Shown here one piece after another: positions 1 through 64,000 of a DNA stretch of 64,000 bases. The translations under genes were made by a program, and so were the position numbers. The DNA comes from Alphaproteobacteria bacterium (GTDB lineage: Bacteria > Pseudomonadota > Alphaproteobacteria > Oceanibaculales > Oceanibaculaceae). The stretch's first letter is position 1. The number at the start of each line of letters is the position of its first letter. The stretch lies in NCBI GenBank assembly GCA_018823745.1, contig JAHJHR010000012.1, positions 310,001-374,000 of the forward strand. Reading direction: 5' to 3'. A model generated the notes under the pieces. It was not told the origin of the DNA. It ran no database searches and worked only from the letters and a program-made list of their open reading frames with translations.

Positions 1-189
1 GCCGCCGAAATCATCGACTGCCATCTGCGCGGCCAGGGTGGAGCCAGGGCCGGCCAGATCGGCATAGGTGCCGGACTGGTCGTTCAGCACGCCGATCTTC
101 ACCACATCATCGGAAACCTGCGCCAGGGCCGAACCGGCCGAAAGCGCCAGAGCCGCAACGCCCGCAAGCAACGCTGTACTATGTTTCAT
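1..189 (-). CDS. HAAT-family ABC transporter substrate-binding protein, N-terminal fragment (cut by window edge)
   Basis: Only the first 63 codons are in the window. The translation opens with a typical Sec signal peptide (basic MKH start, Ala/Leu-rich core, cleavage near SALA-Q at residues 21-24), followed by a segment reading KIGVLNDQSGTYADLAGPG, which is the usual opening of type I periplasmic binding proteins for branched-chain amino acids and amides (LivJ/UrtA class). A GGGAGG ribosome site lies just upstream of the ATG at 189. The gene follows livG and livF on the same strand, 18 bp after the livF stop, so it is probably the binding protein of that transporter. The ligand cannot be read from this fragment. 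Confidence 0.85.
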   Translation of the reverse strand, partial: MKHSTALLAGVAALALSAGSALAQVSDDVVKIGVLNDQSGTYADLAGPGSTLAAQMAVDDFGG

Positions 190-207
190 CGTAACCTCCC
201 TTGGTTA

Positions 208-912
208 TCAGACACCCAGATAGGTGTGCAATTTGTCGAGTTGTGTCTCGACTTCGGCGTTGGGGATCATGTCGATCACCCTGCCATGTTCGACGATGTA
301 GTGCCGGTCGGACACTGTGGCCGCAAAATGGAAATTCTGTTCGACCAGCAGGATCGTCAGCCCCTTTTCCTTCAGCTTGCGGATGACCTCGCCGATCTGC
401 TGCACGATGACCGGGGCCAGCCCCTCGGTCGGCTCGTCGAGCAGCAGAAGATTGGCGCCGGTGCGCAGGATGCGGCCAATCGCCAGCATCTGCTGCTCGC
501 CGCCGGAAAGCTTGGTGCCCTGGCTTTTCAGCCGGGTCTTCAGATTGGGGAACAGATCGAAGATTTCCTCAAGCGGCATGCCGCCGGGCTTCACCACCGG
601 CGGCAGCAACAGGTTCTCTTCCACATTCAGGCTGGCGAAGATGCCGCGCTCTTCCGGGCACAGGGCAACGCCCAGCCGGGCGATCTTGTTCGATGGCAGG
701 CCGATGGTCTCCGTGCCCTCGAAGGCGATGGAGCCGCTGCGCTGTCCGACCATGCCCATGATCGCCCGCAGGGTCGTGGTCTTGCCCGCACCATTGCGGC
801 CCAGCAGGGTGACGACCTCGCCCTGCCCGACCTCCAGGTTCATGCCATGCAGGATATGCGATTCGCCGTAGAAGGCCTGCAGATCCGTGACTTTCAGCAG
901 CGCCTCAGCCAT
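208..912 (-). CDS. livF: ABC transporter ATP-binding protein, LivF type
   Basis: 234 residues, the usual length for LivF, the second ATPase of branched-chain amino acid/amide importers. Visible motifs are Walker A GRNGAGKTT (about residue 38), the signature LSGGEQQ (about 135), Walker B LLLLDEPTEGLAP (about 155) and the switch His in LLVEQN. It hydrolyses ATP at the cytoplasmic face to drive a LivH/LivM-type permease pair, which must lie outside the window if this operon is complete. Its start overlaps the livG stop by 8 bp, indicating translational coupling. The substrate class is uncertain: urea, amide and aromatic-acid importers share these ATPases. Confidence 0.9.
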   Translation of the reverse strand: MAEALLKVTDLQAFYGESHILHGMNLEVGQGEVVTLLGRNGAGKTTTLRAIMGMVGQRSGSIAFEGTETIGLPSNKIARLGVALCPEERGIFASLNVEENLLLPPVVKPGGMPLEEIFDLFPNLKTRLKSQGTKLSGGEQQMLAIGRILRTGANLLLLDEPTEGLAPVIVQQIGEVIRKLKEKGLTILLVEQNFHFAATVSDRHYIVEHGRVIDMIPNAEVETQLDKLHTYLGV

Positions 913-1663
913 TGCCGGTCCCCAAATAGGCGCTGATCACCTCGGGCATTTTCGACACCTCATCATACGATCCCTCGGCCAGAATCTCGCCACGCTGCAG
1001 CACCGTGATGACATTCGACAGATTGGAGACGACGCTGAGATTATGCTCGACCATCAGCACCGTGCGGTTCTGCGCCACCTTGCCGATCAAGTCAGTGATG
1101 CGCACGATATCCTCATGCGTCATGCCGGCCGTCGGCTCGTCGAGCAGCAGCATCTCCGGGTCCAGCGCCAGAGTGGTGGCAATCTCCAGCGCCCGCTTGC
1201 GGCCATAGGGCAGGTCGCCGGCCATGTGGCTGCGGAATTCGGTCAGCCCAACCGCCTCCAGCAGTGCCTCGGCGCGGTCGTTCAGCGCCGCCAGGCTGGC
1301 GTCGGATTTCCAGAAATGGAAGGAGGTGCCCAATTCGCGCTGCAAAGCGATGCGCACATTCTCCAGCAGCGACAGATGCGGGAAGACGGCGGAAATCTGG
1401 AAGGACCGCACCATGCCCTTGCGCGCGATATCGGCGGGGCTGGTCCGGGTAATGTCCTCGCCCTTGTAGAGAATGCGCCCCGATGTCGGCGTCAGGAATT
1501 TCGTCAGCAGGTTGAACACGGTGGTCTTGCCGGCGCCATTCGGGCCGATCAGGGCATGGACATCGCCCTTCCGGACGCGCAGATTCACGCCGCGCACCGC
1601 GAAGAAACCCTTGAATTCCTTGCTGAGGTCGTCCGTCTCCAGGACGAATTCGCCTGACGCCAT
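905..1663 (-). CDS. livG: ABC transporter ATP-binding protein, LivG type
   Basis: 252 residues from the ATG at 1663. Motifs: Walker [10 protein letters not shown], the LivG-type SFQISAVFPHLSLLENV stretch, signature-region PYGRKRALEIATTLA (LivG proteins have YGxQR/K-like rather than LSGGQ), Walker B MLLLDEPTAGM, and the MVEHN switch. I prefer the ATG at 1663 because GGGAG lies about 10 nt upstream and the protein then begins MASGEFVLE, as is usual for LivG; an in-frame ATG at 1693 has AAGGA directly abutting it. First visible gene of the minus-strand livG-livF-binding protein operon. Confidence 0.88.
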   Translation of the reverse strand: MASGEFVLETDDLSKEFKGFFAVRGVNLRVRKGDVHALIGPNGAGKTTVFNLLTKFLTPTSGRILYKGEDITRTSPADIARKGMVRSFQISAVFPHLSLLENVRIALQRELGTSFHFWKSDASLAALNDRAEALLEAVGLTEFRSHMAGDLPYGRKRALEIATTLALDPEMLLLDEPTAGMTHEDIVRITDLIGKVAQNRTVLMVEHNLSVVSNLSNVITVLQRGEILAEGSYDEVSKMPEVISAYLGTGNG

Positions 1664-1978
1664 TCCCGTTTCGCTCCCTGCGTGCCCGGACATTCCTTGC
1701 CACGCGATGGCGGTGTGCCCCCGAAATCGGCGGCACTGAGAATGACCCGGACCTTGCTTCCCTGACCTTCTCGTGCTGCTTCGGCCGGCAAATTTCTCTG
1801 CCCGTCGAAATGCCCCGGTTTCCGGGATCTGACCGCACGAATTATTCGGTCTTTTTTTATTTATCCACCGACACTATCCAACATAGCCCACCCGCACAAG
1901 ACACAAGGCGCGCATAAGATGCGCCTAATGGAAATCGGGTGCCCCCTGCCGGCCGACTGACCGGCAGGGGGCGCTATA
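1664..1978. other. Intergenic region between the livG operon and the chemoreceptor gene
   Basis: Roughly 315 bases with no convincing gene. It holds the upstream region of the minus-strand liv operon, a short inverted repeat CCCGG-TTT-CCGGG (1814-1826), a second inverted repeat GACCG/CGGTC (1831-1835 and 1847-1851) followed on the plus strand by seven T residues, and the hairpin at 1941-1972 that follows the chemoreceptor gene. Both flanking genes are on the minus strand, so the T-tract hairpin faces away from any known plus-strand gene. Confidence 0.6.
1941..1972 (-). terminator. Strong hairpin after the chemoreceptor gene
   Basis: A perfect 12-bp inverted repeat, GCCCCCTGCCGG and its complement, with an 8-nt loop, begins 7 nt past the chemoreceptor stop codon on the minus strand. 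The following bases on that strand (ACCCGATTTCC) contain only a short T run, so it is either a weak intrinsic terminator or a 3' stabilising hairpin. Confidence 0.6.
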
Positions 1979-3688
1979 CTAAGCTGTCTTGGTATCGCCG
2001 CGGATGCTCGCCAGGAACTGGTCGACCTGGGCACGCAGCGCATCCGCCTCGCGCGACAGATCGCTGGAGGAGGCAAGCAGCTGGCTCGACGCCGCCCCGG
2101 TATCCGAGGCCGCCTGGCGGACGCCGCCGAGGGAGGAGGAAACCTCATTGGTGCCGGCAGAGGCCTGCTGGACACTGCGGGCGATTTCCTGCGTCGCCGA
2201 GTTCTGCTCGTCAACAGCCGAGGCAATGGACGCGGCGATCTGGTTCACCTCGTTGATCGTGACGGCAATTTCCTTGATCGCATTCACCGCCTCGGCCGTC
2301 GCGGTCTGGATCTCGGCGATCTGGGTCGAGATGTCGTCAGTCGCCTTGGCAGTCTGGTTGGCCAGGGACTTCACCTCGGATGCCACCACAGCGAAGCCCT
2401 TGCCGGCATCACCGGCCCGCGCCGCCTCGATGGTCGCGTTCAGCGCCAGCAGGTTGGTCTGCGCGGCAATGCCCGAAATCATCTTCACCACATCGCCGAT
2501 CTGGTTCGCCTTGGCCGACAGGCCGTCGACGATGTTGGTCGTACCATCCGCCTGCCGGGTCGCCTCGCGGGAGCGGCTGGTGCTCTCTGTAATCTGCCGG
2601 CCGATCTCGGTGATCGACGCGGCCAGTTCCTCGGCCGAGGCGGCGACCGTCTGGACATTGTCCGAGGCGCGCTCGGAGGCGATGGCCACCGAGCTTACGC
2701 GGCGCTCGGTTTCCTGCGCCGTCGCACTCAGCGCCTCGCCCGAGGCGCGGACCTGTGCCGAGGAGGAGAAGACATTATCCACCACCAGCTTGATCCGGCT
2801 TTCGAAATTATCGGCCAGGGCCGCCATCTCGCTTTTCTTCTTTGCCTCGGCGCGCACCATCATGTCGGCCTGCTCACGGCGCAGGGCCGCAGTTTCGAGG
2901 GCATTGTTCTTGAACACATCGACGGCGCCGGTGATCTCGCCGACCTCATCCTTGCTGGTGACGCGCGGAATCTCGACGCTCAGATCGCCGCCGGCCAGCT
3001 TCAGCATGCTGTCGGTCAGGCGGCGCAGTGGCCGGATCGAGGCAAGGGACCACCAGCAGAACGCTCCGCCGATCAGCAGCGACGCGGCGCACAGGATGAT
3101 CATCAGGGTCTGGAATTTCTGCGCGATGTTGCGCGCGCCCTGGGCCGCGATCTGGGTTTCCTGCTCCTGCAGATCGATGAACTGGTTGATCCGTGCCAGC
3201 CACTCGACAAAGGCCGGCCGGGCTTCCTCAAGGAGGATACGATGCGCTTCCTCGATCCTGTTGGCCTTCCGCGCCTCGCTGACCCGCGCGATCATCGGCA
3301 TGGTCCGCGCCTCGGTCTGCTTGATGCTGGCCAGGATCGCGCGCTCATTGGCGCTGATATCCGTGCGGCTGGCGAACATCTGGTCCATCAGCCGGGCCGA
3401 TTCGGCGTAGAAAGCCGCCAGGCGCTCAATATCCGCCAGGGCGGCCGTCAGCTCTGCCGGCTGCTCGACGAGAACGACGTCGCGCAGGGAAATAGCGCGA
3501 TCATGCACACTGCCCCGGAAATTGATCGCATAGCGCTGCTTCACGCTGTTCACATCGTTGATCTGGGTCAGGCTGGCATTGATCTGGTTGACCTCGCGCA
3601 CCCCGATTACGGTGAGAATAATGATCAGCAGGAAGACAGCGCCGAAGCCGAACAGCAGGCGGGCGCGGATGGTCAGATTATTGAGCAC
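1979..3688 (-). CDS. Methyl-accepting chemotaxis protein
   Basis: 569 residues from a GTG at 3688. Layout: TM1 at about residues 10-30 ([20 protein letters not shown]), a periplasmic helical segment of about 155 residues consistent with a four-helix-bundle sensor, TM2 at about 187-207, HAMP at about 208-262, then the long cytoplasmic signalling coiled coil with the conserved hairpin-tip sequence [17 protein letters not shown]. It should control CheA/CheW arrays; no che gene is nearby, so it is an orphan receptor. The C-terminus lacks an NWETF-like CheR tether. The frame stays open upstream to 4342, but the GTG has AAGGA 9 nt upstream and puts TM1 at the N-terminus; the longer frame would run into the oppositely oriented binding-protein gene. 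Confidence 0.92.
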
Positions 3689-4085
3689 TAGGCGATTCCT
3701 TGTTGGGCGCCACAGCCTAGCCGGCCGGCGCCATATTTCTCGGGGCAGCAGGGGAGCGGAGATATCTTCGAGATGAAGAAACTCAAGGATATCTAAGCTT
3801 GATGAAGGCATGGTTAATTCAATGCTCGGGACGCGGCAAAATTGCATACCCCCCATGCCACTTCGATCCATCTGCCTGAATTTTTGGCAGAAGCCGCCTA
3901 AACCCTGCTCACAACCCCCGTCAAACCGGGCCGCCAGACAATAGTTATACTTGAAACTATTGGGGTTACGGCTTTTGGCATGGCGCTTGCGGATAACCCT
4001 TCGATGCCCTGAATGCGCGGCCTGGTGGGTCGGGCGGCAACAGGCATCCGCATGCAACAACCAAAGCAACACGGAGGGTGGCGCT
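3689..4085. other. Divergent intergenic region between chemoreceptor and binding-protein gene
   Basis: About 400 bases that should hold the promoters of both divergent transcripts. It is more AT-rich than its surroundings. The clearest element is the inverted repeat at 3939-3962. Open frames through it are extensions of the flanking genes and lack ribosome sites. Confidence 0.6.
3939..3962. promoter_or_regulatory. Perfect 8-bp inverted repeat, candidate operator
   Basis: CAATAGTT and its exact complement AACTATTG are separated by 8 bp (ATACTTGA), centred about 135 bp upstream of the binding-protein start at 4086. The dyad-symmetric, AT-rich form suits a dimeric regulator controlling the downstream importer operon, but no adjacent regulator gene identifies which family would bind. 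I did not find a copy upstream of the second binding-protein gene. Confidence 0.45.
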
Positions 4086-5309
4086 ATGTTTGGGAAACCC
4101 CGTAAATCCGCAGTCTTGACGGCAGCTGCAATCGCTCTTGCATCTGCGGCCACCCTGTCCGCCGCCTCGGCCCCTGCCTGGGCGCAGGATGTGCTGCGCA
4201 TCGGCGCGCCGCTGGCGCTGACCGGCGGACTGGCCGACGAAGGCAAGAAGCAGGAATCGGTCTGGCAGCTCTGGCTCGACAAGATCAATGCGGCCGGCGG
4301 CATCAAGGTCGGCGGCAAGACGATGAAGGTCGAGATCATCAAGTACGACTACCAGACTGACGGCAAGCGCGCCGGCCAGCTGGCCGAGAAGCTGATCACC
4401 GACGACAAGGTCGATGTGCTGATGGCACCCTTCGGCTCCGGCCACACCAAGATCATCGCCGCCGTGACCGAGCGTTACCAGGTGCCGCTGCTGGCTTGCG
4501 TCGCCTCCTCCGAATCGGTGTATGACCAGAGCTTCAAGTACCTGTTCGGCACGCTGGCCCCTAACAGCGGCATGACCGATGCGATGGCCGCGCTGTACAA
4601 GCAGAAGCTGCCGACGCTGAAGAAGATCGCGATCTACGGCCGCGACGACGTGTTCCCGAAATCGATGGCGACCTCCATGGCGACCTCCGCCAAGGCCGCC
4701 GGCATCGAAGTGGCCTATAACGAGCTGTATGCCGTCGGCACGATGGATCATTCCGCCGCCATCTCGGCGATCAAGGCCGCCGGCGCGGACTGGATCTACA
4801 TGACCGGCTATACCCAGGACCTGATCCTGGGCCGCAAGCAGCTGAATGATCTGGGCGTAAAGGCGCCGATCATCACCATGGTGACCGGCCCGGCCTACAA
4901 GGAATTCACCGACGGCCTGGGCGATCTGGCCGACGGCGTGACAAGCTCCACCTGGTGGCACCATGCCACAGCCTATACCGGTGCGGCGGGCGTCTGGCCG
5001 TCGACGGAAGCCTTCTACAAAGATTTCACCACCGCCTTCAAATCCGACCCGGACTACGTCCACGCCTCCTGCGCGGCGGCCGCAGATGTGCTAGTGAATG
5101 CGGTGCAGAAGGCCGGCAGCACCGACAAGGCCAAGGTGCGTGACGCGCTGGAAGCCACCGACATGCTGACCTTCTATGGCCCGATCAAGTTCGGCCCGAA
5201 CCACATGAATCTCGGCCGTGACATGCCGATCATCCAGGTGCAGGGCAAGGACATCAAGGTGCTGTACCCGGCCAGCATCGCCAATGCCGAGATGAAGCTG
5301 ATCAAGTAA
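4086..5309 (+). CDS. HAAT-family ABC transporter substrate-binding protein (first copy)
   Basis: 407 residues. The N-terminus is a signal peptide ending APAWA-Q (about residue 33); the mature part begins [19 protein letters not shown], typical of periplasmic ligand-binding proteins of the branched-chain amino acid/amide family. The ATG at 4086 has GGAGGG 6-12 nt upstream and directly precedes the signal peptide, so the longer open frame from 3951 is rejected. It is followed by livHMGF on the same strand and is strongly similar along its whole length to the second binding protein at 8939 (shared [36 protein letters not shown] and GPAYKEF blocks). The ligand is unknown; LivJ-like naming would overstate the evidence. 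Confidence 0.9.
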
Positions 5310-5328
5310 CCACGCCAAAACGACCGGC

Positions 5329-5354
5329 CGGGGGAGGCGATACCGTCTCCCCCG
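5329..5354 (+). terminator. Intercistronic hairpin between binding protein and livH
   Basis: CGGGGGAG pairs with CTCCCCCG and the stem continues through GCG/CGT (one G-T pair) to give about 11 bp with an ATAC loop. No T-tract follows. Placed between an abundant binding-protein gene and its permease genes, it probably protects the upstream mRNA end or partially attenuates, so that the binding protein is made in excess. The role is inferred from position. Confidence 0.6.
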
Positions 5355-5396
5355 CTTCCGCCTTATCCGCTACGGGTCGCGAAAAGGGAATCGGCC

Positions 5397-6257
5397 GTGG
5401 ACATTCTGCAAATCCTCGTCAACGGCCTTGTGCTGGGGGCGCTCTACGCCTGTATCGCCGTTGGCTTCTCGCTGGTCTGGGGCGTGCTGAACATCATCAA
5501 CATGCTGCACGGCTCCTTCATCATTCTGGGTGGCTATCTGACCTTCTTTGCCTGGTTCTATCTGGGCCTCAACCCGATCCTGGCGCTGCCGGTGGTTGCC
5601 CTTGTGCTCTATGCGCTGGGCTATGTGCTGCAATACATCTTCATCAACAAGGTCGTGACTTCCCCGGTCCTGACGACGCTGACGCTGACCTTCGGGCTGG
5701 ACATGATCCTGTACAACCTGATGACGGTGTATTTCACCGCCACCCCACGGCGCGTGACGATGGATATGGGCAGCGCCGATATCCTGGGCGTCATCATGCC
5801 GATGGACCGCGTGATGGGCATGGCGCTGGCCTTCCTGCTGACCGGGCTGCTCTATGTGGTGATGCGCGCCTCGACCATCGGGCGGGCGATTGTCGCCGTC
5901 CGCATGGACCGCCAGGCCGCCGCGCTGATGGGCATCCGGGTCAACCGCATCTATGCCATCACGTTTGGTATCGGCGCACTGATGGCCGGTGCCGCCGGCG
6001 CCGTCTTCGCCATCGTCTTCCCGGTCACCACAAATCTGACCGGCGTCTTCCTGGGCAAGGCCTTCGTGATCTGCGTGATCGGCGGGCTGGGCAGCGTGCC
6101 GGGGGCGCTGGTTGGCGGGCTGGCGCTGGGCATCATCGAAAGCTTCGCCGGCTTTGTCCTCGGTCCGCAACACGCCATGACGCTGGGCTTCGTGCTGATG
6201 CTGGTACTGCTGGTGGTGCGCCCGACCGGCCTGATCGGCGTAAAGGGGTATGAATGA
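5397..6257 (+). CDS. livH: ABC transporter permease, LivH type
   Basis: 286 residues, matching the usual 280-310 of LivH. Hydrophobic throughout, with about eight membrane segments; the start LQILVNGLVLGALYACIAVGFSLVWGVLNIINMLHG is the family hallmark and GGLGSVPGALVGGLALG is the coupling-helix (EAA-like) region. It forms the inner-membrane channel with LivM. Start is GTG at 5397 with GAAAAGGGA upstream. Its stop overlaps the livM start by 4 bp (ATGA). Confidence 0.92.
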   Translation: MDILQILVNGLVLGALYACIAVGFSLVWGVLNIINMLHGSFIILGGYLTFFAWFYLGLNPILALPVVALVLYALGYVLQYIFINKVVTSPVLTTLTLTFGLDMILYNLMTVYFTATPRRVTMDMGSADILGVIMPMDRVMGMALAFLLTGLLYVVMRASTIGRAIVAVRMDRQAAALMGIRVNRIYAITFGIGALMAGAAGAVFAIVFPVTTNLTGVFLGKAFVICVIGGLGSVPGALVGGLALGIIESFAGFVLGPQHAMTLGFVLMLVLLVVRPTGLIGVKGYE

Positions 6258-7216
6258 TGACGCGCCGTCACATCGCCGCGCTCGGCGTGGCCCTCTGGTT
6301 TGGCATTCTGGCCCTGACGCCGCTGCTGGCCGATAATTATACAATCCGCATCGCCATCACGATTGCGATGTATTCCGCCATGGCGCTGTCGTGGAACTTC
6401 ATCGGCGGCTTCGCCGGCTATCCCTCCTTCTCGACCGCCGCCTTTTTTGGCATTGGCTGCTATGTCGGCGCGATTGCCCAGCGCAGCGGCGTGCCGCTGG
6501 TCGTCGCCTGGGCGCTGGCCACGGTTTTCGTTACCGTCTTTGCCGTCGCTCTCGGCGCGATCATCCTGCGGCTGAAGGGGCATTACTTCGCCATCGGCTC
6601 CATCGCCATCGTCGAGGTGGTGCGGCTGGTCGTCTCCTCCTGGGGCGGGCTGACCGGCGGCGGCGACGGGCTGAATGTGCCACTGCTGAGCGGCGGGCCG
6701 GACCGGGTGGCGACCACCGTGCTTTACGTCATGCTGGCGATCATGCTGGCCGCCTTCGTGGTCACCATTCTGGTCGACCGGGCGCGGCTCGGCTTCGGCC
6801 TGCGCTGCATCAGCCAGAACGAGGATGCCGCCGATATGGTCGGCATCGACACCACGCGCTACAAGATCGCCGCCTATGCCCTCTCCGCGTTGTTCTGCGG
6901 CACGGTGGGCGCGGTCTATGCCTCCTGGGTCGGCTATATCGATCCGACCGACAGCTTCTCGATCCTGCTGTCGGTGAAGGTGCCGGTCATGGTGCTGCTT
7001 GGCGGTGCCGGCACGGTGCTGGGGCCGATCATCGGCGCCGGCGCCTTTGTGATGCTGGAAGAATTCTTCTGGGCGAATTTCCTGGAATGGAACCGCGCCA
7101 TCCTGGGCGGCATCATCGTCTTCCTGATCTTCTTCCTGCCCAGCGGCATCCTGAAGCTGGATTACCGCCGGCTGTTCCGCCGCAAATCCCCAGTTGACCG
7201 GACGGAGGCAGCATGA
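6254..7216 (+). CDS. livM: ABC transporter permease, LivM type
   Basis: 320 residues, polytopic, with the LivM features [46 protein letters not shown], and the coupling region [14 protein letters not shown] near residue 255. Partner of LivH. A second ATG immediately follows the first (6257), so the exact start could be one codon later. The stop overlaps the livG start by 4 bp, keeping the operon translationally coupled. Confidence 0.92.
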
Positions 7217-8004
7217 CCGAGATATTGCGCCTGGAGAATGTCAGCAAGGCGTTCGGCGGCATCCGTGCCGTCAACGATGTCTCCTTCACCCTGAACGAGG
7301 GCGAGATTGTCGGGCTGATCGGCCCGAACGGCGCCGGCAAGACCACGCTGGTCAATCTGATCACCGGCGTACACAAGCTGACCGGCGGCAAGGTGATCTT
7401 CGCCGGCCAGGATGTCAGCCGGCAGAAGCCGTTCCAGGCGGCCCGGCGCGGGCTGGCCCGGACCTTCCAGATCGTCCAGCCCTTCCCGGCCATGACCGTG
7501 CTGGAGAATGTCGCCGCCGGCTCGCTGTTCGGCGGCGGGCACACGGCGATGGCCGATGCCAGACAGGCGGCGCGCGCCGAGCTTGATTTCGTCGGCCTGG
7601 GCGCTGTCGCCGACCAGCCGGCCGCCCTGCTCAGCCTACCCAACCGCAAGCGGCTTGAACTGGCCAAGAGCCTGGCGATGCGCCCCAAGGTGCTGCTGCT
7701 GGATGAGGTGAATGCCGGGCTGAACGCCGCCGAGATCGACGGCGCATTGTCGCTGATCCGCCAGATCGCGGCACGCGGCATCACTATCGTCATCATCGAG
7801 CATCTGATGAAGGTGGTGCTGTCGATCTCCCAGCGCATCCTGGTGCTGCACCATGGCGAGCTGATCGCCCAGGGCGACCCGACCACCGTGGTCAACGATC
7901 CGCGCGTCATCGAAGCCTATCTGGGGGCCAAATTCGCCGCCCGCTTCGGCATGACGCCCCCTGCAGCGCCCTTGGCCCCGGAGCACGGAGCACCCCATGT
8001 CTGA
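7213..8004 (+). CDS. livG: ABC transporter ATP-binding protein, LivG type
   Basis: 263 residues. Walker [10 protein letters not shown] (about 37), [19 protein letters not shown], the LivG-type signature segment [16 protein letters not shown], Walker [13 protein letters not shown] and the switch region IIEHLMKVV. Note VNAG in place of the more common PTAG after Walker B. Overlaps livM by 4 bp and livF by 8 bp, so it is the third gene of a tightly coupled livHMGF set. Confidence 0.92.
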
Positions 8005-8713
8005 GGCTTTCCTGACCATCGATTCGCTGCAATCCGGCTATGGCGACGTCCAGGTGTTGTGGGACATTTCGGTCGCCGTCGAGCGTGGCGGGATTACGTG
8101 CATCGTCGGCTCCAATGGGGCTGGCAAGACGACGCTGCTGCGCACCATCTCCGGCCTGTTGTCGCCACGCGGCGGCAGCATCCGGCTGGAGGGCGAGGAG
8201 ATCGGCGGCATGGGGCCGGATGGCGTGCTGGCGCGCGGCATCGCCCATGTGCCGGAAGGCCGCCGCCTGTTCAAGGGGCTGTCAGTGCAGGACAATCTGC
8301 TGCTGGGTGCCTATCTGCGGCGCGACCGGCCGGAGATCGAATCCGACCTGAACTTCGTCTACGACATGTTCCCGATCCTGAAGGAACGCCGCAAGCAGGA
8401 CGCCACGACGCTGTCCGGCGGCGAGCAGCAGATGTGCGCCATCGGGCGCGGGCTGCTGTCCCGTCCCAAGCTGCTGATGATCGACGAGCTGTCCCTCGGC
8501 CTTGCCCCGCGGCTGGTCGAAAAGCTGGGCGACGCCCTGATCTCGATCAACAAGACCGGCCTGACCATCCTGCTGGTCGAGCAGGATGTGATGACCGCCT
8601 TCGAGATCGCCCGCCATGCCTTCGTCATCGAGACCGGCCGCGTCTCGATGGCCGGCACGACGGAACAGCTGGGTGAGAATCCGAGAATCCGAGAAGCCTA
8701 TATGGGCATGTGA
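7997..8713 (+). CDS. livF: ABC transporter ATP-binding protein, LivF type
   Basis: 238 residues. Walker A GSNGAGKTT (about 38), signature LSGGEQQMCAIGRGL (about 137), Walker B LLMIDELSLGLAP (Glu present), LLVEQD switch. Ends the plus-strand livHMGF run; the transcript probably ends at the hairpin at 8760, separating it from the second binding-protein gene. Unlike the livF at 208-912, which has DEPTEGLAP, this one has DELSLGLAP, so the two importers are not recent duplicates of each other. Confidence 0.92.
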   Translation: MSEAFLTIDSLQSGYGDVQVLWDISVAVERGGITCIVGSNGAGKTTLLRTISGLLSPRGGSIRLEGEEIGGMGPDGVLARGIAHVPEGRRLFKGLSVQDNLLLGAYLRRDRPEIESDLNFVYDMFPILKERRKQDATTLSGGEQQMCAIGRGLLSRPKLLMIDELSLGLAPRLVEKLGDALISINKTGLTILLVEQDVMTAFEIARHAFVIETGRVSMAGTTEQLGENPRIREAYMGM

Positions 8714-8759
8714 GATGTGCCTAATCCATGGGCGAGTGGCGTCAAATTAATCGGCGCGT

Positions 8760-8786
8760 ATGGGGTGCTTCGGCACCCCATTTCCG
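8760..8786 (+). terminator. Rho-independent terminator after livHMGF
   Basis: A perfect 9-bp stem ATGGGGTGC/GCACCCCAT closes a TTCG tetraloop in the especially stable C(UUCG)G context, followed by a short T run (TTTCC). It lies 46 nt after the livF stop codon. Confidence 0.75.
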
Positions 8787-8938
8787 TTCATAGCGACCAT
8801 AACTGTTGCATTTACGACTATTAGCCGGTGCTGCATAAACTGGCATGTGAATTGCTGCTCTTTCTCATCCGGTCGTCAGGGGAAACGCGACCGGCCGCGT
8901 CGCTGCTCGGACGCGGTCAAACAGGGAAAGGCACGATC

Positions 8939-10141
8939 ATGCAACAGCAGAAATCCCGTACACTCCTTCGTTCGACAGCTCTCGCTCTCGGCCTGATTGC
9001 CGGTCTGGCCGGTGCCACGCAGGCGGCCGATACCATCCGCATCGGATCGCCGCTGGCGCTGACCGGCGCGCTGGCCTCCGAGGGCGCCAAGCAGAAGCTG
9101 GCCTATGACCTCTGGCTGAAGCGCATCAACGCCGCCGGCGGCATCCAGGTCGGTAACCGCAAGCTGCCGGTGGAGCTGATCACCTATGACTACCAGACCG
9201 ACGGCAAGCGCGCCGGCCAGCTGGCCGAGAAGCTGATCACCGATGACAAGGTGGATTTTCTGACCGCGCCCTTCGGCTCCGGCCATACCAAGATCACCGC
9301 CGCCGTGGCCGAGCGCTATGGCGTGCCCATCGTCGCCGTCGCCTCGTCTGAGCCGGTGCACGACCAGGGCTTCCGCTTCCTGTTCGGCACGCTCGCCCCG
9401 TCCAGCGGGCTGATCGACGGCATGCTGGACGTGTTCCGGAAGGCCAAGCCGGATGTGAAGAAGATCGCCATTCTGGGTCGCGACGACGTGTTCCCGAAGA
9501 TCATGGCCAGCCTGATGGCCAAGGGCGCGGAGAAGGCCGGCCTCAGCGTCGTCTATAACCAGCTCTACCCGGTCGGCACGATGGATCACGCCACCGCGAT
9601 CACCAGCATGAAGTCGGCAGCACCCGACTGGATCTACGTGACCGGCTATACCGCCGATCTGGTGCTGGTGGCCAAGCAGATGTCGGATCTGGGCCTGAAC
9701 GCCCCCATCGTGACCATGATCACCGGCCCGGCCTACAAGGAGTTCGTCGATACGCTGGGCCCTCTGGCCGAGAACATCACCAGCGCCTCCTGGTGGCATT
9801 ACTCCGCCGCCTATGAAGGCGACGACGTGTTCGGCACGACCAAGGCGTTCTATGACGAGGTGCTGGCCGCCTCGGGCCAGGAGCCGGATTATGTTCACGC
9901 CTCCTCCGCCGCCGCGCTGATCACCCTGCAGAAGGCCATCGAGAAGGCCGGCTCGCTGGACCGCGAAGCTGTCCGCAAGGCGCTGACCGAGCTGGACATC
10001 AAGACCTTCTACGGCCCGATCAAGTTCCGCGCCGATGGGCTGAACGACAATCGCGACCTGCCGATCATCCAGATCCAGGGCGGCAAGCCGGTGGTGCTGG
10101 CCCCGGCCGCCATCGCCTCGTCGACGATGAAGCTGAACTGA
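8939..10141 (+). CDS. HAAT-family ABC transporter substrate-binding protein (second copy)
   Basis: 400 residues, with a signal peptide ending TQA-A (about residue 26) and mature start DTIRIGSPLALTGALASEG. AGGGAAAGG lies about 10 nt upstream of the ATG; the frame from 8828 is open but has no comparable start. It is a clear paralogue of the protein at 4086, sharing most blocks in the same order, including [16 protein letters not shown] and TFYGPIKF. Separated from livHMGF by a terminator, it may have its own promoter and present a different ligand to the same permease. It is followed 18 bp later by the PhyH-family gene, probably in one transcript. Confidence 0.9.
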   Translation: MQQQKSRTLLRSTALALGLIAGLAGATQAADTIRIGSPLALTGALASEGAKQKLAYDLWLKRINAAGGIQVGNRKLPVELITYDYQTDGKRAGQLAEKLITDDKVDFLTAPFGSGHTKITAAVAERYGVPIVAVASSEPVHDQGFRFLFGTLAPSSGLIDGMLDVFRKAKPDVKKIAILGRDDVFPKIMASLMAKGAEKAGLSVVYNQLYPVGTMDHATAITSMKSAAPDWIYVTGYTADLVLVAKQMSDLGLNAPIVTMITGPAYKEFVDTLGPLAENITSASWWHYSAAYEGDDVFGTTKAFYDEVLAASGQEPDYVHASSAAALITLQKAIEKAGSLDREAVRKALTELDIKTFYGPIKFRADGLNDNRDLPIIQIQGGKPVVLAPAAIASSTMKLN

Positions 10142-10159
10142 CGCTGAAGGATATCGACC

Positions 10160-10987
10160 ATGACCGGCAGTCTGACCGCGGCGGAAGTCGAGCACTTCCA
10201 GTCGCAGGGGTACTTCGTGAAGAAGCGCGCCCTCTCCGCCGCCCATGCGGCGGAGCTCCGCGCCCGCATCGAGGCGTTCGAGGAGACGCTGGGCGAGGAA
10301 TGCAATGTCCGCATGAAGATCAAGGCGCATGTGGTGTCGCCCTGGATGACCGACCTTGCCCGGCATCCGGCGATCCTGGATGCAGTGGAATCGCTGCTCG
10401 GGCCGGACATCATGCTGTTCGGCTCCTCGATGTTCGCCAAATCGGCGCAGAGCAGCAAGTTTGTCTCCTGGCACCAGGATTCGGCCTATTACGGGCTGAC
10501 GCCGAATGATTCTGTGACGGTGTGGGTGGCCTTCACGCCCAGCAACAAGGCCAATGGCTGCCTGCGCGTGCTGCCCGGATCGCATCTCGGCCCGGAATAC
10601 GAGCATGACGAGACCTATGATCCGCAGAATCTGCTCGCACGCGGCCAGACCATCCACGGGCTGGACGACGACAAGGCAGCCTATCTGGAGCTGGAGCCGG
10701 GCGAGTTCTCCATGCACCATGTCCGCACCGCGCATGGGAGCCTGGGCAATTTCACCGATGACCGGCGCATCGGCCTGGCCTTCTTCTATATCGGTGCGCA
10801 TGTCGCCTCGACCCTGGGCCGGCGCACCGCGCTGCTGATGCGCGGCGAGGACAGGCACGGCCATTGGGATGCCGACCCGGTGCCGCGCATCGATCTGGAC
10901 CCCAAGACCCTGCAATTCCTGACCGATATGTGGGGCCGCTACCAGAGCAAGGAAATCCAGCAGGCCGCCAAGGCCGGCCGGGTCTAG
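10160..10987 (+). CDS. Phytanoyl-CoA dioxygenase (PhyH) family Fe(II)/2-oxoglutarate oxygenase
   Basis: 275 residues. The facial triad is visible as H105-x-D107 in SWHQDSAYYG and H192 in TAHGSLGN, with R203 well placed to bind 2-oxoglutarate. Related bacterial enzymes hydroxylate small molecules, but substrate cannot be inferred from the family. The gene follows a binding-protein gene by 18 bp, which hints that the imported compound or a breakdown product is the substrate. It ends in a CTAG where its stop and the stop of the convergent phosphoribosyltransferase gene overlap. Confidence 0.88.
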   Translation: MTGSLTAAEVEHFQSQGYFVKKRALSAAHAAELRARIEAFEETLGEECNVRMKIKAHVVSPWMTDLARHPAILDAVESLLGPDIMLFGSSMFAKSAQSSKFVSWHQDSAYYGLTPNDSVTVWVAFTPSNKANGCLRVLPGSHLGPEYEHDETYDPQNLLARGQTIHGLDDDKAAYLELEPGEFSMHHVRTAHGSLGNFTDDRRIGLAFFYIGAHVASTLGRRTALLMRGEDRHGHWDADPVPRIDLDPKTLQFLTDMWGRYQSKEIQQAAKAGRV

Positions 10988-11727
10988 GCCCCCGTGTCGG
11001 CCATCGTGCCGGCAATCGGTGCCCAGCCGCCCTCGACCCTCTCGAAGATCGGGGCGGCGAAGGCGCCGCGCACCAGCGGGGCCAATGCTGGATCGCGCTC
11101 GTTCAGCCGGGCGCGCCAGGCCACACCCTGGCGCATCGCGACGATGACGGCAGCAACCTCGCATTCCAGGCGGTCGAGCAGGTTCAGCACCGACAGCAGC
11201 GTCGTGCCGCTGGACACCGCATCATCGACCAGCGCGATGCGCCGGCCGCGCAGGCGCGGCAGCATATTGGGATCGATGAAAACCGATTTGGCGCGGTCCG
11301 GGCTGGTGATCGACTGCACCGGCTCCGATAGCTCGTCGCGGTACCAGAATTTCCGCGAATAGCCGAGCGGCAGATAATTCTCATGCCCCATCAGCCGGGC
11401 GACCAGCGGCGCGAAGACCAGCCCCAGCGTCGGCACGCCGACGACAAGCTCGGCCCCGGCGTCGCGCGCCTGCTGCGCCATGAAGCCAGCCAGCACGTCG
11501 GTCACCGCGAAACTGGCCTGATTGGCGATCAGCGAGGCAACCGCCCGGCTGCCATCCGGCAGGCGGCGCAACGGCAATACGAGAAAGCGCCCATCCGGCA
11601 GACGCGCGGGATAGCCGTAGCGAAAGGGCGGCGTCGCCTGCCCCGCCGGATGATCAGCCGGCAGAATTTCCTGCCAGAAGCCGGTGGTCGGCTTGACGAA
11701 ATCGTCCTGCTCGGGCGGGATGGCCAT
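10984..11727 (-). CDS. Type I phosphoribosyltransferase-family protein
   Basis: 247 residues from the ATG at 11727 (AGG 10-12 nt upstream; the frame extends to 11871 but only through the divergent Rieske gene). The PRPP-binding loop reads IALVDDAVSSGTT, with the two acidic residues and the SGTT turn of PRTases; an upstream AELVVGVPTLGLVFAP segment matches the fold's second strand-loop. It is longer than adenine or orotate PRTases and I do not recognise a subfamily. Its position beside oxidative and hydrolytic genes suggests nucleobase or N-heterocycle salvage or a regulatory role, but that is inference. Confidence 0.8.
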   Translation of the reverse strand: MAIPPEQDDFVKPTTGFWQEILPADHPAGQATPPFRYGYPARLPDGRFLVLPLRRLPDGSRAVASLIANQASFAVTDVLAGFMAQQARDAGAELVVGVPTLGLVFAPLVARLMGHENYLPLGYSRKFWYRDELSEPVQSITSPDRAKSVFIDPNMLPRLRGRRIALVDDAVSSGTTLLSVLNLLDRLECEVAAVIVAMRQGVAWRARLNERDPALAPLVRGAFAAPIFERVEGGWAPIAGTMADTGA

Positions 11728-11755
11728 GGATTTACCTGTGCGCGATGAGGATGGA

Positions 11756-12085
11756 ATGATCGAAAGCTGGCAGGCGGTAGCCCGGCTGGAGGCGCTGGTG
11801 CCGGACAAGCCGCAGGAGGCGGTGGTCGGCAACCGGCTGGTCCTGCTGCTGCGCCAGGGCGACGACGTCATGGCCTATCAGGGCCTGTGCCCGCATCAGG
11901 CGGCACGGCTGGCCTTCGGCCGGATCGCCGATGGCTGGCTGCACTGCCCGCATCACCAGGCCCGCTTCAATCTGACCGATGGCGCCTGCGGTCCCGGCTG
12001 GCGGCTGCCGTCGCTGAAGCGCTTCGCCACCCGCATCGAGGAGGGTGTCATCCTGCTGCCCGATCCGCTGACGCCGCTGGACTAG
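11756..12085 (+). CDS. Rieske [2Fe-2S] ferredoxin-like protein
   Basis: 109 residues. Cluster ligands are C45-P-H47 and C64-P-H-H67, matching CxH...CxxH. It resembles stand-alone Rieske ferredoxins that deliver electrons to oxygenases, or small NirD-like subunits; no oxygenase alpha subunit is adjacent. The ATG at 11756 has GAGG 8 nt upstream. An in-frame ATG at 11726 would overlap the start codon of the divergent phosphoribosyltransferase inside a CCATGG, which is possible but has a weaker ribosome site. It ends 3 bp from the stop of the convergent DUF1116 gene. Confidence 0.85.
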   Translation: MIESWQAVARLEALVPDKPQEAVVGNRLVLLLRQGDDVMAYQGLCPHQAARLAFGRIADGWLHCPHHQARFNLTDGACGPGWRLPSLKRFATRIEEGVILLPDPLTPLD

Positions 12086-12088
12086 CCC

Positions 12089-13213
12089 CTATTGCGGCCA
12101 TGGTGCGACGCCCCGGCCGATCAGCCCCTCGGTGCCTTTCTCTCCGACCATACCGAGCATCACGCCGAGGCAGGCACGCGGGCGCGTCAGATCGAGACCG
12201 ACCTTCACCCCCGGCAAGGCCGGATGTGGACCGATAAAGGCGTCATGCGCCGCTTCCGTAAAATAGGCCGCATCGACATGCTGACTCAGCGCCGCCAGAT
12301 CGGGCGCGAAGCGCAGGCAGGCCGCACCGAAACCGGCGGCATCGATCACAGCACTATCGCCGATGGCCGGCAGCGGCTGCGATTTCTCATGCCCCGGCAT
12401 GCGGCCGCCGATGGGCCGACTCGCCGGCCGGACGATCCAGCGATCCGGGTCACCGGCCAGCTTGTAGCCATGATCGACGCCATTGCCGCCGCTGGCGACC
12501 ACCATTTCGCTGCCTGGCACGCCCGCCCCCGCGCCGATCATCAGCGCGGCCGCCGCCATGATCACATTCAGCACGAACTGATTGGCCTGGGTGAGATAGG
12601 CCTCGCTCTCGGGCTTCAGGCCGGCGCTGAAGAAGCCGCGCACTGCGCCCTGGGCGGCCATCACGCGGCCATGCAGATCGTCGCCGCCGGCCAGCCCCGT
12701 GGCCAGCACCGGCAGTAGCGGCGTGGACTTCAGATTGGCGGCCAGATCCGCGCCGATACCGTCGGTCAGGCTGCGCAGCAGCGCCAGCCCCGCCGGCCTT
12801 CCGGTGCCGAGACGCAGGCAATCCGGGAGCGGGCCGTCATTCAGCGGCGAATATTTCACCGCCCCCGTCTTTGCGTCACTCACCGCCAGGCAATAGACGC
12901 TGGGGCCGAGGATGAAGGCCAGCGGCGTGACCACGCCGATATCCTGCGCCGGCGACAGAATCACCGCGCCGGAGGACAAGGCCTTGGCAGCGTCTTCCGC
13001 CGTATCGGCCCAGCCTTCATGCAGGATCGCCGCGACGGCGCTGTTGTGCATCGGCGCGGGAAGCGGGCCGGTAAAGGGCGGGCCGGCATGGAACAGTGTC
13101 TTTTCTGGCAGGCCCGGCACCAGCGCGCCCAGCGGCGCAATGCGGCTGAGAACGGGATCGACGGCCAGCAGCCGTTCGTAGGATTTCAGCGTGGCGGGCG
13201 ACGATCCGGTCAC
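12089..13213 (-). CDS. DUF1116 family protein (AllG/YlbE-like)
   Basis: 374 residues. Recognisable DUF1116 blocks include KTLFHAGPPF, HEGWADTAEDAAKALSSG, NQFVLNVIMAAAALMIG, GSEMVVASGGNGVDHGYKL and IGDSAVIDAAGFGAA. In E. coli a member of this family (YlbE/AllG) is part of the oxamate carbamoyltransferase of allantoin breakdown, working with FdrA/AllF and AllH; no FdrA-like gene is visible here and the protein is somewhat shorter than E. coli YlbE. Start is GTG at 13213 with AAGGGAGAA about 10 nt upstream. It is the last gene of the coxL-coxM-coxSG-marR run, 28 bp after marR. A carbamoyl-transfer role in this pathway is inference. Confidence 0.75.
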   Translation of the reverse strand: MTGSSPATLKSYERLLAVDPVLSRIAPLGALVPGLPEKTLFHAGPPFTGPLPAPMHNSAVAAILHEGWADTAEDAAKALSSGAVILSPAQDIGVVTPLAFILGPSVYCLAVSDAKTGAVKYSPLNDGPLPDCLRLGTGRPAGLALLRSLTDGIGADLAANLKSTPLLPVLATGLAGGDDLHGRVMAAQGAVRGFFSAGLKPESEAYLTQANQFVLNVIMAAAALMIGAGAGVPGSEMVVASGGNGVDHGYKLAGDPDRWIVRPASRPIGGRMPGHEKSQPLPAIGDSAVIDAAGFGAACLRFAPDLAALSQHVDAAYFTEAAHDAFIGPHPALPGVKVGLDLTRPRACLGVMLGMVGEKGTEGLIGRGVAPWPQ

Positions 13214-13241
13214 GGGGCGGTTCTCCCTTCGGGGTCTGGCA

Positions 13242-13751
13242 TCAATCGACGGAATCCGGGTCGGGGGCGACGGCGTCCTTGGCCTCGATGACCCGCATCA
13301 TCAGCGCGACAAGCTGCGCCTGCTCGGCCGGCGGCAGATCCTCCACCGTGCGTGCATGCGCCCGCTCCGCACGGTCGTCGATGCGGTCGAGCAAAGCGCG
13401 GCCCTCCTCGGTCAGCACGGTCAGACGCACCCGACGATCCTTCGGTGCGACCCGGCGGCGGATCAGCCCGCGCTTGCGCAGGCGTTCGAGAATATCGGCC
13501 ATGTTGGTCTTGTCGATGGCGACCGCCCGGGCCAGCGTCGTCTGATCGACCGGCCCGACCTGCGACAGCGCGGAGAGCACGGAATACATGATCGGCGTGA
13601 TTTTCTCCTCGCCGCATTCCTCGGTAAACAGGGCGGTGTGGATCTGGTGCAGGCGGCGGATCAGGAAACCCGGGCGGCCCTGCAGCGGGCCACCGCGCCA
13701 GTTCTGCTCCGGGTCGATTTTGATCGCTTCTCCCGCCTTGGCGACAGACAT
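13242..13751 (-). CDS. MarR-family transcriptional regulator
   Basis: 169 residues from the ATG at 13751 (AGGA about 9 nt upstream). A winged helix-turn-helix spans roughly residues 45-120: TPIMYSVLSALSQVG, DQTTLARAVAIDKTNMADILERL (recognition helix) and the wing RRRVAPKDRRVRLTVLTEEG. MarR proteins are usually ligand-released repressors. Being cotranscribed between the molybdenum-hydroxylase genes and the DUF1116 gene, it probably autoregulates this operon, with an aromatic or heterocyclic compound as inducer; the ligand is unknown. Confidence 0.9.
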   Translation of the reverse strand: MSVAKAGEAIKIDPEQNWRGGPLQGRPGFLIRRLHQIHTALFTEECGEEKITPIMYSVLSALSQVGPVDQTTLARAVAIDKTNMADILERLRKRGLIRRRVAPKDRRVRLTVLTEEGRALLDRIDDRAERAHARTVEDLPPAEQAQLVALMMRVIEAKDAVAPDPDSVD

Positions 13752-13800
13752 GATGTGTCCTGTTCTTGTCGGTTTTGGATGGCACAACATCAGCCGGACT

Positions 13801-14937
13801 TCACCCCAATCGCAAGAAACGTTTCAGCATCGCCTTCAGCGACGTGCCCAGCAGCGCCAGCCCGTCGAGCGGCTTTGCCGGTGCCGGCGGCGCAGCACCG
13901 ACCGCCCGCGCGGCCAGGGCAGCAGCGGCATCGGCCAGGATGCGATCCGCAATCTCCGCCACCAGCGCCGGCCGGCCGAACTGCGCCAGCGGCCCTTTCA
14001 GCGTATAGAGCATGGTCAGATCGAGCCGCGAGCGGCCATCGGGCAGCGCCTCCAGCGCGAAATCCAGCGCGCCATCGAGGCTGGAGCGGCTGAGCCCGTC
14101 GCGGCCGCTGCCGACCACCCGGCCCTGCTGCGTGGACTCGTCCAGCGTCACCTGCGCCGTGCCCCGGAAAGTCGCGCGCATCGGACCGATGGCAATGGTG
14201 CACACGCCTTGCGCCCGGCCATTCTCCACCGGCCCGTCCAGGCTGGCGCCGGGGATGCAGGAGACGACTGTGGGAATATCGCGCAGAACCGGCCAGACTT
14301 GGTCCGCCGGTGCCTCCAGCACCAGGCTGCGCGACAGGCTGATGCCATCCTTTATTTCCACCACCACCTCGGTCGCCCGGACTGACGCAGACGGCGCCGC
14401 CGCCTCGGTTGCCACAGCGGAGACCGCTGCGCGCTGGCGGCGCGGCAGGGGCATGAGACGCGCCGCCGGCGGATCACTCGCCAGCACGTCCTGGATCGCC
14501 GCGACGATGCCGGCATAGCCGGTGCAACGGCAGATATTGCCCGACAGCTCACGCCGGATGCGCGCCTCGTCGGCATCCGGTAGGCGGCGCACGATGTCAT
14601 AGCCGGTGGCCAGCATGCCCGGCGTGCAATAGCCGCATTGCAGCCCGTGATGCCGGCTGAAGGCGGCGCGCAGCCGTGCCATAAGCGGGTCATCCTCAAA
14701 CCCCTCCACGGTCTGCACGGATGCACCGTCGCAGGCCACGGCGAAGGTGATGCAGGACCGCACCGGGCGACCGTCAACATAGAGCGTGCAGGCCCCGCAG
14801 ACGCCCTGCTCGCAGCCCAGATGGGTGCCGGTCAGCAGATGATCCTCGCGCAGGAAATCGGCCAGATGGGTGCGCGGCTCGGCCGGCTTGGTGACCGGTG
14901 CGCCATTCAGCGTCAGGGTGACTTCGTGCTGGCTCAT
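13801..14937 (-). CDS. Fused [2Fe-2S] small subunit and CoxG/SRPBCC domain of a molybdenum hydroxylase
   Basis: 378 residues from the ATG at 14937 (GGAGA upstream; 1 bp after the coxM-like stop). Residues 1-155 are a xanthine dehydrogenase/CO dehydrogenase small subunit: plant-type cluster C42, C47, C50, C62 and the all-helical cluster C101, C104, C136, C138. After a proline/alanine linker, residues about 190-340 form an SRPBCC/CoxG-like domain (SRSLVLEAPADQVWPVLRDIP, CIPGASLDG, VTLDESTQQGRVVGSG). CoxG is normally a separate membrane-anchoring protein; the C-terminal stretch KAMLKRFLRLG is basic and may serve that role. The fusion should tether the enzyme or couple assembly to the subunit itself. 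Confidence 0.87.
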   Translation of the reverse strand: MSQHEVTLTLNGAPVTKPAEPRTHLADFLREDHLLTGTHLGCEQGVCGACTLYVDGRPVRSCITFAVACDGASVQTVEGFEDDPLMARLRAAFSRHHGLQCGYCTPGMLATGYDIVRRLPDADEARIRRELSGNICRCTGYAGIVAAIQDVLASDPPAARLMPLPRRQRAAVSAVATEAAAPSASVRATEVVVEIKDGISLSRSLVLEAPADQVWPVLRDIPTVVSCIPGASLDGPVENGRAQGVCTIAIGPMRATFRGTAQVTLDESTQQGRVVGSGRDGLSRSSLDGALDFALEALPDGRSRLDLTMLYTLKGPLAQFGRPALVAEIADRILADAAAALAARAVGAAPPAPAKPLDGLALLGTSLKAMLKRFLRLG

Positions 14938-14938
14938 C

Positions 14939-15739
14939 TTATTCTCCGTTCGCCTGGGCCAGCGCCCGTTCCAGGGCCGTCGCATGCAGGGCAAGTGCTT
15001 CCGGTGAGCGGCCAGGCAGGGCCTGTGTCACCGCATCGCGCGGGCTCAGCCGCCCCTCGATCACCGCCTGCGACTCTTCCAGCACCAGCGGCTGACGACC
15101 GAGTGCGCCAAGGACGCAGCGATTGACGTTCTTCGCGGGATCGACCAGAACCGTGGCGCTGGCCTTGGCGAATTCGCCGATTTGCCGGCAGAATTTCCAG
15201 TAGCCCCAGCGGGCATCCACCCCCGGCTTCGGCACCTCGATGGCGACCAGAAGATCGCCATCGCCCAGCACCGTGGCGAAGGGGCCGGTGATGAAATCCG
15301 CCATGGCGACCTCGCGTCGGCCGGACGGCCCGTCAATGATCGCCATCGCCTCCAGACCGGTCATGACGATCACCCAGTCGGCGGCAGGGTCGGCATGCGC
15401 CAGGCTGCCGCCCAGCGTGCCGCGATTGCGCACCGCGCGGTAGGCGATACCCGCCGCCGCTTCCCGCAGCCAGCCGCCGGTCGGGTCCGGCACCTCGCCA
15501 TCCTCGATCTCGGCATGGGTGATCGCCGCGCCCAGTCGCAGGCCGGTCGCGGTTTCGGTGACCGCGCGAAGCTCCGGCAGCATGGCGATATCGACCAGCC
15601 GGCCGGGCCGCGCCAGGCGCAGATTCAGCATCGGCCCCAGCGACTGATTGCCGGCCATCGGCTTGGCACCGGCGGCCAGTGCCGATTTGGCGTCCGCCAG
15701 CGCAGCGCCGGCCAGATAATCGAAAGCGGCGGGCTTCAT
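14939..15739 (-). CDS. FAD-binding medium subunit of molybdenum hydroxylase (CoxM type)
   Basis: 266 residues, close to the usual 280-290 of CoxM. The two FAD pyrophosphate-binding motifs are visible as AGNQSLGPMLNLRLARP (residues about 29-45) and TLGGSLAHADPAAD (about 107-120). It carries electrons from the Fe-S clusters to an acceptor. The ATG overlaps the large-subunit stop (ATGA), and the stop lies 1 bp before the fused small-subunit gene, so all three subunits are coupled in L-M-S order. Confidence 0.92.
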   Translation of the reverse strand: MKPAAFDYLAGAALADAKSALAAGAKPMAGNQSLGPMLNLRLARPGRLVDIAMLPELRAVTETATGLRLGAAITHAEIEDGEVPDPTGGWLREAAAGIAYRAVRNRGTLGGSLAHADPAADWVIVMTGLEAMAIIDGPSGRREVAMADFITGPFATVLGDGDLLVAIEVPKPGVDARWGYWKFCRQIGEFAKASATVLVDPAKNVNRCVLGALGRQPLVLEESQAVIEGRLSPRDAVTQALPGRSPEALALHATALERALAQANGE

Positions 15740-18096
15740 TCGGCGGCTGCCTTGCCCATGGCCAGGGCGCGCAGCACGCGCTCCGGCGTCAGGGGTATCT
15801 GGTTGACCTCGGCGCCCAGCGGTGCCAGCGCATCATTCACCGCATTGGCGATGGCGGCCGGCGGGCCAATCGCCCCGCTCTCGCCGATGCCCTTCTGGCC
15901 GAAGCGGCTGATCGGCGACGGGGTTTCCATATGCAGGATACGGGTGCGCGGAATATCGGACGCCACCGGCAGATGATAATCCGCCAAAGTAGAGGCCAGC
16001 GGCTGGCCCGAGGAATCGAACTGCATCTCCTCGAACAGCGCGGTGCCAATGCCCTGTGCCAGCCCGCCCTGCACCTGCCCGTCGACGATCATCGGGTTGA
16101 TCATGGTGCCGGCATCCTCGACGATCACGTAATCCAGCAGCTCGACATGGCCAAGCTGAAGATCGACGCTGACCACCACGGCGTGGCAGGCATAGGAGAA
16201 GGTGCCGGTGTCGCGCACCGTCTTGTAACCCTCCGTCGCCTCCAGCCCGCGCGGGTCGACATCATTGGGCAGCAACTGCGGCTTCTGGTACCAGGTGCGC
16301 GCCACCTCCTCGATGGAGACCGCCGCACTGCCGACCTTGGCGAAACCATCGGTCAGGATCACCTCCTCCGGCCGGGCCTGCAGCAGGTGGGCTGCGATGC
16401 GGCGGATGCGATCACCCAGCGCGGCCGCCGCCGTACCGACCGCCCCGCCGGCCATGACGGCGCAGCGCGAGCCCCAGGTGCCGGTGGAATATGGCGTATA
16501 GGCGGTATCGCCATGCACCAGCTTAACTTTGGCGGGGTCGATGCCGATTTCCTCATGCGCGATCTGCGCCAGCGTCGTTTCCAGCCCCTGGCCGTGGCTG
16601 TGCACGCCGACGCGCAGCTCCAGCCCGCCATCAGGCGTGAGCCGTGCGGTGGCCTGCTCGAAGCCGGGCACCATCGGGATGCCCCAGCCATGATAGACCG
16701 AGGTGCCATGCGCCCCCTGCTCGCAGAACAGCGAGAAACCGACGCCGATGCGTTTCACGCCGGACTGGCCCTTCTGCCGGGCGCGCACGCCGTCGATGTC
16801 GATGGCCTCCAGCGCGCGTTCCAGCGCCTGGGGATAGTCGCCGCTGTCGAAATACTTGTTGGTGATGTTGGTGAAGGGCATCTGGTCCGCCGTCACCAGA
16901 TTGCGGCGGCGGATATCCTCCGCCGGCAGGCCCAGCTCACGGGCGATGGCGTCCAGCAGCAGCTCCATGGCGAAGCACACGCCGGTGCGCGCCACGCCGC
17001 GATAGGGCAGGATCGGCGGCTTGTTGGTGGTCACCGCCCAGGTCTTGCAGCGGAAGCCGCGCATGCGGTACGGGCCGGGCAGGATGCTGGCGACCTGTGC
17101 CGCCTCCAGGCAGGCGGAAAACGGATAGATCGAATAGGCCCCGGAATCGACGATGGCCTGGCAATCCACCGCCAGCAGCTCGCCATCGGGGCCGGCATAG
17201 CCGGTGATCTCGTAGGAATGCTCGCGGCAATTGGCGTTGCCGGTCAGATGCTCGCGCCGGTCTTCGACCCAGCGGATCGGCCGGTCCAGCTTCATCGCCA
17301 GCCAGCCGGCCACGACTTCCTCGGCCAGCAGGATGCCCTTATAGCCGAAGCCGCCGCCGACATCCGGCGCGACGATGCGCACCTGCCCCTGGTCCAGCCC
17401 CAGGCAATCGGCGATGCCGGTGCGCACGACATGCGGCATCTGGGTGGCGCTGTGGATGGTCAGCATCTCCAGATGCCGGTCCCATACCGCGACCAGCCCG
17501 CGCCCCTCCAGCGGGGCCATGCATTGCCGGGCGGTGCGGAAGCTGCGCTTTATCACCACGGCGGCATCGCGTGCGGCGTCCTCGAAGCCGATATCGACAG
17601 TGGATTCCAGGAAGGCGTTCTCGTCCCAATGCTCATGCAGCAGCGGCGCGTCGGCATCGCGCGCGCGGGTCATGTCATGGACCGCCGGCAACTCCTCGAA
17701 ATCGACCTCGACGAGCTCCGCCAGATCCTCGGCCAGGGCGCGGTTCTCGGCCAGGCAGGCGGCGACCGGCTCGCCGACATGGCGCACCTTGCCCTGGGCC
17801 AGCACCGGCTGGGTCGAACTGCGGAAACCGGGCAGGCCGGAATTGGCGCTGATGCCCTTCACGCCGGTCAGATCGTCAATGGTGAAGACACTGGCACCGC
17901 CCTCGGCAGGCTTGGTCACGCCCCGGATGCGGGCATGCGCCAGCGGGCTGCGCACGAAGGCCATTTCCAGCATGCCGGGAAGGCGCATATCGGCGATGAA
18001 GCGGCCGCGGCCGCGCAGATAGCGGTCATCCTCGCGCCGCAGCAGGCGCGCGCCGACGCCCTTGCCGGACGTCTTTCCCTCGTTCCCCATTCCCAT
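15736..18096 (-). CDS. Molybdopterin large subunit of aldehyde oxidase/CO dehydrogenase-like hydroxylase
   Basis: 786 residues, start ATG at 18096 with GGAGGA 6 nt upstream (the frame runs to 18126). N-terminal RREDDRYLRGRGRF and GMLEMAFVRSPLAHARI are typical of the CoxL/XdhB superfamily; the catalytic Glu is present in GQKGIGESGAIGPP near residue 733. The active-site loop reads PYRGVARTG (about 363-370), the form II type, and lacks the Cys of the CSFR loop of true CO dehydrogenase, so CO is not the expected substrate. Likely hydroxylates a carbon next to nitrogen or an aldehyde. XdhC/MocA-type maturation genes are not in the window. Confidence 0.9.
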   Translation of the reverse strand: MGMGNEGKTSGKGVGARLLRREDDRYLRGRGRFIADMRLPGMLEMAFVRSPLAHARIRGVTKPAEGGASVFTIDDLTGVKGISANSGLPGFRSSTQPVLAQGKVRHVGEPVAACLAENRALAEDLAELVEVDFEELPAVHDMTRARDADAPLLHEHWDENAFLESTVDIGFEDAARDAAVVIKRSFRTARQCMAPLEGRGLVAVWDRHLEMLTIHSATQMPHVVRTGIADCLGLDQGQVRIVAPDVGGGFGYKGILLAEEVVAGWLAMKLDRPIRWVEDRREHLTGNANCREHSYEITGYAGPDGELLAVDCQAIVDSGAYSIYPFSACLEAAQVASILPGPYRMRGFRCKTWAVTTNKPPILPYRGVARTGVCFAMELLLDAIARELGLPAEDIRRRNLVTADQMPFTNITNKYFDSGDYPQALERALEAIDIDGVRARQKGQSGVKRIGVGFSLFCEQGAHGTSVYHGWGIPMVPGFEQATARLTPDGGLELRVGVHSHGQGLETTLAQIAHEEIGIDPAKVKLVHGDTAYTPYSTGTWGSRCAVMAGGAVGTAAAALGDRIRRIAAHLLQARPEEVILTDGFAKVGSAAVSIEEVARTWYQKPQLLPNDVDPRGLEATEGYKTVRDTGTFSYACHAVVVSVDLQLGHVELLDYVIVEDAGTMINPMIVDGQVQGGLAQGIGTALFEEMQFDSSGQPLASTLADYHLPVASDIPRTRILHMETPSPISRFGQKGIGESGAIGPPAAIANAVNDALAPLGAEVNQIPLTPERVLRALAMGKAAAE

Positions 18097-18269
18097 CGCG
18101 GCTCCTCCGACTTTGCGTCCAGACAAGCCCTCCCCCTGCGGCCTTATGGGCCTTGACAGCCGGGCCTTGCTGGACCAGCTTTTTTAAAGAGTTTAAGTGC
18201 AACGGTCGGTATTACAACTTTTTTTGATTTTGCCGATTCAGCCTGTGTTTGCGCGCGAAAGGGAAGGCC
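18097..18269. promoter_or_regulatory. Divergent promoter region of the hydroxylase operon and the amidohydrolase
   Basis: 173 bases between the two divergent starts, with an AT-rich core around 18181-18235 (runs of T and A on both strands). A TTGACA occurs at 18153-18158 but I see no matching -10 hexamer 16-18 bp on. The MarR regulator of the operon would be expected to bind here; no clean palindrome is evident by eye. Confidence 0.45.
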
Positions 18270-19535
18270 ATGAGCGACAAGCCGACATTCGATACGGTGA
18301 TCCTGAACGGCACCTTGGTCGACCCCGCCGCCAAGCGCCATGGCCGTTTCGATATCGGCGTGCGCGGCGGCAGGATCGCCGCCGTTGAGCCCGATCTGTC
18401 CAGCGCATCCGCCCTGCAGCGAATCAATGCCGCCGGGCTGCATGTGCTGCCCGGCATGATCGACACCCATGCCCATGTCTATGAGCATGTGACCGGCAAA
18501 TTCGGGCTGAACCCCGACATGGTCGGCGTGCGCTCCGGCGTCACCACGCTGATCGATCAGGGCGGTCCCAGCTGCATGACCATCGGCGGCTTCCGCAATT
18601 TCATCGTCGAACCGTCGATCAGCCGGGTGCTGTGCTACATTTCCAGCTATCTCGTCGGCGGGCTGGAAGGCCATCTCTACCCCGATCTCTACGGCCCGAA
18701 CGGCGTGAATGTCGAGCACACCATCAGCGCCGCGCGGCTGAACCTCGATATCGTTAAGGGCATCAAGGCGCATGCCGAGATCGGCGGCCAGTCGCGCTGG
18801 GGCGTGGAGGTCATCAAGCTGGGCAAGCAGATTTCCCGCGAATTGGAGTTGCCGCTCTATATCCATCTGGGCCAGCTCTGGCCGACCGCCGATTCAGCGC
18901 CGATCCCCGACCCGGACGAGCTGATCCGCGAGCTGATGCCGATCATCGAGGCCGGCGACATCCTGGCCCATCCCTTCACCCGCCATCCCGGCGGCTTCAT
19001 CTCGGAGGCCGGAGAGGTGCATCCGCTGCTGCTGGAGGCGGTGCATCAGGGCGGGTTGCATGTCGATGTCGGCCATGGCTCGCATTTCAGCTTCGATGCG
19101 GCGCGCCGGGTGCTGGATGCCGGCATCCTGCCCTATACGCTGGGCGCTGACATGCATGGCTATAATGTGCAGGTGCCGAAATCGAACGAGAACAGCGACC
19201 GCGAAACCAGCCCGTTCTTCGGCGTCGCCCCGTTCAACCTGACCATTGCCATGACCGAGCTGCTGCATCTGGGCGTGCCGCTGGAACAGGTGGTGGCGAT
19301 GGTCACATCCAATCCCGCTTCCCTGCTGGGCATGGAAGACCAGCTTGGCACGCTGCAACCGGGGCGCGAGGCGGATGTGAGCGTGCTGAAAATCGAGACC
19401 GGCCGCTTCAAGCTGTCCGATAATTCCGGTGTCGAAATGACGAGCGAGCACCTGATACGCCCGGTCTTCTGCCTGCGCGCCGGCCGGCGCATTGATGCAG
19501 ATTCCTTCTTTGTGCCCGACGCCATCGCCGCGTGA
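18270..19535 (+). CDS. Amidohydrolase-superfamily metallohydrolase, COG3964/deacetylase-like
   Basis: 421 residues; ATG at 18270 follows AAGGGAAGG. Metal-site features of the amidohydrolase barrel are visible: H67-A-H69 in DTHAHVYEH, a lysine in KGIKAH that may be carboxylated, His in LYIHLGQLW, HPFTRHPGG, and the late Asp in LGADMHGY. The GVRSGVTTLIDQGG segment matches the COG3964 group of predicted amidohydrolases, for which experimentally tested members cleave acyl or cyclic amide-like esters and amides. It is divergent from the molybdenum hydroxylase operon and probably acts in the same pathway, opening or deacylating the oxidised product. Dihydroorotase/hydantoinase activity is an alternative. 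Confidence 0.85.
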   Translation: MSDKPTFDTVILNGTLVDPAAKRHGRFDIGVRGGRIAAVEPDLSSASALQRINAAGLHVLPGMIDTHAHVYEHVTGKFGLNPDMVGVRSGVTTLIDQGGPSCMTIGGFRNFIVEPSISRVLCYISSYLVGGLEGHLYPDLYGPNGVNVEHTISAARLNLDIVKGIKAHAEIGGQSRWGVEVIKLGKQISRELELPLYIHLGQLWPTADSAPIPDPDELIRELMPIIEAGDILAHPFTRHPGGFISEAGEVHPLLLEAVHQGGLHVDVGHGSHFSFDAARRVLDAGILPYTLGADMHGYNVQVPKSNENSDRETSPFFGVAPFNLTIAMTELLHLGVPLEQVVAMVTSNPASLLGMEDQLGTLQPGREADVSVLKIETGRFKLSDNSGVEMTSEHLIRPVFCLRAGRRIDADSFFVPDAIAA

Positions 19536-19600
19536 CAAGGCTTGCGGCACCCCCTCATGGCGGAAAGGCATGATGTAATTCCCCTCGGAGATGGACATTT

Positions 19601-19660
19601 AGCCTGATAACGTCATTTCAGACCCAAGAGCCCGCTGCACAGATGGCGCATGATCAGGCT
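19601..19660. repeat. 8-bp inverted repeat upstream of the CHASE kinase gene
   Basis: AGCCTGAT at 19601-19608 is mirrored by ATCAGGCT at 19653-19660, 44 bp apart, the second arm ending 19 bp before the kinase start codon. It could be a pair of half-sites or part of an RNA fold covering the leader; chance is also possible for 8 bp. Confidence 0.3.
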
Positions 19661-19679
19661 CAGGGCATAGGGGTGAAAA

Positions 19680-21878
19680 GTGAATCAGGGCCGGTTCTCG
19701 TATCTTCGGGCGTTACCCTGGCTTGTTCTCGGCCTGGGATTGCTGGCGACCTACGGGGCGTGGAAGCTTTTCGACACCTCGATTACAAACAGTGCTGACA
19801 GGCGCTTCGAGCAGGAGGTGCGGGCAACCGAGCACGCCATTCGCGACCGGTTGCACGCCTATGAAACCATCCTGCGCGGCACGGTGGGCATGTTCTACGC
19901 CTCGGAAGATGTCACCCGCGCGGAGTTCAAGACCTTCATCGACATCCTGCAACTTCAGCGCGACTATCCGGGCATTCAGGGCATCGGCTATTCCCCGGTC
20001 ATTTCCGCCGCCGACCTCGTTGCGCATGAGGCAGACATCCGCGCCGAAGGCTTTTCCGATTATAGTGTCAGCCCACCCGATATGCGGGACGCCTACAGCC
20101 CGATTGTCTATATCGAGCCTTTCAACGAGCGCAACCAGCGTGCCTTCGGATTCGACATGAACACCGAACCCATCCGGCGCGAGGCGCTGGAAAGGGCACG
20201 CGACAATGGCAATACGGCTATTTCAGGCAAACTGACACTGGTCCAGGAAATCGGCGCGGAGGCACAGCCCGGTTTCGTGATGTTCATGCCGATCTACCGG
20301 GGTGCCCGCGATCCGGTCGACCCGGCCCGGCGCCGGGCGGAACTCACCGGCTATGTCCATGCTGCCTTCCGGTCCATCGACCTGATGAACGGTATCCGCC
20401 AGGCCGAAGACTCGCTGGTGAATTTTGCCCTGTATGATGGCCCGGCCATCACCCCGGAGGCCCTGCTGTACGATGACCGCCCGGCGATCCGGACCGACAG
20501 CGCCCATGAGCAGATTATCCCGCTGGAGGTCGCCGGACGGCGCTGGACCGCAATCTTTACCGAGGCTGCCGGTTTCCGGGTGGCCACGGATTCCGATGAA
20601 CCGAACATTGTCGTTGCGACCGGCGTGACGATCAGTGTGATCCTGTTCGTGATTTTCCTGATGATGCACCGGATCATCCACGAACGGCGCGTCGCGGCGG
20701 AAACATTACTGGCCGCCGAACGCCAGGTGATGCAGGCCCAGAAGATGGAATCGATCGGCCAGCTGACCGGCGGCATCGCCCATGACTTCAACAATCTGCT
20801 GACGGTGGTGATGGGCAATGCCGAGCTGCTCAGCGAACAGCTCGAGGCGCAGAAGTCACTGCAGGAACTGTCGGAAACGATCCGTTCGGCGGCCGAACGC
20901 GGCGCCGGTCTGACCAGCCGGCTGCTGGCCTTTGCCCGGCGCCAGCCGCTCGACCCCAAAGCTGTGGATGTGAATACCCTGCTGACCGGGATGGAGCCGC
21001 TGCTGCGCCGGACGCTGGGCGCCCATATCGAGTTGAAGATGCTTCCCGCAGACGGGCTTTGGGATGCACTGATCGATGCCTCGCAACTGGAAGGGGCCCT
21101 GCTGAACCTGTCGATCAATGCGCGCGACGCCATGCCCGATGGCGGCCGCCTGATCATCGAGACCGGCAATGTCCATCTTGACCAGGATTATGCCGACCAG
21201 AATGCCGAGATGGTTCCGGGCGATTACATCCTTGTGGCGGTGTCCGATACCGGCACCGGCATGACGCCGGAGGTCATTGCCCGCGCCTTCGAGCCGTTCT
21301 TCACCACCAAGCCGCATGGCACCGGCAGCGGCCTTGGCCTCAGCATGGTCTACGGCTTCGTCAAGCAGTCCCGCGGCCATATCAAGATTTACTCCGAACC
21401 CGGCCACGGCACCGCCCTCAAGCTGTATCTGCCGCGGCTGAACGGCAAGGCTGAGCGTATCGCGTCGACCAGCGCCGTGCGGACGCCACAAGGCGGCACC
21501 GCCAAGATATTGCTGGTGGAGGATGACGATCTCGTCCGGCAGAACGTCACGGCCCAGCTGCAGCGGCTCGGCTATCAGACTGTCGTCGCCAGCACCGGGC
21601 CGGAGGCCATCGAGGCGCTGAAGCAGCATGCCGATATCGACCTGCTGTTCACCGATGTGGTGATGCCCGGCGGCATGAGCGGCCGCCAGGTGGCCGATGC
21701 CGCCCGGGCGATGCGGCCCGGCCTGCCGGTGCTGTTCACCTCGGGCTATACCGAGAATGCCATCGTGCATAATGGCCGCCTCGATGCCGGTGTTCATCTG
21801 CTGAACAAGCCTTACCGGCGACAGGACCTGGCGGACAAAATCCGCGCCGTACTGATCGCGGCGGACAGCAGCGACTGA
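19680..21878 (+). CDS. CHASE-domain hybrid sensor histidine kinase
   Basis: 732 residues, GTG start preceded by AGGGGTG. Order: TM1 (about 13-30), periplasmic CHASE domain (about 45-300, including QRDYPGIQGIGYSPVI, PIVYIEPFNERNQRAFGFDM), TM2 (about 309-329), dimerisation/phosphoacceptor helix with H368 in GGIAHDFNNLLTVVMGN, HATPase domain with N-box LLNLSINARDAMPDGG, G1 VSDTGTGM and G2 GTGSGLGLS, and a C-terminal receiver (about 608-730) with D659 in LLFTDVVMPGG and a KPYR lysine. A complete hybrid kinase sensing a periplasmic small molecule; output partner unknown. Convergent with msrA, 4 bp between the ends. Confidence 0.92.
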   Translation: MNQGRFSYLRALPWLVLGLGLLATYGAWKLFDTSITNSADRRFEQEVRATEHAIRDRLHAYETILRGTVGMFYASEDVTRAEFKTFIDILQLQRDYPGIQGIGYSPVISAADLVAHEADIRAEGFSDYSVSPPDMRDAYSPIVYIEPFNERNQRAFGFDMNTEPIRREALERARDNGNTAISGKLTLVQEIGAEAQPGFVMFMPIYRGARDPVDPARRRAELTGYVHAAFRSIDLMNGIRQAEDSLVNFALYDGPAITPEALLYDDRPAIRTDSAHEQIIPLEVAGRRWTAIFTEAAGFRVATDSDEPNIVVATGVTISVILFVIFLMMHRIIHERRVAAETLLAAERQVMQAQKMESIGQLTGGIAHDFNNLLTVVMGNAELLSEQLEAQKSLQELSETIRSAAERGAGLTSRLLAFARRQPLDPKAVDVNTLLTGMEPLLRRTLGAHIELKMLPADGLWDALIDASQLEGALLNLSINARDAMPDGGRLIIETGNVHLDQDYADQNAEMVPGDYILVAVSDTGTGMTPEVIARAFEPFFTTKPHGTGSGLGLSMVYGFVKQSRGHIKIYSEPGHGTALKLYLPRLNGKAERIASTSAVRTPQGGTAKILLVEDDDLVRQNVTAQLQRLGYQTVVASTGPEAIEALKQHADIDLLFTDVVMPGGMSGRQVADAARAMRPGLPVLFTSGYTENAIVHNGRLDAGVHLLNKPYRRQDLADKIRAVLIAADSSD

Positions 21879-21882
21879 CCGG

Positions 21883-22482
21883 TCAGGTCTTCAGCAGCGC
21901 CGCATGGGTCTTGCGCAGCTTCTCTACCTTCGGCGTGGATACGGCCCGGATATAGGGCTGGTTGGGATTCCGCGCGGCATAGCCGTGATGATCCGCCTCG
22001 GCCTCGTAAAAGGCCTCCAGCCGTTCCAGCCGGGTCTGGATCGGACCGTCAAACAGATCGGCCGCCTCGATCTGGCGGATATAGGCTTCCGCCACCTTCC
22101 GCTCGGCCTCGCTGGCATAGAAGATCGCCGAACGGTATTGCCGGCCGATATCAGCGCCCTGGCGATCCTTCTGCGTCGGGTCATGGGCGATCGAGAAAAA
22201 CAGCTTCAGCAGCCGGCCATAGCTGATCCGCGCCGGGTCATAGGTGATTTCGATGACTTCGGCATGATTGGTCGTGCCGCTGCACACCATCCGGTAATCG
22301 GCTTTCTCCGCCGTATCGCCGGCATAGCCGGGACGCAGCGCCAGCACGCCGTCAAGCTGGGCATAGACCGCCTCGGTGCACCAGAAGCAGCCGCCGGCCA
22401 GCACGGCGGTCGCCGGTGCTGCCTCTGCCGGCAGATCCTGTTCGGGGTCGGGGAAGGACCAGGGGTCAGTCTTCAATGCCAT
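21883..22482 (-). CDS. msrA: Peptide methionine sulfoxide reductase MsrA
   Basis: 199 residues. The active-site block is GGCFWCTEA with the nucleophile C32 and an extra Cys at 35; GYAGD, YRMVCSGTTNHAEVIEITYDP and ADHHGYAARNPNQPYI are the other MsrA signatures. It reduces methionine-S-sulfoxide in proteins using thioredoxin. No signal peptide, so cytosolic. The C-terminal recycling Cys found in some MsrA proteins is absent; C32/C35 or the Cys in MVCSG may do that job. msrB is not adjacent. Confidence 0.95.
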   Translation of the reverse strand: MALKTDPWSFPDPEQDLPAEAAPATAVLAGGCFWCTEAVYAQLDGVLALRPGYAGDTAEKADYRMVCSGTTNHAEVIEITYDPARISYGRLLKLFFSIAHDPTQKDRQGADIGRQYRSAIFYASEAERKVAEAYIRQIEAADLFDGPIQTRLERLEAFYEAEADHHGYAARNPNQPYIRAVSTPKVEKLRKTHAALLKT

Positions 22483-22566
22483 CGCTCACCTCGCCACGGC
22501 TCGAAAGCCGGTATCGTCATGGCCCTAGGATATGGGCTTCACCGGCGGCATTTCCAGCGCCACAGG

Positions 22567-23604
22567 TCAGAGCGGGACATGCAGGCTGATCTGCGTTCCC
22601 CCGCCGCTATTCGCATACTTGATCGTCGTGCCCAGATTGCCGGCCATCGCCTTCACGATGCGGCTGCCCAGGCCGCTGCCGAGCGGCTTGCCCTCGCCGC
22701 TCCAGCCGATGCCGTCATCCTCCACCGCCAGCCGCGCTGAATCTTCGCCCGCCCGGCGGAAACCGACCCGGATTTCACCGAAGGGCTTGTCGACATAGGC
22801 ATATTTGCAGGCGTTGATGACCAGCTCGTTCACGATCACGCCGATGGACACGGCCTTGTCGGTCGGCACTGCCAGCCGCTCCACATCCAGCCGGATATCG
22901 ACCTCGTTACCGGCCGCTTGCATCGAGGCGCGCAGTTCCTCGACCAGGCCTTTCAGATATTCGTCGATCTCCACGAAGCGCACATCGTCGGAGGTATAGA
23001 GCCGGCGATGAATGCCGGCGATGGCGGAAATCCGCGCCTGGGTTTCCTCCAGCGCTGCCCGCGCGCCTCCATCGCTGATCGACGAGGCCTGCATACGCAC
23101 CAATGCTGCGACCAGCGCCAGGCTGTTGGCCACCCGGTGATTCACTTCGCCGAGCAGAATTTCCGCCCGGTCGCGGGCCTCGCGGACATCGCGTTCGGCC
23201 TGGGCCTTCTCGCGCTCCAGCCGCGCCTTCACCAGCGCCTGGTCGACCGCACTAGCCAGCAGTTCCAGGAATTCCTCGGCAACGGTTTTCGGCACGTAAT
23301 CCGCCGCCCCCGCCTTCAGCGCGCCAACCGCAATGGCCGTCTCCACCGAGCCGGTCACATAGACCACCGGCGGGGCGACTTCCCAGCTGCTCAGGCGTTC
23401 CAGCACGTCCATGCCTGTGCCGGTCGGCAGATAGTGATCCAGGATGACGACGTCGATATCGCCCTTCTCCAGCCGCTGCAATCCGTCATCCGCCGTGGTG
23501 ACATGCTCGACCGCATAGCCGTGCCGGCCCAGCACACGCTGCGCCAGGCGCACCAGCGCCGGGTCGTCGTCGATATACAGGATGCAGATCGGCTTGTTCG
23601 GCAT
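22567..23604 (-). CDS. Receiver plus HisKA_2-type histidine kinase
   Basis: 345 residues. N-terminal receiver: D11-D13 acidic pocket, phosphoacceptor D56 in VVILDHYLP, K106 in YVPKTV. After a coiled-coil linker (about 120-150) comes a HisKA_2-like helix with H156 in GEVNHRVANSLALVAALV, then a HATPase with VNELVINACKYAY and a G-box VEDDGIGWSGEG...GSGLGSRIV. Such REC-kinases link a response regulator signal to a second phosphorelay and are common in alphaproteobacterial stress pathways. Soluble. Last gene of a three-gene operon, 3 bp after the response regulator. Confidence 0.9.
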   Translation of the reverse strand: MPNKPICILYIDDDPALVRLAQRVLGRHGYAVEHVTTADDGLQRLEKGDIDVVILDHYLPTGTGMDVLERLSSWEVAPPVVYVTGSVETAIAVGALKAGAADYVPKTVAEEFLELLASAVDQALVKARLEREKAQAERDVREARDRAEILLGEVNHRVANSLALVAALVRMQASSISDGGARAALEETQARISAIAGIHRRLYTSDDVRFVEIDEYLKGLVEELRASMQAAGNEVDIRLDVERLAVPTDKAVSIGVIVNELVINACKYAYVDKPFGEIRVGFRRAGEDSARLAVEDDGIGWSGEGKPLGSGLGSRIVKAMAGNLGTTIKYANSGGGTQISLHVPL

Positions 23605-23607
23605 GGA

Positions 23608-24054
23608 TCAATCGGTCTCCGGCACCTGCATCACGGCGAAGAACAGGCCGAGTTGCCGGATCGCATTGGCGAAGCTGTCGTAATTCACCGGCTTGGTGAT
23701 GTAGACATTGGCGCCCAGATCGTAGCAGCGCTGGATTTCCCGGCTGTCATCCGTGGTGGTCAGCACGACCACGGGCGAGCGCTTGGTGTGCGGATTGCCC
23801 TTCACCTTCTGCAGGATGTCGATGCCGGTCATGTCCGGCAAATTGAGGTCGAGCAGGATCAGCAGGTGCTGTCCGGACTGCACCTCGCCCGAGCCATCGG
23901 GGCCGAACAGGAACTGCAACGCATCCGTGCCATTGGTGAAGGGCAGGATTTCGTTGTTCACCCCGGCGCGGCGGATGTTGCGTTCGATAAGGCGCGCATG
24001 CCCCTCATCATCCTCGATCATGACGATGGTGACCTGTTTCGCATCCTGACTCAT
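23608..24054 (-). CDS. Single-domain response regulator (Rcp1-like)
   Basis: 148 residues consisting only of a receiver: acidic pair E14-D15-D16, phosphoacceptor D69 in LLDLNLPDMTG, TTTDD switch threonine, and K in YITKPVNY. The extended loop between strand 2 and the Asp (GPDGSGEVQSG) is typical of Rcp1-type regulators that pair with phytochrome-like or CHASE3 kinases. No output domain, so it should relay phosphate, most simply from the CHASE3 kinase upstream. Start overlaps that kinase's stop by 4 bp. Confidence 0.92.
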   Translation of the reverse strand: MSQDAKQVTIVMIEDDEGHARLIERNIRRAGVNNEILPFTNGTDALQFLFGPDGSGEVQSGQHLLILLDLNLPDMTGIDILQKVKGNPHTKRSPVVVLTTTDDSREIQRCYDLGANVYITKPVNYDSFANAIRQLGLFFAVMQVPETD

Positions 24055-25547
24055 GTTTCATAACTCCTTAGAACCGGCCGCAAATCGCGCGGCAGGCTGA
24101 TCTTGAACGTGGTGCCCTGACCGAATTCCGATTCGAGCGTGATTTCGCCGCCCAGATTGCGCACCACGGTGCGCACATGGGCGAGACCGATGCCCTCGCC
24201 AGGCTGATTCTGCGAGCCTGAGCGGCGGAACAGCTCAAACACCCGCTCGTGATCCTGCGGGGCGATGCCGCGACCATTATCGGCTATCGACAGAAGGACC
24301 TTGCCGTCACGGACGCTCTCGGCAGCGATCTTTATCTGCAGCGGCCGCGATGGCTCGCGATATTTGACAGCATTGTCCAGCAGATTGCCGAACACCTGCT
24401 CCAGCGCCAGCCGGTCGGTGACAAGGGACGCGACCTTGATCTCCAGCGTCACATCGCCGTCAGCCTCGTTGACCTGGTGCTGCACATTCGCCGCCGATTG
24501 TTCAAGAACGGCGTTCAGGTCGATCTGTTCCGGCTTCAGCTTGCGGCGCCCTTCGCGAGACAGCTTCAGGATGGCGTTGATCAGCCCGTCCATCTTCTTG
24601 GTCGAGGAGCGGATGAACTCCAACGCTTCGGGGATGTCCTCCTTGGCCGCCAGCCGGACCTCGGCGAAGCTCTCGTCATCCTCCGCGATGCTCGCGTTGG
24701 CGACAAAATTCTGGAGGCTGGCGAGACTGGATTCCAACTCACTGGTAAAGCCCATGATGTTGACCAGCGGTGCGCGCAGATCATGCGTCACGATATAGGC
24801 GAAGCGCTGTACTTCCTCATTCGCCCGGCCCAGCTCTGCCGTGCGCTCCCGGACCCGCCTTTCCAGCTCGATATTTAACTGCCCTTCATACCGGCGGGCG
24901 GCATTGATCTCGCGGGCATAGAGCGTAACCATCCAGGCAGAGCCGATGACCACGGCAAGGATGACCAGCGCGCCGATGATGGTGACCCAACGGACGGCGG
25001 CGGCGTTGTCGCGCTGCGATTCGACGCCGGTATTCAGCCGCAGATCCGTCAGGCGCTGCATTTCACCCAGACTCGCTCGCACGCCATCCATCAGCGCCTT
25101 GCCACGGTCGGTTTCCACCACCGCCAGGGCTTCGTCCACGCGGCCCTGACGGGCCAGATCGATCGTCCGGGTCACTTCCTCCAGCTTGGCAGTCAGAAGC
25201 GGCGCCAGAAGCTCCAGTTGCGCGCGCATCTCGGGTCGGTCGGCAACGCGCTCTTCCAGAAAGGTCAGCGCGCTGGGAATCGCGGTGATGGCCTGCTCAT
25301 AGGGCAGAAGATAAGCCTCCTCCCCGGTCAGCAGATAGCCACGCTGGCCGATCTCGGCATCCTGCATGCGGGACAGCAGGCCGACCACGACACCCCGCAC
25401 CTCACGCGCCGCGACGACATCCTCGAAATAGCCTTGCGTACGCTCAAACAGCAGCAAGGTCATCATCACAATGCCGAGCAGGGCCCCCAACCCGATTAAA
25501 AGGAAGAGAGCAGAGGACCGGATGAGGGTTTTACTGGAAATCGGCAT
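24051..25547 (-). CDS. CHASE3-domain sensor histidine kinase
   Basis: 498 residues. TM1 about 13-33, a CHASE3 sensor (about 38-180, with MQDAEIGQRGYLLTGEEAYLLPYE as hallmark), TM2 about 187-209, a coiled coil (220-245), HisKA with H255 in YIVTHDLRAPLVNIMGF, and a HATPase with DNAVKYRE, IADNGRGIAP and GEGIGLAHVRTVV. First gene of the kinase/Rcp1-like regulator/REC-kinase operon. All catalytic motifs look intact. CHASE3 ligands are unknown. Confidence 0.93.
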   Translation of the reverse strand: MPISSKTLIRSSALFLLIGLGALLGIVMMTLLLFERTQGYFEDVVAAREVRGVVVGLLSRMQDAEIGQRGYLLTGEEAYLLPYEQAITAIPSALTFLEERVADRPEMRAQLELLAPLLTAKLEEVTRTIDLARQGRVDEALAVVETDRGKALMDGVRASLGEMQRLTDLRLNTGVESQRDNAAAVRWVTIIGALVILAVVIGSAWMVTLYAREINAARRYEGQLNIELERRVRERTAELGRANEEVQRFAYIVTHDLRAPLVNIMGFTSELESSLASLQNFVANASIAEDDESFAEVRLAAKEDIPEALEFIRSSTKKMDGLINAILKLSREGRRKLKPEQIDLNAVLEQSAANVQHQVNEADGDVTLEIKVASLVTDRLALEQVFGNLLDNAVKYREPSRPLQIKIAAESVRDGKVLLSIADNGRGIAPQDHERVFELFRRSGSQNQPGEGIGLAHVRTVVRNLGGEITLESEFGQGTTFKISLPRDLRPVLRSYET

Positions 25548-25745
25548 TCAAAATGAGTGTCTGGAGGAAAGCGCGATTATCAATGCCGGAAATAAGGCTG
25601 GACGGCTACAGGAATCGCGATAGTTGATTTGGTTTACTTTAAAATTTGGGAAGTTAACCTTTGGCCTGATGCTTATAACCAAAAGTCGAGGCGCCGGGCG
25701 GCTCTGCCGCCGCGCCGACCGAAGGACGATGAAGGGCCTGACGTG

Positions 25746-26744
25746 ATGACGAGTGACGATACCGACGCCTTTCGCCGGCTGATCGACGGTCTGGACGATC
25801 ACGTTTTCTGCCTGATGGACAGAAAGGGAATTCTGCTGACCTGGCCGGAAACCGCGAACAGGCGCCTGGGATTTACCGACGATATGCAGCCGGGCGCGCA
25901 TTTTGCCGCGCTGTTTTCCGAAGCCGACCGGCAAACGGGCAAGCCGCAGGAGCTTTTGCACCTCGTGCAAGTGGAAGGGCGCTGCGAGGCAGAGCTGGCG
26001 CTGGTCCGGCAGGATGGAACCAGCCTGGTCGTACACCTGCTGCTGCAGGTGCTGCCGGATGGTGCGGGCTTCGGCGCCATCCTGCGCGTCATCGGCGAAT
26101 CGACGCCGGCGCAGCGGCTTCATGCGCGCAAGATGGAGGCGCTGGGCCGGCTTGCCGGCGGCCTTGTCCATGATTTCAATAACCAGCTGACAGCGATCAT
26201 CAGCGCCGCCCAACTGGCTGAGCGCCGCCAGACGCTCGACCAGATCCGGCCGCTGATCCAGATGATGCATGATTCTGCCCTGCGCGGCAGCCGGCTTACC
26301 CGCCAGCTGATGAATTTCGGCCGCCAGGATGCCGACCGGGCGCAGCCTGTCGATATCGGCGAGATGCTGCAGGACTGCATTGCGTTGCTGAAGCCCTCGC
26401 TGGGCCGGGATATCGAGATCGAGCTGAGCGTCGATACGCCCGTCCGCCCGGCCCTCGTGCGCCCGGCCATTCTGGAAATGGCCCTGGTTCATCTGGCCTT
26501 CACGCTGCGAGAAGCTTTGCCAGAGCGGGCACGCCTTCATTTCACGGCACGCAGCGATAGCTCCGGCGGCATCGCCATAGACCTCTCCGCCTCACCCGTG
26601 ACAGCGGGGGCAACACTGAGCCTGTCAGCGGTCACGGCACTTGTCCGCGAATGTGGGGGGAGGCTGAGCCGGGAAACGCTGGCCCCGCAGCAAGCACGCG
26701 AAATCGTGACCCTGCATTTGCCGGCCAGCACGGAAGAGCCTTAA
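25746..26744 (+). CDS. PAS-containing histidine kinase-like protein with degenerate ATPase domain
   Basis: 332 residues from the ATG at 25746 (GAAGGG 9 nt upstream). A PAS-like domain covers about residues 8-118, followed by a phosphoacceptor helix with H142 in GGLVHDFNNQLTAIISA, close to that of the CHASE hybrid kinase. The remaining C-terminal part aligns in length with a HATPase but lacks the N-box Asn (EMALVHLAFTLREALP in place of LLNLAxNARDAM), has no DxGxG G1 box and no GxGLGL G2 loop. The frame is otherwise intact. It is probably catalytically dead but could still be phosphorylated at H142 by another kinase, or act as a phosphatase or scaffold. Convergent and overlapping by 4 bp with a lone receiver gene. 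Confidence 0.8.
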   Translation: MTSDDTDAFRRLIDGLDDHVFCLMDRKGILLTWPETANRRLGFTDDMQPGAHFAALFSEADRQTGKPQELLHLVQVEGRCEAELALVRQDGTSLVVHLLLQVLPDGAGFGAILRVIGESTPAQRLHARKMEALGRLAGGLVHDFNNQLTAIISAAQLAERRQTLDQIRPLIQMMHDSALRGSRLTRQLMNFGRQDADRAQPVDIGEMLQDCIALLKPSLGRDIEIELSVDTPVRPALVRPAILEMALVHLAFTLREALPERARLHFTARSDSSGGIAIDLSASPVTAGATLSLSAVTALVRECGGRLSRETLAPQQAREIVTLHLPASTEEP

Positions 26745-27145
26745 GCCAGCGTACCGTTATGAACCATCTGCCGGGCCTGGCTCAGCAGCGCCTCCATCTC
26801 GAAGGGCTTCAGGATGATAGCCATGCCGGGCAACAGGCCGGAAGCCAGTTCCTTGTCGGCAAAGCCGGTAACCAGCAGGATTTTCACATCCGGCCACAGC
26901 TGACGGGCCGCATCGGCCAGCGCGCGACCATCGAGACCGGGCAGGCGGACATCGGTGATCAGCAGGTCGATTTTCTGGCCGGATTCCAGCAGGGCCAGCG
27001 CCGCCGGGCCATCGCCCGCATCCAGCACCGTGTAGCCGTCCTCGGTCAGCAATTCGACCATCAGATCGCGGATGATAAATTCATCCTCAACCACCAGCAC
27101 CGTAGCACCGGCATTCTCTCGATGCGTCTGCACCATCTCCGCCAT
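26741..27145 (-). CDS. Single-domain response regulator
   Basis: 134 residues from the ATG at 27145 (the frame extends to 27181; GGAAA lies about 10 nt upstream of the chosen start). Receiver only: E20-D21-E22 pocket, D65 in LLITDVRLPGLDG, VTGF switch, and K in AIILKPFEM. Similar to the receivers attached to PAS hybrid kinases, so together with the convergent degenerate kinase it may represent a split hybrid system. The two genes overlap at their 3' ends in CTTAAG. Confidence 0.88.
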   Translation of the reverse strand: MAEMVQTHRENAGATVLVVEDEFIIRDLMVELLTEDGYTVLDAGDGPAALALLESGQKIDLLITDVRLPGLDGRALADAARQLWPDVKILLVTGFADKELASGLLPGMAIILKPFEMEALLSQARQMVHNGTLA

Positions 27146-27284
27146 CAGCTTTATTTCCAGAACATTCCGCGAAGCCACCACTCGGCTTCACCCGTCGCCC
27201 AACATCCATCGGGCCGATTTGTTCATTTCCCCGCTGATATACGGCGTACTGGCGCTGGCCGCAAAGCCTTATAAGAAAACGTTA

Positions 27285-27296
27285 ATCATTAATGAT
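27285..27296. repeat. 12-bp palindrome between panC and the receiver gene
   Basis: ATCATTAATGAT is a perfect palindrome in an AT-rich stretch 19 bp beyond the panC stop and about 140 bp upstream of the receiver start on the minus strand. It could be an operator for the receiver gene; AT-rich palindromes of this length also arise by chance. Confidence 0.25.
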
Positions 27297-27315
27297 CAAA
27301 AGGCATGGCCTGTGG

Positions 27316-28155
27316 TCAGAGACCCAGCACGAGATTGTCGAGCAGCCGGGTCTTGCCGATGCGCACGGCCAGCGACAGCAGCGCGCCTTCCGCCCCGACC
27401 TCGTCGAGTTCCGCCAGGGTCTCCGGATGGGCGGCGCTGACATAGTCAATTGCTGCCAGCGCCTCGCCTGACAGCACCTCGCGCATTGTCGCCCGCAACG
27501 CGCCGGCATCCCGCTGGCCGGCCGTGAAATCAGCCTCGGCGGCGCGCAAGGCACGGATCACCACCAGCGCCGCCTGACGCTCGGGCGGGCTGAGATAGGC
27601 ATTGCGGCTGCTCATCGCCAGGCCATCCTCGGTGCGCACCGTCCGGCAGACGACGATCTCCACCGGCATGTCCAGATCGCGCACCAGCTTGCGCACCACG
27701 ACGCATTGCTGGGCGTCCTTCTGGCCGAAATAGGCGCGGGTCGGCTGGGTGATGTTCAGCAGCTTCGCCACCACCGTGGCAACGCCGTCGAAGTGGCCGG
27801 GGCGCACCGCCCCCTCCAGCATCCCCGTCACACCGCCGATCTCGATCCGCGTATCGAAGCCGGCGGGATACATCACCTCCGGCCCGGACGGCACGAAAGC
27901 AAAGGCGCAGCCTTCGGCGCGCAGCAGATCCAGATCGCGCTCCAGTGCGCGGGGGTAGCTGGAGAAATCCTCATTGGCCGCGAATTGGGTCGGGTTCACG
28001 AAGATGGTGGCGGCCGCCGCCCCGCATTCCGATCTGGCACGGCGGACCAGGCTGAGATGCCCCTCATGCAGGAACCCCATGGTCGGCACCAGCCCCAGCG
28101 TCGGGACGGTGGCGCGCAGAGCGCGAAATTCCGCAATGCTCCGCGCGATCTCCAT
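27316..28155 (-). CDS. panC: Pantothenate synthetase PanC
   Basis: 279 residues. The nucleotidyltransferase HxGH motif is H30-E-G-H33 in GFLHEGHLSLV; other family blocks are VPTMG, FVNPTQFAANEDFSSYPR, YFGQKDAQQC and LAMSSRNAYLSP. It joins pantoate and beta-alanine with ATP in CoA biosynthesis, in the cytoplasm. Start lies 5 bp after the panB stop, so panB-panC form an operon, in the usual metabolic order. Confidence 0.97.
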   Translation of the reverse strand: MEIARSIAEFRALRATVPTLGLVPTMGFLHEGHLSLVRRARSECGAAAATIFVNPTQFAANEDFSSYPRALERDLDLLRAEGCAFAFVPSGPEVMYPAGFDTRIEIGGVTGMLEGAVRPGHFDGVATVVAKLLNITQPTRAYFGQKDAQQCVVVRKLVRDLDMPVEIVVCRTVRTEDGLAMSSRNAYLSPPERQAALVVIRALRAAEADFTAGQRDAGALRATMREVLSGEALAAIDYVSAAHPETLAELDEVGAEGALLSLAVRIGKTRLLDNLVLGL

Positions 28156-28160
28156 ACCGC

Positions 28161-28997
28161 TCAGCCCTTCACATCCGCCAGCGCCTGGGCCAGCGCGTCC
28201 GGTTCCATCTTCGCACTGTTGGCGGCGGTCGGGAAGGCATGCGACGCGACATCCCCGGCATACTCCTTCAGCGCCGCCTCGATGGCGCTGCCAATCTCGG
28301 CATAGCGCCGGGCATGGCGTGGCGACTTGTCACCATACAGGCCCAGAAGATCATGCCAGACCTGCACCTGCCCGGCGCAGCCCACGCCGGCGCCGATGCC
28401 GATGGTCGGAATCTCCAGCCTGTCGGTGATGGCTGCCGCCAGTTCGGCCGGCACCAGCTCCAGCACCACGGCGAAGGCCCCGGCCGCCTGCAGCGCCAGC
28501 GCATCCTCGATCAGCTGGCGCGCATCATCGGCCTGCTTGCCCTGGACGCGGATGCCGATCTGGTTCTCAGATTGCGGGGTATAGCCAAGATGGCCCATCA
28601 CCGGCACGCCCAGCTCGGTCAATCGGCGCACAGCGGGAATGATCGGCGCCCCGCCCTCCAGCTTCACCGCCTGCACGCCGGCCTGCTGCATCAGCCGCTG
28701 GGCAGCGCCGACAGCCTGCTCCGGCGTGGCATAGGTGAGAAAGGGCAGGTCGGCGACGATCAGCGCCTTTGTGCTGCCCCGCACCACGGCGGCAGCGTGG
28801 CGTACGATGTCATCCAGCGTCACCGGCAGGGTGCTGGAGTGGCCATGCACCACCATGCCCATGGAATCGCCGACCAGAATCATCGGTATACCGGCCCGGT
28901 CGACGATCTGCGCCGAGGTATAGTCATAGGCGGTGATCATCGGGATCGCCACCTTGTCGGCTGTCATCTTCTGGATGTCGCGAATCGTGATTCGCAT
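28161..28997 (-). CDS. panB: 3-methyl-2-oxobutanoate hydroxymethyltransferase PanB
   Basis: 278 residues from the ATG at 28997 (GGGGGA 5 nt upstream; the frame runs on to 29084). Motifs: [38 protein letters not shown] with metal ligands, [14 protein letters not shown] and [24 protein letters not shown]. Makes ketopantoate from 2-oxoisovalerate and methylene-tetrahydrofolate. First gene of panBC. panD is not in the window. Confidence 0.97.
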
Positions 28998-29114
28998 GGC
29001 ATTCCCCCGGAGGATCGTTTTTTTAAGAAACCAGGCTCTGTCGGCCCGGGTCGCACGGTAGCCCGCCAGCAACCGCAGGGTCAATCCGCCCTTCGCAACT
29101 GCAAAAACCCGACA

Positions 29115-30473
29115 TTAAAGCAGCAGCAGTATTACTGCCGAATAGGCTGCGAACAGCATCAGCATGAAACGAAGATTCTGCCCGAAGGCGAGCCGCCGGG
29201 CCGACACGCCGAACAGATTGGCGCAGATCAGGAAGGCGATGGAGCCCATTGCCGACATCGTGCCAAAGGTCCAGCCGAGCAGACCGGCCAAGGCGAGCAA
29301 GGCCAGATGCAGAGCATCCGGCATGCTGGGGCCGAACAGCGTCAGCAGCACCGTGGTCGGCACCACCATATGCACGCCCAGCGAAGAGAACAGGGCAATG
29401 CCCAGCAGCGTCGCCACGATCATCGCCGGCGGGCCCAGCGCCGCCACCAGCTGCTGGCTCAGCGCGTTGATCTCCGGCGTCGCCGTCACCCCGGCGGCGA
29501 AGACAAGCGCGGAAACGAAGACCGCGATCTCATTATCGAAACTGCCGACAGTCTGCCGGATCATCCCCGCCATGGCGCGACCCCGCCCCTTGGCGGCCGG
29601 CACCAGCAGCGGCGATATCAGCGCCACCGCTACGGCAAAGACAGGCACCACCAGAATCGCCGCCTGCACCGTGCTCAGCCCACCGGCGAAGATCACCGTG
29701 ATATTGGCGACCACGATCAGGAAGACCGGCATCAGCACCGCCCAGAGCGCCTGCCAGAAGCTGGCCGGCAGGCTGCGCGGCAGGCGGGCCTGGCCGATGA
29801 GATGCGGAATCGTCAGCACGACCAGGCTGAGGGCGCAGCCCAGACCCATCAGCAGCGGCAGGTCGAGTCCCGGCAGCGAGGCGCCGACAATGCCCATGGC
29901 GACGGTGAAGGGCGAGAAGAACACGGCGAAGGACAAGCCGCGCATCCCCCAGGCGGCCGCATCCAGGCGGACTTCCGGGTCGGGCTCCCGGGCGACGAAG
30001 GGGGCAAGCACGCTGATCGCGCCGATCGCCAGCGGCAGCGAAAACAGCATGCCGAGCAGTTGCAGCGCGCCGCGCTTGGCCTGCGGCCGGAAGGCGATGA
30101 AGCTGTCCTGCACCGTGCGCAGCGAGGGCGAGCTTTGCACAATGGCGCGCAGCAGATGCAGGCAGCCGAGAAAGGCGACGAAGCGCGAGGCGTTCTCCAG
30201 CGCGCCCAGCCCGACCATCCAGGCTTCGCTGCGGGCCAGCATCAGCGCCCCGGTCCCACCGAACACCAGCACGGCGAAGCGCGGATAACCGGACCGCGTC
30301 GCTGCCGCCCAGAGGCTGAGAACCAGCGCCAATATGCCGGCAATCGATACCGCCAGACGCCAGTCTGTCACCGTCTCGATGGCAGCGAGAAGCCACAGCA
30401 GGAAGATGATCGGCGGCACGACCTGCCGGGCAAGGGCCCGGCCTGCGCTTTCACTCCCCGCGCCCTCACTCAT
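29115..30473 (-). CDS. Polytopic inner-membrane protein of unknown function
   Basis: 452 residues, very hydrophobic, with about 10-12 predicted membrane segments starting at about residue 18 (VVPPIIFLLWLLAAIETVTDW). The central segment GAISVLAPFVARE and the C-terminal VATLLGIALFSSLGVHMVVPTTVLLTLFG and GTMSAMGSIAFLICANLFG, with small-residue turns in the two halves, look like an ion-transporter or permease fold with internal repeat, but I do not recognise a family. 100 bp downstream of the SMP-30-like lactonase on the same strand, so it could transport a sugar acid or related anion; that is only context. Confidence 0.75.
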   Translation of the reverse strand: MSEGAGSESAGRALARQVVPPIIFLLWLLAAIETVTDWRLAVSIAGILALVLSLWAAATRSGYPRFAVLVFGGTGALMLARSEAWMVGLGALENASRFVAFLGCLHLLRAIVQSSPSLRTVQDSFIAFRPQAKRGALQLLGMLFSLPLAIGAISVLAPFVAREPDPEVRLDAAAWGMRGLSFAVFFSPFTVAMGIVGASLPGLDLPLLMGLGCALSLVVLTIPHLIGQARLPRSLPASFWQALWAVLMPVFLIVVANITVIFAGGLSTVQAAILVVPVFAVAVALISPLLVPAAKGRGRAMAGMIRQTVGSFDNEIAVFVSALVFAAGVTATPEINALSQQLVAALGPPAMIVATLLGIALFSSLGVHMVVPTTVLLTLFGPSMPDALHLALLALAGLLGWTFGTMSAMGSIAFLICANLFGVSARRLAFGQNLRFMLMLFAAYSAVILLLL

Positions 30474-30502
30474 TGATTCTGTCCATTTCCGGCTGTGTCA
30501 TG

Positions 30503-30517
30503 CCTGCATCATGCAGG
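30503..30517. repeat. Short palindrome upstream of the membrane-protein gene
   Basis: CCTGCAT-C-ATGCAGG, a perfect 7-1-7 inverted repeat, lies 30 bp upstream of the membrane-protein start and within the 100-bp gap after the lactonase gene. An operator or a small hairpin are both possible. Confidence 0.35.
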
Positions 30518-30573
30518 GCGCGCCGATGATCCCGCCGTGAAAATATCGCGCCCCTTTCATGCAGGGGCGGCAA

Positions 30574-31545
30574 TCACCCGCCAGCCACACCCTGGGTATT
30601 CACATAGAGCGCATAGACCGACTGGCTGGCGGCCATAAACAGCCGGTTGCGCTTCGGCCCGCCGAAACAGACATTGGCGCAGCGTTCCGGCAGTGCGACC
30701 CGGCCGATCTTTGTGCCATCAGGGGCGAAGACCAGCACACCGTCCAGCTCCGGCGTGCCCATGCCCCAGCCGGCCCAGATATTACCGTCCACGTCGCAGC
30801 GCATGCCATCCGGCGTGCCGCCGGGACCGGCATCGACGAAGACGCGCTTGTTGCGGATGCCCGTACCCTCCGCCGTCACATCATAGGCCAGGATCTTGCG
30901 ATAGGGCACGCCGCGCGATTCGACGATGTAGAGGATTTTCTCGTCGGGCGAGAAGCACAGCCCGTTCGGCCCCAGCACATCATCGGCGACGATACTGGCC
31001 TGCCCGGTCGTCCCGTCGATGCGATAGACCGCGTGGCCCAGTTCCGGCTCCGCCTTGTGGCCCTCGTAATCGCCATGGATGCCAAAGGGCGGATCGGTGA
31101 ACCAGATCGAGCCATCCGATTTCACCACCACATCATTGGGCGAATTGAGGCGTTTGCCCTGCCACTTGTCCATCAGCACGGTGATGGAGCCGTCATATTC
31201 CGTGCGGGTGACCCGCCGTCCGCCATGCTCGCAGGTAACCAGCCGGCCTTGTCGGTCGCGGGTATGGCCATTGGCGTGATCGGATGGCTTGCGGTAGAGG
31301 CTGACCTGCCCGGTCTCCTCCTCCCATTTCAGGATGCGATTGTTCGGAATATCGCTCCACAGCAGATAGCGGCCATCGCCGACCCAGACCGGCCCCTCGG
31401 CCCAGCGGCTGCCGGTATGCAGCCGCTCCACTGCGGCGCTGAACAGGCGGTATTTATCGAAGCGCGGATCAAGCGTCTCGATGGCGGGATCGGGATAGCG
31501 CGGATAGGCGCGCCAGCCCGCTGTGGCGGGATTTTCCTGGGTCAT
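30574..31545 (-). CDS. SMP-30/gluconolactonase-like beta-propeller hydrolase
   Basis: 323 residues. The SMP-30 signatures are present: SRWAEGPVW with the metal-binding Glu (about residue 50), KRLNSPNDVVVKSDGSIWFTDPPFG with the metal-binding Asn, GPNGLCFSPDEKILY, and GGTPDGMRCDVDGNIWAG with the catalytic Asp. Enzymes of this family hydrolyse lactones of sugar acids or other small lactones with a divalent metal. No signal peptide, so cytosolic. Downstream on the same strand is an unidentified membrane protein. Confidence 0.9.
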   Translation of the reverse strand: MTQENPATAGWRAYPRYPDPAIETLDPRFDKYRLFSAAVERLHTGSRWAEGPVWVGDGRYLLWSDIPNNRILKWEEETGQVSLYRKPSDHANGHTRDRQGRLVTCEHGGRRVTRTEYDGSITVLMDKWQGKRLNSPNDVVVKSDGSIWFTDPPFGIHGDYEGHKAEPELGHAVYRIDGTTGQASIVADDVLGPNGLCFSPDEKILYIVESRGVPYRKILAYDVTAEGTGIRNKRVFVDAGPGGTPDGMRCDVDGNIWAGWGMGTPELDGVLVFAPDGTKIGRVALPERCANVCFGGPKRNRLFMAASQSVYALYVNTQGVAGG

Positions 31546-31595
31546 GGGCCTCAGCCTATACCGCGCCCCAACCGCCCGGCAAGCTGCCGTCAGAA

Positions 31596-31667
31596 CACCC
31601 TATCGAAAAGTTATATATCAATCCTATATATTCACGATTGATATTATCCCGCCGACTGGATAGGGTG
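31596..31667. promoter_or_regulatory. Nested, nearly concentric inverted repeats upstream of padR
   Basis: An outer pair CACCCTATC (31596-31604) and GATAGGGTG (31659-31667) encloses an inner pair ATATCAATC (31615-31623) and GATTGATAT (31636-31644). All four arms are 9 bp and exact, and the two centres differ by only about 2 bp. A -10-like TATTAT (31642-31647) overlaps the inner right arm. The region precedes a PadR regulator gene by 29 bp and is much more AT-rich than the surrounding genes, so it is the likely operator/promoter of the PadR-RND operon. Confidence 0.6.
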
Positions 31668-31695
31668 CGCGCCAAGTGAATGAGAGGATGCGGAA

Positions 31696-32238
31696 ATGGA
31701 CGTGAAGACCCTGTGTCTGTCTGTCCTGAGCCTCGGCGAGGCCAGCGGTTACGAGATACGCAAGCATTTCGAGGAAGGCGCCTTCCGGCATTTCCAGACC
31801 GCCACCTTCGGATCGATCTACCCCGCCCTCGGCAAGCTGTACGAGCTGGGCCAGGTCAGCGTCATCGAGCATGAGCAGGATGGCCGGCCCGACAAGAAGG
31901 TCTACACCCTGACCGAAAGCGGCCGGACCGCCCTGCAGCAGGCCCTGCTGCGCGACCCGGCACCCGACGCCATGCGCTCCGATCTGCTGGTTCAGCTGTT
32001 CTTCGCCCATCTGCTGCCGCCGGAAAAAGTGGCGGCGCTGATCGACCAGCGGATCGCCGAATACCGTGCCTGCATCGAAAAGATGACCGGCTGCACCAAG
32101 GCACCCCCCGGGCATGGTTTCGTCCAGGGCATGGGGCTGGCGATCTATTCCGCTGCTGCCATCTACCTGGAACAGAACAAGGCCGGGCTGATGGCCCGGC
32201 TGACCGCCGACCGCCCGGAAAAGGATACGGCAGAATGA
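31696..32238 (+). CDS. PadR-family transcriptional regulator
   Basis: 180 residues. PadR winged helix at residues 1-85 (LSVLSLGEASGYEIRKHF, GSIYPALGKLYELGQV, KVYTLTESGRTAL) followed by a helical C-terminal dimerisation domain. PadR regulators generally repress neighbouring genes until a phenolic or drug ligand binds. The gene overlaps the RND adaptor start by 4 bp (ATGA), so regulator and pump are one transcript and the system should be autoregulated through the nested palindromes upstream. Confidence 0.93.
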   Translation: MDVKTLCLSVLSLGEASGYEIRKHFEEGAFRHFQTATFGSIYPALGKLYELGQVSVIEHEQDGRPDKKVYTLTESGRTALQQALLRDPAPDAMRSDLLVQLFFAHLLPPEKVAALIDQRIAEYRACIEKMTGCTKAPPGHGFVQGMGLAIYSAAAIYLEQNKAGLMARLTADRPEKDTAE

Positions 32239-33347
32239 AATCGTCGCTCTGGATTGCCGTCCTCTTCGCCATCGCCTCCGTGGTCTGGATCGCCTCCGGC
32301 CAGTTTGGCGGCAGCGATGCCTCAACCGCCGAGGCCCAGGCCGAGAAAGCCCCGAAGGAAGCGCCGCTGCCGCGCGTCCGGGTGATCGACAGCAAGGCTA
32401 CGCTGCATCAGCAGATGCTGACCATCAACGGCCACACATCGGCGACCCGCATGGTCAGGCTGCGCGCCGAAACCGATGGCCGGATCGAGGAGATCGTCAC
32501 CCAGAAGGGCCGGCCAGTCCGCAAGGACGACATCATCGCCCGAATCGCCCTGGACGACCGCGAGCAGCGCCGGCAGGAAGCCATCGGCCTGCTGCGCCAG
32601 CGCGAGGTCGAATTCAGCGCCGCCAAGCAGCTTTCCGCCAAGGGTTTCCGCTCCGACACCAGCCTGGCGCAGGCGCAGGCCCTGCTGGATGCGGCACGCG
32701 CCGGCGCCGCCCGCATTAATACCGACATCGCCAATACGACGATCCGCGCGCCCTTTGACGGGGTGCTGAATGACCGCATGGTCGAGATCGGCACCTATGT
32801 CCAGTCCGGGGACGATGTCGCGCATCTGGTCGATCTGAACCCGGTCCTGGTCGTGATCGATGTGGCAGAGCGCTATATCGGCGCGCTGGCCATCGGCCAG
32901 GAGACGGCGGTGGCGACCAGCACCGGCGAAAAGCGGCAGGGCATGATCCGCTATATCGGTGCGGTCGCCAATGCCGCCACCCGCACCTTCCCGGTCGAGA
33001 TCGAGCTGGCGAACCCGGATCTGCAGATCTTTGACGGGCTGACGGCGTCCGTCACCCTGCCGGTGGAACGGGTCATGGCGCATTTCGTCACCCCGGCGAT
33101 CCTGACGCTGAACGAGGCTGGCCAGATCGGCGTGAAAACCGTCGGCGCCGACGATGTCGTGACCTTCCAGCCGGTGCGCATCGTCTCCGGCAATGCGTCG
33201 GGCGTCTGGCTTGCCGGCCTGCCAGAGGCGCTGCGGGTGATCGTCGTCGGCCAGGAATTCGTCGCCGCTGGCCAGAAGGTGGTGACCGAGGTGGCGGAGG
33301 ATTTCGCTGCCACGCCGCCCTCTAGCGCGCCGGGAATTGTGCGATGA
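32235..33347 (+). CDS. RND efflux periplasmic adaptor (membrane fusion protein)
   Basis: 370 residues. N-terminal membrane anchor (about 5-21), lipoyl/barrel-sandwich half ATDGRIEEIVTQKGRPVRKDDIIARI-type sequence at about 78-105, a short helical hairpin (about 110-160), the second lipoyl half TTIRAPFDGVLNDRMVEIGTYV, and beta-barrel segments to the C-terminus. The short hairpin is typical of adaptors of simple drug pumps. Overlaps both padR and the permease gene by 4 bp. No outer-membrane factor is encoded here, so it must borrow a TolC-like channel. Confidence 0.92.
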   Translation: MKSSLWIAVLFAIASVVWIASGQFGGSDASTAEAQAEKAPKEAPLPRVRVIDSKATLHQQMLTINGHTSATRMVRLRAETDGRIEEIVTQKGRPVRKDDIIARIALDDREQRRQEAIGLLRQREVEFSAAKQLSAKGFRSDTSLAQAQALLDAARAGAARINTDIANTTIRAPFDGVLNDRMVEIGTYVQSGDDVAHLVDLNPVLVVIDVAERYIGALAIGQETAVATSTGEKRQGMIRYIGAVANAATRTFPVEIELANPDLQIFDGLTASVTLPVERVMAHFVTPAILTLNEAGQIGVKTVGADDVVTFQPVRIVSGNASGVWLAGLPEALRVIVVGQEFVAAGQKVVTEVAEDFAATPPSSAPGIVR

Positions 33348-36300
33348 ACCTGATCGGCGCCGCGATTTCCCATGCCCGCACCACCCTGGCGGTGCTGGTG
33401 CTGATTCTGATTGCCGGGACCATCGCCTATATAGACATTCCCAAGGAATCCGACCCCGACATCAACATCCCGATCATCTATGTCAGCATGACGCATGAGG
33501 GCATCTCGCCCGAGGATGCCGAAAGACTGCTGCTGCGCCCGATGGAGCAGGAGCTGAAAGTCATCGAGGGCACCAAAGAGATGCGCTCCACCGCCTATGA
33601 GGGCGGGGCCTTCGTGCTGCTGGAATTCGATGCCGGCTTCGATGCCGACACGGCGCTGAACGATGTCCGCGAGCGCGTCGATATCGCCAAATCCGAGCTG
33701 CCGGACGAAACCGACGAGCCGGTCGTCACCGAGGTCAATCTCAGCCTCTTCCCGGTGCTGGTCGTCACACTGTCCGGCCCGGTGCCGGAACGCACGCTGG
33801 TGCGGCTGGCGCGCGAGCTGCGCGATCAGGTCGAGAGCGTGCCCTCGGTGCTGAATGTCGATATCACCGGCGACCGCGAGGAGCTGGTCGAGATCGTCAT
33901 CGATCCGCTGCGACTGGAAAGCTATGGGCTGAAGGCGGAGGAGGTGCTGAATTTCATCTCCCGCTCGAACCGGCTGATCGCCGCCGGTGCGCTTGATACC
34001 GGGCGCGGGCGCTTCCCGGTGAAGGTGCCCGGCCTGTTCGAGACCACCGCCGATCTGCTCGACATGCCGCTGAAGACCGAGGGCGACGCGGTGGTGCGCA
34101 TCCGCGACATCGGCGAGGTGCGGCGCACCTTCAAGGACCGGCAGTCCATCGCCCGGCTGGATGGCGCGCCGGCTGTCGGCCTGCAAATCTCCAAGCGGAC
34201 CGGCCAGAACATCATCGAGACCATTGAGGCGGTGCGCGCCGTGGTCGAGCAGGAACGCCAGATCTGGCCGGAATCCGTCACCGTCACCTACAGCCAGGAC
34301 CGGTCCAAGGATATCCGGACCATGCTGTCCGACCTGCAGAACAACGTCATCAGCGCCATCCTGCTGGTGATGATCATCATTGTCGGCGCGCTCGGGTTGC
34401 GCTCCGCCGGGCTGGTCGGCGTGTCGATTCCGGGCTCGTTCCTGCTGGGCATCCTGGTGCTGCACGCCATGGGCATGACGATCAACATCGTCGTGCTGTT
34501 CGCCCTGATCCTGGCGGTCGGCATGCTGGTCGACGGGGCCATCGTGCTGACCGAATTCGCCGACCGGAAAATGACCGAGGGCTTCACCGCCCGGCAGGCC
34601 TATGCCCGCGCCGCCAAGCGCATGGCCTGGCCGATCATCGCCTCCACCGCGACGACCCTGGCCGCCTTCCTGCCGCTGCTGTTCTGGCCCGGCGTGGTTG
34701 GCGAGTTCATGAAATTCCTGCCGATCACCCTGCTGGCCACCCTGTCCGGCTCGCTGCTGATGGCACTGATCTTCGTACCGACGCTGGGCGCCTTCATCGG
34801 CAAGCCGGGCGGCGCCATCGACCCGGAAAAGGCCCGGCTGCTCAGCGCCGACAGGCTTGCGGACAACGATGGCGACGAGGATACCGCCAGCGACCTGAAA
34901 TCAGTGCGCGGCCCGACCGGCATCTATGTGCGCCTGCTCGATACCGTGCTGACCCATCCGGGCAAGATGGTGCTGGCCGCCCTCGCCCTGCTGATCGGGG
35001 TGCAGTGGTATTACGCGACGCATGGCCATGGCGTCGAATTCTTCCCCGAGGTCGAGCCCGACCAGGCGCAGATCGTCATCCATGCCCGGGGCAATCTGTC
35101 GATTGACGAGAAGACCCAGATCGCCGTGCAGATCGAGCGCGAGATCCTGGCCATCGACGCCTTTGATTCGGTCTATTCCGCCATCGGCACGCAGCCGCGC
35201 GGCGGCACCGAGCGGCCGGAAGACGTGATCGCCGTCATCACCGTCGAATTCAAGGATTGGCAGCTGCGCCCGAATGCCGATTCGATCCTTGCCCGGATTG
35301 TCGAGAAATCGCGCGCCTATCCCGGCATCTTCGTCGAATCGCAGAAGATGGAGGCCGGCCCGCCGGTCGGCAAGCCGGTGGCGCTGGAACTCTCCAGCAT
35401 CGACCCGGCCCTGCTGAACCCGGCCGCCGCCCTGATCCACGCCAAATTCGAGGCGATGGAGGGGCTGACGAATATCGAGGACAGCCGCCCGGTGCCGGGC
35501 ATCCAGTGGGCCATCGATGTCGACCGCGCCCAGGCGTCCAAATTCGGCATCGATATCGGGCTGATCGGCGATTACGTGCGGCTGATCACCAACGGGCTGA
35601 AAGTCACCGAATACCGCCCGGATGACAGCGACGACGAAATCGACATCGTGGTTCGCTTCCCGGAGGCCTATCGCACGCTCGACCAGTTCGGCAAGCTGCG
35701 CATCCAGACCGATGCGGGCCTGGTGCCGATCAGCAATTTCATTACCGAACGACCGGAGCCGAAAGTCGGCGAGCTGAAGCGCGTGGATGGCCGGCGCATC
35801 GCCTCGGTGAAGGCCGATATCCTGCCCGGCGTGCTGGCCGACGACAAGGTGCGCGAGCTGCGCCAGTGGCTGCCCGAATCCGGCCTCGACCCCGGCATCC
35901 GCGTCACCTTCAAGGGCGAGGACCGCGAGCAGGCCGAGGCCCAGGCCTTCCTGGTCCGGGCCTTCGGCGTGGCGCTGTTCCTGATGGCGATCATCCTGGT
36001 CACCCAGTTCAACAGCTTCTACAGCGCCTTCCTGATCCTCTCCGCCGTCATCCTGTCGACCATCGGCGTGATGATCGGCCTGCTGGTCATGAACATGCCC
36101 TTCGGCATCGTGATGAGCGGGGTGGGCGTGATCGCGCTGGCCGGCATCGTGGTGAACAACAACATCATCCTGATCGATACCTACGACATCATGCGCCAGA
36201 AGGGCGTGCCGGCGCATGAGGCGCTGCTGCGCACCGGGGCGCAGCGCCTGCGGCCGGTCTTCCTGACCACGGCGACGACGATCCTGGGGCTGCTGCCGAT

Positions 36301-36529
36301 GCTGTTCCAGGTCAACATCGATTTCGTCAGCCGCAGCTTCAATATCGGCGCGCCCTCGACGCAATGGTGGGTGCAGCTTTCCGCCGCCATCGTCTTCGGG
36401 CTGGCCTTCGCCACGGTGCTGACGCTGCTGATCACCCCGGCCGCTTTGAAGCTGCGGGCCAATGTCGCCGACTGGCGCCAGCGCCGCCGCGAGCGCCGGC
36501 TGGACGCGGCACCGCAGCCGGCGGAATAG
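33344..36529 (+). CDS. RND efflux permease with atypical proton-relay residues
   Basis: 1061 residues, the usual RND length, with 12 expected TM segments and two large periplasmic loops. The TM4 relay, normally two Asp residues, here reads GMLVDGAIVLTEF (D397 then G398), and the TM10 position normally Lys reads VVNNNIILI (N938). Loss of the second Asp with loss of the Lys is seen in some RND subgroups such as heavy-metal pumps, but the rest of the protein reads like a drug/lipid-type permease. Compare the second RND protein in this window, which has the canonical pattern. Substrate unknown. Confidence 0.92.
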   Translation: MNLIGAAISHARTTLAVLVLILIAGTIAYIDIPKESDPDINIPIIYVSMTHEGISPEDAERLLLRPMEQELKVIEGTKEMRSTAYEGGAFVLLEFDAGFDADTALNDVRERVDIAKSELPDETDEPVVTEVNLSLFPVLVVTLSGPVPERTLVRLARELRDQVESVPSVLNVDITGDREELVEIVIDPLRLESYGLKAEEVLNFISRSNRLIAAGALDTGRGRFPVKVPGLFETTADLLDMPLKTEGDAVVRIRDIGEVRRTFKDRQSIARLDGAPAVGLQISKRTGQNIIETIEAVRAVVEQERQIWPESVTVTYSQDRSKDIRTMLSDLQNNVISAILLVMIIIVGALGLRSAGLVGVSIPGSFLLGILVLHAMGMTINIVVLFALILAVGMLVDGAIVLTEFADRKMTEGFTARQAYARAAKRMAWPIIASTATTLAAFLPLLFWPGVVGEFMKFLPITLLATLSGSLLMALIFVPTLGAFIGKPGGAIDPEKARLLSADRLADNDGDEDTASDLKSVRGPTGIYVRLLDTVLTHPGKMVLAALALLIGVQWYYATHGHGVEFFPEVEPDQAQIVIHARGNLSIDEKTQIAVQIEREILAIDAFDSVYSAIGTQPRGGTERPEDVIAVITVEFKDWQLRPNADSILARIVEKSRAYPGIFVESQKMEAGPPVGKPVALELSSIDPALLNPAAALIHAKFEAMEGLTNIEDSRPVPGIQWAIDVDRAQASKFGIDIGLIGDYVRLITNGLKVTEYRPDDSDDEIDIVVRFPEAYRTLDQFGKLRIQTDAGLVPISNFITERPEPKVGELKRVDGRRIASVKADILPGVLADDKVRELRQWLPESGLDPGIRVTFKGEDREQAEAQAFLVRAFGVALFLMAIILVTQFNSFYSAFLILSAVILSTIGVMIGLLVMNMPFGIVMSGVGVIALAGIVVNNNIILIDTYDIMRQKGVPAHEALLRTGAQRLRPVFLTTATTILGLLPMLFQVNIDFVSRSFNIGAPSTQWWVQLSAAIVFGLAFATVLTLLITPAALKLRANVADWRQRRRERRLDAAPQPAE

Positions 36530-36539
36530 GCCTACACCT

Positions 36540-37751
36540 GTGCCCGCACCTGTAATCGAAAACTGGGATGTCGTCGTGGTCGGCGCCGGGGCCGCCGGGC
36601 TGTTCTGCGCCTGGGAAGCCGGCAAGCGTGGGCGCTCCGTGCTGGTCATCGACCATGCCGAGGCGCCGGGGGAGAAGATCCGCATCTCCGGCGGCGGGCG
36701 CTGCAATTTCACCAATCTGCATGCCAGCCCGGCCAATTACCTGTCCGGCAACCCATCCTTCTGTATCTCGGCGCTGCGGCGCTATACCCAGCATGATTTC
36801 ATCGCGCTGGTGCAGCGCCACGGCATCGCCTTCCACGAAAAGACGCTCGGCCAACTGTTCTGCGACGGCTCCTCCCGGCAGATCATCGACATGCTGCTGG
36901 CCGGGCTCCGCGAGGCCGGGGCCAGCCTGCGCCTGTCGACCCGGGTGGAGCGCGTGGAGAAAAAGGAGCCGGGCTTCGACCTCACCTTGTCGGATGGCAC
37001 GCGGATCGCATGCGCATCGCTTGTGGTGGCGAGCGGCGGCAAGTCGATCCCGAAAATGGGGGCGAGTGGCTGGGGCTATGACCTCGCCCGGCGCTTCGGC
37101 ATCGCCGTCACCGAGACACGCCCCGCGCTGGTGCCGCTGACCTTCGAGCCGCAGATGCTGGCCCGGCTGAAACCGCTGGCCGGCATTTCGGTGGAGGCCG
37201 TCGTCTCCTCCGGCAAGACCCGGTTCCAGGAAGGCCTGCTGTTCACCCATCGCGGCCTCAGCGGCCCGTCAATCCTGCAGATATCCTCCTATTGGCGCGA
37301 GGGCAGCGAGATCGCGGTGCGTATGCTGCCCGGCATCGACCTCTATGAGACATTGCGCGCCACCCGCGCCACGCAGGGCCGCCAGGCGCCGCAGACCGCG
37401 CTGGCCGCCCATCTGCCGAAACGCCTCGCCCAGATGATCGCCGAGGAGGAAGCCGCCGAGGCCAGCAAGCCGGCCGGCACTTTGGCTGACCTGTCCGACA
37501 AGCGCCTGCGCCGCCTCGACGCCGCCGTGCAGGACTGGCGCATCACCCCGGAGGGCAGCGAAGGCTATCGCACCGCCGAGGTCACGCTGGGCGGCATCGA
37601 CACCGCCGAGCTGGACTCGAAGACCCTGCAGGCCAAGCGCGTGCCGGGCCTGTACTTCATCGGCGAGGTTGTTGATGTCACCGGTTGGTTGGGAGGATAT
37701 AACTTTCAGTGGGCCTGGTCTTCAGGATGGGTAGCTGGGCAGGTTGTGTGA
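36540..37751 (+). CDS. HI0933/YhiN-family FAD-dependent oxidoreductase
   Basis: 403 residues from a GTG at 36540, 10 bp after the RND stop. FAD-binding Rossmann motif VVVVGAGAAGLFCAWEAG (residues about 10-27), the family hallmark ISGGGRCNFTN (about 49-59), and the C-terminal GLYFIGEVVDVTGWLGGYNFQWAWSSG. Family members are soluble flavoproteins of mostly unknown function (one gut bacterial member acts in bile acid metabolism). The last ~30 codons use AT-richer codons (GTT, GGA, TTG, TCA) than the rest of the gene. Confidence 0.9.
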   Translation: MPAPVIENWDVVVVGAGAAGLFCAWEAGKRGRSVLVIDHAEAPGEKIRISGGGRCNFTNLHASPANYLSGNPSFCISALRRYTQHDFIALVQRHGIAFHEKTLGQLFCDGSSRQIIDMLLAGLREAGASLRLSTRVERVEKKEPGFDLTLSDGTRIACASLVVASGGKSIPKMGASGWGYDLARRFGIAVTETRPALVPLTFEPQMLARLKPLAGISVEAVVSSGKTRFQEGLLFTHRGLSGPSILQISSYWREGSEIAVRMLPGIDLYETLRATRATQGRQAPQTALAAHLPKRLAQMIAEEEAAEASKPAGTLADLSDKRLRRLDAAVQDWRITPEGSEGYRTAEVTLGGIDTAELDSKTLQAKRVPGLYFIGEVVDVTGWLGGYNFQWAWSSGWVAGQVV

Positions 37752-37765
37752 TATCCCGTTGATGC

Positions 37766-37789
37766 GGAACCGCTGGAAATCACCCCGTT
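37766..37789 (+). promoter_or_regulatory. Possible EcfG-type general stress promoter
   Basis: GGAAC (37766-37770) is followed after 16 bp by GTT (37787-37789), resembling the alphaproteobacterial EcfG consensus GGAAC-N16/17-(C)GTT. It lies about 90 bp upstream of the methyltransferase start. One match of this length can occur by chance. Confidence 0.3.
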
Positions 37790-37881
37790 GCATCCGCTAA
37801 TGTCGTTGATCTGCCATAATCGATCCCTATCTCACCGTCACCCCACCTCAACGGACGCCCGCAGGAGCACTCCCCCAAGCG

Positions 37882-38592
37882 ATGAAGAATCTTCTCGGAA
37901 CGGAAGAAGTGAAGACCGCCTATCGACGGTATGCCGCTGTCTATGACCGGCTTTTCGGGGCGGTGTTCGAGCCGGGGCGGCGGGCCACGGTGGCAGCGAT
38001 CAACACCAAGGCTGACCAGCGCATTCTGGAAGTCGGTGTCGGCACCGGCCTGTCGCTGCAGCATTACCGGGCGGATGCCAGTGTGCATGGCGTCGATATC
38101 TCGGCCGAGATGCTGGAGAAAGCGCGCGAGAAGGTGGCGATGCACGGCCTGGCCCAGGTGAAGGGCCTGCTGGAGATGGATGCCGAGGCGATGTCCTTCG
38201 CCGATGACAGCTTCGACGTGGTGGTCGGCATGTATGTCGCCTCCGTCGTCGGCGACCCGGCGCGCATGCTGGCCGAGATGCGCCGCGTCTGCGTCGAGGG
38301 CGGCGATATCGTGCTGGTCAATCACTTCGCCTCCGAGAACCGGCTGCTGCGCGGTTTTGAGAAGGCGATTTCGCCGATTGCCGGCCAGATCGGCTTCCAT
38401 CCGGATTTCGAGATGCAGACGCTGATGGACATGGCCGGGCTGGAACTGGTGAAGGTGCAGCCGGTGAACATGTTCGGCTATTGGCGCCTCGTGCATTTCC
38501 GCAACCATCTGGTCGATGCGGCCCATCCGCAGCGCCAGATCGGCTACAGCGAGAACTACAAGCTGGCCAGCTCCTCCAGCCCTGCCGAATAA
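37882..38592 (+). CDS. Class I SAM-dependent methyltransferase, PmtA-like
   Basis: 236 residues. SAM-binding motif I is ILEVGVGTGLSLQHY (about 48-62), motif II acidic residue in VHGVDIS, and motif IV-like SFDVVVGMYVASVVGDP. The N-terminal YDRLFGAVFEPGRRATVAAI and the C-terminal NMFGYWRLVHFRN resemble the Rhodobacter-type phosphatidylethanolamine N-methyltransferase, which makes phosphatidylcholine in many alphaproteobacteria; other small-molecule methyltransferases of this shape exist, so I leave the symbol blank. Convergent with the MFS gene, 4 bp apart. Confidence 0.8.
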   Translation: MKNLLGTEEVKTAYRRYAAVYDRLFGAVFEPGRRATVAAINTKADQRILEVGVGTGLSLQHYRADASVHGVDISAEMLEKAREKVAMHGLAQVKGLLEMDAEAMSFADDSFDVVVGMYVASVVGDPARMLAEMRRVCVEGGDIVLVNHFASENRLLRGFEKAISPIAGQIGFHPDFEMQTLMDMAGLELVKVQPVNMFGYWRLVHFRNHLVDAAHPQRQIGYSENYKLASSSSPAE

Positions 38593-38596
38593 GGCC

Positions 38597-39796
38597 TCAG
38601 CTTTTCACCCGTAGGCAGAGCAGCCCCATCAGGGCCAGGGGCGCTGCCGCCAGGCAGTAGACCAGCGCGTAGCTGCCGGTGAGGGCGACCAGAAACGCGA
38701 AAGCCAGCGGCCCGGCCACCGAGCCGAAGAAGCCGAACAAAGCAGCGGCCGAAGTGACGTCGCTGATCCGGCCCTGCGGTGCCAGACGCGCCACCTCTGC
38801 CAGATGGATGCCGTTCCAGCTGATGCCGGTGAAGCCGGCCAGCGCGACCAGCGCATACAGCACCGGATCACCCGCCGAATCCGGCACATACAGCGCCAGC
38901 GCCACCAGCGCGGCAGCGGCAACCAGCGCCTGCACCGACAGATGGCGCATCGAATTGCCGGTCCGGTCGGCGACCCAGCCCAGGCTGATCCGCGCCACCA
39001 GATTGGAGCCCTGCAGCACCGCCGCCACCAGCCCGCCCTCGACCAGCGTGAAGCCGTGCTGCGTCACCACATAGGTCACCAGGAATGCGGTCAGGCAGGC
39101 CTGCACCAGCGCGAAGGCAACCCCCAGCCCGGTCAGCATAGGCAATGCCGGATGGTCGCGCAGCAGGGCGACGGCATTCAGCGCGATCCGCCAGGAGACC
39201 AAAGCGCGCATCCAGTCCAGGCGGCCGGTCGCGACCCGATCTTCGTCGAGCAGCCGGCGCGAGGGCTGCACCGCCAGGATGGCCAGCAGGCTGATGCCGA
39301 CAGCCAGCGCTACTGCCGCCTCCAGCCCCAGCCGGTCGGCCAGCGGGGCGATGATCAGGCCGGACAGAGTCGCCCCCAGCGGCACGCCGGCCTGCTTCAG
39401 CGAGAAGATCAGCACCCGGTGCGCCGGCGGCGCCGTGCGGCTCAGCGTCTGGCTGCCGGCCGGGCTGTTGGTGCCATAGCCGAAGCCCAGCACCACCGCG
39501 CCGACCACCGCCAGCGGCCACCAGCCAAAGCCGATCCCGGCAAAGCCCAGCGCGGTCATCGCCATGCCGATCTGCAGCAGCCGTATCGCGCCAAAGCGCG
39601 CCAGCATCGGCCCGCCACTGGCCAGGAACCAGCACACACCGCCCGATATCAGCGAGGACAGATAGCCGATGGTCTCCGCCGATACGCCGGCCTTGGCCGT
39701 CAGCAGCGGCCCGATGACCGGCACGGAGAACAGCAGGAACGCGCCCACGGTCTGAATGACGAAGGTCGCGGCGAGCGCGGTCGCCCAGACAGGCAC
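38597..39796 (-). CDS. MFS transporter
   Basis: 399 residues with 12 expected TM segments. GTG start at 39796 with GGAGGAG about 8 nt upstream. Features include the TM5 motif LKQAGVPLGATLSGLI, and ARISLGWVADRTG, the loop 8-9 copy of the MFS motif A. The family resembles CynX/YhhS-like single-component exporters or anion permeases. Nothing in context identifies a substrate. Confidence 0.88.
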   Translation of the reverse strand: MPVWATALAATFVIQTVGAFLLFSVPVIGPLLTAKAGVSAETIGYLSSLISGGVCWFLASGGPMLARFGAIRLLQIGMAMTALGFAGIGFGWWPLAVVGAVVLGFGYGTNSPAGSQTLSRTAPPAHRVLIFSLKQAGVPLGATLSGLIIAPLADRLGLEAAVALAVGISLLAILAVQPSRRLLDEDRVATGRLDWMRALVSWRIALNAVALLRDHPALPMLTGLGVAFALVQACLTAFLVTYVVTQHGFTLVEGGLVAAVLQGSNLVARISLGWVADRTGNSMRHLSVQALVAAAALVALALYVPDSAGDPVLYALVALAGFTGISWNGIHLAEVARLAPQGRISDVTSAAALFGFFGSVAGPLAFAFLVALTGSYALVYCLAAAPLALMGLLCLRVKS

Positions 39797-39978
39797 TTTT
39801 CAGACTCCTCCGGTAGCGTCTCGCCCGTCAGGCGCGGGCGTTGACTCCAGCAAAGCCCGCCAGCGGCAATGGCGCAAGGGGCCGCAGATGCATAACGCGG
39901 TGGCGCATTTGGACAGCCGCAATAGGCGGCGCGCGCTTGCTGCGCCGGATGCCATCGGCTAGCCTCCCCGGCGAAACT

Positions 39979-40000
39979 CAATCCAAGGCCCAATCCAAGG
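39979..40000 (+). repeat. Tandem 10-bp direct repeat including the yciI ribosome site
   Basis: CAATCCAAGG occurs at 39979-39988 and again at 39991-40000, the second copy supplying the AAGGAG ribosome site of the YciI-like gene. It may provide a standby ribosome site or be a small duplication. Confidence 0.4.
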
Positions 40001-40010
40001 AGAAACCCCC

Positions 40011-40313
40011 ATGCTGTTTTCCATCGTCTGCGTTGACAAGCCGAACAGTGTCGATCTGCGCATGGCCACCCGCCCGACCCATCTGGATTACCTGAAGGCG
40101 CGCGCCGACAAGATCCTGGTCGGCGGCCCCACCCTGGGCGGCGGCGAGGCGAAGGACGGCCCGACCGGCAGCCTGCTGATCGTCGATGTCGCCGACGAGG
40201 CCGAGGCGAAGGCCTTCGCCGCCAATGACCCCTATGCGACCGCCGGCCTGTTCGCCAGCGTCGATATCCGGCCGTGGCGCCAGGTCTTCTTCAACCCGGC
40301 GCTCGCGAGCTGA
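40011..40313 (+). CDS. YciI-family protein
   Basis: 100 residues, the usual YciI length. The conserved His lies in RPTHLDYL (residue 24) and the Asp in ANDPYATAGLF, which together form the putative active site of this ferredoxin-like fold; the C-terminal half matches VRPWRQVF. Function is unknown, though some members are dehalogenase-like or act in small-molecule chemistry. Starts a tight plus-strand run with the EVE and Rieske genes (3 bp and -4 bp spacings). Confidence 0.9.
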   Translation: MLFSIVCVDKPNSVDLRMATRPTHLDYLKARADKILVGGPTLGGGEAKDGPTGSLLIVDVADEAEAKAFAANDPYATAGLFASVDIRPWRQVFFNPALAS

Positions 40314-40316
40314 TCC

Positions 40317-40730
40317 ATGGCCTATTGGCTGATGAAATCGGAGCCGTTCAAATATTCCTGGGACCGGCTGGTGGAAGATGGCCGGACCCATTGGGACGGC
40401 GTGCGCAATTATCAGGCGGCCAATAATCTGAAGGCGATGAAGACCGGCGATCTGGCCTTCTTCTATCATTCCAATGAAGGCGTCGAGATCGTCGGCATCG
40501 CCCGGATCGTGAAGGAATATTATCCCGATCCCAGCGATGCCTCGGGCCGCTTCGGCATGGTCGATATCGAGCCTGTGAAGAAGATGACCAAGGCGGTCCC
40601 GCTGAAGGACATCAAGACCGATGCCCGGCTGGAGGATATCTCGCTGGTGCGCCAGTCCCGCCTGTCGGTGCAGTCGGTCAGCGACGCGCATTGGAAGATC
40701 CTGCTGGAAATGGGCGATACGACGCTGTGA
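40317..40730 (+). CDS. EVE domain protein
   Basis: 137 residues, a single EVE domain: WLMKSEPFKYSWDRL, WDGVRNYQAANNLKAMKTGDLAFFYHSN, IVGIARIVKEYYPDPS and a C-terminal QSRLSVQSVSDAHWKILLEMG. EVE belongs to the PUA-like fold and binds modified bases in DNA or RNA; bacterial single-domain forms are widespread and their role is not settled. Start 3 bp after the yciI-like stop. Confidence 0.92.
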   Translation: MAYWLMKSEPFKYSWDRLVEDGRTHWDGVRNYQAANNLKAMKTGDLAFFYHSNEGVEIVGIARIVKEYYPDPSDASGRFGMVDIEPVKKMTKAVPLKDIKTDARLEDISLVRQSRLSVQSVSDAHWKILLEMGDTTL

Positions 40731-41044
40731 GCACCGTTCTCTGCCCCCTGGAGTCGGTGGAGGATGGCGCCTCCAAGGGCTTCTCGGTCGATGGCAAGGA
40801 CATCTTCATCGTGCGCCAGGGCGGGCAGGTCTTCGGCTATGTGAATGCCTGCCCGCATATCTTCGCTTCGCTGGAATTCATGCCAGACGAGTTCCTCGAC
40901 GACAGCGGCGAATTCATCGTCTGCGCCACCCATGGTGCGCTGTTCCGCATCGAGGATGGCGAATGCATCGCCGGCCCCTGCAAGGGCGACATGCTGACGC
41001 CCGTGCCGGTCAGCGTCCGGGATGGTGAAATCCAGCTGGATTAG
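40727..41044 (+). CDS. Rieske [2Fe-2S] ferredoxin-like protein
   Basis: 105 residues from a GTG at 40727 overlapping the EVE stop (GTGA). Ligands are C42-P-H44 and C66-A-T-H69. The loop between the two pairs is 21 residues, longer than in the Rieske protein at 11756. It should be an electron carrier, but no dedicated oxygenase is nearby. The same three-gene order, YciI-EVE-Rieske, suggests conserved cotranscription. Overlaps the convergent paiB-like gene by 4 bp. Confidence 0.88.
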   Translation: MSTVLCPLESVEDGASKGFSVDGKDIFIVRQGGQVFGYVNACPHIFASLEFMPDEFLDDSGEFIVCATHGALFRIEDGECIAGPCKGDMLTPVPVSVRDGEIQLD

Positions 41045-41673
41045 ACTGGCGCGGCGGCCCGCATCATCCGGGCGATGGCGCTGTTCGCCTCGCCGCCCAG
41101 CGCATCGAGGGCATCGGCCGCCCCGGCAATGTCGCCCGGCTTCTTGTTCTGCGACAGCTTCCACTTGCCCTGGATCGTGTCGATCGGGATGTCCAGCCCG
41201 ACAATGCCTTTGCGCAGACCGGTGAACAGGCTTTCGGGCAGCTTGTCGCTGGTCCAGGGCTGTTTCGGCAGCAGCGTGTTCTCGAACTGCGCCGACAGAT
41301 CGTCGAGCACGCCGCGCACGGCGTCATCGGCCATGACCTGGGGCCGGCCGGACACATGCACGGCGGCATAGTTCCAGGTCGGCACCTGATGTTCGCTCTC
41401 CACATACCAGTCCGGCGAGACATAGGCGTTCTGCCCGCCGAAGACGATCAGCGCGCTAACCTGCCCGTCACAGGCCTTCCAGATCGGATTGGCGCGCGCG
41501 ACATGGCAGCGCAGCGTGCCCTGCGGCCCGCGATCCCGGTCCAGCACGAAGGGAAGATGCGCCGCCTCCAGCCCGCCCTCCATCTGCAGCACCATCAGCG
41601 CGAAGGGATGCGCCTCGATCAGCTCGAACAGCGTTGCCGGATCATCGACCGCGAAATGCCGGGGTACATACAT
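41041..41673 (-). CDS. PaiB-like FMN-binding protein
   Basis: 210 residues from MYVPRHF at 41673 (the frame extends upstream into the preceding gene). The family pattern is clear: YVPRHFAVDDPATLFELIEAHPFALMV, AHLPFVLDRDRGPQGTLRCHVARANPIWKA, FGGQNAYVSPDWY, VPTWNYAAVHVSG and GIVGLDIPIDTIQGKWKLSQNK. In Bacillus PaiB is linked to sporulation and protease regulation; in proteobacteria the family is described as an FMN-binding split-barrel regulator or enzyme. Third gene of the lysE-(BtuF-like)-paiB run. Confidence 0.9.
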   Translation of the reverse strand: MYVPRHFAVDDPATLFELIEAHPFALMVLQMEGGLEAAHLPFVLDRDRGPQGTLRCHVARANPIWKACDGQVSALIVFGGQNAYVSPDWYVESEHQVPTWNYAAVHVSGRPQVMADDAVRGVLDDLSAQFENTLLPKQPWTSDKLPESLFTGLRKGIVGLDIPIDTIQGKWKLSQNKKPGDIAGAADALDALGGEANSAIARMMRAAAPV

Positions 41674-41695
41674 CGCTCTTGTCCCTAAAGAAGCG

Positions 41696-42619
41696 TTACA
41701 GCCGAACCCAGCCACTGCCTTCATGCCCGAAGGCGAAGCGGCCGGGATGCAGGATCTCCGCCAGGATTTCCAGCGTCTCTACGATACGCGGTCCGGGGCG
41801 GTTGAAGAACTGGTGACCGTCGGTCACATAGACACGGCCATCCCGCACGGCGCGCAGATCGGCCCAGCCATCCTTTCCGGTCAGCACCGGCAGCTCGGCC
41901 AGGCTGCGCGGAATGTCGAAGCCGCAGGCCGAAATGATGATGACATCCGGGTCGGCCATCGCCAGCGCGTCGAATTCCAGCCAGGGGGAATGCTTGCCGG
42001 CCTGGCCATACAGGCTGGTGCCACCGGCGCGGGAGATCAGCTCCGGTACCCAATTGCCGGCCGCCATCAGCGGATCGATCCATTCGATGCAGGCGACATT
42101 CGGCTTTGGCTCGATCAGCCGGGCCTGCGATTCGATGCCCTCGATGGCCAGTGTCAGCCGGTCGATCAGCTCGTTGCCGCGCTTCGTGACGCCCAGCGCG
42201 CGGGCAACGCGGCGGATATCGGTCCAGATCTCGGCCAGCTTCGTCGGCCGGCAGCTGACCAGATCGACATCACTGCCGGTCAGATCGCAGACCGCCTTCT
42301 CGACATCCTCCAGGCTGACGGCACAGACCGCGCAGAGATCCTGGGTGACGATCACATCCGGGCGCAGGCTGGCCAGCATCGCGGTATCGACGTCATAGAC
42401 CGACAGGGCATTGCGCGCCGACTGCATCACCTGGCGGTTGATCTCCGCGCTGGAGGCGTGAATGTCGATGCGCGGCCGGCTGACGATGGGCAGACCGGCG
42501 ACCTCCTGCGGAAAGTCGCATTCATGGCTGCGCCCGACCAGAAATTCGGCACAACCCAGCGCCGCCACGATCTCCGTCGCGCTGGGCAGCAGGCTGACGA
42601 TGCGCTGTGGATCGGGCAT
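41696..42619 (-). CDS. Cobalamin-binding-like (BtuF/COG0614) protein without signal peptide
   Basis: 307 residues from the ATG at 42619. It begins MPDPQRIVSLLPSATEIVAALG directly with the first strand of a class III periplasmic binding fold; other blocks are RPRIDIHASSAEI, LRPDVIVTQDLCAVC, EWIDPLMAAGNWVPELI and PDVIIISACGFD. Proteins of this type are annotated as cobalamin-binding but this one has no signal peptide or lipobox, so it would be cytoplasmic, and no BtuCD genes are near. The ligand is therefore doubtful. Lies 14 bp after lysE-like and 22 bp before paiB-like. Confidence 0.8.
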   Translation of the reverse strand: MPDPQRIVSLLPSATEIVAALGCAEFLVGRSHECDFPQEVAGLPIVSRPRIDIHASSAEINRQVMQSARNALSVYDVDTAMLASLRPDVIVTQDLCAVCAVSLEDVEKAVCDLTGSDVDLVSCRPTKLAEIWTDIRRVARALGVTKRGNELIDRLTLAIEGIESQARLIEPKPNVACIEWIDPLMAAGNWVPELISRAGGTSLYGQAGKHSPWLEFDALAMADPDVIIISACGFDIPRSLAELPVLTGKDGWADLRAVRDGRVYVTDGHQFFNRPGPRIVETLEILAEILHPGRFAFGHEGSGWVRL

Positions 42620-42633
42620 GGCGGTCTTTCTCC

Positions 42634-43263
42634 CTAGAGCAACAGATCGATGAGGGCCACAATCCCGAAACCGGTGATCAGGCCGCCGGAAATCCGGTTC
42701 ATCCATTTCAGATGGTAGATATCAAGGTGGCTCCGCAGCAACCCCGCCCCCATCGCCAGCCCCAGCCACCACAGGCAGGAGCCGATGAACACGCCGAGCA
42801 CCACCAGCACCGGATCGACCAGCGAATTGCTGTCGTCGATGAACACGCCGAGCGCCACGAAGACACCGGCAAAGGCCAGGATGGTGATCGGGTTGATCAG
42901 CGTCAGGAAGAACGTCGTGATGAAATCCCCGAACAGGGAGCGCACGCGCAGCGGCTGCGCGCCCTCCGGCAACGCCTTCGCGCGCTTCAGGAAGGTTTTT
43001 ATGCCGATGCCCACCAGAAAAACCCCACCGACGAACTGCATCTCGGTCTTGTGCGCCAGCAATGTCTCGGACAGGGCGGCCAGTCCGAAGGCGGCGATGC
43101 AGCCATACAAAGCATCGGCGACGGCTGCGCCCAGCCCGGAGACCAGCCCGTGCGACCGGCGCCCCAGCACCGTGCGCTGCACGCACAGCACGCCGACAGG
43201 CCCGACCGGCGCCGCGATGGCCAGGCCCGCGAGAACGGCTTTGAGGAACAGGATTTCGGACAT
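42634..43263 (-). CDS. LysE-family amino acid exporter
   Basis: 209 residues from MSEILFLK at 43263. Typical LysE/RhtB architecture of six hydrophobic segments, with the early APVGPVGVLCVQRTVLGRR motif (residues about 16-34), a charged loop GIGIKTFLKRAKALPEG, and LINPITILAFAGVFVALG. Exports an amino acid or derivative; specificity unknown. First gene of the minus-strand run with the BtuF-like and PaiB-like genes. Confidence 0.9.
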   Translation of the reverse strand: MSEILFLKAVLAGLAIAAPVGPVGVLCVQRTVLGRRSHGLVSGLGAAVADALYGCIAAFGLAALSETLLAHKTEMQFVGGVFLVGIGIKTFLKRAKALPEGAQPLRVRSLFGDFITTFFLTLINPITILAFAGVFVALGVFIDDSNSLVDPVLVVLGVFIGSCLWWLGLAMGAGLLRSHLDIYHLKWMNRISGGLITGFGIVALIDLLL

Positions 43264-43289
43264 GGATGGCGATCTGCAACGAAACGGAG

Positions 43290-43317
43290 CGGTGCCCATC
43301 AATACACGATGGCACCG
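43290..43317. promoter_or_regulatory. Hairpin/operator between lysE and the Moco-protein gene
   Basis: CGGTGCC (43290-43296) pairs with GGCACCG (43311-43317) and, after one bulged C, ATC pairs with GAT, leaving a 7-nt loop AATACAC. It lies in the divergent intergenic region, 27 bp upstream of the LysE-like start and about 98 bp upstream of the Moco-protein gene. It could be an operator or a leader hairpin. Confidence 0.4.
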
Positions 43318-43414
43318 GGGGTGACCACCTCGCGCAGGCGTGATCACAGACGGGGCTTCGCTTCGCCGGCCGGGTTGCCTATCTTAAGCGGGAACCGATC
43401 CGAGGGAGGCAGCC

Positions 43415-44086
43415 ATGCCGGATGACGGCGATATCTTCGGCCAGATCAAACAGAAGCTGGTCGACACCAAGCAGAAATGGGCCCGCGACGGCCGGCTGCT
43501 GACCGGCGAGAAGCCGGTCACGGCACCGGTGAACCGCAAGCTGCCGCCCGGCCAGCGCGAGGTAAAGAACTGGCCGGTGCTCGATCTGGGCGTCCAGCCG
43601 GTGGTCACGCCGAAGGAATGGCAGCTGACGGTCGGCGGCATGGTCGAAAACCCGCTGACCTGGAGCTGGACCGAGCTGATGGACCAGCCGGTGTTTCAGG
43701 ACACCTCCGACATGCATTGCGTGACCGCCTGGTCGCGCTACGACAATCGCTGGGAGGGGGTGTCTGCCCGGCATCTCCTGTCGCTCGCCAGGCCGAAGCC
43801 GGAAGCGAAATTCGTCATCCTGAAAAGCTATGATGGCTATACGACCAATGTGCCGCTTTCGGCCTTCGACGACGAAGACGTGCTGCTGGCGACGAAATGG
43901 GAAGGCAAGGCGATCACCCGCGAGCATGGCGGGCCGGTGCGGCTGATCCTGCCAAAGCTGTATCTCTGGAAAAGCGCCAAATGGCTGCGCAACATCTGGT
44001 TCACCGACAAGGATACGCCCGGCTTCTGGGAAGTGCGCGGCTATCACAATACCGGCGACCCCTGGAAGGAAGAACGTTATGGCTGA
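43415..44086 (+). CDS. Sulfite-oxidase-like molybdopterin oxidoreductase
   Basis: 223 residues, a single oxidoreductase molybdopterin domain. The Moco-coordinating Cys is C102 in DMHCVTAWSRYDNRWEG; ARHLL, YTTNVPLSAF and HGGPVRLILPKLYLWKSAKW are the cofactor-binding blocks, and the protein ends with the usual GYHNTGDPW. No Tat signal or dimerisation domain is present, so it belongs to the short cytosolic COG2041 group rather than to periplasmic MsrP. Substrate unknown; a redox repair role is suggested by the overlapping glutathione peroxidase gene (8 bp). Confidence 0.88.
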   Translation: MPDDGDIFGQIKQKLVDTKQKWARDGRLLTGEKPVTAPVNRKLPPGQREVKNWPVLDLGVQPVVTPKEWQLTVGGMVENPLTWSWTELMDQPVFQDTSDMHCVTAWSRYDNRWEGVSARHLLSLARPKPEAKFVILKSYDGYTTNVPLSAFDDEDVLLATKWEGKAITREHGGPVRLILPKLYLWKSAKWLRNIWFTDKDTPGFWEVRGYHNTGDPWKEERYG

Positions 44087-44654
44087 TCGCGGCAAGCTCA
44101 GCTTCGCCGGCATGCTGGTCGCCGCCGCCGTGGCGGCGGTGATGCCGACGCCGACCGGTGCCGGCACGGCGAAAGGCTTCGACTTCGCCTTCACCTCGAT
44201 CGATGGCGAGCCTTTGCCGCTGGAGCAGTATCGCGGCCGGCCGGTGCTGGTGGTGAACACCGCCTCGCGCTGCGGCTTCACCAAGCAATATGACGGGCTG
44301 CAGGCGCTGTGGGCGAAATACCGCGACCAGGGCCTGGTCGTGCTGGGCGTCCCGTCGAATGATTTCGGCGGGCAGGAACCGGGCAGCACGGAGCAGATCA
44401 AGGAATTCTGCGAGGTGAATTTCGGCATCGACTTTCCGATGACCGATAAATACGCGGTGACCGGCGAGGACGCGCATCCCTTCTACAAATGGGTGGTCGC
44501 CGAGCTGGGATCGGGCAAGGCGCCGCGCTGGAATTTCTACAAATACCTGATCGCCCCGGATGGGACGCTGGCCGGGTCCTGGACCAGCACCACAAAGCCG
44601 GAATCGGCCGAGATCACCGGCGCGGTTGAGGCAGCGCTGAAATCAGGCTCATAG
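44079..44654 (+). CDS. Glutathione peroxidase, exported form
   Basis: 191 residues. A signal peptide-like N-terminus (residues 1-29, ALA-rich core) precedes the domain. The catalytic triad is Cys type: C65 in NTASRCGFTKQY, Q99 in NDFGGQEPGS and W151 in PRWNFYKYL. Bacterial Cys-GPx enzymes mostly use thioredoxin rather than glutathione. The signal peptide would place it in the periplasm, unusual enough to check. Overlaps the Moco-protein gene by 8 bp and the convergent cyclase gene by 6 bp. Confidence 0.92.
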   Translation: MADRGKLSFAGMLVAAAVAAVMPTPTGAGTAKGFDFAFTSIDGEPLPLEQYRGRPVLVVNTASRCGFTKQYDGLQALWAKYRDQGLVVLGVPSNDFGGQEPGSTEQIKEFCEVNFGIDFPMTDKYAVTGEDAHPFYKWVVAELGSGKAPRWNFYKYLIAPDGTLAGSWTSTTKPESAEITGAVEAALKSGS

Positions 44655-46358
44655 CGGCAATTCGCCGGCACGGGTGATCAGCCGCACCGGCACCGCCGCC
44701 TGCCGGCCGCGCACATCCAGTGCCTCGCCGGGATAGGCGCTGAGGTCGATGCCCGCCAGCCCGGCCACCCGGTCGGAGATGACCAGTTCCACATCGCGCT
44801 GCTTGGCGACGCTTTCCAGCCGGCTGGCGGTATTCACCGCATCGCCGATGGCGGTGGCGGTCAGCGCCGCGCCATAGCCCATCACCCCCAGGATCACCGG
44901 CCCGCTATGCAGGCCGATGGCGATGCGCAGCGGCTCCGTCAGGTCCTGGTCCAGCGCCTGGTTCAGATGCGCCAGCCGGCGGCCCATCCCGGCCGCAGCG
45001 ACCAGCGCCTGCCGGCAGGCGCGGGCCGGGTCATCGTCGCCCTCGAACAGCGCCATCACCCCGTCACCGATGAATTTGTCGATCCGGCCGCCGGCCTCGC
45101 CCACCGCCATGCCCATCTCGGCGAAATAGCGGTTCAGCAGGAACACCGTGTCAAAGGGCAGCCGGTTCTCCGACAATTTGGTGAAGCCGCGCAGATCGGC
45201 GAACAGGATCGCCACCTCCTGCTCGCGCCCGCCCCGGGCATGCCCGCCGGCCAGCGCGTCGCGCACATTCACATCGGGCGGCAGCAACGGCGTGAAGGCG
45301 ACATCGCCGATGGGACGCGACTGGCAGGCCAGCCGCACGCCGCCGGGTGCGGCGACGCGTTGCAGCACGCGCTGTTCGGCAGCCTCCGCCGCCGGCAGAT
45401 TGTCGAGGCCGGCATCGATCCGCACCCGGCAGGTCGAACACCGCCCGCGCCCGCCACAGACCGAGGCATGCGGCCGCCCGGCAAGTCGGCTGGCTGCCAG
45501 CAGCGTCATCCCCGGCGACAGTCGCAGCCGCGTGCCATCGGCAAAGCGCACCACCGGCGCGCTGCCGGCCTCGCGGATCAGCCGCCGCACGCCGCGCCCG
45601 GCCAGGGTCAGGATCACCAGGCCGAGGAAGATCGCCTCACCGGTGCGGGCCATCCGGTCCAGCCGGGCCAGCCCCTCGGCGTCGGGATAGTCGATCTGCT
45701 CCCGATAGGCGGCGAGCCAGTCCGGATCGGCGGCCAGCGCCAGCACCTGCAACCCGCCCTGCAGGAAGCCCAGCAGGGCAAGCAGCGGTATGATGATCGC
45801 CAGCGTGTAGAGCGGCATCACCGCCGCCGGATACCAGGGCTTCAGGCGCAGCCAGTAATGCATGCCGATCATCGCATGCGTCCAGGCGACCAGCAGCAGC
45901 CCGGTCTGGGCGACCATGCCCCAGGGCCGGTCGCGCCACAGTGTCAGCAGGATATGGGCATAGGTGTCGTCCACCCCGGTGGCCAGGAAGGCCAGGTGGG
46001 TATCGACGACATGGCCGATCAGCAGGACCGGGATGGTCAGGCCCAGCAGCAGCTGCGCCAGTTCCCAGCGCGGCACCCGCAGCAGCGGCCGGCGGCGATA
46101 GAGCGACCAGAGGCCGAGCGACAGATGGGTCAGCAAGGCTGCGTACAGCGTGTACATCGCCAGCGGCTGGCGCCAGACGGCCATGAAGTAAAACCGCCCC
46201 TGCTCCATCGCCGCCAGAGAGATCAGCCCGGCAGCATGGTTCAGGAAGTGGCTGATGATAAAGCCCAGCAGGATCAGCCCGGTGGTCAGCCGCAGCCGGC
46301 GAACCAGCAGCCCTGTATCCAGCGCGAAGCGAGGTGCGGCAGGGCTTGTCGCTGTCAT
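44649..46358 (-). CDS. Membrane class III nucleotidyl cyclase with plant-type [2Fe-2S] domain
   Basis: 569 residues. N-terminal six-or-so TM region (about 20-255) carrying several His in or near membrane segments (H37, H41, H78, H116, H121, H161, H167), reminiscent of b-type heme membrane subunits. Residues about 268-360 form a plant-type ferredoxin domain with C301, C307, C310 and C345. Residues about 380-560 form the cyclase: D388 in LFADLRGFTKLSE, K428 and D432 in DKFIGDGVMALFEG, and IGDAVNTASRLE with the transition-state Asn and Arg. Predicted to make cAMP under control of a quinone- or redox-linked signal. Its gene is convergent with the peroxidase and Moco-protein pair. Confidence 0.88.
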   Translation of the reverse strand: MTATSPAAPRFALDTGLLVRRLRLTTGLILLGFIISHFLNHAAGLISLAAMEQGRFYFMAVWRQPLAMYTLYAALLTHLSLGLWSLYRRRPLLRVPRWELAQLLLGLTIPVLLIGHVVDTHLAFLATGVDDTYAHILLTLWRDRPWGMVAQTGLLLVAWTHAMIGMHYWLRLKPWYPAAVMPLYTLAIIIPLLALLGFLQGGLQVLALAADPDWLAAYREQIDYPDAEGLARLDRMARTGEAIFLGLVILTLAGRGVRRLIREAGSAPVVRFADGTRLRLSPGMTLLAASRLAGRPHASVCGGRGRCSTCRVRIDAGLDNLPAAEAAEQRVLQRVAAPGGVRLACQSRPIGDVAFTPLLPPDVNVRDALAGGHARGGREQEVAILFADLRGFTKLSENRLPFDTVFLLNRYFAEMGMAVGEAGGRIDKFIGDGVMALFEGDDDPARACRQALVAAAGMGRRLAHLNQALDQDLTEPLRIAIGLHSGPVILGVMGYGAALTATAIGDAVNTASRLESVAKQRDVELVISDRVAGLAGIDLSAYPGEALDVRGRQAAVPVRLITRAGELPL

Positions 46359-46491
46359 GAAAGCCGCTCCCTCAGGTGACGGTTTGCCGCATAACTATTG
46401 GTTAGAGTTAATCTTACCTGTCGGTTTTTTGCCATATCCTCTTGCAATATCCGCCGCATTAAACACATCTGCCAACCGTGTGTGGCTGTAA

Positions 46492-46510
46492 CGCCGGCTA
46501 TTGGCCGGCG
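46492..46510 (+). promoter_or_regulatory. Hairpin in the leader of the ABC-2 operon
   Basis: CGCCGGC and GCCGGCG form a perfect 7-bp stem around TATTG, 36 nt before the start codon of the ATPase gene. There is no T-tract. It may be part of the 5' leader structure or an operator. Confidence 0.4.
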
Positions 46511-46545
46511 ACTGAAAAACTGTTGAACAACGGGGGAACCGGTCC

Positions 46546-47502
46546 GTGACCGAGATGATCAGAATCCGCGACCTCGCCAAGCGGTTCGGGTCCATCCTCG
46601 CCGTAGACGGCATCTCTTTCACCGTCAACAAGGGCGAGGTTCTGGGCTTCCTGGGACCAAATGGCGCTGGTAAATCCACCACCATGAAAATGATCACCGG
46701 CTTTTTGCAGCCGAGCGCCGGCAGCGCCGAAGTCTGTGGCTTCGATGTCGAGCGCCAGCCGCTGGAGGTGAAGCGCCGCATCGGCTATCTGCCAGAGGGC
46801 GCGCCGGCCTATGGCGACATGACGCCGCTGGGCTTCCTGGAATTCTGCGCCGATGTGCGCCGCCTCTCCGGCGCGGACCGCCGCGCCAAGATCGAGGCAG
46901 CGGTGGAGAAGACCACCCTGCAGGGCGTGCTGTACCAGCCGATCGACACGCTGTCGAAGGGCTTCAAGCGCCGCGTCGGGCTGGCGCAGGCGCTGCTGCA
47001 TGACCCCGAGGTGCTGATCCTGGACGAGCCAACCGACGGTCTCGACCCGAACCAGAAGCATGAGGTGCGCAACCTGATTCAGGGCATGGCGCAGGACAAG
47101 GCGATCATCATTTCCACCCATATCCTGGAAGAGGTCGAGGCGCTGTGCAGCCGCGCCGTGGTCATCGCCTCGGGCCGGATCGTTGCCGATGGCACGCCGG
47201 CCGCACTGGAGGCGCGCTCGCGCCTGCATAATGCCGTGACTCTGCGGCTGAAAAACCCGGCCGAGGCCCCGGCGCTGCGCGCCGCTTTGTCGGGCCGTCC
47301 CGAGATAGATTCCATTGAGGAGGAGGACGGCCAGATGACCGTGTTCTCCCTTGGCGGCCAGCCGATCCTTGGTCTGGTCGACACCGCACTGCGCGACACC
47401 GGCATCGCCGCCGGGGAAATCCGGGTCGAGCGTGGCCGGCTGGACGAGGTGTTCCGCACCGTCACCCTGGCATCCTCTACCGATATACCGGCACGGAGCT
47501 GA
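46546..47502 (+). CDS. ABC transporter ATP-binding protein (GldA/NosF/CcmA-like)
   Basis: 318 residues, GTG start with GGGGGAA upstream (an ATG at 46555 is an alternative). Walker A GPNGAGKST (about 42), signature LSKGFKRRVGLAQALL (about 137), Walker B VLILDEPTDGLDPNQ, ISTHILEEVEALC switch. The C-terminal 100 residues form the extra regulatory domain of ABC-2 exporters. First gene of an operon whose membrane and auxiliary partners match gliding-type or GldAFG-like ABC systems of unknown substrate in proteobacteria. Confidence 0.92.
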   Translation: MTEMIRIRDLAKRFGSILAVDGISFTVNKGEVLGFLGPNGAGKSTTMKMITGFLQPSAGSAEVCGFDVERQPLEVKRRIGYLPEGAPAYGDMTPLGFLEFCADVRRLSGADRRAKIEAAVEKTTLQGVLYQPIDTLSKGFKRRVGLAQALLHDPEVLILDEPTDGLDPNQKHEVRNLIQGMAQDKAIIISTHILEEVEALCSRAVVIASGRIVADGTPAALEARSRLHNAVTLRLKNPAEAPALRAALSGRPEIDSIEEEDGQMTVFSLGGQPILGLVDTALRDTGIAAGEIRVERGRLDEVFRTVTLASSTDIPARS

Positions 47503-47505
47503 ATC

Positions 47506-48237
47506 ATGGGCATCTGGGCCATCTTCAAGCGCGAGCTTGCGAGCTACTTCGCCACGCCGCTCGCCTATATCTTCATCGTCATCTTCCTGGTGCTGAGCGC
47601 CACCTTCACCTTCTTCATGGGCGGCTTCTTTGATCGCGGGCAGGCCGATCTGCAGGCTTTCTTCAGCTTCCACCCCTGGCTCTACCTGTTCCTGACCCCC
47701 GCCGTCGCCATGCGGCTCTGGGCGGAAGAGCGCAAGAGCGGGACGCTGGAATTGCTGCTAACCCTGCCGGTCTCAGTGACCGCGACCGTACTGGGCAAGT
47801 TCCTGGCCGCCTGGGTCTTCACCGGCATCGCGCTGGCGCTGACCTTCCCGATCTGGATCACGGTGAATTACCTGGGCAACCCGGATAATGGCGTCATCCT
47901 GGCCAGCTATATTGGCAGCTTCCTGATGGCCGGCGCCTATCTGGCGCTGGGTTCCGCCCTGTCGGCGACAACCCAGAACCAGGTCATCGCCTTTGTGCTG
48001 ACAGCGGCGGTCGGCGTGATCTTCGTCTCCTTCGGCGCGCCGCTGGTGCAGTCCTTCTTCAGCGGCTGGGCCCCGGCCGGGCTGCTGGAGGCGCTGCGCG
48101 GTTTCAGCTTCCTCACCCATTTCCAGGACATCACGCGCGGCGTCATCGATCTGCGCGACATCGTCTTCTTCGCCAGCGTGATCGCCGCCTTTCTCTGGGC
48201 CACCGTCCTGCTGGTCGATCTGAAGAAGGGGCGCTGA
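47506..48237 (+). CDS. ABC-2 type transporter permease (GldF-like)
   Basis: 243 residues with about six TM segments: FKRELASYFATPLAYIFIVIFLVLSATFTFF, PWLYLFLTPAVAMRLWAEERKSGTLELLLTLPV (the ABC-2 intracellular coupling stretch), and SFFSGWAPAGLLEALRGFSFLTHFQDITRGVIDLRDI. The last block is characteristic of GldF. Begins 3 bp after the ATPase and ends 3 bp before the GldG-like gene. Confidence 0.92.
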   Translation: MGIWAIFKRELASYFATPLAYIFIVIFLVLSATFTFFMGGFFDRGQADLQAFFSFHPWLYLFLTPAVAMRLWAEERKSGTLELLLTLPVSVTATVLGKFLAAWVFTGIALALTFPIWITVNYLGNPDNGVILASYIGSFLMAGAYLALGSALSATTQNQVIAFVLTAAVGVIFVSFGAPLVQSFFSGWAPAGLLEALRGFSFLTHFQDITRGVIDLRDIVFFASVIAAFLWATVLLVDLKKGR

Positions 48238-48240
48238 GAC

Positions 48241-50196
48241 ATGGCCGCACTGAACACCCGCATCCGCACGGCCCATGCCTGGGCCGCCCTGGCGCTGATC
48301 GCCATCCTGTTCGTCGCCGTGAATGTCATCACCAGCACGGCCTTCACCTCGGCCCGGCTCGACCTGACGGAAGACCGGCTCTACACCCTGTCGCCGGCCA
48401 CGCTGGCGACGCTGGAGGAGATCGAGGAGCCGATCACGCTGCGCTATTTCTTCTCCGAACGCCTGGGCCGCGAGGTGGCATCCTATGCCACCTATGGCCA
48501 GCGCGTGCGCAATTTGCTGCAGGAATACGCCAATCTGTCGGACGGCAAGATCAGGCTGGAGATGTTCGATCCCGAACCCTTCTCGCTGATCGAGGATCGC
48601 GCCGTTAGCTACGGGCTGCAGGGTGTGCCGCTCGACCAGTCCGGCGAGATGGTCTATTTCGGCCTCGCCGGCAGCAACATGACCGATGACGAGCAGACCA
48701 TCCCGTTCTTCCAGCCGGCGCGTGAACGCTTCCTGGAATATGACCTGACCCGCATCGTCGGCGCGCTGGCCAAGCCGCAGCGCAAGATCATCGGCATGAT
48801 TTCCAGCCTGCCGCTGGAAGGCCGCTTCATGCCCGGCGGGCAGGCGGCGCCGCCCTGGACCATCCTGCAGCAGATGCGCCAGGTCTTCAGCGTGCGCACG
48901 CTGGGCAACAGCGTTGCCACCATCGCGCCGGATATCGACGCGCTGTTCGTCGTGCACCCGAAGGATCTGCCGGCATCGACGCTCTACGCCATCGACCAGT
49001 ATGTGCTGGCCGGCGGCCGGGCGATGTTCTTCGTCGATCCGAATTCCGAAGCCGATGCGATGATCCCGGACCCGCGCGGCGCGCCGAAGATGGATACCTC
49101 CTCCTCGCTGGCCCGGCTGTTTGATGCCTGGGGTGTCAAATTCGACACCAGCAAGGTCGTTGGCGACCGGCTGGCCGCCCGCCGGGTGAATGCCGGCAGC
49201 AGTGCCGGCGGCGCGATGATCCCGGTCGATTACGTGCTGTGGCTGAATCTGCAACGCGGCAATCTGAACCAGGACGACCCGGTGACGGGCGATCTGCAGC
49301 AGCTGTCCCTCGCCACGGCCGGTGCGGTGGCACTGGTCGAGGGTTCCGGCCTGTCGATGACCCCGCTGGTCAGCTCCAGCCCGCTGGCGGAGATGATCGA
49401 TATCAACCGCGTGCGGCCAAGGGCCGATCCGATCCGCCTGCTGCGCGAATACAAGCCGGGCGATACCCAGCGTGTGCTGGCCGCCCGCTTCGCCGGTCCG
49501 CTGACCACCGCCTTCCCGGAAGGACGGCCGGCACCGGCCGAGGGCCAGCCAGCCACCCCGGAAAACCCGCCGGCGCATCGCAGCGCCTCGGAGCGCGACG
49601 CCGCCTTCATCGTCGTTGCCGATACCGACATGCTGGAGGACCGCTTCTGGGTCCAGGTGCAGGATTTCTTCGGCCAGCCGGTTCCCACGCCCTTCGCCAA
49701 TAACGGCGATTTCGTCATGAACGCCCTGGAGAGCCTGGCCGGCGATGCCCGGCTGCTCGATCTGCGCGGCCGCGGCATCATCGCCCGCCCGTTCAGCGTT
49801 ATTGACGATATCCGCCGCGAGGCCGACCAGCGCTACCGTGCGGAGGAACAGGCACTGCAGGACCGCCTGCAGGAATCCCTGGCCAAGCTGGAAGAACTGC
49901 GTTCCACGGACAGTACCGGTAGCGGCGGGGCTATCCTGAGCGTCGCCCAGCGCGGCGAGATTGCCAGCATCCAGCAGACCATCCTGGATACACGTCAGGA
50001 GTTGCGCGGCGTGCAGCGCTCCCTGCGCCAGGATATCGACAGTCTGCAATCGCGGCTGCTGTTCCTGAATATCGGGCTGGTGCCACTGATCGTCGTGGCC
50101 CTGGCCATCGTGATCGGCATCTACCGCCTGTCCCGCCGCCGTCGCCGGACCGCTGCCCGGGCCGCTACCCAGGCCGCTGGGGCGAAAGGAGCCTGA
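48241..50196 (+). CDS. GldG-like ABC auxiliary protein
   Basis: 651 residues. N-terminal TM (about 15-37), then the segment FTSARLDLTEDRLYTLSPAT and TLRYFFSERLGR that begins the ABC_transp_aux (GldG-like) domain of about 400 residues. The C-terminal part has a coiled coil (about 525-600) and a second TM near the end (LFLNIGLVPLIVVALAIVIGIY, about 612-633) followed by an Arg-rich tail RRRRR. It probably forms the periplasmic partner of the ABC-2 permease. Function in gliding is known only in Bacteroidetes; here it is an uncharacterised system. Confidence 0.9.
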   Translation: MAALNTRIRTAHAWAALALIAILFVAVNVITSTAFTSARLDLTEDRLYTLSPATLATLEEIEEPITLRYFFSERLGREVASYATYGQRVRNLLQEYANLSDGKIRLEMFDPEPFSLIEDRAVSYGLQGVPLDQSGEMVYFGLAGSNMTDDEQTIPFFQPARERFLEYDLTRIVGALAKPQRKIIGMISSLPLEGRFMPGGQAAPPWTILQQMRQVFSVRTLGNSVATIAPDIDALFVVHPKDLPASTLYAIDQYVLAGGRAMFFVDPNSEADAMIPDPRGAPKMDTSSSLARLFDAWGVKFDTSKVVGDRLAARRVNAGSSAGGAMIPVDYVLWLNLQRGNLNQDDPVTGDLQQLSLATAGAVALVEGSGLSMTPLVSSSPLAEMIDINRVRPRADPIRLLREYKPGDTQRVLAARFAGPLTTAFPEGRPAPAEGQPATPENPPAHRSASERDAAFIVVADTDMLEDRFWVQVQDFFGQPVPTPFANNGDFVMNALESLAGDARLLDLRGRGIIARPFSVIDDIRREADQRYRAEEQALQDRLQESLAKLEELRSTDSTGSGGAILSVAQRGEIASIQQTILDTRQELRGVQRSLRQDIDSLQSRLLFLNIGLVPLIVVALAIVIGIYRLSRRRRRTAARAATQAAGAKGA

Positions 50197-50198
50197 CC

Positions 50199-51230
50199 AT
50201 GACGCTTCGCAGTTTCTACATCCTGCTGCTGGTGACGGCGATTGCCGTCCTCGGCGCCGCTGGCATCGTCTATCAGCGCAATGCCGCCGCCATTGGCGTG
50301 CTGGACAGCGACCCGGTCTTCCCGGGCCTGACCGACCGGCTGAACGACGTCACGACCATCACCCTCGCCTCGGCCGAGGGCCGGACGACACTGACCCGCA
50401 AGGGCGAGCACTGGGCGGTCGGTGAATCGCATGACTACCCCGCCCGCTCCGATTCGGTGCGCGCATTGCTGCTGGCGCTGGCCGACATGAAGACCATGGA
50501 GGCCAAGACCAGCCGACCGGAAATGTTCAGCCGGCTGGAAGTCGAGGCGCAGGAGTCGGAGAAGGCGAAATCCACCCTGATCGCCCTGCGCGACGGATCG
50601 GGGGCGGTGCTGGCCGAACTTCTGGTCGGCAAGCGGCGCTTTGGCCGGGGCGGCCAGGGCGATGCTTATTATGTCCGCCGGCCCGGATCGAACCAGGCCC
50701 TGCTGGCTGAAAGCCGCCTCGATCCGCGCAGCCAGCCGCTTGACTGGCTGGACCGCCGCATCGCCAGTATTGATCGCGATCAGGTCCGCCAGGTCACCAT
50801 CACCCATCCGGATGGCGAAAGCCTGAGTGTCGGCAAGGACAGCGCGGAGACGAACGACTTCGTTATCCGCGATATGCCGGAAGGCACGCAAATCGAAAAC
50901 CAGTTCCAGCTGAACGCCACCGCCGGCACGCTGAATCAACTGGTGCTCGATGCGGTGCGCCCGGCCGAGGGTCTGTCCTTCGGCACCGCAGGCACACGCT
51001 ACGAGACCTTTGACGGGCTGGTCGTGGAGGTTACCTTCGCCGAAGCCGATGGCACGACCTGGACCCGCTACCGCGCCAGCACGACGGCCGAGGCCAGCGA
51101 CGACGCCAAGGCAAAGGCCGCGGAGATCAACATGCGCACCGAGGGCTGGGCCTATGCCCTGACCGACTTCAAGATCGAGCAGTTGCGCCGCCGGATGGCC
51201 GATCTGGTGAAGCCGGCCGGGAAGTCCTGA
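50199..51230 (+). CDS. DUF4340 family protein
   Basis: 343 residues with an N-terminal TM anchor (about 5-23) and a beta-rich exported body; the repeated phrases DDVTTITL-like TITLASAEGRTTLTRKGEHWAVGESHDYPA and QVTITHPDGESLSV-like are typical of DUF4340. It is cotranscribed (2 bp gap) with the GldG-like gene, the usual neighbour, and should be part of the same envelope complex. No enzymatic motif visible. Confidence 0.88.
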   Translation: MTLRSFYILLLVTAIAVLGAAGIVYQRNAAAIGVLDSDPVFPGLTDRLNDVTTITLASAEGRTTLTRKGEHWAVGESHDYPARSDSVRALLLALADMKTMEAKTSRPEMFSRLEVEAQESEKAKSTLIALRDGSGAVLAELLVGKRRFGRGGQGDAYYVRRPGSNQALLAESRLDPRSQPLDWLDRRIASIDRDQVRQVTITHPDGESLSVGKDSAETNDFVIRDMPEGTQIENQFQLNATAGTLNQLVLDAVRPAEGLSFGTAGTRYETFDGLVVEVTFAEADGTTWTRYRASTTAEASDDAKAKAAEINMRTEGWAYALTDFKIEQLRRRMADLVKPAGKS

Positions 51231-51238
51231 CGCGAAAT

Positions 51239-51282
51239 ACGCTTGGAGAGTGCCGGGCTTTGCTGGCACTCTCCAGAAGCGT
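51239..51282 (+). terminator. Long hairpin closing the ABC-2/GldG operon
   Basis: ACGCTT and GGAGAGTGCC pair with GGCACTCTCC and AAGCGT, a 16-bp stem interrupted by a 2-nt bulge (AG), around a 10-nt loop. It starts 8 nt after the DUF4340 stop. Only a TT pair follows, so it is more probably an RNA end-protecting or Rho-coupled hairpin than a canonical intrinsic terminator. Confidence 0.6.
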
Positions 51283-51321
51283 TGAGCGCCAGCCAGGCGC
51301 GCGCATGATTGGATCGGGCCG

Positions 51322-52071
51322 ATGCCACCGCATGCCACAATCCTGATACCGCTGATCGGCTTCTATATCGGGGTGCTGGGCCTGGCGATCTGGAATCTGG
51401 CAATCCACATGCTGGCCGGCCCGGTCGGCTACGAGATTTTCTTCAGCGGCCCCGACGTCTCCCAGATCATGCTGTTTGGCAGCTATCTGCGCCCTTTTGA
51501 CCTGGAGGGGATGGCGGTGCGCGACGCGGTCATCGCCACAACCGGTTTCGTCCTCACCGTTACGGCGCTGTTCGTCGCGGTGATCATCATGCTGATCCAG
51601 ATCGCGGAGCGCCGCCGCCGCACCATCATCATGGGCAGCCTGAACGTGCTGCGCCTGCCCTCGCCGCTGATCGTGCCCCTGCCCGACGATGAGGGCGACC
51701 CGCGCGTCTACCGGCTGGAAATCGACATCGAGGTGCCGCAGCGCGCCAATAACGCGCTGATCCACGACCTGATCCCCGATCTGAAGCCGGCGCTGGAGAG
51801 CGAATTGCAGGTACTGGCGCAGGGCCGGCTGGTGCAGTTGAGCCACCGCGACATGGAGGATTACCTGACTGCCGCCGCGCACAACATCTCCGACGGCATG
51901 ATCACCCGGGTCAGGGTGCGGCGCGCCAGCTTCGAGCAGGCCGACCCGCTGGCGTATTTCACCGCCGATGCGGAAATCAGCCGGGACGACATGGATATTC
52001 CGCCGATGCCGGAAAGCGGTGAGACGGCTGGCGAAGTGGCAGGCAAGCCAGGCAATCAGCAGGCCGCCTGA
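51322..52071 (+). CDS. FliL-like two-TM protein
   Basis: 249 residues. Two hydrophobic helices at about 6-30 and 70-95 flank a short loop, then a soluble region (about 110-215) whose pattern, LIVPLPDDEGDPRVYRLEIDIEV then HDLIPDLKPALESELQ, LSHRDMEDYLTAA, VRVRRASFEQ, resembles the peripheral domain of flagellar FliL. Acidic C-terminal tail. No flagellar genes are nearby, so FliL-like is a structural guess. Follows the ABC-2/GldG operon after a hairpin; its stop overlaps the next start by 1 bp. Confidence 0.6.
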   Translation: MPPHATILIPLIGFYIGVLGLAIWNLAIHMLAGPVGYEIFFSGPDVSQIMLFGSYLRPFDLEGMAVRDAVIATTGFVLTVTALFVAVIIMLIQIAERRRRTIIMGSLNVLRLPSPLIVPLPDDEGDPRVYRLEIDIEVPQRANNALIHDLIPDLKPALESELQVLAQGRLVQLSHRDMEDYLTAAAHNISDGMITRVRVRRASFEQADPLAYFTADAEISRDDMDIPPMPESGETAGEVAGKPGNQQAA

Positions 52072-52376
52072 TGAAGACCATCCTGATTCTGCTGGCCTTC
52101 CTGGCGGCGCTGGCCGGCGCCTTTTATGCCAGCTACTCGGTCTGGAACCTGACCGGCGAGGCCGAGATGGGCGGCCACGGCATCGCCGCCCTGATTCTCG
52201 GAATCGTCTTCACCTTCGCACTGGGCGCCGGGCTGATGGCGCTGGTGTTCTACAGCAACCGCAAGGGCTATGACGAGCAGGCCCGCAGCGACGATTCCGG
52301 GCTACCGCCCCCGCTATCGCCCACGCACCGGAGCGAAGCGCAGCAGCAGGAAGCCGCTGATCGCCGAGAGGAATGA
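52071..52376 (+). CDS. Small two-TM membrane protein
   Basis: 101 residues with TM helices at about 3-25 and 38-60 and a charged C-terminus ([17 protein letters not shown]). No recognised family. Start is coupled to the preceding FliL-like gene (TGATG). The last 63 bp overlap the 3' end of the convergent nhaA gene, an unusually deep tail overlap, so either this gene's end or its reality should be checked; the first ~80 residues look solidly coding. Confidence 0.65.
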
Positions 52377-53486
52377 GCCGGTCAGCACGCCGATCCGCAC
52401 ATCCGCCTGATAGGCCGGGTCGGCAAAGGCCAGCGTGCCGATGAACAGGCTCATGGTGAAGCCCACGCCGGTCAGCAGTGCCACGCCATAGAATTGCAGC
52501 CAGGTGATGTCGCCCGGCAACCGGCTGACCCCTAGCTTCACCGCCGCAAAGGAAAAGCCGAAGACACCAATCTGCTTGCCCAGGAACAACCCGGCGGCGA
52601 TGCCCAGCGGCACCGGTGCGAACAGATCGGCAATCGACAGCCCGGCCAGCGAGACCCCGGCATTGGCAAAGGCAAAGACCGGCATGATGGCGTAGGTCAC
52701 CCAAGGGTGCAGATTATGCTCCAGCTGCTCCAGCGGGGAAGTGTCGCGGCCCTTATGCGTGGCGCGCAGCGGGATAGCGAAGGCGATGGCGACGCCGGCC
52801 AGCGTGGCATGGACACCTGATTTCAGCACACAGACCCACAGGAACACCCCGATCAGCATATAGGGCGTGATCCGCGTGACGCCGAGCCGGTTCAGCAGCA
52901 CCAGGCCGACAATGGCGATGGCGGCCAGCCCCAGCGACAGAAGCGAGAGATTAGCGGTGTAGAAGACGGCGATGATGACGATGGCGCCCAGATCATCGAT
53001 GATCGCCAGCGCCAGCAGGAAGACCTTCAGCGAGGTCGGTGCGCGGGTGCCGACAAGCGCCAGAATGCCCAGCGCAAAGGCAATATCCGTCGCTGCCGGT
53101 ATCGCCCAGCCATTCAGCGTCACCGGATCGCCGGCATTGAAGGCGACATAAACCAGTGCTGGGATCGCCATGCCGCCCACCGCGCCGATCGCCGGCAGCG
53201 ATGCTTCGGCCCATTTCGACAGATTGCCGTCGAGGACCTCGCGCTTGATCTCCAGCCCGATCAGCAGGAAGAAGATCGCCATCAGCCCGTCATTGATCCA
53301 CAGCAGCAGCGGCTTGGCGATGACCAGCGAGCCGATGCTGGCCTGTACTGGCGTCTCAAGCACCCCGTCATACAGCCATCCCAGGGGCGAGTTCACCAGC
53401 ACCAGGGCGATGACCGCCGCGGCGAGCAGCAGGATTCCGCCCGATGCCTCCATCTTGATGAAAGCACGCAAAGCTGACACCGGCAT
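52314..53486 (-). CDS. nhaA: Na+/H+ antiporter NhaA
   Basis: 390 residues from [17 protein letters not shown] at 53486 (E. coli NhaA 388). Hallmarks: [37 protein letters not shown], the ion-binding pair in [12 protein letters not shown], and NAGVSLAG. Exchanges Na+ or Li+ for protons under alkaline or saline conditions. AGGGGGT lies about 6 nt upstream of the start; in-frame extension to 53573 would run through the leader, which looks structured (see the riboswitch candidate). Downstream of tetR, same strand. Confidence 0.95.
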
Positions 53487-53570
53487 TGATGACCCCCTGT
53501 AGGATGGCGCAAAAAAGCGTCGTGGCCTTCTTAATGCCCCGCACAGGGGACTTCGGAAAGGCTTTTCCAG
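53487..53570 (-). promoter_or_regulatory. Structured leader of nhaA, possible lithium/sodium (nhaA-I-like) riboswitch
   Basis: On the minus strand the leader has a GGAAA/TTTCC hairpin (loop AGCC, around 53555-53568), a CCCC-TGTGC-GGGG hairpin (53537-53549), an AAGGCC element (53524-53530) able to pair with the GCCTT of the first hairpin, and the ribosome site CAGGGGG (about 53492-53498) that can pair with CCCCTG of the second hairpin. This is a natural on/off arrangement. nhaA-I RNAs upstream of nhaA are a known lithium riboswitch class; I cannot verify the consensus here. Confidence 0.45.
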
Positions 53571-53582
53571 CAAAGCACCAAA

Positions 53583-54230
53583 TCAGACGGAATGCAGCCG
53601 CCGGCGTTCATGGGCCTTCAGGAAGTGGTTCACCGCCTGCTCGATGGCCTCCCGGATTTCCGTTTCCGTCGGCGCTGCCTCAACCTGCAACAGGGCGCGC
53701 AGCTGGAAATGCCCCCGCAACGCCCCCAGGAACTGCTCGGCCGACAGCGCCGGATTGGGAATCGCCAGTACTTCCTTGCCGGCCTGCTCCGACAGATAGG
53801 CCGCCAGCCGATCAACCGCGCCCTGCGGGCCAATGGTGAAGATCATCTGGCCCAGCTCCGGGAAGCGCGGCGATTCCGAGACGAGAAGACGGTGCAGCGC
53901 CACCGAGGACGGCTTCAGCAGGATCGCCATGAAGCGGGTTGCCAGCGCCGTCAGCACCTGGCGTGGCTGGCCACCCTGCTGCGCACTTTCGGCGATAGTG
54001 CTCAGCAGCTCCTCGCCGATTTCCTCGACTATCGCGCGAAACAACCCATCTTTGCTCTGGAAATGATTATATACTGTCTGCTTGGCGACACCGGCTTCTG
54101 CAGCGACCAGATCCATCGTCGCGGTTTCATAGCCGAGGCGCAAAAACACCTGGGTACCCGCCTCGATGATGGTTTGCCGCTTGCGCGCACTGCAGGATAA
54201 TTCGATGGGCGCCACTTTTGCAGTTGGCAT
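53583..54230 (-). CDS. TetR-family transcriptional regulator
   Basis: 215 residues from the ATG at 54230 (GGGAGGAG 7 nt upstream). TetR helix-turn-helix at about 15-60: KRQTIIEAGTQVFLRLGYETATMDLVAAEAGVAKQTVYNHFQSKDGLFRAIVEE, followed by an all-helical ligand domain. Divergent from the RND adaptor gene with a 71-bp gap containing a dyad, so it most likely represses that pump. Confidence 0.93.
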   Translation of the reverse strand: MPTAKVAPIELSCSARKRQTIIEAGTQVFLRLGYETATMDLVAAEAGVAKQTVYNHFQSKDGLFRAIVEEIGEELLSTIAESAQQGGQPRQVLTALATRFMAILLKPSSVALHRLLVSESPRFPELGQMIFTIGPQGAVDRLAAYLSEQAGKEVLAIPNPALSAEQFLGALRGHFQLRALLQVEAAPTETEIREAIEQAVNHFLKAHERRRLHSV

Positions 54231-54280
54231 TCTTGACTCCTCCCGGGAGACTCGCATATCCATGGACTGGACTGTCTAGT

Positions 54281-54295
54281 CTAAACCTAGTTTAG
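54281..54295. promoter_or_regulatory. Candidate TetR operator overlapping the pump ribosome site
   Basis: CTAAAC-CTA-GTTTAG, a perfect 6-3-6 inverted repeat, ends 6 bp before the adaptor start codon; the AGGA of the ribosome site begins at its right end. A smaller repeat GACT-GTCT-AGTC (54270-54281) touches it on the left. Position between tetR and the pump genes supports an operator role. Confidence 0.5.
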
Positions 54296-54301
54296 GAAGC
54301 A

Positions 54302-55390
54302 ATGCTGGCGATGGGAAGAGGCTGGAAACTATCTCTCGGACTGGCGGTCATCATCGCCATCGGCGCAGGCGTCATTATTTATCTTGATGGCAGTCAGCAG
54401 CCCGCTGTCGCCCAATCCACCCAGACACCGGCCGTCGCCCCACCGCCTGTCGAGGCCGCCAAGGTCACGCTGGATGCCGTGCGCACCGAAATCGGTGCCG
54501 TCGGCAGCCTGCTGCCGAACGAGCAGGTCGTCATCCAGCCAGAGATCGCCGGCCGCATCTCCCGCATCCTGTTCGAGGATGTGCAGCAGGTTGAGCGCGG
54601 CGCACCGCTGGTCGAACTGGACAAGGAAATCCTCCAGGCCGAGCTGGCGCAGGCGGAAGCCAATCTGGCGCTGGCAAAGGCCAATTTCGACCGGGCAGAC
54701 ACGCTGCTGAAACAGGGTACGGGCACCGTGCGCACCCGTGACGAGGCGCTGGCCCGTCTGCGGTCCGACCAGGCCGGCCAGGAACTGGCGAAGGCGCGAC
54801 TGGCCAAGACCACGATCCGCGCACCCTTTGACGGTGTTCTCGGCCTGCGCATGCTCAGCCTCGGCCGCTATATCACGCCGGCTGACAGCATCGTGACCCT
54901 GCAGCAGATCGATCCGCTGAAAGCCGAATTCCGGGTGCCGGAAATCTATCTTTCATCGGTCAGCGTCGGCCAGAAGGTGGAGATGACTGCCGATGCGCTG
55001 GCCGGCCGCAATTTCGTCGGCGAGATATATGCCATCGATCCGCAGGTCGACATCAACGGTCGCTCGCTGCGCATCCGCGCGCTGGTGCCAAACAAGGACA
55101 AGGCTCTGTCACCGGGCCTGTTCGTGCGGCTGACCATCATCTCGAATACCCGCGAGAATGCCGTGCTGGTGCCGGAATCGGCCATCACCTCGGTCGGGCG
55201 CGAGCGCTTCGTCTACCGTCTGGATGGCACAAAAGCGGTCCTGACCAAGGTCGAGTTGGGCAGCCGCCGCCCCGGCATGGTTGAGGTGCTGAAGGGCCTC
55301 GGCCCTGATGATATCGTCGTGACCGCCGGGCAGATGCGCCTGCGCAATGGGATGACTGTCGAAATCGTCGGCACCACACCGGGGAGCTGA
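54302..55390 (+). CDS. RND efflux periplasmic adaptor
   Basis: 362 residues. Membrane anchor at about 10-28, Ala/Gln/Pro-rich linker, lipoyl halves around EVVIQPEIAGRISRILFEDVQQVERGAPLVELDKEI and TIRAPFDGVLGLRMLSLGRYI, helical hairpin of about 60 residues, beta-barrel from about 205. ATG at 54302 preceded by AGGAAGC; another ATG is 9 nt on. Begins the TetR-controlled adaptor-permease operon, 5 bp before the permease. No OMF gene present. Confidence 0.92.
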   Translation: MLAMGRGWKLSLGLAVIIAIGAGVIIYLDGSQQPAVAQSTQTPAVAPPPVEAAKVTLDAVRTEIGAVGSLLPNEQVVIQPEIAGRISRILFEDVQQVERGAPLVELDKEILQAELAQAEANLALAKANFDRADTLLKQGTGTVRTRDEALARLRSDQAGQELAKARLAKTTIRAPFDGVLGLRMLSLGRYITPADSIVTLQQIDPLKAEFRVPEIYLSSVSVGQKVEMTADALAGRNFVGEIYAIDPQVDINGRSLRIRALVPNKDKALSPGLFVRLTIISNTRENAVLVPESAITSVGRERFVYRLDGTKAVLTKVELGSRRPGMVEVLKGLGPDDIVVTAGQMRLRNGMTVEIVGTTPGS

Positions 55391-55395
55391 TCGCC

Positions 55396-58300
55396 GTGAA
55401 TCTTTGGGAAATCTGCGTCCGCCGTCCGGTTTTCGCGACGGTGATGAGTCTTATGATTCTGCTGATCGGTCTGGTGTCCTATGACCGGCTGCCGGTGCGC
55501 GAATATCCCAACATCGACGAGCCCGTCGTCTCCGTGCGGACCGACTATCTGGGGGCAAGCGCCGAGATCATCGAATCGCAGGTGACACAGATTCTGGAAT
55601 CCTCGATTTCTGGTATCGAGGGCATCGAGACGATCATCTCGCAGAGCCGCCAGGAACGCTCCAACATCACCGTGCGGTTCCGCCTGTCGATTGATCCCGA
55701 TGTCGCCGCCAGTGATGTACGCGACCGTGTCAGCCGGGTGCGCGGGCGACTGCCGGATGAAATCGACGAACCCGTCATTTCCAAGGTCGAGGCCGACGCC
55801 TCGCCGATCCTGTTCATCGGCTTCTCCGCGCCCGGCCGCACCCAGATGGAGCTGACGGATTATGCCGAACGCTTCTTCGTCGACCGCCTGCAGACCCTTC
55901 CGGGGCTGGCCGAGGTACGGATCTATGGCGAGCGGCGCTTTTCCATGCGCATCTGGATCGACCGGGCGAAGCTGGCTGGTTATGACCTGACCGTCCAGGA
56001 TGTCGAGAATGCGCTGCGCCAGCAGAATGTGGAAATCCCGTCCGGCCGTATCGAAAGCCTCGACCGCGAATTCACTGTCCTGTCGCGCACCAATCTGATC
56101 ACGCCGCAGCAATTCGAGAACATTGTCTTGAAGGAAGCCAATGGCTTCCAGGTGAAGCTGCGCGATATCGGCCGGGCCGAGCTGGGACCGACCGATTTCC
56201 GCCGCGTCTCCCGATATAACGGCACCAATTCACTGACGCTGGGCATCATCAAGCAGGCGACTGCCAACCCGCTGGAAGTGTCGCAGGCCGTTCAGGACGC
56301 CTTGCCAGGCATTCTGGCGGATTTGCCCGATGACATGCATGCCGAGCTGGCCTACGACACCTCGGTCTTCATCGAGCGTTCGATCACGAATGTGTTCCAC
56401 ACCATCATCGAGGCGGTGCTTCTCGTCATCCTCGTCATCTTCTTCTTCCTGCGCAGCCTGCGCGCCACGGTCATTCCGCTGGTCACCATTCCGGTCTCGC
56501 TGATCGGCGCCTTCATCCTGATGTTCGCCATGGGATTCAGCGTGAACACGCTGACCCTGCTGGCCATGGTTCTGGCCATCGGGCTGGTGGTCGACGACGC
56601 CATCGTCGTGCTGGAAAATGTTCACCGCCATCTGGAGGAGGGCAAGACGCCCTTCCAGGCCAGCATCATCGGCACGCAGGAAATCGCCTTCGCCGTCATC
56701 GCCATGACTCTGACGCTGGCCGCCGTCTATGCGCCGGTCGCCTTCTCCGAAGGCCGCACCGGACGCCTTTTCATCGAATTCGCGCTGGCCCTGGCCGGTG
56801 CCGTGCTGGTGTCCGGTTTCGTAGCGCTGACGCTGACGCCGATGATGTGTTCCAAGCTGCTGAAGGGGCATGAATCACACGGCCGGGTCTATAATTTCTT
56901 GGAATCCGTCTTCAACGGCATGGCCAATGGCTATCGCCGCAGCCTGATCGCCTCGCTGAACATACGCTTCGTCATTGTCCTCGTCGGGCTGGCCGTTGCC
57001 GGGTGCAGTTATCTGCTGTTCACAAATATCAAGTCGGAACTGTCCCCGACCGAAGATCGCGGCACCATCAATGTCTTCTCCAGCGCCCCGGAAGGCTCGA
57101 CGCTGGAATTCACAGACCACTACGCCCAGCAGTTCGAAAAGATGCTGCTGGAGACGCCTGAGGTCGATGGCGCCATTGTCATCACCGGCTTCCCGGATGT
57201 CACCCAATCCGCTTCCTTCACCCGCCTGAAGAGCTGGGAAGACCGCGACCGCAAGCAGCAGACAATCGTCGAGGAGCTGCAGAAGAAACTGGCCCGGATT
57301 GCCGGTGTGCGCGCCTTCGCCATCAACCGCCCGGCCTTCGGCCAGAGCCCGCGTGAGAGGCCGATCCAGTTCGTGCTGCAGACCACCGCCAGCTATCAGG
57401 ATCTGGAAAAGGCGCTTGGCCAGATGATGGAGGAAGCACGGAAATTCCCTGGCTTCGTCAATCTTGACGACGATCTGAAGCTGAACAAGCCGCAGCTCGA
57501 CATAGATGTCGACCGCGAGAAGGCTGCCGATCTCGGCATCCCCATTGCCACCATCGGCCGGACGCTGGAAACCCTGCTGGGTGGCCGGCAGGTCACGCGC
57601 TTCAACATGAATGGCGAGCAGTATGACGTGCTGGTCCAGGTCGAGGATGCCGACCGCCGCACGCCCGGCGATCTGAGCGACATCTATGTCCGCTCGGCCA
57701 GCGGGCAGATGGTGCAGTTCTCCAATCTGGCCACGGTGCAGGAAGTGGTGGCGCCGCGCGAATTGAACCGTTTCAACCAGCTTCGTTCCGCCACCATCAC
57801 GGCAAATATCGCGCCGGGCTACGCGCTGGGTGACGGTCTCGCCTTTCTTGAGGAAGCTGCCGGACGCATCCTGCCGGTCAATGTCCAGACCGATCTGAAC
57901 GGCCAGTCGCGTGAGTTCAAGCAATCCGGCCAGGCGCTCTATGTCATCTTCCTGCTGGCACTGGCCTTCATCTATCTGGTGCTGGCCGCCCAGTTCGAGA
58001 GCTTCATCGACCCGTTCATCATCATCCTGTCCGTGCCTTTGTCGATAACCGGGGCACTGGCGGCGCTGTATTTCACCGGCAACACGATGAACATCTACAG
58101 CCAGATTGGATTGATCACCCTGGTCGGGCTGATCACCAAGCACGGCATCCTGATCGTCGAATTCGCCAATCAGCTGCAGGAACGCGGCATGAAGCTGCGC
58201 GAGGCGGTGATTGAATCCGCCGTGCTGCGCCTGCGTCCGATCCTGATGACGACGGGTGCGATGGTGCTGGGCGCGCTGCCGCTGGCGATGGCCAGTGGCG

Positions 58301-58485
58301 CCGGCGCGGAAAGCCGCCAGGCCATCGGCTGGGTGATCGTCGGCGGGATGACCCTGGGCACGCTGCTGACCCTGTTCATCGTGCCGACTGCCTATACCCT
58401 GCTGGCCCGCCCCTACCGCAAGCCGGAGGAGCTGGAGCCCAGTGGCACAGCGTCGGGCCACACAAGCCCCGCGCCCGCCGAGTAA
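55396..58485 (+). CDS. RND efflux permease, hydrophobe/amphiphile type
   Basis: 1029 residues, GTG start. TM1 VFATVMSLMILLIGLVSYDRLPVREYPNIDEPVVSV and the usual 12-TM/2-loop layout. The proton relay is canonical: TM4 GLVVDDAIVVLENVHRH contains the two Asp residues and TM10 LITKHGILIVEFANQLQERG the Lys. This makes a proton-driven drug/detergent pump with the preceding adaptor. Compare the padR-linked permease, which has lost the second Asp and the Lys. Confidence 0.94.
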   Translation: MNLWEICVRRPVFATVMSLMILLIGLVSYDRLPVREYPNIDEPVVSVRTDYLGASAEIIESQVTQILESSISGIEGIETIISQSRQERSNITVRFRLSIDPDVAASDVRDRVSRVRGRLPDEIDEPVISKVEADASPILFIGFSAPGRTQMELTDYAERFFVDRLQTLPGLAEVRIYGERRFSMRIWIDRAKLAGYDLTVQDVENALRQQNVEIPSGRIESLDREFTVLSRTNLITPQQFENIVLKEANGFQVKLRDIGRAELGPTDFRRVSRYNGTNSLTLGIIKQATANPLEVSQAVQDALPGILADLPDDMHAELAYDTSVFIERSITNVFHTIIEAVLLVILVIFFFLRSLRATVIPLVTIPVSLIGAFILMFAMGFSVNTLTLLAMVLAIGLVVDDAIVVLENVHRHLEEGKTPFQASIIGTQEIAFAVIAMTLTLAAVYAPVAFSEGRTGRLFIEFALALAGAVLVSGFVALTLTPMMCSKLLKGHESHGRVYNFLESVFNGMANGYRRSLIASLNIRFVIVLVGLAVAGCSYLLFTNIKSELSPTEDRGTINVFSSAPEGSTLEFTDHYAQQFEKMLLETPEVDGAIVITGFPDVTQSASFTRLKSWEDRDRKQQTIVEELQKKLARIAGVRAFAINRPAFGQSPRERPIQFVLQTTASYQDLEKALGQMMEEARKFPGFVNLDDDLKLNKPQLDIDVDREKAADLGIPIATIGRTLETLLGGRQVTRFNMNGEQYDVLVQVEDADRRTPGDLSDIYVRSASGQMVQFSNLATVQEVVAPRELNRFNQLRSATITANIAPGYALGDGLAFLEEAAGRILPVNVQTDLNGQSREFKQSGQALYVIFLLALAFIYLVLAAQFESFIDPFIIILSVPLSITGALAALYFTGNTMNIYSQIGLITLVGLITKHGILIVEFANQLQERGMKLREAVIESAVLRLRPILMTTGAMVLGALPLAMASGAGAESRQAIGWVIVGGMTLGTLLTLFIVPTAYTLLARPYRKPEELEPSGTASGHTSPAPAE

Positions 58486-58488
58486 GCT

Positions 58489-60330
58489 TTAAGCGGACCG
58501 CAGCACCGCCAGGAAGGCCTCGCCATAGCGTTCCAGCTTGGCCTGGCCGACCCCCGGCAGGGCCAGCATCGCCGCCAGCGTCGCCGGGCGTTCGACCGCC
58601 AGGGCGCGCAGCGTGACATCCTGGAACACGACATAGGGCGGCACGCCCTGTTCCTTGGCCAGACGGCTGCGTTCCGCCCGCAACGCATCGAACAGGGTGG
58701 CGGCCTGCTCCGGCAGATCGGCAGCAGCACTGCGGGCCAGTGACCGGCGTACCTCCGCCGCCTTCTGCGGCCGGTCCTTGCGCAGGATCACCTTGCGCTC
58801 GTGCCGGAAGACGGCGCGGGATTCCTCGCTCAGCTTCAGCGCGCCATGGGCAGCGTGATCGACCAGGATCAGCCCGGCCGCCGCCAATTGCCGGATCACC
58901 GACTGCCAGCCCTTGGCGTCGATATCCTTGCCGGCAGCGAAGACCGGCTGCTGGTCATGGGCGAAGCGGGTGACCTTCTCCGTCACCTTGCCGGTCAGCA
59001 CGTCGATCACATGACCGGCCCCGAACATCTGCCCGGTACGGTAGATCGCCGCCATCGCCTTGATCGCCGCTTCCGAGCCATCCCAGGTATCGACCGGCGA
59101 CAGGCAGGAATCGCAGTTGCCGCAACGCTCGGGATAGGTCTCGCCGAAATGCGCCAGAATCGCCTTGCGCCGGCATTCGGCGGTCTCGCAGATACCGAGC
59201 AGCGCGTTCAGCTTGCCGCGCTCGACCCGCTTCACCTCCTCCGGTGCCGCGCCTTCGTCGATCATCCGGCGGCGCTGCACGACATCGGCCATGCCATAGC
59301 TCATCCAGGCATCGGCCGGTAGCCCGTCGCGCCCGGCGCGGCCGGTTTCCTGGTAATAGGCCTCGACCGAGGCCGGCAAATCCATATGCGCGACATAGCG
59401 CACATCCGGCTTGTCGATGCCCATGCCGAAGGCGACGGTGGCGACCAGGCATAGATCTTCTTCCTTCAGGAAGGCATCCTGGTTGGCGCTGCGTATACCG
59501 GCATCCAGACCGGCATGATAGGGCAGTGCCCGGATGCCCTGGCCGGACAGCCAGGTCGCCGTGTCCTCCACCTTGGCCCGCGACAGGCAGTAGACGATGC
59601 CGCTGTTGCCCTTGTGCTTCGACAGGAAGGACAGAAGCTGCCGGCGCGGGCTTTCGCGCTCGACGATGGCATAGGCGATGTTCGGCCGGTCGAAGCTGGT
59701 GATGAAGACCCGCGCGGTGCGCAGCCGCAGCCGGTCGATCAGATCCTCGCGCGTCGCCGGATCGGCGGTCGCCGTCAGCGCAATGCGCGGCACGCCCGGA
59801 TGCAGTTCGGCCAGCATGGCGAGATCGCGGTATTCAGGGCGGAAATCATGGCCCCACTGGCTGACGCAATGTGCCTCATCAATGGCGAACAACGAGATGT
59901 CGATATCCGCGATCATCTGCTGGAAGCCGGATTGCACCAGCCTTTCAGGCGCGACATACAGCAGATCCAGCTCGCCACACGCCAGCGCCCGGCGCACCGC
60001 GCCGGCCTCGTCCGGCGACAGCGAGGAATTCAGCGCCGCCGCCCGCACCCCGGCCTGGCGCAGCGCCTCCACCTGGTCGCGCATCAGGGCGATCAACGGT
60101 GAGACAACAATGCCGACACCGGGCCGGCACAAGGCGGGAATCTGGAAGCACAGCGATTTGCCGGCGCCGGTGGGAAACAGCACCACCGCATCGCCGCCCT
60201 GTGTGACATGGCGCACGACATCTTCCTGCAGCCCCTTGAAGCTGCCATGCCCGAAGACATCGCGCAGCACGACAGCCGGATCTTTCGAATCCGGGCGCAA
60301 AGAAGGAAGGATGGTGGATGGGTCAGTCAT
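58489..60330 (-). CDS. recQ: ATP-dependent DNA helicase RecQ
   Basis: 613 residues. Motifs: [16 protein letters not shown] (Walker A), [31 protein letters not shown] (DEAH-type and aromatic loop), [39 protein letters not shown]; a zinc-binding cluster around CETAECRRK and CGNCDSC; winged helix; and a C-terminal HRDC domain ([29 protein letters not shown]). Repairs and restarts replication forks. Convergent with the RND operon, 3 bp apart. Confidence 0.96.
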
Positions 60331-60412
60331 CGACAGGATATGCTCCGGGTGAGGAGCGAACCATCCTCTGCCCGCAGGCCGTCTGCAACCCTGTCGTAAG
60401 ATAGAGAGAGAA

Positions 60413-60489
60413 TGGTGCGCCCGAAGAGATTCGAACTCCTAGCCTTCTGATCCGTAGTCAGATGCTCTATCCAATTGAGCTACGGGCGC
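60413..60489 (-). tRNA. tRNA-Arg (anticodon ACG)
   Basis: 77 nt on the minus strand including an encoded CCA end. Acceptor stem GCGCCCG/CGGGCGC, D arm GCTC..GAGC, anticodon stem TCTGA/TCAGA with loop CTACGGA giving anticodon ACG, T arm AGGAG-TTCGAAT-CTCTT, then discriminator A and CCA. Anticodon A34 is presumably edited to inosine, as in other bacterial tRNA-Arg(ACG). Confidence 0.97.
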
Positions 60490-60750
60490 ATTATCGCGGT
60501 TTTCGGCCCTGCGAGACAGTGTTTCGCCACGCCGATTGCGATGAGGCGCGCACACTACTCAAAGGGCTGGGCAAACGCAATAGTCATCGCCGGATTTTTT
60601 GCCGTGAAACGGAATGCCCCGGATAACAGGCCGGTGGAAGACTAGTATTGTTGTTTTTACCCTCCATAACCTGCTCTATTGGTCATCAATCAGGCGGTTT
60701 GCCTAAATCAGCTTGTGACGCTGGCAGGCTTTGGGTAGTATCGTCGCAAA
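60490..60750. other. AT-richer intergenic region after tRNA-Arg
   Basis: About 260 bases without a visible gene, more AT-rich than surroundings. Only the promoter-like pair at 60713-60741 stands out. A GATAAT directly abuts the tRNA 5' end and leaves no room for a promoter of the tRNA. Confidence 0.5.
60713..60741 (+). promoter_or_regulatory. Candidate sigma-70 promoter of the small ORF/lipoprotein unit
   Basis: TTGTGA (60713-60718) and TAGTAT (60736-60741) are spaced by 17 bp. Transcription would start about 60748, only a few nt from the ATG at 60751, which would make the message nearly leaderless. Confidence 0.4.
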
Positions 60751-60879
60751 ATGAAGCGGTTAGCTGGTTTTACTGATGAAATTCGATTAAATCGATTTCT
60801 GAAGTGGGGCGGGGATAATAAAACGGATTGGCTAACCGTATTGGGGCACCTGAAACTAACAAGTGGCAGTCTGGAATGA
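60751..60879 (+). CDS. Candidate 42-residue leader ORF coupled to the lipoprotein gene
   Basis: ATG at 60751 to a TGA overlapping the lipoprotein ATG (ATGA at 60876-60879), 42 codons, too short for routine gene calls. The peptide begins MKRLAGFTDEIRLNRFLKWGG and contains WGGDNKTDWL, with basic and hydrophobic residues but no clear signal sequence. Support: 4-bp stop/start overlap, a promoter-like sequence placing the transcript start just upstream, and a weak ribosome site for the lipoprotein itself. Could equally be untranslated leader. Confidence 0.35.
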   Translation: MKRLAGFTDEIRLNRFLKWGGDNKTDWLTVLGHLKLTSGSLE

Positions 60880-62048
60880 CGAAGTCCCGAAACTGGACCG
60901 GTCTGTTGGGGGCAGCGCTGCTACTCTCTGGATGTTCGCTTGCGTCGGATTCGCTTTGGCCGACGCTCGCTGGCGAAGATCCCGTGAGCGCCTCTCCGGG
61001 CCAGCAGATCGCGATCGAGCCTTCTCTTGCGGAACGCGGCGCTACGCCGCCGGCGCTGGGGAGCACCAACTTTCAAGTGCAACCGCCGACGCCCGGTCAG
61101 CCGACAGGCACGTTTGTCGGCCAGAAGGTGCAGGAGTTGCGCGAGGATTTGCGCCGTCTGCAGGGCTCCATCGCCCAGCATAACGACACGCTGCAGCAGA
61201 TCCGCAACGTCACCGTCCAGAACGCCGCCGGCTATCACGGCACGGTCGCCGCGATCAATGCGCGCCTGCAGGTCGGCACCACACCGGGCAATCCCATTCT
61301 GGTGAACCAGTGGGACCAGGCACAGCGCCAGCTGGAGACCCTGGGTACCGACATTGCCAAGATGAACGAGCTGGCGAACCGGGTTGCCGCCGACAGCAAC
61401 CTGTCTGCCTATATGCTGCAATCGACCCGCGCCGCCTATGGCCTGTCGGGCGCGGTTGAGGAAGATCACCGCCAGCTGAACATTCTGGAAGACGACGTCA
61501 ACCGGACCGTGGTGCTGATCGACCGCCTGCTGAACGAGATGAGCGACGATGTCCGTCGCCAGACCCTCTATGTCAGCAACGAACGCAACAACCTCCAGAC
61601 CCTGGCGCTGGCGATCAAGAACGGCCAGCTCTACGGTTCCAGCCTGGCCAACCGGGCCTTCATGCCGGCCACCATCGCGCAGGGCCAGTCCGGGGGCCAG
61701 TCCGGCTTCGGCCCGACGCCCCGGCCCAGCGCCGGCCCCGCCATGGGTGCCCGTCCGCTGGTCGTGATCCGTTTCGACCGCCCGAACGTCTCCTATGAGG
61801 AGGCGCTGTACAACGCCGTCAGCACCGCCCTGGAGCGCCGGCCCGATGCCAGCTTCGATCTGGTCGCGGTCAGCACCAATCGCGGCGGCGCTGCGCAGAC
61901 CTCGCTGAATTCCACCAATGCCCGGCGCAATGCGGAACGGGTGCTGCGCACCCTGACCGATATGGGCCTGCCGGCCGCGCGGGTGAATCTCTCCGCTGCC
62001 AGCAGCGGCGACTCGGCGGGCAATGAGGTCCATCTTTACGTTCGCTGA
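60876..62048 (+). CDS. Lipoprotein with coiled-coil and OmpA/SPOR-like C-terminal region
   Basis: 390 residues from the ATG at 60876; signal peptide with lipobox LLLSGC (Cys about residue 20). After a Pro/Ala-rich stretch, helices QELREDLRRLQGSIAQHNDTLQQIRNVT and further repeats to about 250 suggest a long coiled coil; after a Gly/Pro linker, residues about 290-390 have a beta-alpha pattern (PLVVIRFDRPNVSYEEALYNAV, NARRNAERVLRTLTDMGLPAARVNLSA) like peptidoglycan-binding OmpA or similar domains. Probably an outer-membrane or cell-envelope structural protein. Longer frame to 60828 lacks the lipoprotein start context. Confidence 0.85.
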   Translation: MTKSRNWTGLLGAALLLSGCSLASDSLWPTLAGEDPVSASPGQQIAIEPSLAERGATPPALGSTNFQVQPPTPGQPTGTFVGQKVQELREDLRRLQGSIAQHNDTLQQIRNVTVQNAAGYHGTVAAINARLQVGTTPGNPILVNQWDQAQRQLETLGTDIAKMNELANRVAADSNLSAYMLQSTRAAYGLSGAVEEDHRQLNILEDDVNRTVVLIDRLLNEMSDDVRRQTLYVSNERNNLQTLALAIKNGQLYGSSLANRAFMPATIAQGQSGGQSGFGPTPRPSAGPAMGARPLVVIRFDRPNVSYEEALYNAVSTALERRPDASFDLVAVSTNRGGAAQTSLNSTNARRNAERVLRTLTDMGLPAARVNLSAASSGDSAGNEVHLYVR

Positions 62049-62079
62049 TCGGCGCTGACCGGCACCGATATCGGAATGG

Positions 62080-62113
62080 AGCCGGCGCCCTTCGGGGCGC
62101 CGGCTTTCTTTTT
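62080..62113 (+). terminator. Rho-independent terminator after the lipoprotein gene
   Basis: AGCCGGCGCCC and GGGCGCCGGCT form a perfect 11-bp stem around TTCG, in the C(UUCG)G context, followed by TTCTTTTTG. It lies 31 nt after the lipoprotein stop. Confidence 0.9.
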
Positions 62114-62161
62114 GGGCCGGTCTTGTCTATAGCTGCCGGCTGACCTGCTGGAGGATACGCC

Positions 62162-62659
62162 GTGTCCAACGCCACCCCCGAAAAGGCCTTCCTGGTATCC
62201 TGGGAGGAGTTGCATCGCAACGCCAAGGCGCTGGCCTGGCGGCTGATGGATATCGGCCCCTGGACAGGCGTCGTCGCCATTGCCCGCGGCGGGCTGGTGC
62301 CGGCCGCCATCGTCGCGCGCGAACTGGAAATCCGGCTGGTCGATACGGTGTGCATCGCCAGCTATGACGACCACAAGGAACTCGGCAAACAAAGTAGCCT
62401 GACCATCCTGAAAGGCGTGGCCGGCGATGGCGCCGGGCTGCTGGTCATCGACGATCTGGTCGATACCGGTGTGACCGCACAGGCGGTGCGCGGCATGCTG
62501 CCCCGGGCGCATATCGCTACGGTCTACGCCAAACCGCGCGGCCGGCCGCTGGTCGATACCTTCATCACCGAGGTCAGCCAGGATACCTGGATCTATTTCC
62601 CCTGGGATCTGGAGGCCCAGCCGATACAGCCCATCGCGCTGGCCCGCAAACCACGCTAA
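62162..62659 (+). CDS. gpt: Xanthine-guanine phosphoribosyltransferase Gpt
   Basis: 165 residues from a GTG with GGAGG upstream. Gpt features: [54 protein letters not shown], the PRPP loop [14 protein letters not shown], and WIYFPWDLE at the C-terminus. It recycles xanthine and guanine to nucleotides. Followed by ggt after 76 bp. Confidence 0.95.
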
Positions 62660-62685
62660 CCCTCGCGAGCACCCAAGCCTGTTCC

Positions 62686-62701
62686 CCCGGCCCGTGCCGG
62701 G
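62686..62701 (+). terminator. Short hairpin between gpt and ggt
   Basis: CCCGGC-CCGT-GCCGGG, a 6-bp stem without a T-tract, about 26 nt after the gpt stop. Weak terminator or neutral structure. Confidence 0.3.
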
Positions 62702-62735
62702 CGCTATTGTCAGCCGGCACCGGATTGGAGACACC

Positions 62736-64000
62736 ATGCGTCACCTGCTGACGATCTTCCTGGCCCTGCTTCTTCTCACCGCCGCCGCCCCTGCCGAGGC
62801 ATCCTCGCCGGCGCGGGCGCAGAAATTCATGATCGCCACCGCCAATCCGATGGCGACCGAGGCCGGCCTGAAAATACTGCGCGCCGGCGGCTCGGCGGTT
62901 GATGCCGCCATCGCCGCGCAGATGGTACTGGCTCTGGTGGAGCCGCAATCCTCCGGCATTGGCGGCGGGGCCTTCCTGGTGCATTTCAACCGCCAGCAGG
63001 GCGCCACCACCAGCTATGACGGCCGCGAGACCGCCCCCGCCGCAGCCACGCCCGACCGCTTCATGGGACCGGATGGCAAGCCGCTCTCGTATTTCGATGC
63101 CGTGGTCGGCGGCCGGTCGGTCGGCGTGCCCGGCACGTTGCGCGTTTTGGAACTGGCGCATCGGAATCATGGAGTCCTGCCCTGGGCGCGGCTGTTCGAA
63201 GATGCCATCCGGCTGGCCGAGGAGGGCTTTCCTGTCCCGCCGCGCATGGCCGATGCTCTGACGCGCGAGAAGCACCTGATCCAGGAGGCCGCCCGCGCTT
63301 ATTTCCACAAACCGGATGGCACGCTTTGGGCCGCCGGGGAGAGTCTGCGCAACCCGGCTCTGGCCGACACGCTGCGCCGGGTCGCCGAGGGCGGGCCGGA
63401 GGCCTTCTATACCGGTCCCATCGCCCAGGACATCGTCGATGCCATCACCCAGGCACCGCGCAATCCGGGCGACATGACACTGGCCGATCTGGCCGGCTAT
63501 GAGGCCAAGGAAAGGCCGGCCGTCTGTGGCCCCTATCGGCAGTTCGAGGTGTGCGGCATGGGGCCGCCCAGCAGTGGCGCGCTGACCATGCTGATGAGCC
63601 TCGCCATGCTGGAACGCTTCGATTTGCCCGGCCAGACGCCGCTCTCGGTCGATGCCGCCCACTGGATTCTGGAAGCCCAGCGTCTCGCCTATGCCGATCG
63701 CGGGCTGTATATGGCCGACAGCGATTTCGTCGATGTGCCGATGGAAGGGCTGCTGGATCGCGGCTATCTGGCCGGGCGGGCAGCGCTGATCGATCCCGCC
63801 CGCAGCACCGGCGCGGCGGCACAGCCCGGCGAGGTGCCACGCAAGCGGACGCAGGATTTTGCCCCGGATTCGGCGCTGGAACTGCCGGCGACCAGCCACC
63901 TCGCCATTGTCGATGGCGAAGGCAATGCCCTGTCCATGACCACCACCATCGAGGCGGTGTTCGGCTCACGCCTGATGGTGCGCGGCTTCCTGCTGAACAA
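62736..64000 (+). CDS. ggt: Gamma-glutamyltransferase, N-terminal part (cut by window edge)
   Basis: ATG at 62736 with GGAG upstream; 421 residues visible, the end lies outside. A signal peptide (about 1-22, ending AEA-S) gives export. Family blocks: MIATANPMATEAGLKILRAGGSAVDAAIAAQMVLALVEPQSSGIGGG (large subunit), YFDAVVGGRSVGVPG, and the autoprocessing site TSHLAIVDGEGNALSMTTTIE with the catalytic Thr. Cleaves gamma-glutamyl bonds, e.g. of glutathione, in the periplasm. Downstream of gpt, same strand. Confidence 0.93.
   Translation, partial: MRHLLTIFLALLLLTAAAPAEASSPARAQKFMIATANPMATEAGLKILRAGGSAVDAAIAAQMVLALVEPQSSGIGGGAFLVHFNRQQGATTSYDGRETAPAAATPDRFMGPDGKPLSYFDAVVGGRSVGVPGTLRVLELAHRNHGVLPWARLFEDAIRLAEEGFPVPPRMADALTREKHLIQEAARAYFHKPDGTLWAAGESLRNPALADTLRRVAEGGPEAFYTGPIAQDIVDAITQAPRNPGDMTLADLAGYEAKERPAVCGPYRQFEVCGMGPPSSGALTMLMSLAMLERFDLPGQTPLSVDAAHWILEAQRLAYADRGLYMADSDFVDVPMEGLLDRGYLAGRAALIDPARSTGAAAQPGEVPRKRTQDFAPDSALELPATSHLAIVDGEGNALSMTTTIEAVFGSRLMVRGFLLN

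Follow-up and report, generated by a model that had tools for sequence, protein, structure and literature searches.

What reaction sequence is served by a molybdenum hydroxylase, a COG3964-type amidohydrolase and a stand-alone DUF1116 protein encoded side by side with a liv-type importer? The question is raised by a locus in the window, by which we mean the whole stretch analysed here: 64,000 nt of contig JAHJHR010000012.1 (GCA_018823745.1; positions 310,001-374,000) from an Alphaproteobacteria bacterium of the Oceanibaculaceae. Open reading frames (ORFs) and family scans placed all genes named in an earlier sequence-only reading where that reading had put them. It had described a single binding protein with livHMGF; the importer was confirmed, but with a second binding protein: SBP1 precedes livH, and SBP2 precedes PhyH. 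The order is SBP1, livHMGF, SBP2, PhyH, phosphoribosyltransferase, Rieske-type ferredoxin, DUF1116, MarR, CoxSG, CoxM, CoxL and the divergent amidohydrolase. CoxL, CoxM, CoxSG, MarR and DUF1116 share a strand, and neighbours among them overlap or are separated by no more than 28 bases. In-frame ATGs give likelier starts at 4086 (SBP1), 8939 (SBP2), 11727 (phosphoribosyltransferase), 14937 (CoxSG) and 18270 (amidohydrolase):

4086..5309, plus strand: SBP1, a Peripla_BP_6 binding protein (ORF from 3951; PF13458, 207 bits)
5397..6257, plus strand: livH permease (PF02653)
6254..7216, plus strand: livM permease (PF02653)
7213..8004, plus strand: livG ATPase (PF00005, PF12399)
7997..8713, plus strand: livF ATPase (PF00005)
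8939..10141, plus strand: SBP2, the second binding protein (ORF from 8828; PF13458, 200 bits)
10160..10987, plus strand: PhyH-family 2-oxoglutarate oxygenase (PF05721, 110.8 bits)
10984..11727, minus strand: phosphoribosyltransferase of the PRK06031 family (ORF from 11871; PF00156; NF004689, 309 bits, cut-off 175)
11720..12085, plus strand: Rieske-type [2Fe-2S] ferredoxin (start uncertain, 11720 to 11756; weak AndAb/NirD matches, below cut-offs)
12089..13213, minus strand: stand-alone DUF1116/AllG-domain protein (PF06545, 120.7 bits)
13242..13790, minus strand: MarR-family regulator (several NCBIfam MarR models, all below cut-off)
13801..14937, minus strand: CoxS-CoxG fusion, 2Fe-2S subunit plus CoxG domain in a single ORF (PF00111, Fer2; PF01799, Fer2_2; PF06240, COXG)
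14939..15739, minus strand: CoxM FAD subunit (PF00941, FAD_binding_5, 140.5 bits)
15736..18126, minus strand: CoxL molybdopterin subunit (PF02738 and PF20256, MoCoBD_1/2; PF01315)
18270..19535, plus strand: COG3964-type amidohydrolase (ORF from 18249; NF006689/PRK09237, 378.3 bits, cut-off 371)

The best NCBIfam match of the ferredoxin was AndAb (55 bits, cut-off 150), and its copies in relatives were found by tblastn. Gene presence in relatives was generally scored by tblastn with thresholds set by us, because the home-made gene caller used for relatives' starts misses some ORFs.

This gene set is more than a chance neighbourhood. A co-occurrence check set beforehand found CoxLMS-CoxG, the COG3964-type amidohydrolase and DUF1116 together in the window and 16 loci, in 12 genera of Alpha- and Betaproteobacteria, counting loci with CoxL at 60% identity or more, amidohydrolase and DUF1116 (L049, L050, L038, L039, L007, L009, L011, L077, L040+L094, L110, L082, L083, L098, L042, L045 and L046). 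A 5-kb MAG piece (L008) held parts of all three genes, and in O. pacificum the three were split over two contigs (L006, L095). Across 385 genomes of the class, from 276 genera, DUF1116 matched in 23 genera and the amidohydrolase in 12; eight genera had both against 1.0 expected (P = 2.6e-7, the overlap being read off two tables by hand), and the two genes were physically linked in five of these eight. Order- and family-level searches covered four genomes of one genus. The tree and presence matrix were built without 2-4 kb pieces that duplicate longer ones (L001-L005, L012-L037), L008, L084, L122 and L123, and the matrix additionally without L058-L076, L086, L095, L097, L100-L106, L114 and L125-L142; L148-L155 were added later. 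CoxL appears dispensable in some loci, since L115 and L121 had amidohydrolase and DUF1116 with CoxL absent from the stretch examined, as does DUF1116, because CoxL plus amidohydrolase loci without it exist. The idea of a single locus held for the conserved cluster and its common upstream element, but not for the phosphoribosyltransferase, PhyH and Rieske ferredoxin. These are accessory: for each of them, several loci of otherwise similar content do without it.

At phylum level, the amidohydrolase (1e-110) matched in 11/398 genomes and DUF1116 (1e-35) in 7/397. New from these searches were two AllG-type cases with FdrA and a kinase (G613, G607) and a Rieske-oxygenase/DUF1116/amidase operon (G758).

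The families encoded by the core genes are consistent with hydroxylation plus cyclic-amide hydrolysis, in line with the hydroxylation and ring opening proposed earlier. MoCo (PF02738/PF20256), FAD (PF00941) and two-[2Fe-2S] (PF00111/PF01799) subunits of the xanthine oxidase family were all present, and the best PDB match of CoxL was quinoline 2-oxidoreductase (1t3q, 504 bits). Aerobic CO dehydrogenase, which carries an active-site Cys in the CoxL loop AYRCSFR, was rejected: the loop here is LPYRGVAR, and TIGR02416 gave 482.8 bits against a cut-off of 991. Xanthine dehydrogenase has a Glu after GGGFGGK (bovine E802). It was also rejected, with GGGFGYKG in the window CoxL versus GGGFGGKE in the XdhB of L096 and all listed XDH models below cut-off; because this Glu is missing, the CoxL site is not of the xanthine type. 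In the amidohydrolase, whose best PDB match was 2ogj, the HxH, K, H, H and D motifs that provide the binuclear metal ligands of such enzymes were kept in 34/34 aligned rows (the window and 33 relatives). The COG3964 amidohydrolases (PRK09237) include 2ogj/Atu3266 and EF_0837, and we know of no physiological substrate for this group. The same genes could instead encode an aldehyde oxidase and an ester- or N-deacylase, with no heterocycle involved. Glyceraldehyde dehydrogenase was the second-best NCBIfam model for CoxL, below cut-off, and characterised COG3964 members reportedly cleave acetylated hydroxy acids. However, the closest solved CoxL relative is quinoline 2-oxidoreductase and several relatives have nucleobase, ureide or pyridine genes nearby, leaving the aldehyde oxidase highly unlikely.

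The sequence-only reading assigned DUF1116 to carbamoyl transfer, as for AllG in AllFGH, in which case the pathway would yield carbamoyl phosphate. The protein does share the Pfam family of AllG; seven core residues (H42, E66, D178, H181, N244, D286 and S287) are common to it and the AllG-clade rows, and the HpxZ and amidase neighbours in four genera likewise belong to oxalurate-type chemistry. According to excerpts of PMC11326118, however, oxamic transcarbamylase of E. coli needs AllF, AllG and AllH jointly. AllH (PF11392) had no match in the four Oceanibaculum genomes (G000-G003; G000 93% complete), with a positive E. coli control, and was found in 4/25 genomes. AllF gave only a 27-bit match in G000, probably SucD; a homologue of 1052 bits was present in G301, and the best matches in the other 9/10 genomes (27-41 bits; 27-31% over some 150-185 residues, in frames of 291-355 aa) are also probably SucD. 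By tblastn, no carbamate kinase of the AllG-linked type was found in the whole window. AllF-linked AllG formed a separate clade (SH-aLRT 99), FdrA (AllF) lay beside 11/11 AllG-clade loci versus 0/29 other DUF1116 loci, and position 90 is Q in the window protein and H in AllG; the g181 DUF1116 fell outside the window's clade, at weak deep branches. Because neither AllH nor a real AllF was found in the genome and AllG forms a clade of its own, we do not regard this DUF1116 as the known oxamate carbamoyltransferase, and carbamoyl transfer by it seems very improbable. PDB searches with DUF1116 returned 3clq, of unknown function, as the only clear match and no known catalytic relative, although missing fold matches beyond 3clq do not imply a unique fold.

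An alpha/beta-hydrolase was present in 7/13 CoxL plus amidohydrolase loci without DUF1116 versus 0/17 with it (Fisher 8e-4, kinship ignored), and in 7/12 versus 0/16 when the window and L086 were left out (Fisher 7e-4). At whole-genome level, DUF1116 occurred in 0/7 genomes with loci of the type that lacks it; a close alpha/beta-hydrolase (at least 57%) was found in five of these seven, whereas the 12 searched genomes with stand-alone DUF1116 had none, their best match being 41%. Azospirillum brasilense Sp7 (cluster in L084) is of the DUF1116 type and Methylobacterium of the alpha/beta-hydrolase type (hydrolase at L108:12277-13143). Six of the 13 loci (L085, L086, L087, L088, L116 and L120) had neither gene, four of them on short contigs or partial stretches. 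Because no AllH or real AllF was found and an alpha/beta-hydrolase takes DUF1116's place in some loci, DUF1116 most likely acts by itself in a hydrolase-like reaction once the ring has been oxidised and opened; judging from these gene patterns, it probably performs one hydrolysis alone, without AllFGH partners.

DUF1116 might alternatively be a ligand-binding partner of MarR and not a pathway enzyme. Sneathiella encodes MarR and DUF1116 as a single fused protein (L039), both Pfam families occurred in 6 of the 120 proteins listed (192 found), and the two are no more than 0.5 kb apart in 12/17 alphaproteobacterial loci of this kind. Yet MarR is kept in loci without DUF1116 (for example, L108, L090 and L118), lies 4.6-6.2 kb from it in L077, L082, L083 and L098, and escaped detection in L042, L045, L046 and L115; the conserved polar residues and the replacement by an alpha/beta-hydrolase suit an enzyme better, and we consider a role as MarR partner quite unlikely.

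An element of the divergent CoxL/amidohydrolase promoter recurs upstream of transporter genes, supporting a single regulon. In the window, it is common to three transcription units and is weak before SBP2:

18186..18224, plus strand: conserved element between the divergent CoxL and amidohydrolase genes (aligned in 7 loci, 4 genera)
3938..3976, strand not given: match to the shared element, ~110 bases before SBP1 (score 9.6, best in the window after the training site)
8786..8824, plus strand: weaker match, ~115 bases before SBP2 (score -7.4, fourth-ranked in the window)

With up to 3 mismatches, GTATTACAACTTTTTT occurred once in the window, with 0.00 expected. The matrix, trained only on six CoxL/amidohydrolase promoter sites, picked out sites shortly before binding-protein genes in the window and in L006, L049, L050, L038 and L039. 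The SBP2-side match ranked below an unrelated place at 31604 (-5.0); the equivalent site scored 7.1 in L006 and 1.1 in L050. With a second-round matrix, the best place in Pacificitalea L077 lay 76 bases upstream of a binding-protein gene (score 14.0), compared with at most 7.2 in four mononucleotide shuffles and 9.3 at an unrelated place in L077. Near cluster genes, the element was found with neither matrix in L009, L010, L011, L040, L094, L110, L082, L098, L042, L108, L118, L115 and L121, and not with the first matrix in L109, L090 and L116; the scan was run without L045, L046 and L083. MarR is the presumed binder of the element. A search of the divergent promoter in the window for inverted repeats of 7+7 bases (one mismatch, spacer of at most 10) found none. 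The phosphoribosyltransferase may have a regulatory role similar to that of PurR.

Neighbouring genes in relatives offer hints to the substrate. HpxZ and a PRK08310-kind amidase lie inside the cluster in four genera (g29, g306, Azospirillum and Caballeronia; loci L038, L115, L078/L110 and L082), the Caballeronia HpxZ scoring above the NF033625 cut-off. HpxWXYZ is a ureide/oxalurate-type module. Neither HpxZ nor the amidase had a match in the window; HpxZ is widespread (17/25 genomes), and the window's genome has a distant copy (43%) elsewhere. In G301, a stretch of ~25 kb around the operon encodes a xanthine permease (TIGR03173, 462 vs 414), a complete AllFGH set, XDH subunits, urate oxidase, OHCU decarboxylase and a member of the gamma-glutamyltranspeptidase family. 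HpxZ and the amidase in four genera, together with a purine-degradation region with xanthine permease in one, point to a ureide- or purine-like ring; our preferred class is such a ring, with breakdown ending in an acid amide that resembles oxalurate or oxamate. Both the purine genes around the g181 locus and the pyridine genes of Azospirillum may, however, be there by chance, as parts of catabolic islands; NCBIfam at 1e-15 gave no name for the g181 deaminase-like protein or for L092:8488-9654.

Alternatively, the locus might break down a pyridine-type ring, for example a pyridine carboxylate, which the molybdenum enzyme would hydroxylate. Two CoxL homologues (50-52%) adjoin 2,5-dihydroxypyridine dioxygenase-type, isochorismatase and deformylase-type or Asp/Glu racemase genes, and such genes also flank the Azospirillum locus and, partly, the G083 locus; among three 50-54% CoxL relatives inspected, L112 and L113 sit with 2,5-dihydroxypyridine-pathway genes, and L111 has other genes in common with L112. 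In the window, however, no homologue of the dihydroxypyridine dioxygenase (no match to the Variovorax gene anywhere in it), Rieske oxygenase or maleamate amidase of those loci was found, and cyclic amidohydrolases act poorly on aromatic pyridones, making a pyridine substrate unlikely. Openly licensed PMC text on DUF1116, oxamate carbamoyltransferase, COG3964, Atu3266 and 8JE0/8WZY/2OGJ yielded no description of the cluster, and that on parabanate/hydantoin no match to it. Two further candidates were set aside: lumichrome catabolism, in excerpts of PMC12746152, combines a molybdenum hydroxylase with amidases but in a different gene set, and excerpts on a quinaldine degrader (PMC3534580) did not match the cluster.

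Returning to the ureide- or purine-like reading, we see an about even chance that the conserved locus imports and degrades an N-heterocyclic compound; the individual reactions, their order and the substrate class are predictions. The liv-type transporter would import the compound, and CoxLMS-CoxG would oxidise one of its ring carbons adjacent to nitrogen. The cyclic amide so formed would be opened by the amidohydrolase, and DUF1116, without AllF and AllH partners, would hydrolyse the ring-opened intermediate; PhyH may add a hydroxylation in a subset of genomes. A more specific version is tentative and, on balance, doubtful: an undescribed route in which molybdenum hydroxylation and the amidohydrolase convert a hydantoin-, ureide- or purine-like ring to an oxalurate/oxamate-type acid amide, with DUF1116 as a new class of single-protein hydrolase, its fold matching no characterised enzyme found, swappable with an alpha/beta-hydrolase, MarR-fused in Sneathiella, and with AllG of AllFGH as its specialised offshoot. 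If the general reading is right, a pathway could be assigned to a conserved cluster with genes now labelled 'xanthine dehydrogenase family protein' or 'oxamate carbamoyltransferase' in databases, and DUF1116 would acquire a role beyond a three-subunit enzyme and COG3964 amidohydrolases a physiological context.

The nearest known systems share some features with the locus and differ in others. Pyridine-carboxylate (nicotinate/picolinate) pathways include CoxLMSG relatives (50-54%), frequently accompanied by a liv-type transporter, whereas the window lacks homologues of their dihydroxypyridine dioxygenase or isochorismatase. The Hpx/Atz ureide modules (HpxWXYZ; AtzGEH, PMC6219798) are echoed by HpxZ and amidase in the clusters of Azospirillum, Caballeronia, g29 and g306, but both genes are absent from the window locus, and the amidase in Caballeronia belongs to the PRK08310 family and does not reach the AtzE cut-off. 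With the AllFGH oxamic transcarbamylase (E. coli allFGH, as described in excerpts of PMC11326118), the window shares the AllG domain and, in some relatives, a link to oxalurate/oxamate-type chemistry; it differs in that no AllH or real AllF was found in the genome and no carbamate kinase in the window, its DUF1116 belongs to another clade and adjoins a molybdenum hydroxylase and a COG3964 amidohydrolase, and in Sneathiella DUF1116 is MarR-fused. Quinoline 2-oxidoreductase and related N-heterocycle molybdenum hydroxylases are likewise three-subunit enzymes of the xanthine oxidase family, but here CoxS is fused to CoxG and the genes are linked to the amidohydrolase and DUF1116. Finally, the amidohydrolase resembles COG3964 enzymes in scoring above the NF006689 cut-off, in all five metal-ligand motifs and in its 2ogj match, and differs in being tied to a molybdenum hydroxylase in most loci seen.

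The genes named in the sequence-only reading were all present in the window by open reading frames and family scans. The livHMGF importer with a binding protein was likewise found, except that two binding proteins (SBP1 and SBP2) lie there rather than one. The enzyme genes are laid out as follows:

18126 to 12089, leftward: CoxL, CoxM, CoxS-CoxG, MarR and DUF1116
start about 18270, rightward: amidohydrolase

The DUF1116 and Rieske ferredoxin genes end tail to tail, and 18 bases separate PhyH from the preceding SBP2. A genome search found a single DUF1116 gene in the whole genome; its product is 91% identical to that of Oceanibaculum pacificum, and its best matches otherwise come from three genomes of the same genus, so that the window is probably Oceanibaculum DNA. 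Upstream of SBP1, on the opposite strand, a second livF/livG pair (211-1693, -) may serve another importer. A CHASE-domain hybrid kinase, seen beside the cluster in none of the relatives, adjoins the amidohydrolase and is followed by histidine kinases and response regulators in series (19680-27181).

The proposal of a single catabolic pathway invited a search for the same clustering elsewhere, and CoxL (at 60% or more), amidohydrolase and DUF1116 stood together in the window and 16 further loci drawn from class genomes, GTDB contigs and plasmids. These represent 12 genera: Oceanibaculum, Hwanghaeella, Pseudolabrys, a Rhodopseudomonas MAG, Pacificitalea, Azospirillum, Caballeronia, Paraburkholderia, g29, g42 (probably Sneathiella, to judge by its fused protein), g81 and g181. 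Across the class, DUF1116 occurred in 30 of 385 genomes (23 of 276 genera; E 1e-20) and the amidohydrolase in 19 of 385 (12 of 276 genera; E 1e-70); eight genera had both, versus 1.0 expected, and five of these eight carried them on one stretch. The phosphoribosyltransferase, PhyH and Rieske ferredoxin were each present at just some of the trio loci. An arginase-family ureohydrolase lies beside the phosphoribosyltransferase in the Rhodopseudomonas and Pseudolabrys clusters (L009 13416-14381, L011 13446-14390), that of L009 scoring over the agmatinase model's cut-off. On Sinorhizobium meliloti pSymA (L107 9001-13456), CoxLMS-CoxG (CoxL 63% identity) adjoins diaminopropionate ammonia-lyase and transhydrogenase genes, with no amidohydrolase within the stretch.

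In Methylobacterium, Geminicoccaceae and several other genomes, the same CoxL-amidohydrolase pair occurred at loci lacking DUF1116, and there an alpha/beta-hydrolase was frequent: 7 of 13 such loci had it versus 0 of 17 with DUF1116 (Fisher 8e-4, uncorrected for kinship). Neither gene was found in the other six, of which L085, L086, L087 and L088 are short contigs or part-fetched stretches; in L116 and L120 the alpha/beta-hydrolase was still absent from extended stretches. In whole-genome searches, DUF1116 was found in 0 of 7 genomes of the loci lacking it, and a close alpha/beta-hydrolase in 5 of these 7 versus 0 of 12 with stand-alone DUF1116. From these distributions we infer that the two proteins may perform the same hydrolytic step. 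In genomes G299 and G376, a 48% amidohydrolase sits beside another alpha/beta-hydrolase, PcaD/RutD-like below cut-offs. The alpha/beta-hydrolase of G560 (L154 1971-2761) was matched as two pieces and may be broken or reflect a sequencing error.

The divergent CoxL/amidohydrolase region contains a conserved element that reads AAAGAGTTTAAGTGCAACGGTCGGTATTACAACTTTTTT in the window and includes TTACAACT in all seven aligned loci. With a matrix trained on six such sites, some 128,000 placements were scored in the window; a place about 110 bases 5' of SBP1 (3938-3976) scored 9.6, second after the training site, followed by an unrelated place at 31604 (-5.0) and then by one about 115 bases 5' of SBP2 (8786-8824; -7.4). 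Equivalent places ranked first or directly after the training site in three Oceanibaculum loci, which share the window's genus and are not independent of it or of one another (L006, 23.4 and 7.1; L049, 6.1; L050, 6.5 and 1.1), and in two further cluster loci (L038, 16.4; L039, 14.4); three single-base shuffles of each locus peaked no higher than -2.6. The scan found no equivalent place in Hwanghaeella, and among the more distant loci that it covered it revealed no copy of the element close to cluster genes. A second, core matrix built from 16 sites placed its top hit in Pacificitalea (L077, outside the training set) 76 bases 5' of the binding-protein gene, at 14.0 versus up to 7.2 in single-base shuffles and 9.3 at an unrelated place. 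The element's occurrence at enzyme and transporter genes supports a predicted single regulon, with MarR as its putative binder because the MarR gene sits in the operon.

Neighbouring genes bear on the substrate. HpxZ, which we take to be a member of AtzH's DUF3225 family and whose oxalurate role is NCBI's name, occurs with an amidase within the cluster in four genera; Azospirillum adds a gamma-glutamyltransferase-family gene. AtzH is a DUF3225 protein probably acting on 1,3-dicarboxyurea (PMC6219798). The G301 operon sits in a region that also encodes a xanthine permease, an XDH, a urate oxidase, an OHCU decarboxylase and AllFGH, among others. In G299, the neighbours of the 48% amidohydrolase include genes for a ureidoglycolate lyase, an allantoicase and AtzD/TrzD-family proteins. 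The window CoxL has no glutamate after GGGFGYK, which counts against a xanthine-type enzyme, and the contexts of two 50-54% CoxL relatives (L112, L113) point toward a pyridine ring. On these features the predicted substrate is an N-heterocycle, with a ureide- or purine-like class favoured. At the window edge, 62814-63980 (+) matches the Azospirillum-cluster gamma-glutamyltransferase-family protein (tblastn, 31%, 97 bits). An ORF at 62162-62656 (+) resembles by eye a xanthine-guanine phosphoribosyltransferase and would be the window's second phosphoribosyltransferase.

A second kind of stand-alone DUF1116 lies beside Rieske oxygenases and amidases (L043, L044, L079, L081, L099, L148). Paracoccus aminovorans and G758 have similar operons of this kind (L148, L079), in which genes for a Rieske oxygenase and a HIBADH-like dehydrogenase accompany DUF1116 and an amidase; we found no description of this context. 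In L121, whose stretch has no CoxL, the amidohydrolase and DUF1116 are accompanied by an SDR and a 2-oxoglutarate oxygenase, as if two other enzymes took the place of the molybdenum enzyme. Six DUF1116 proteins among the 120 listed of 192 found carried a MarR domain, and all four organism-named fusions among those 120 came from Sneathiella. The fusion links the regulator and DUF1116 to a single pathway; a sensor role for DUF1116 does not follow from it. No description of the cluster was apparent in the titles, abstract openings and passages of the openly available papers listed; one paper handles DUF1116 as an allFGH component (PMC12625717).
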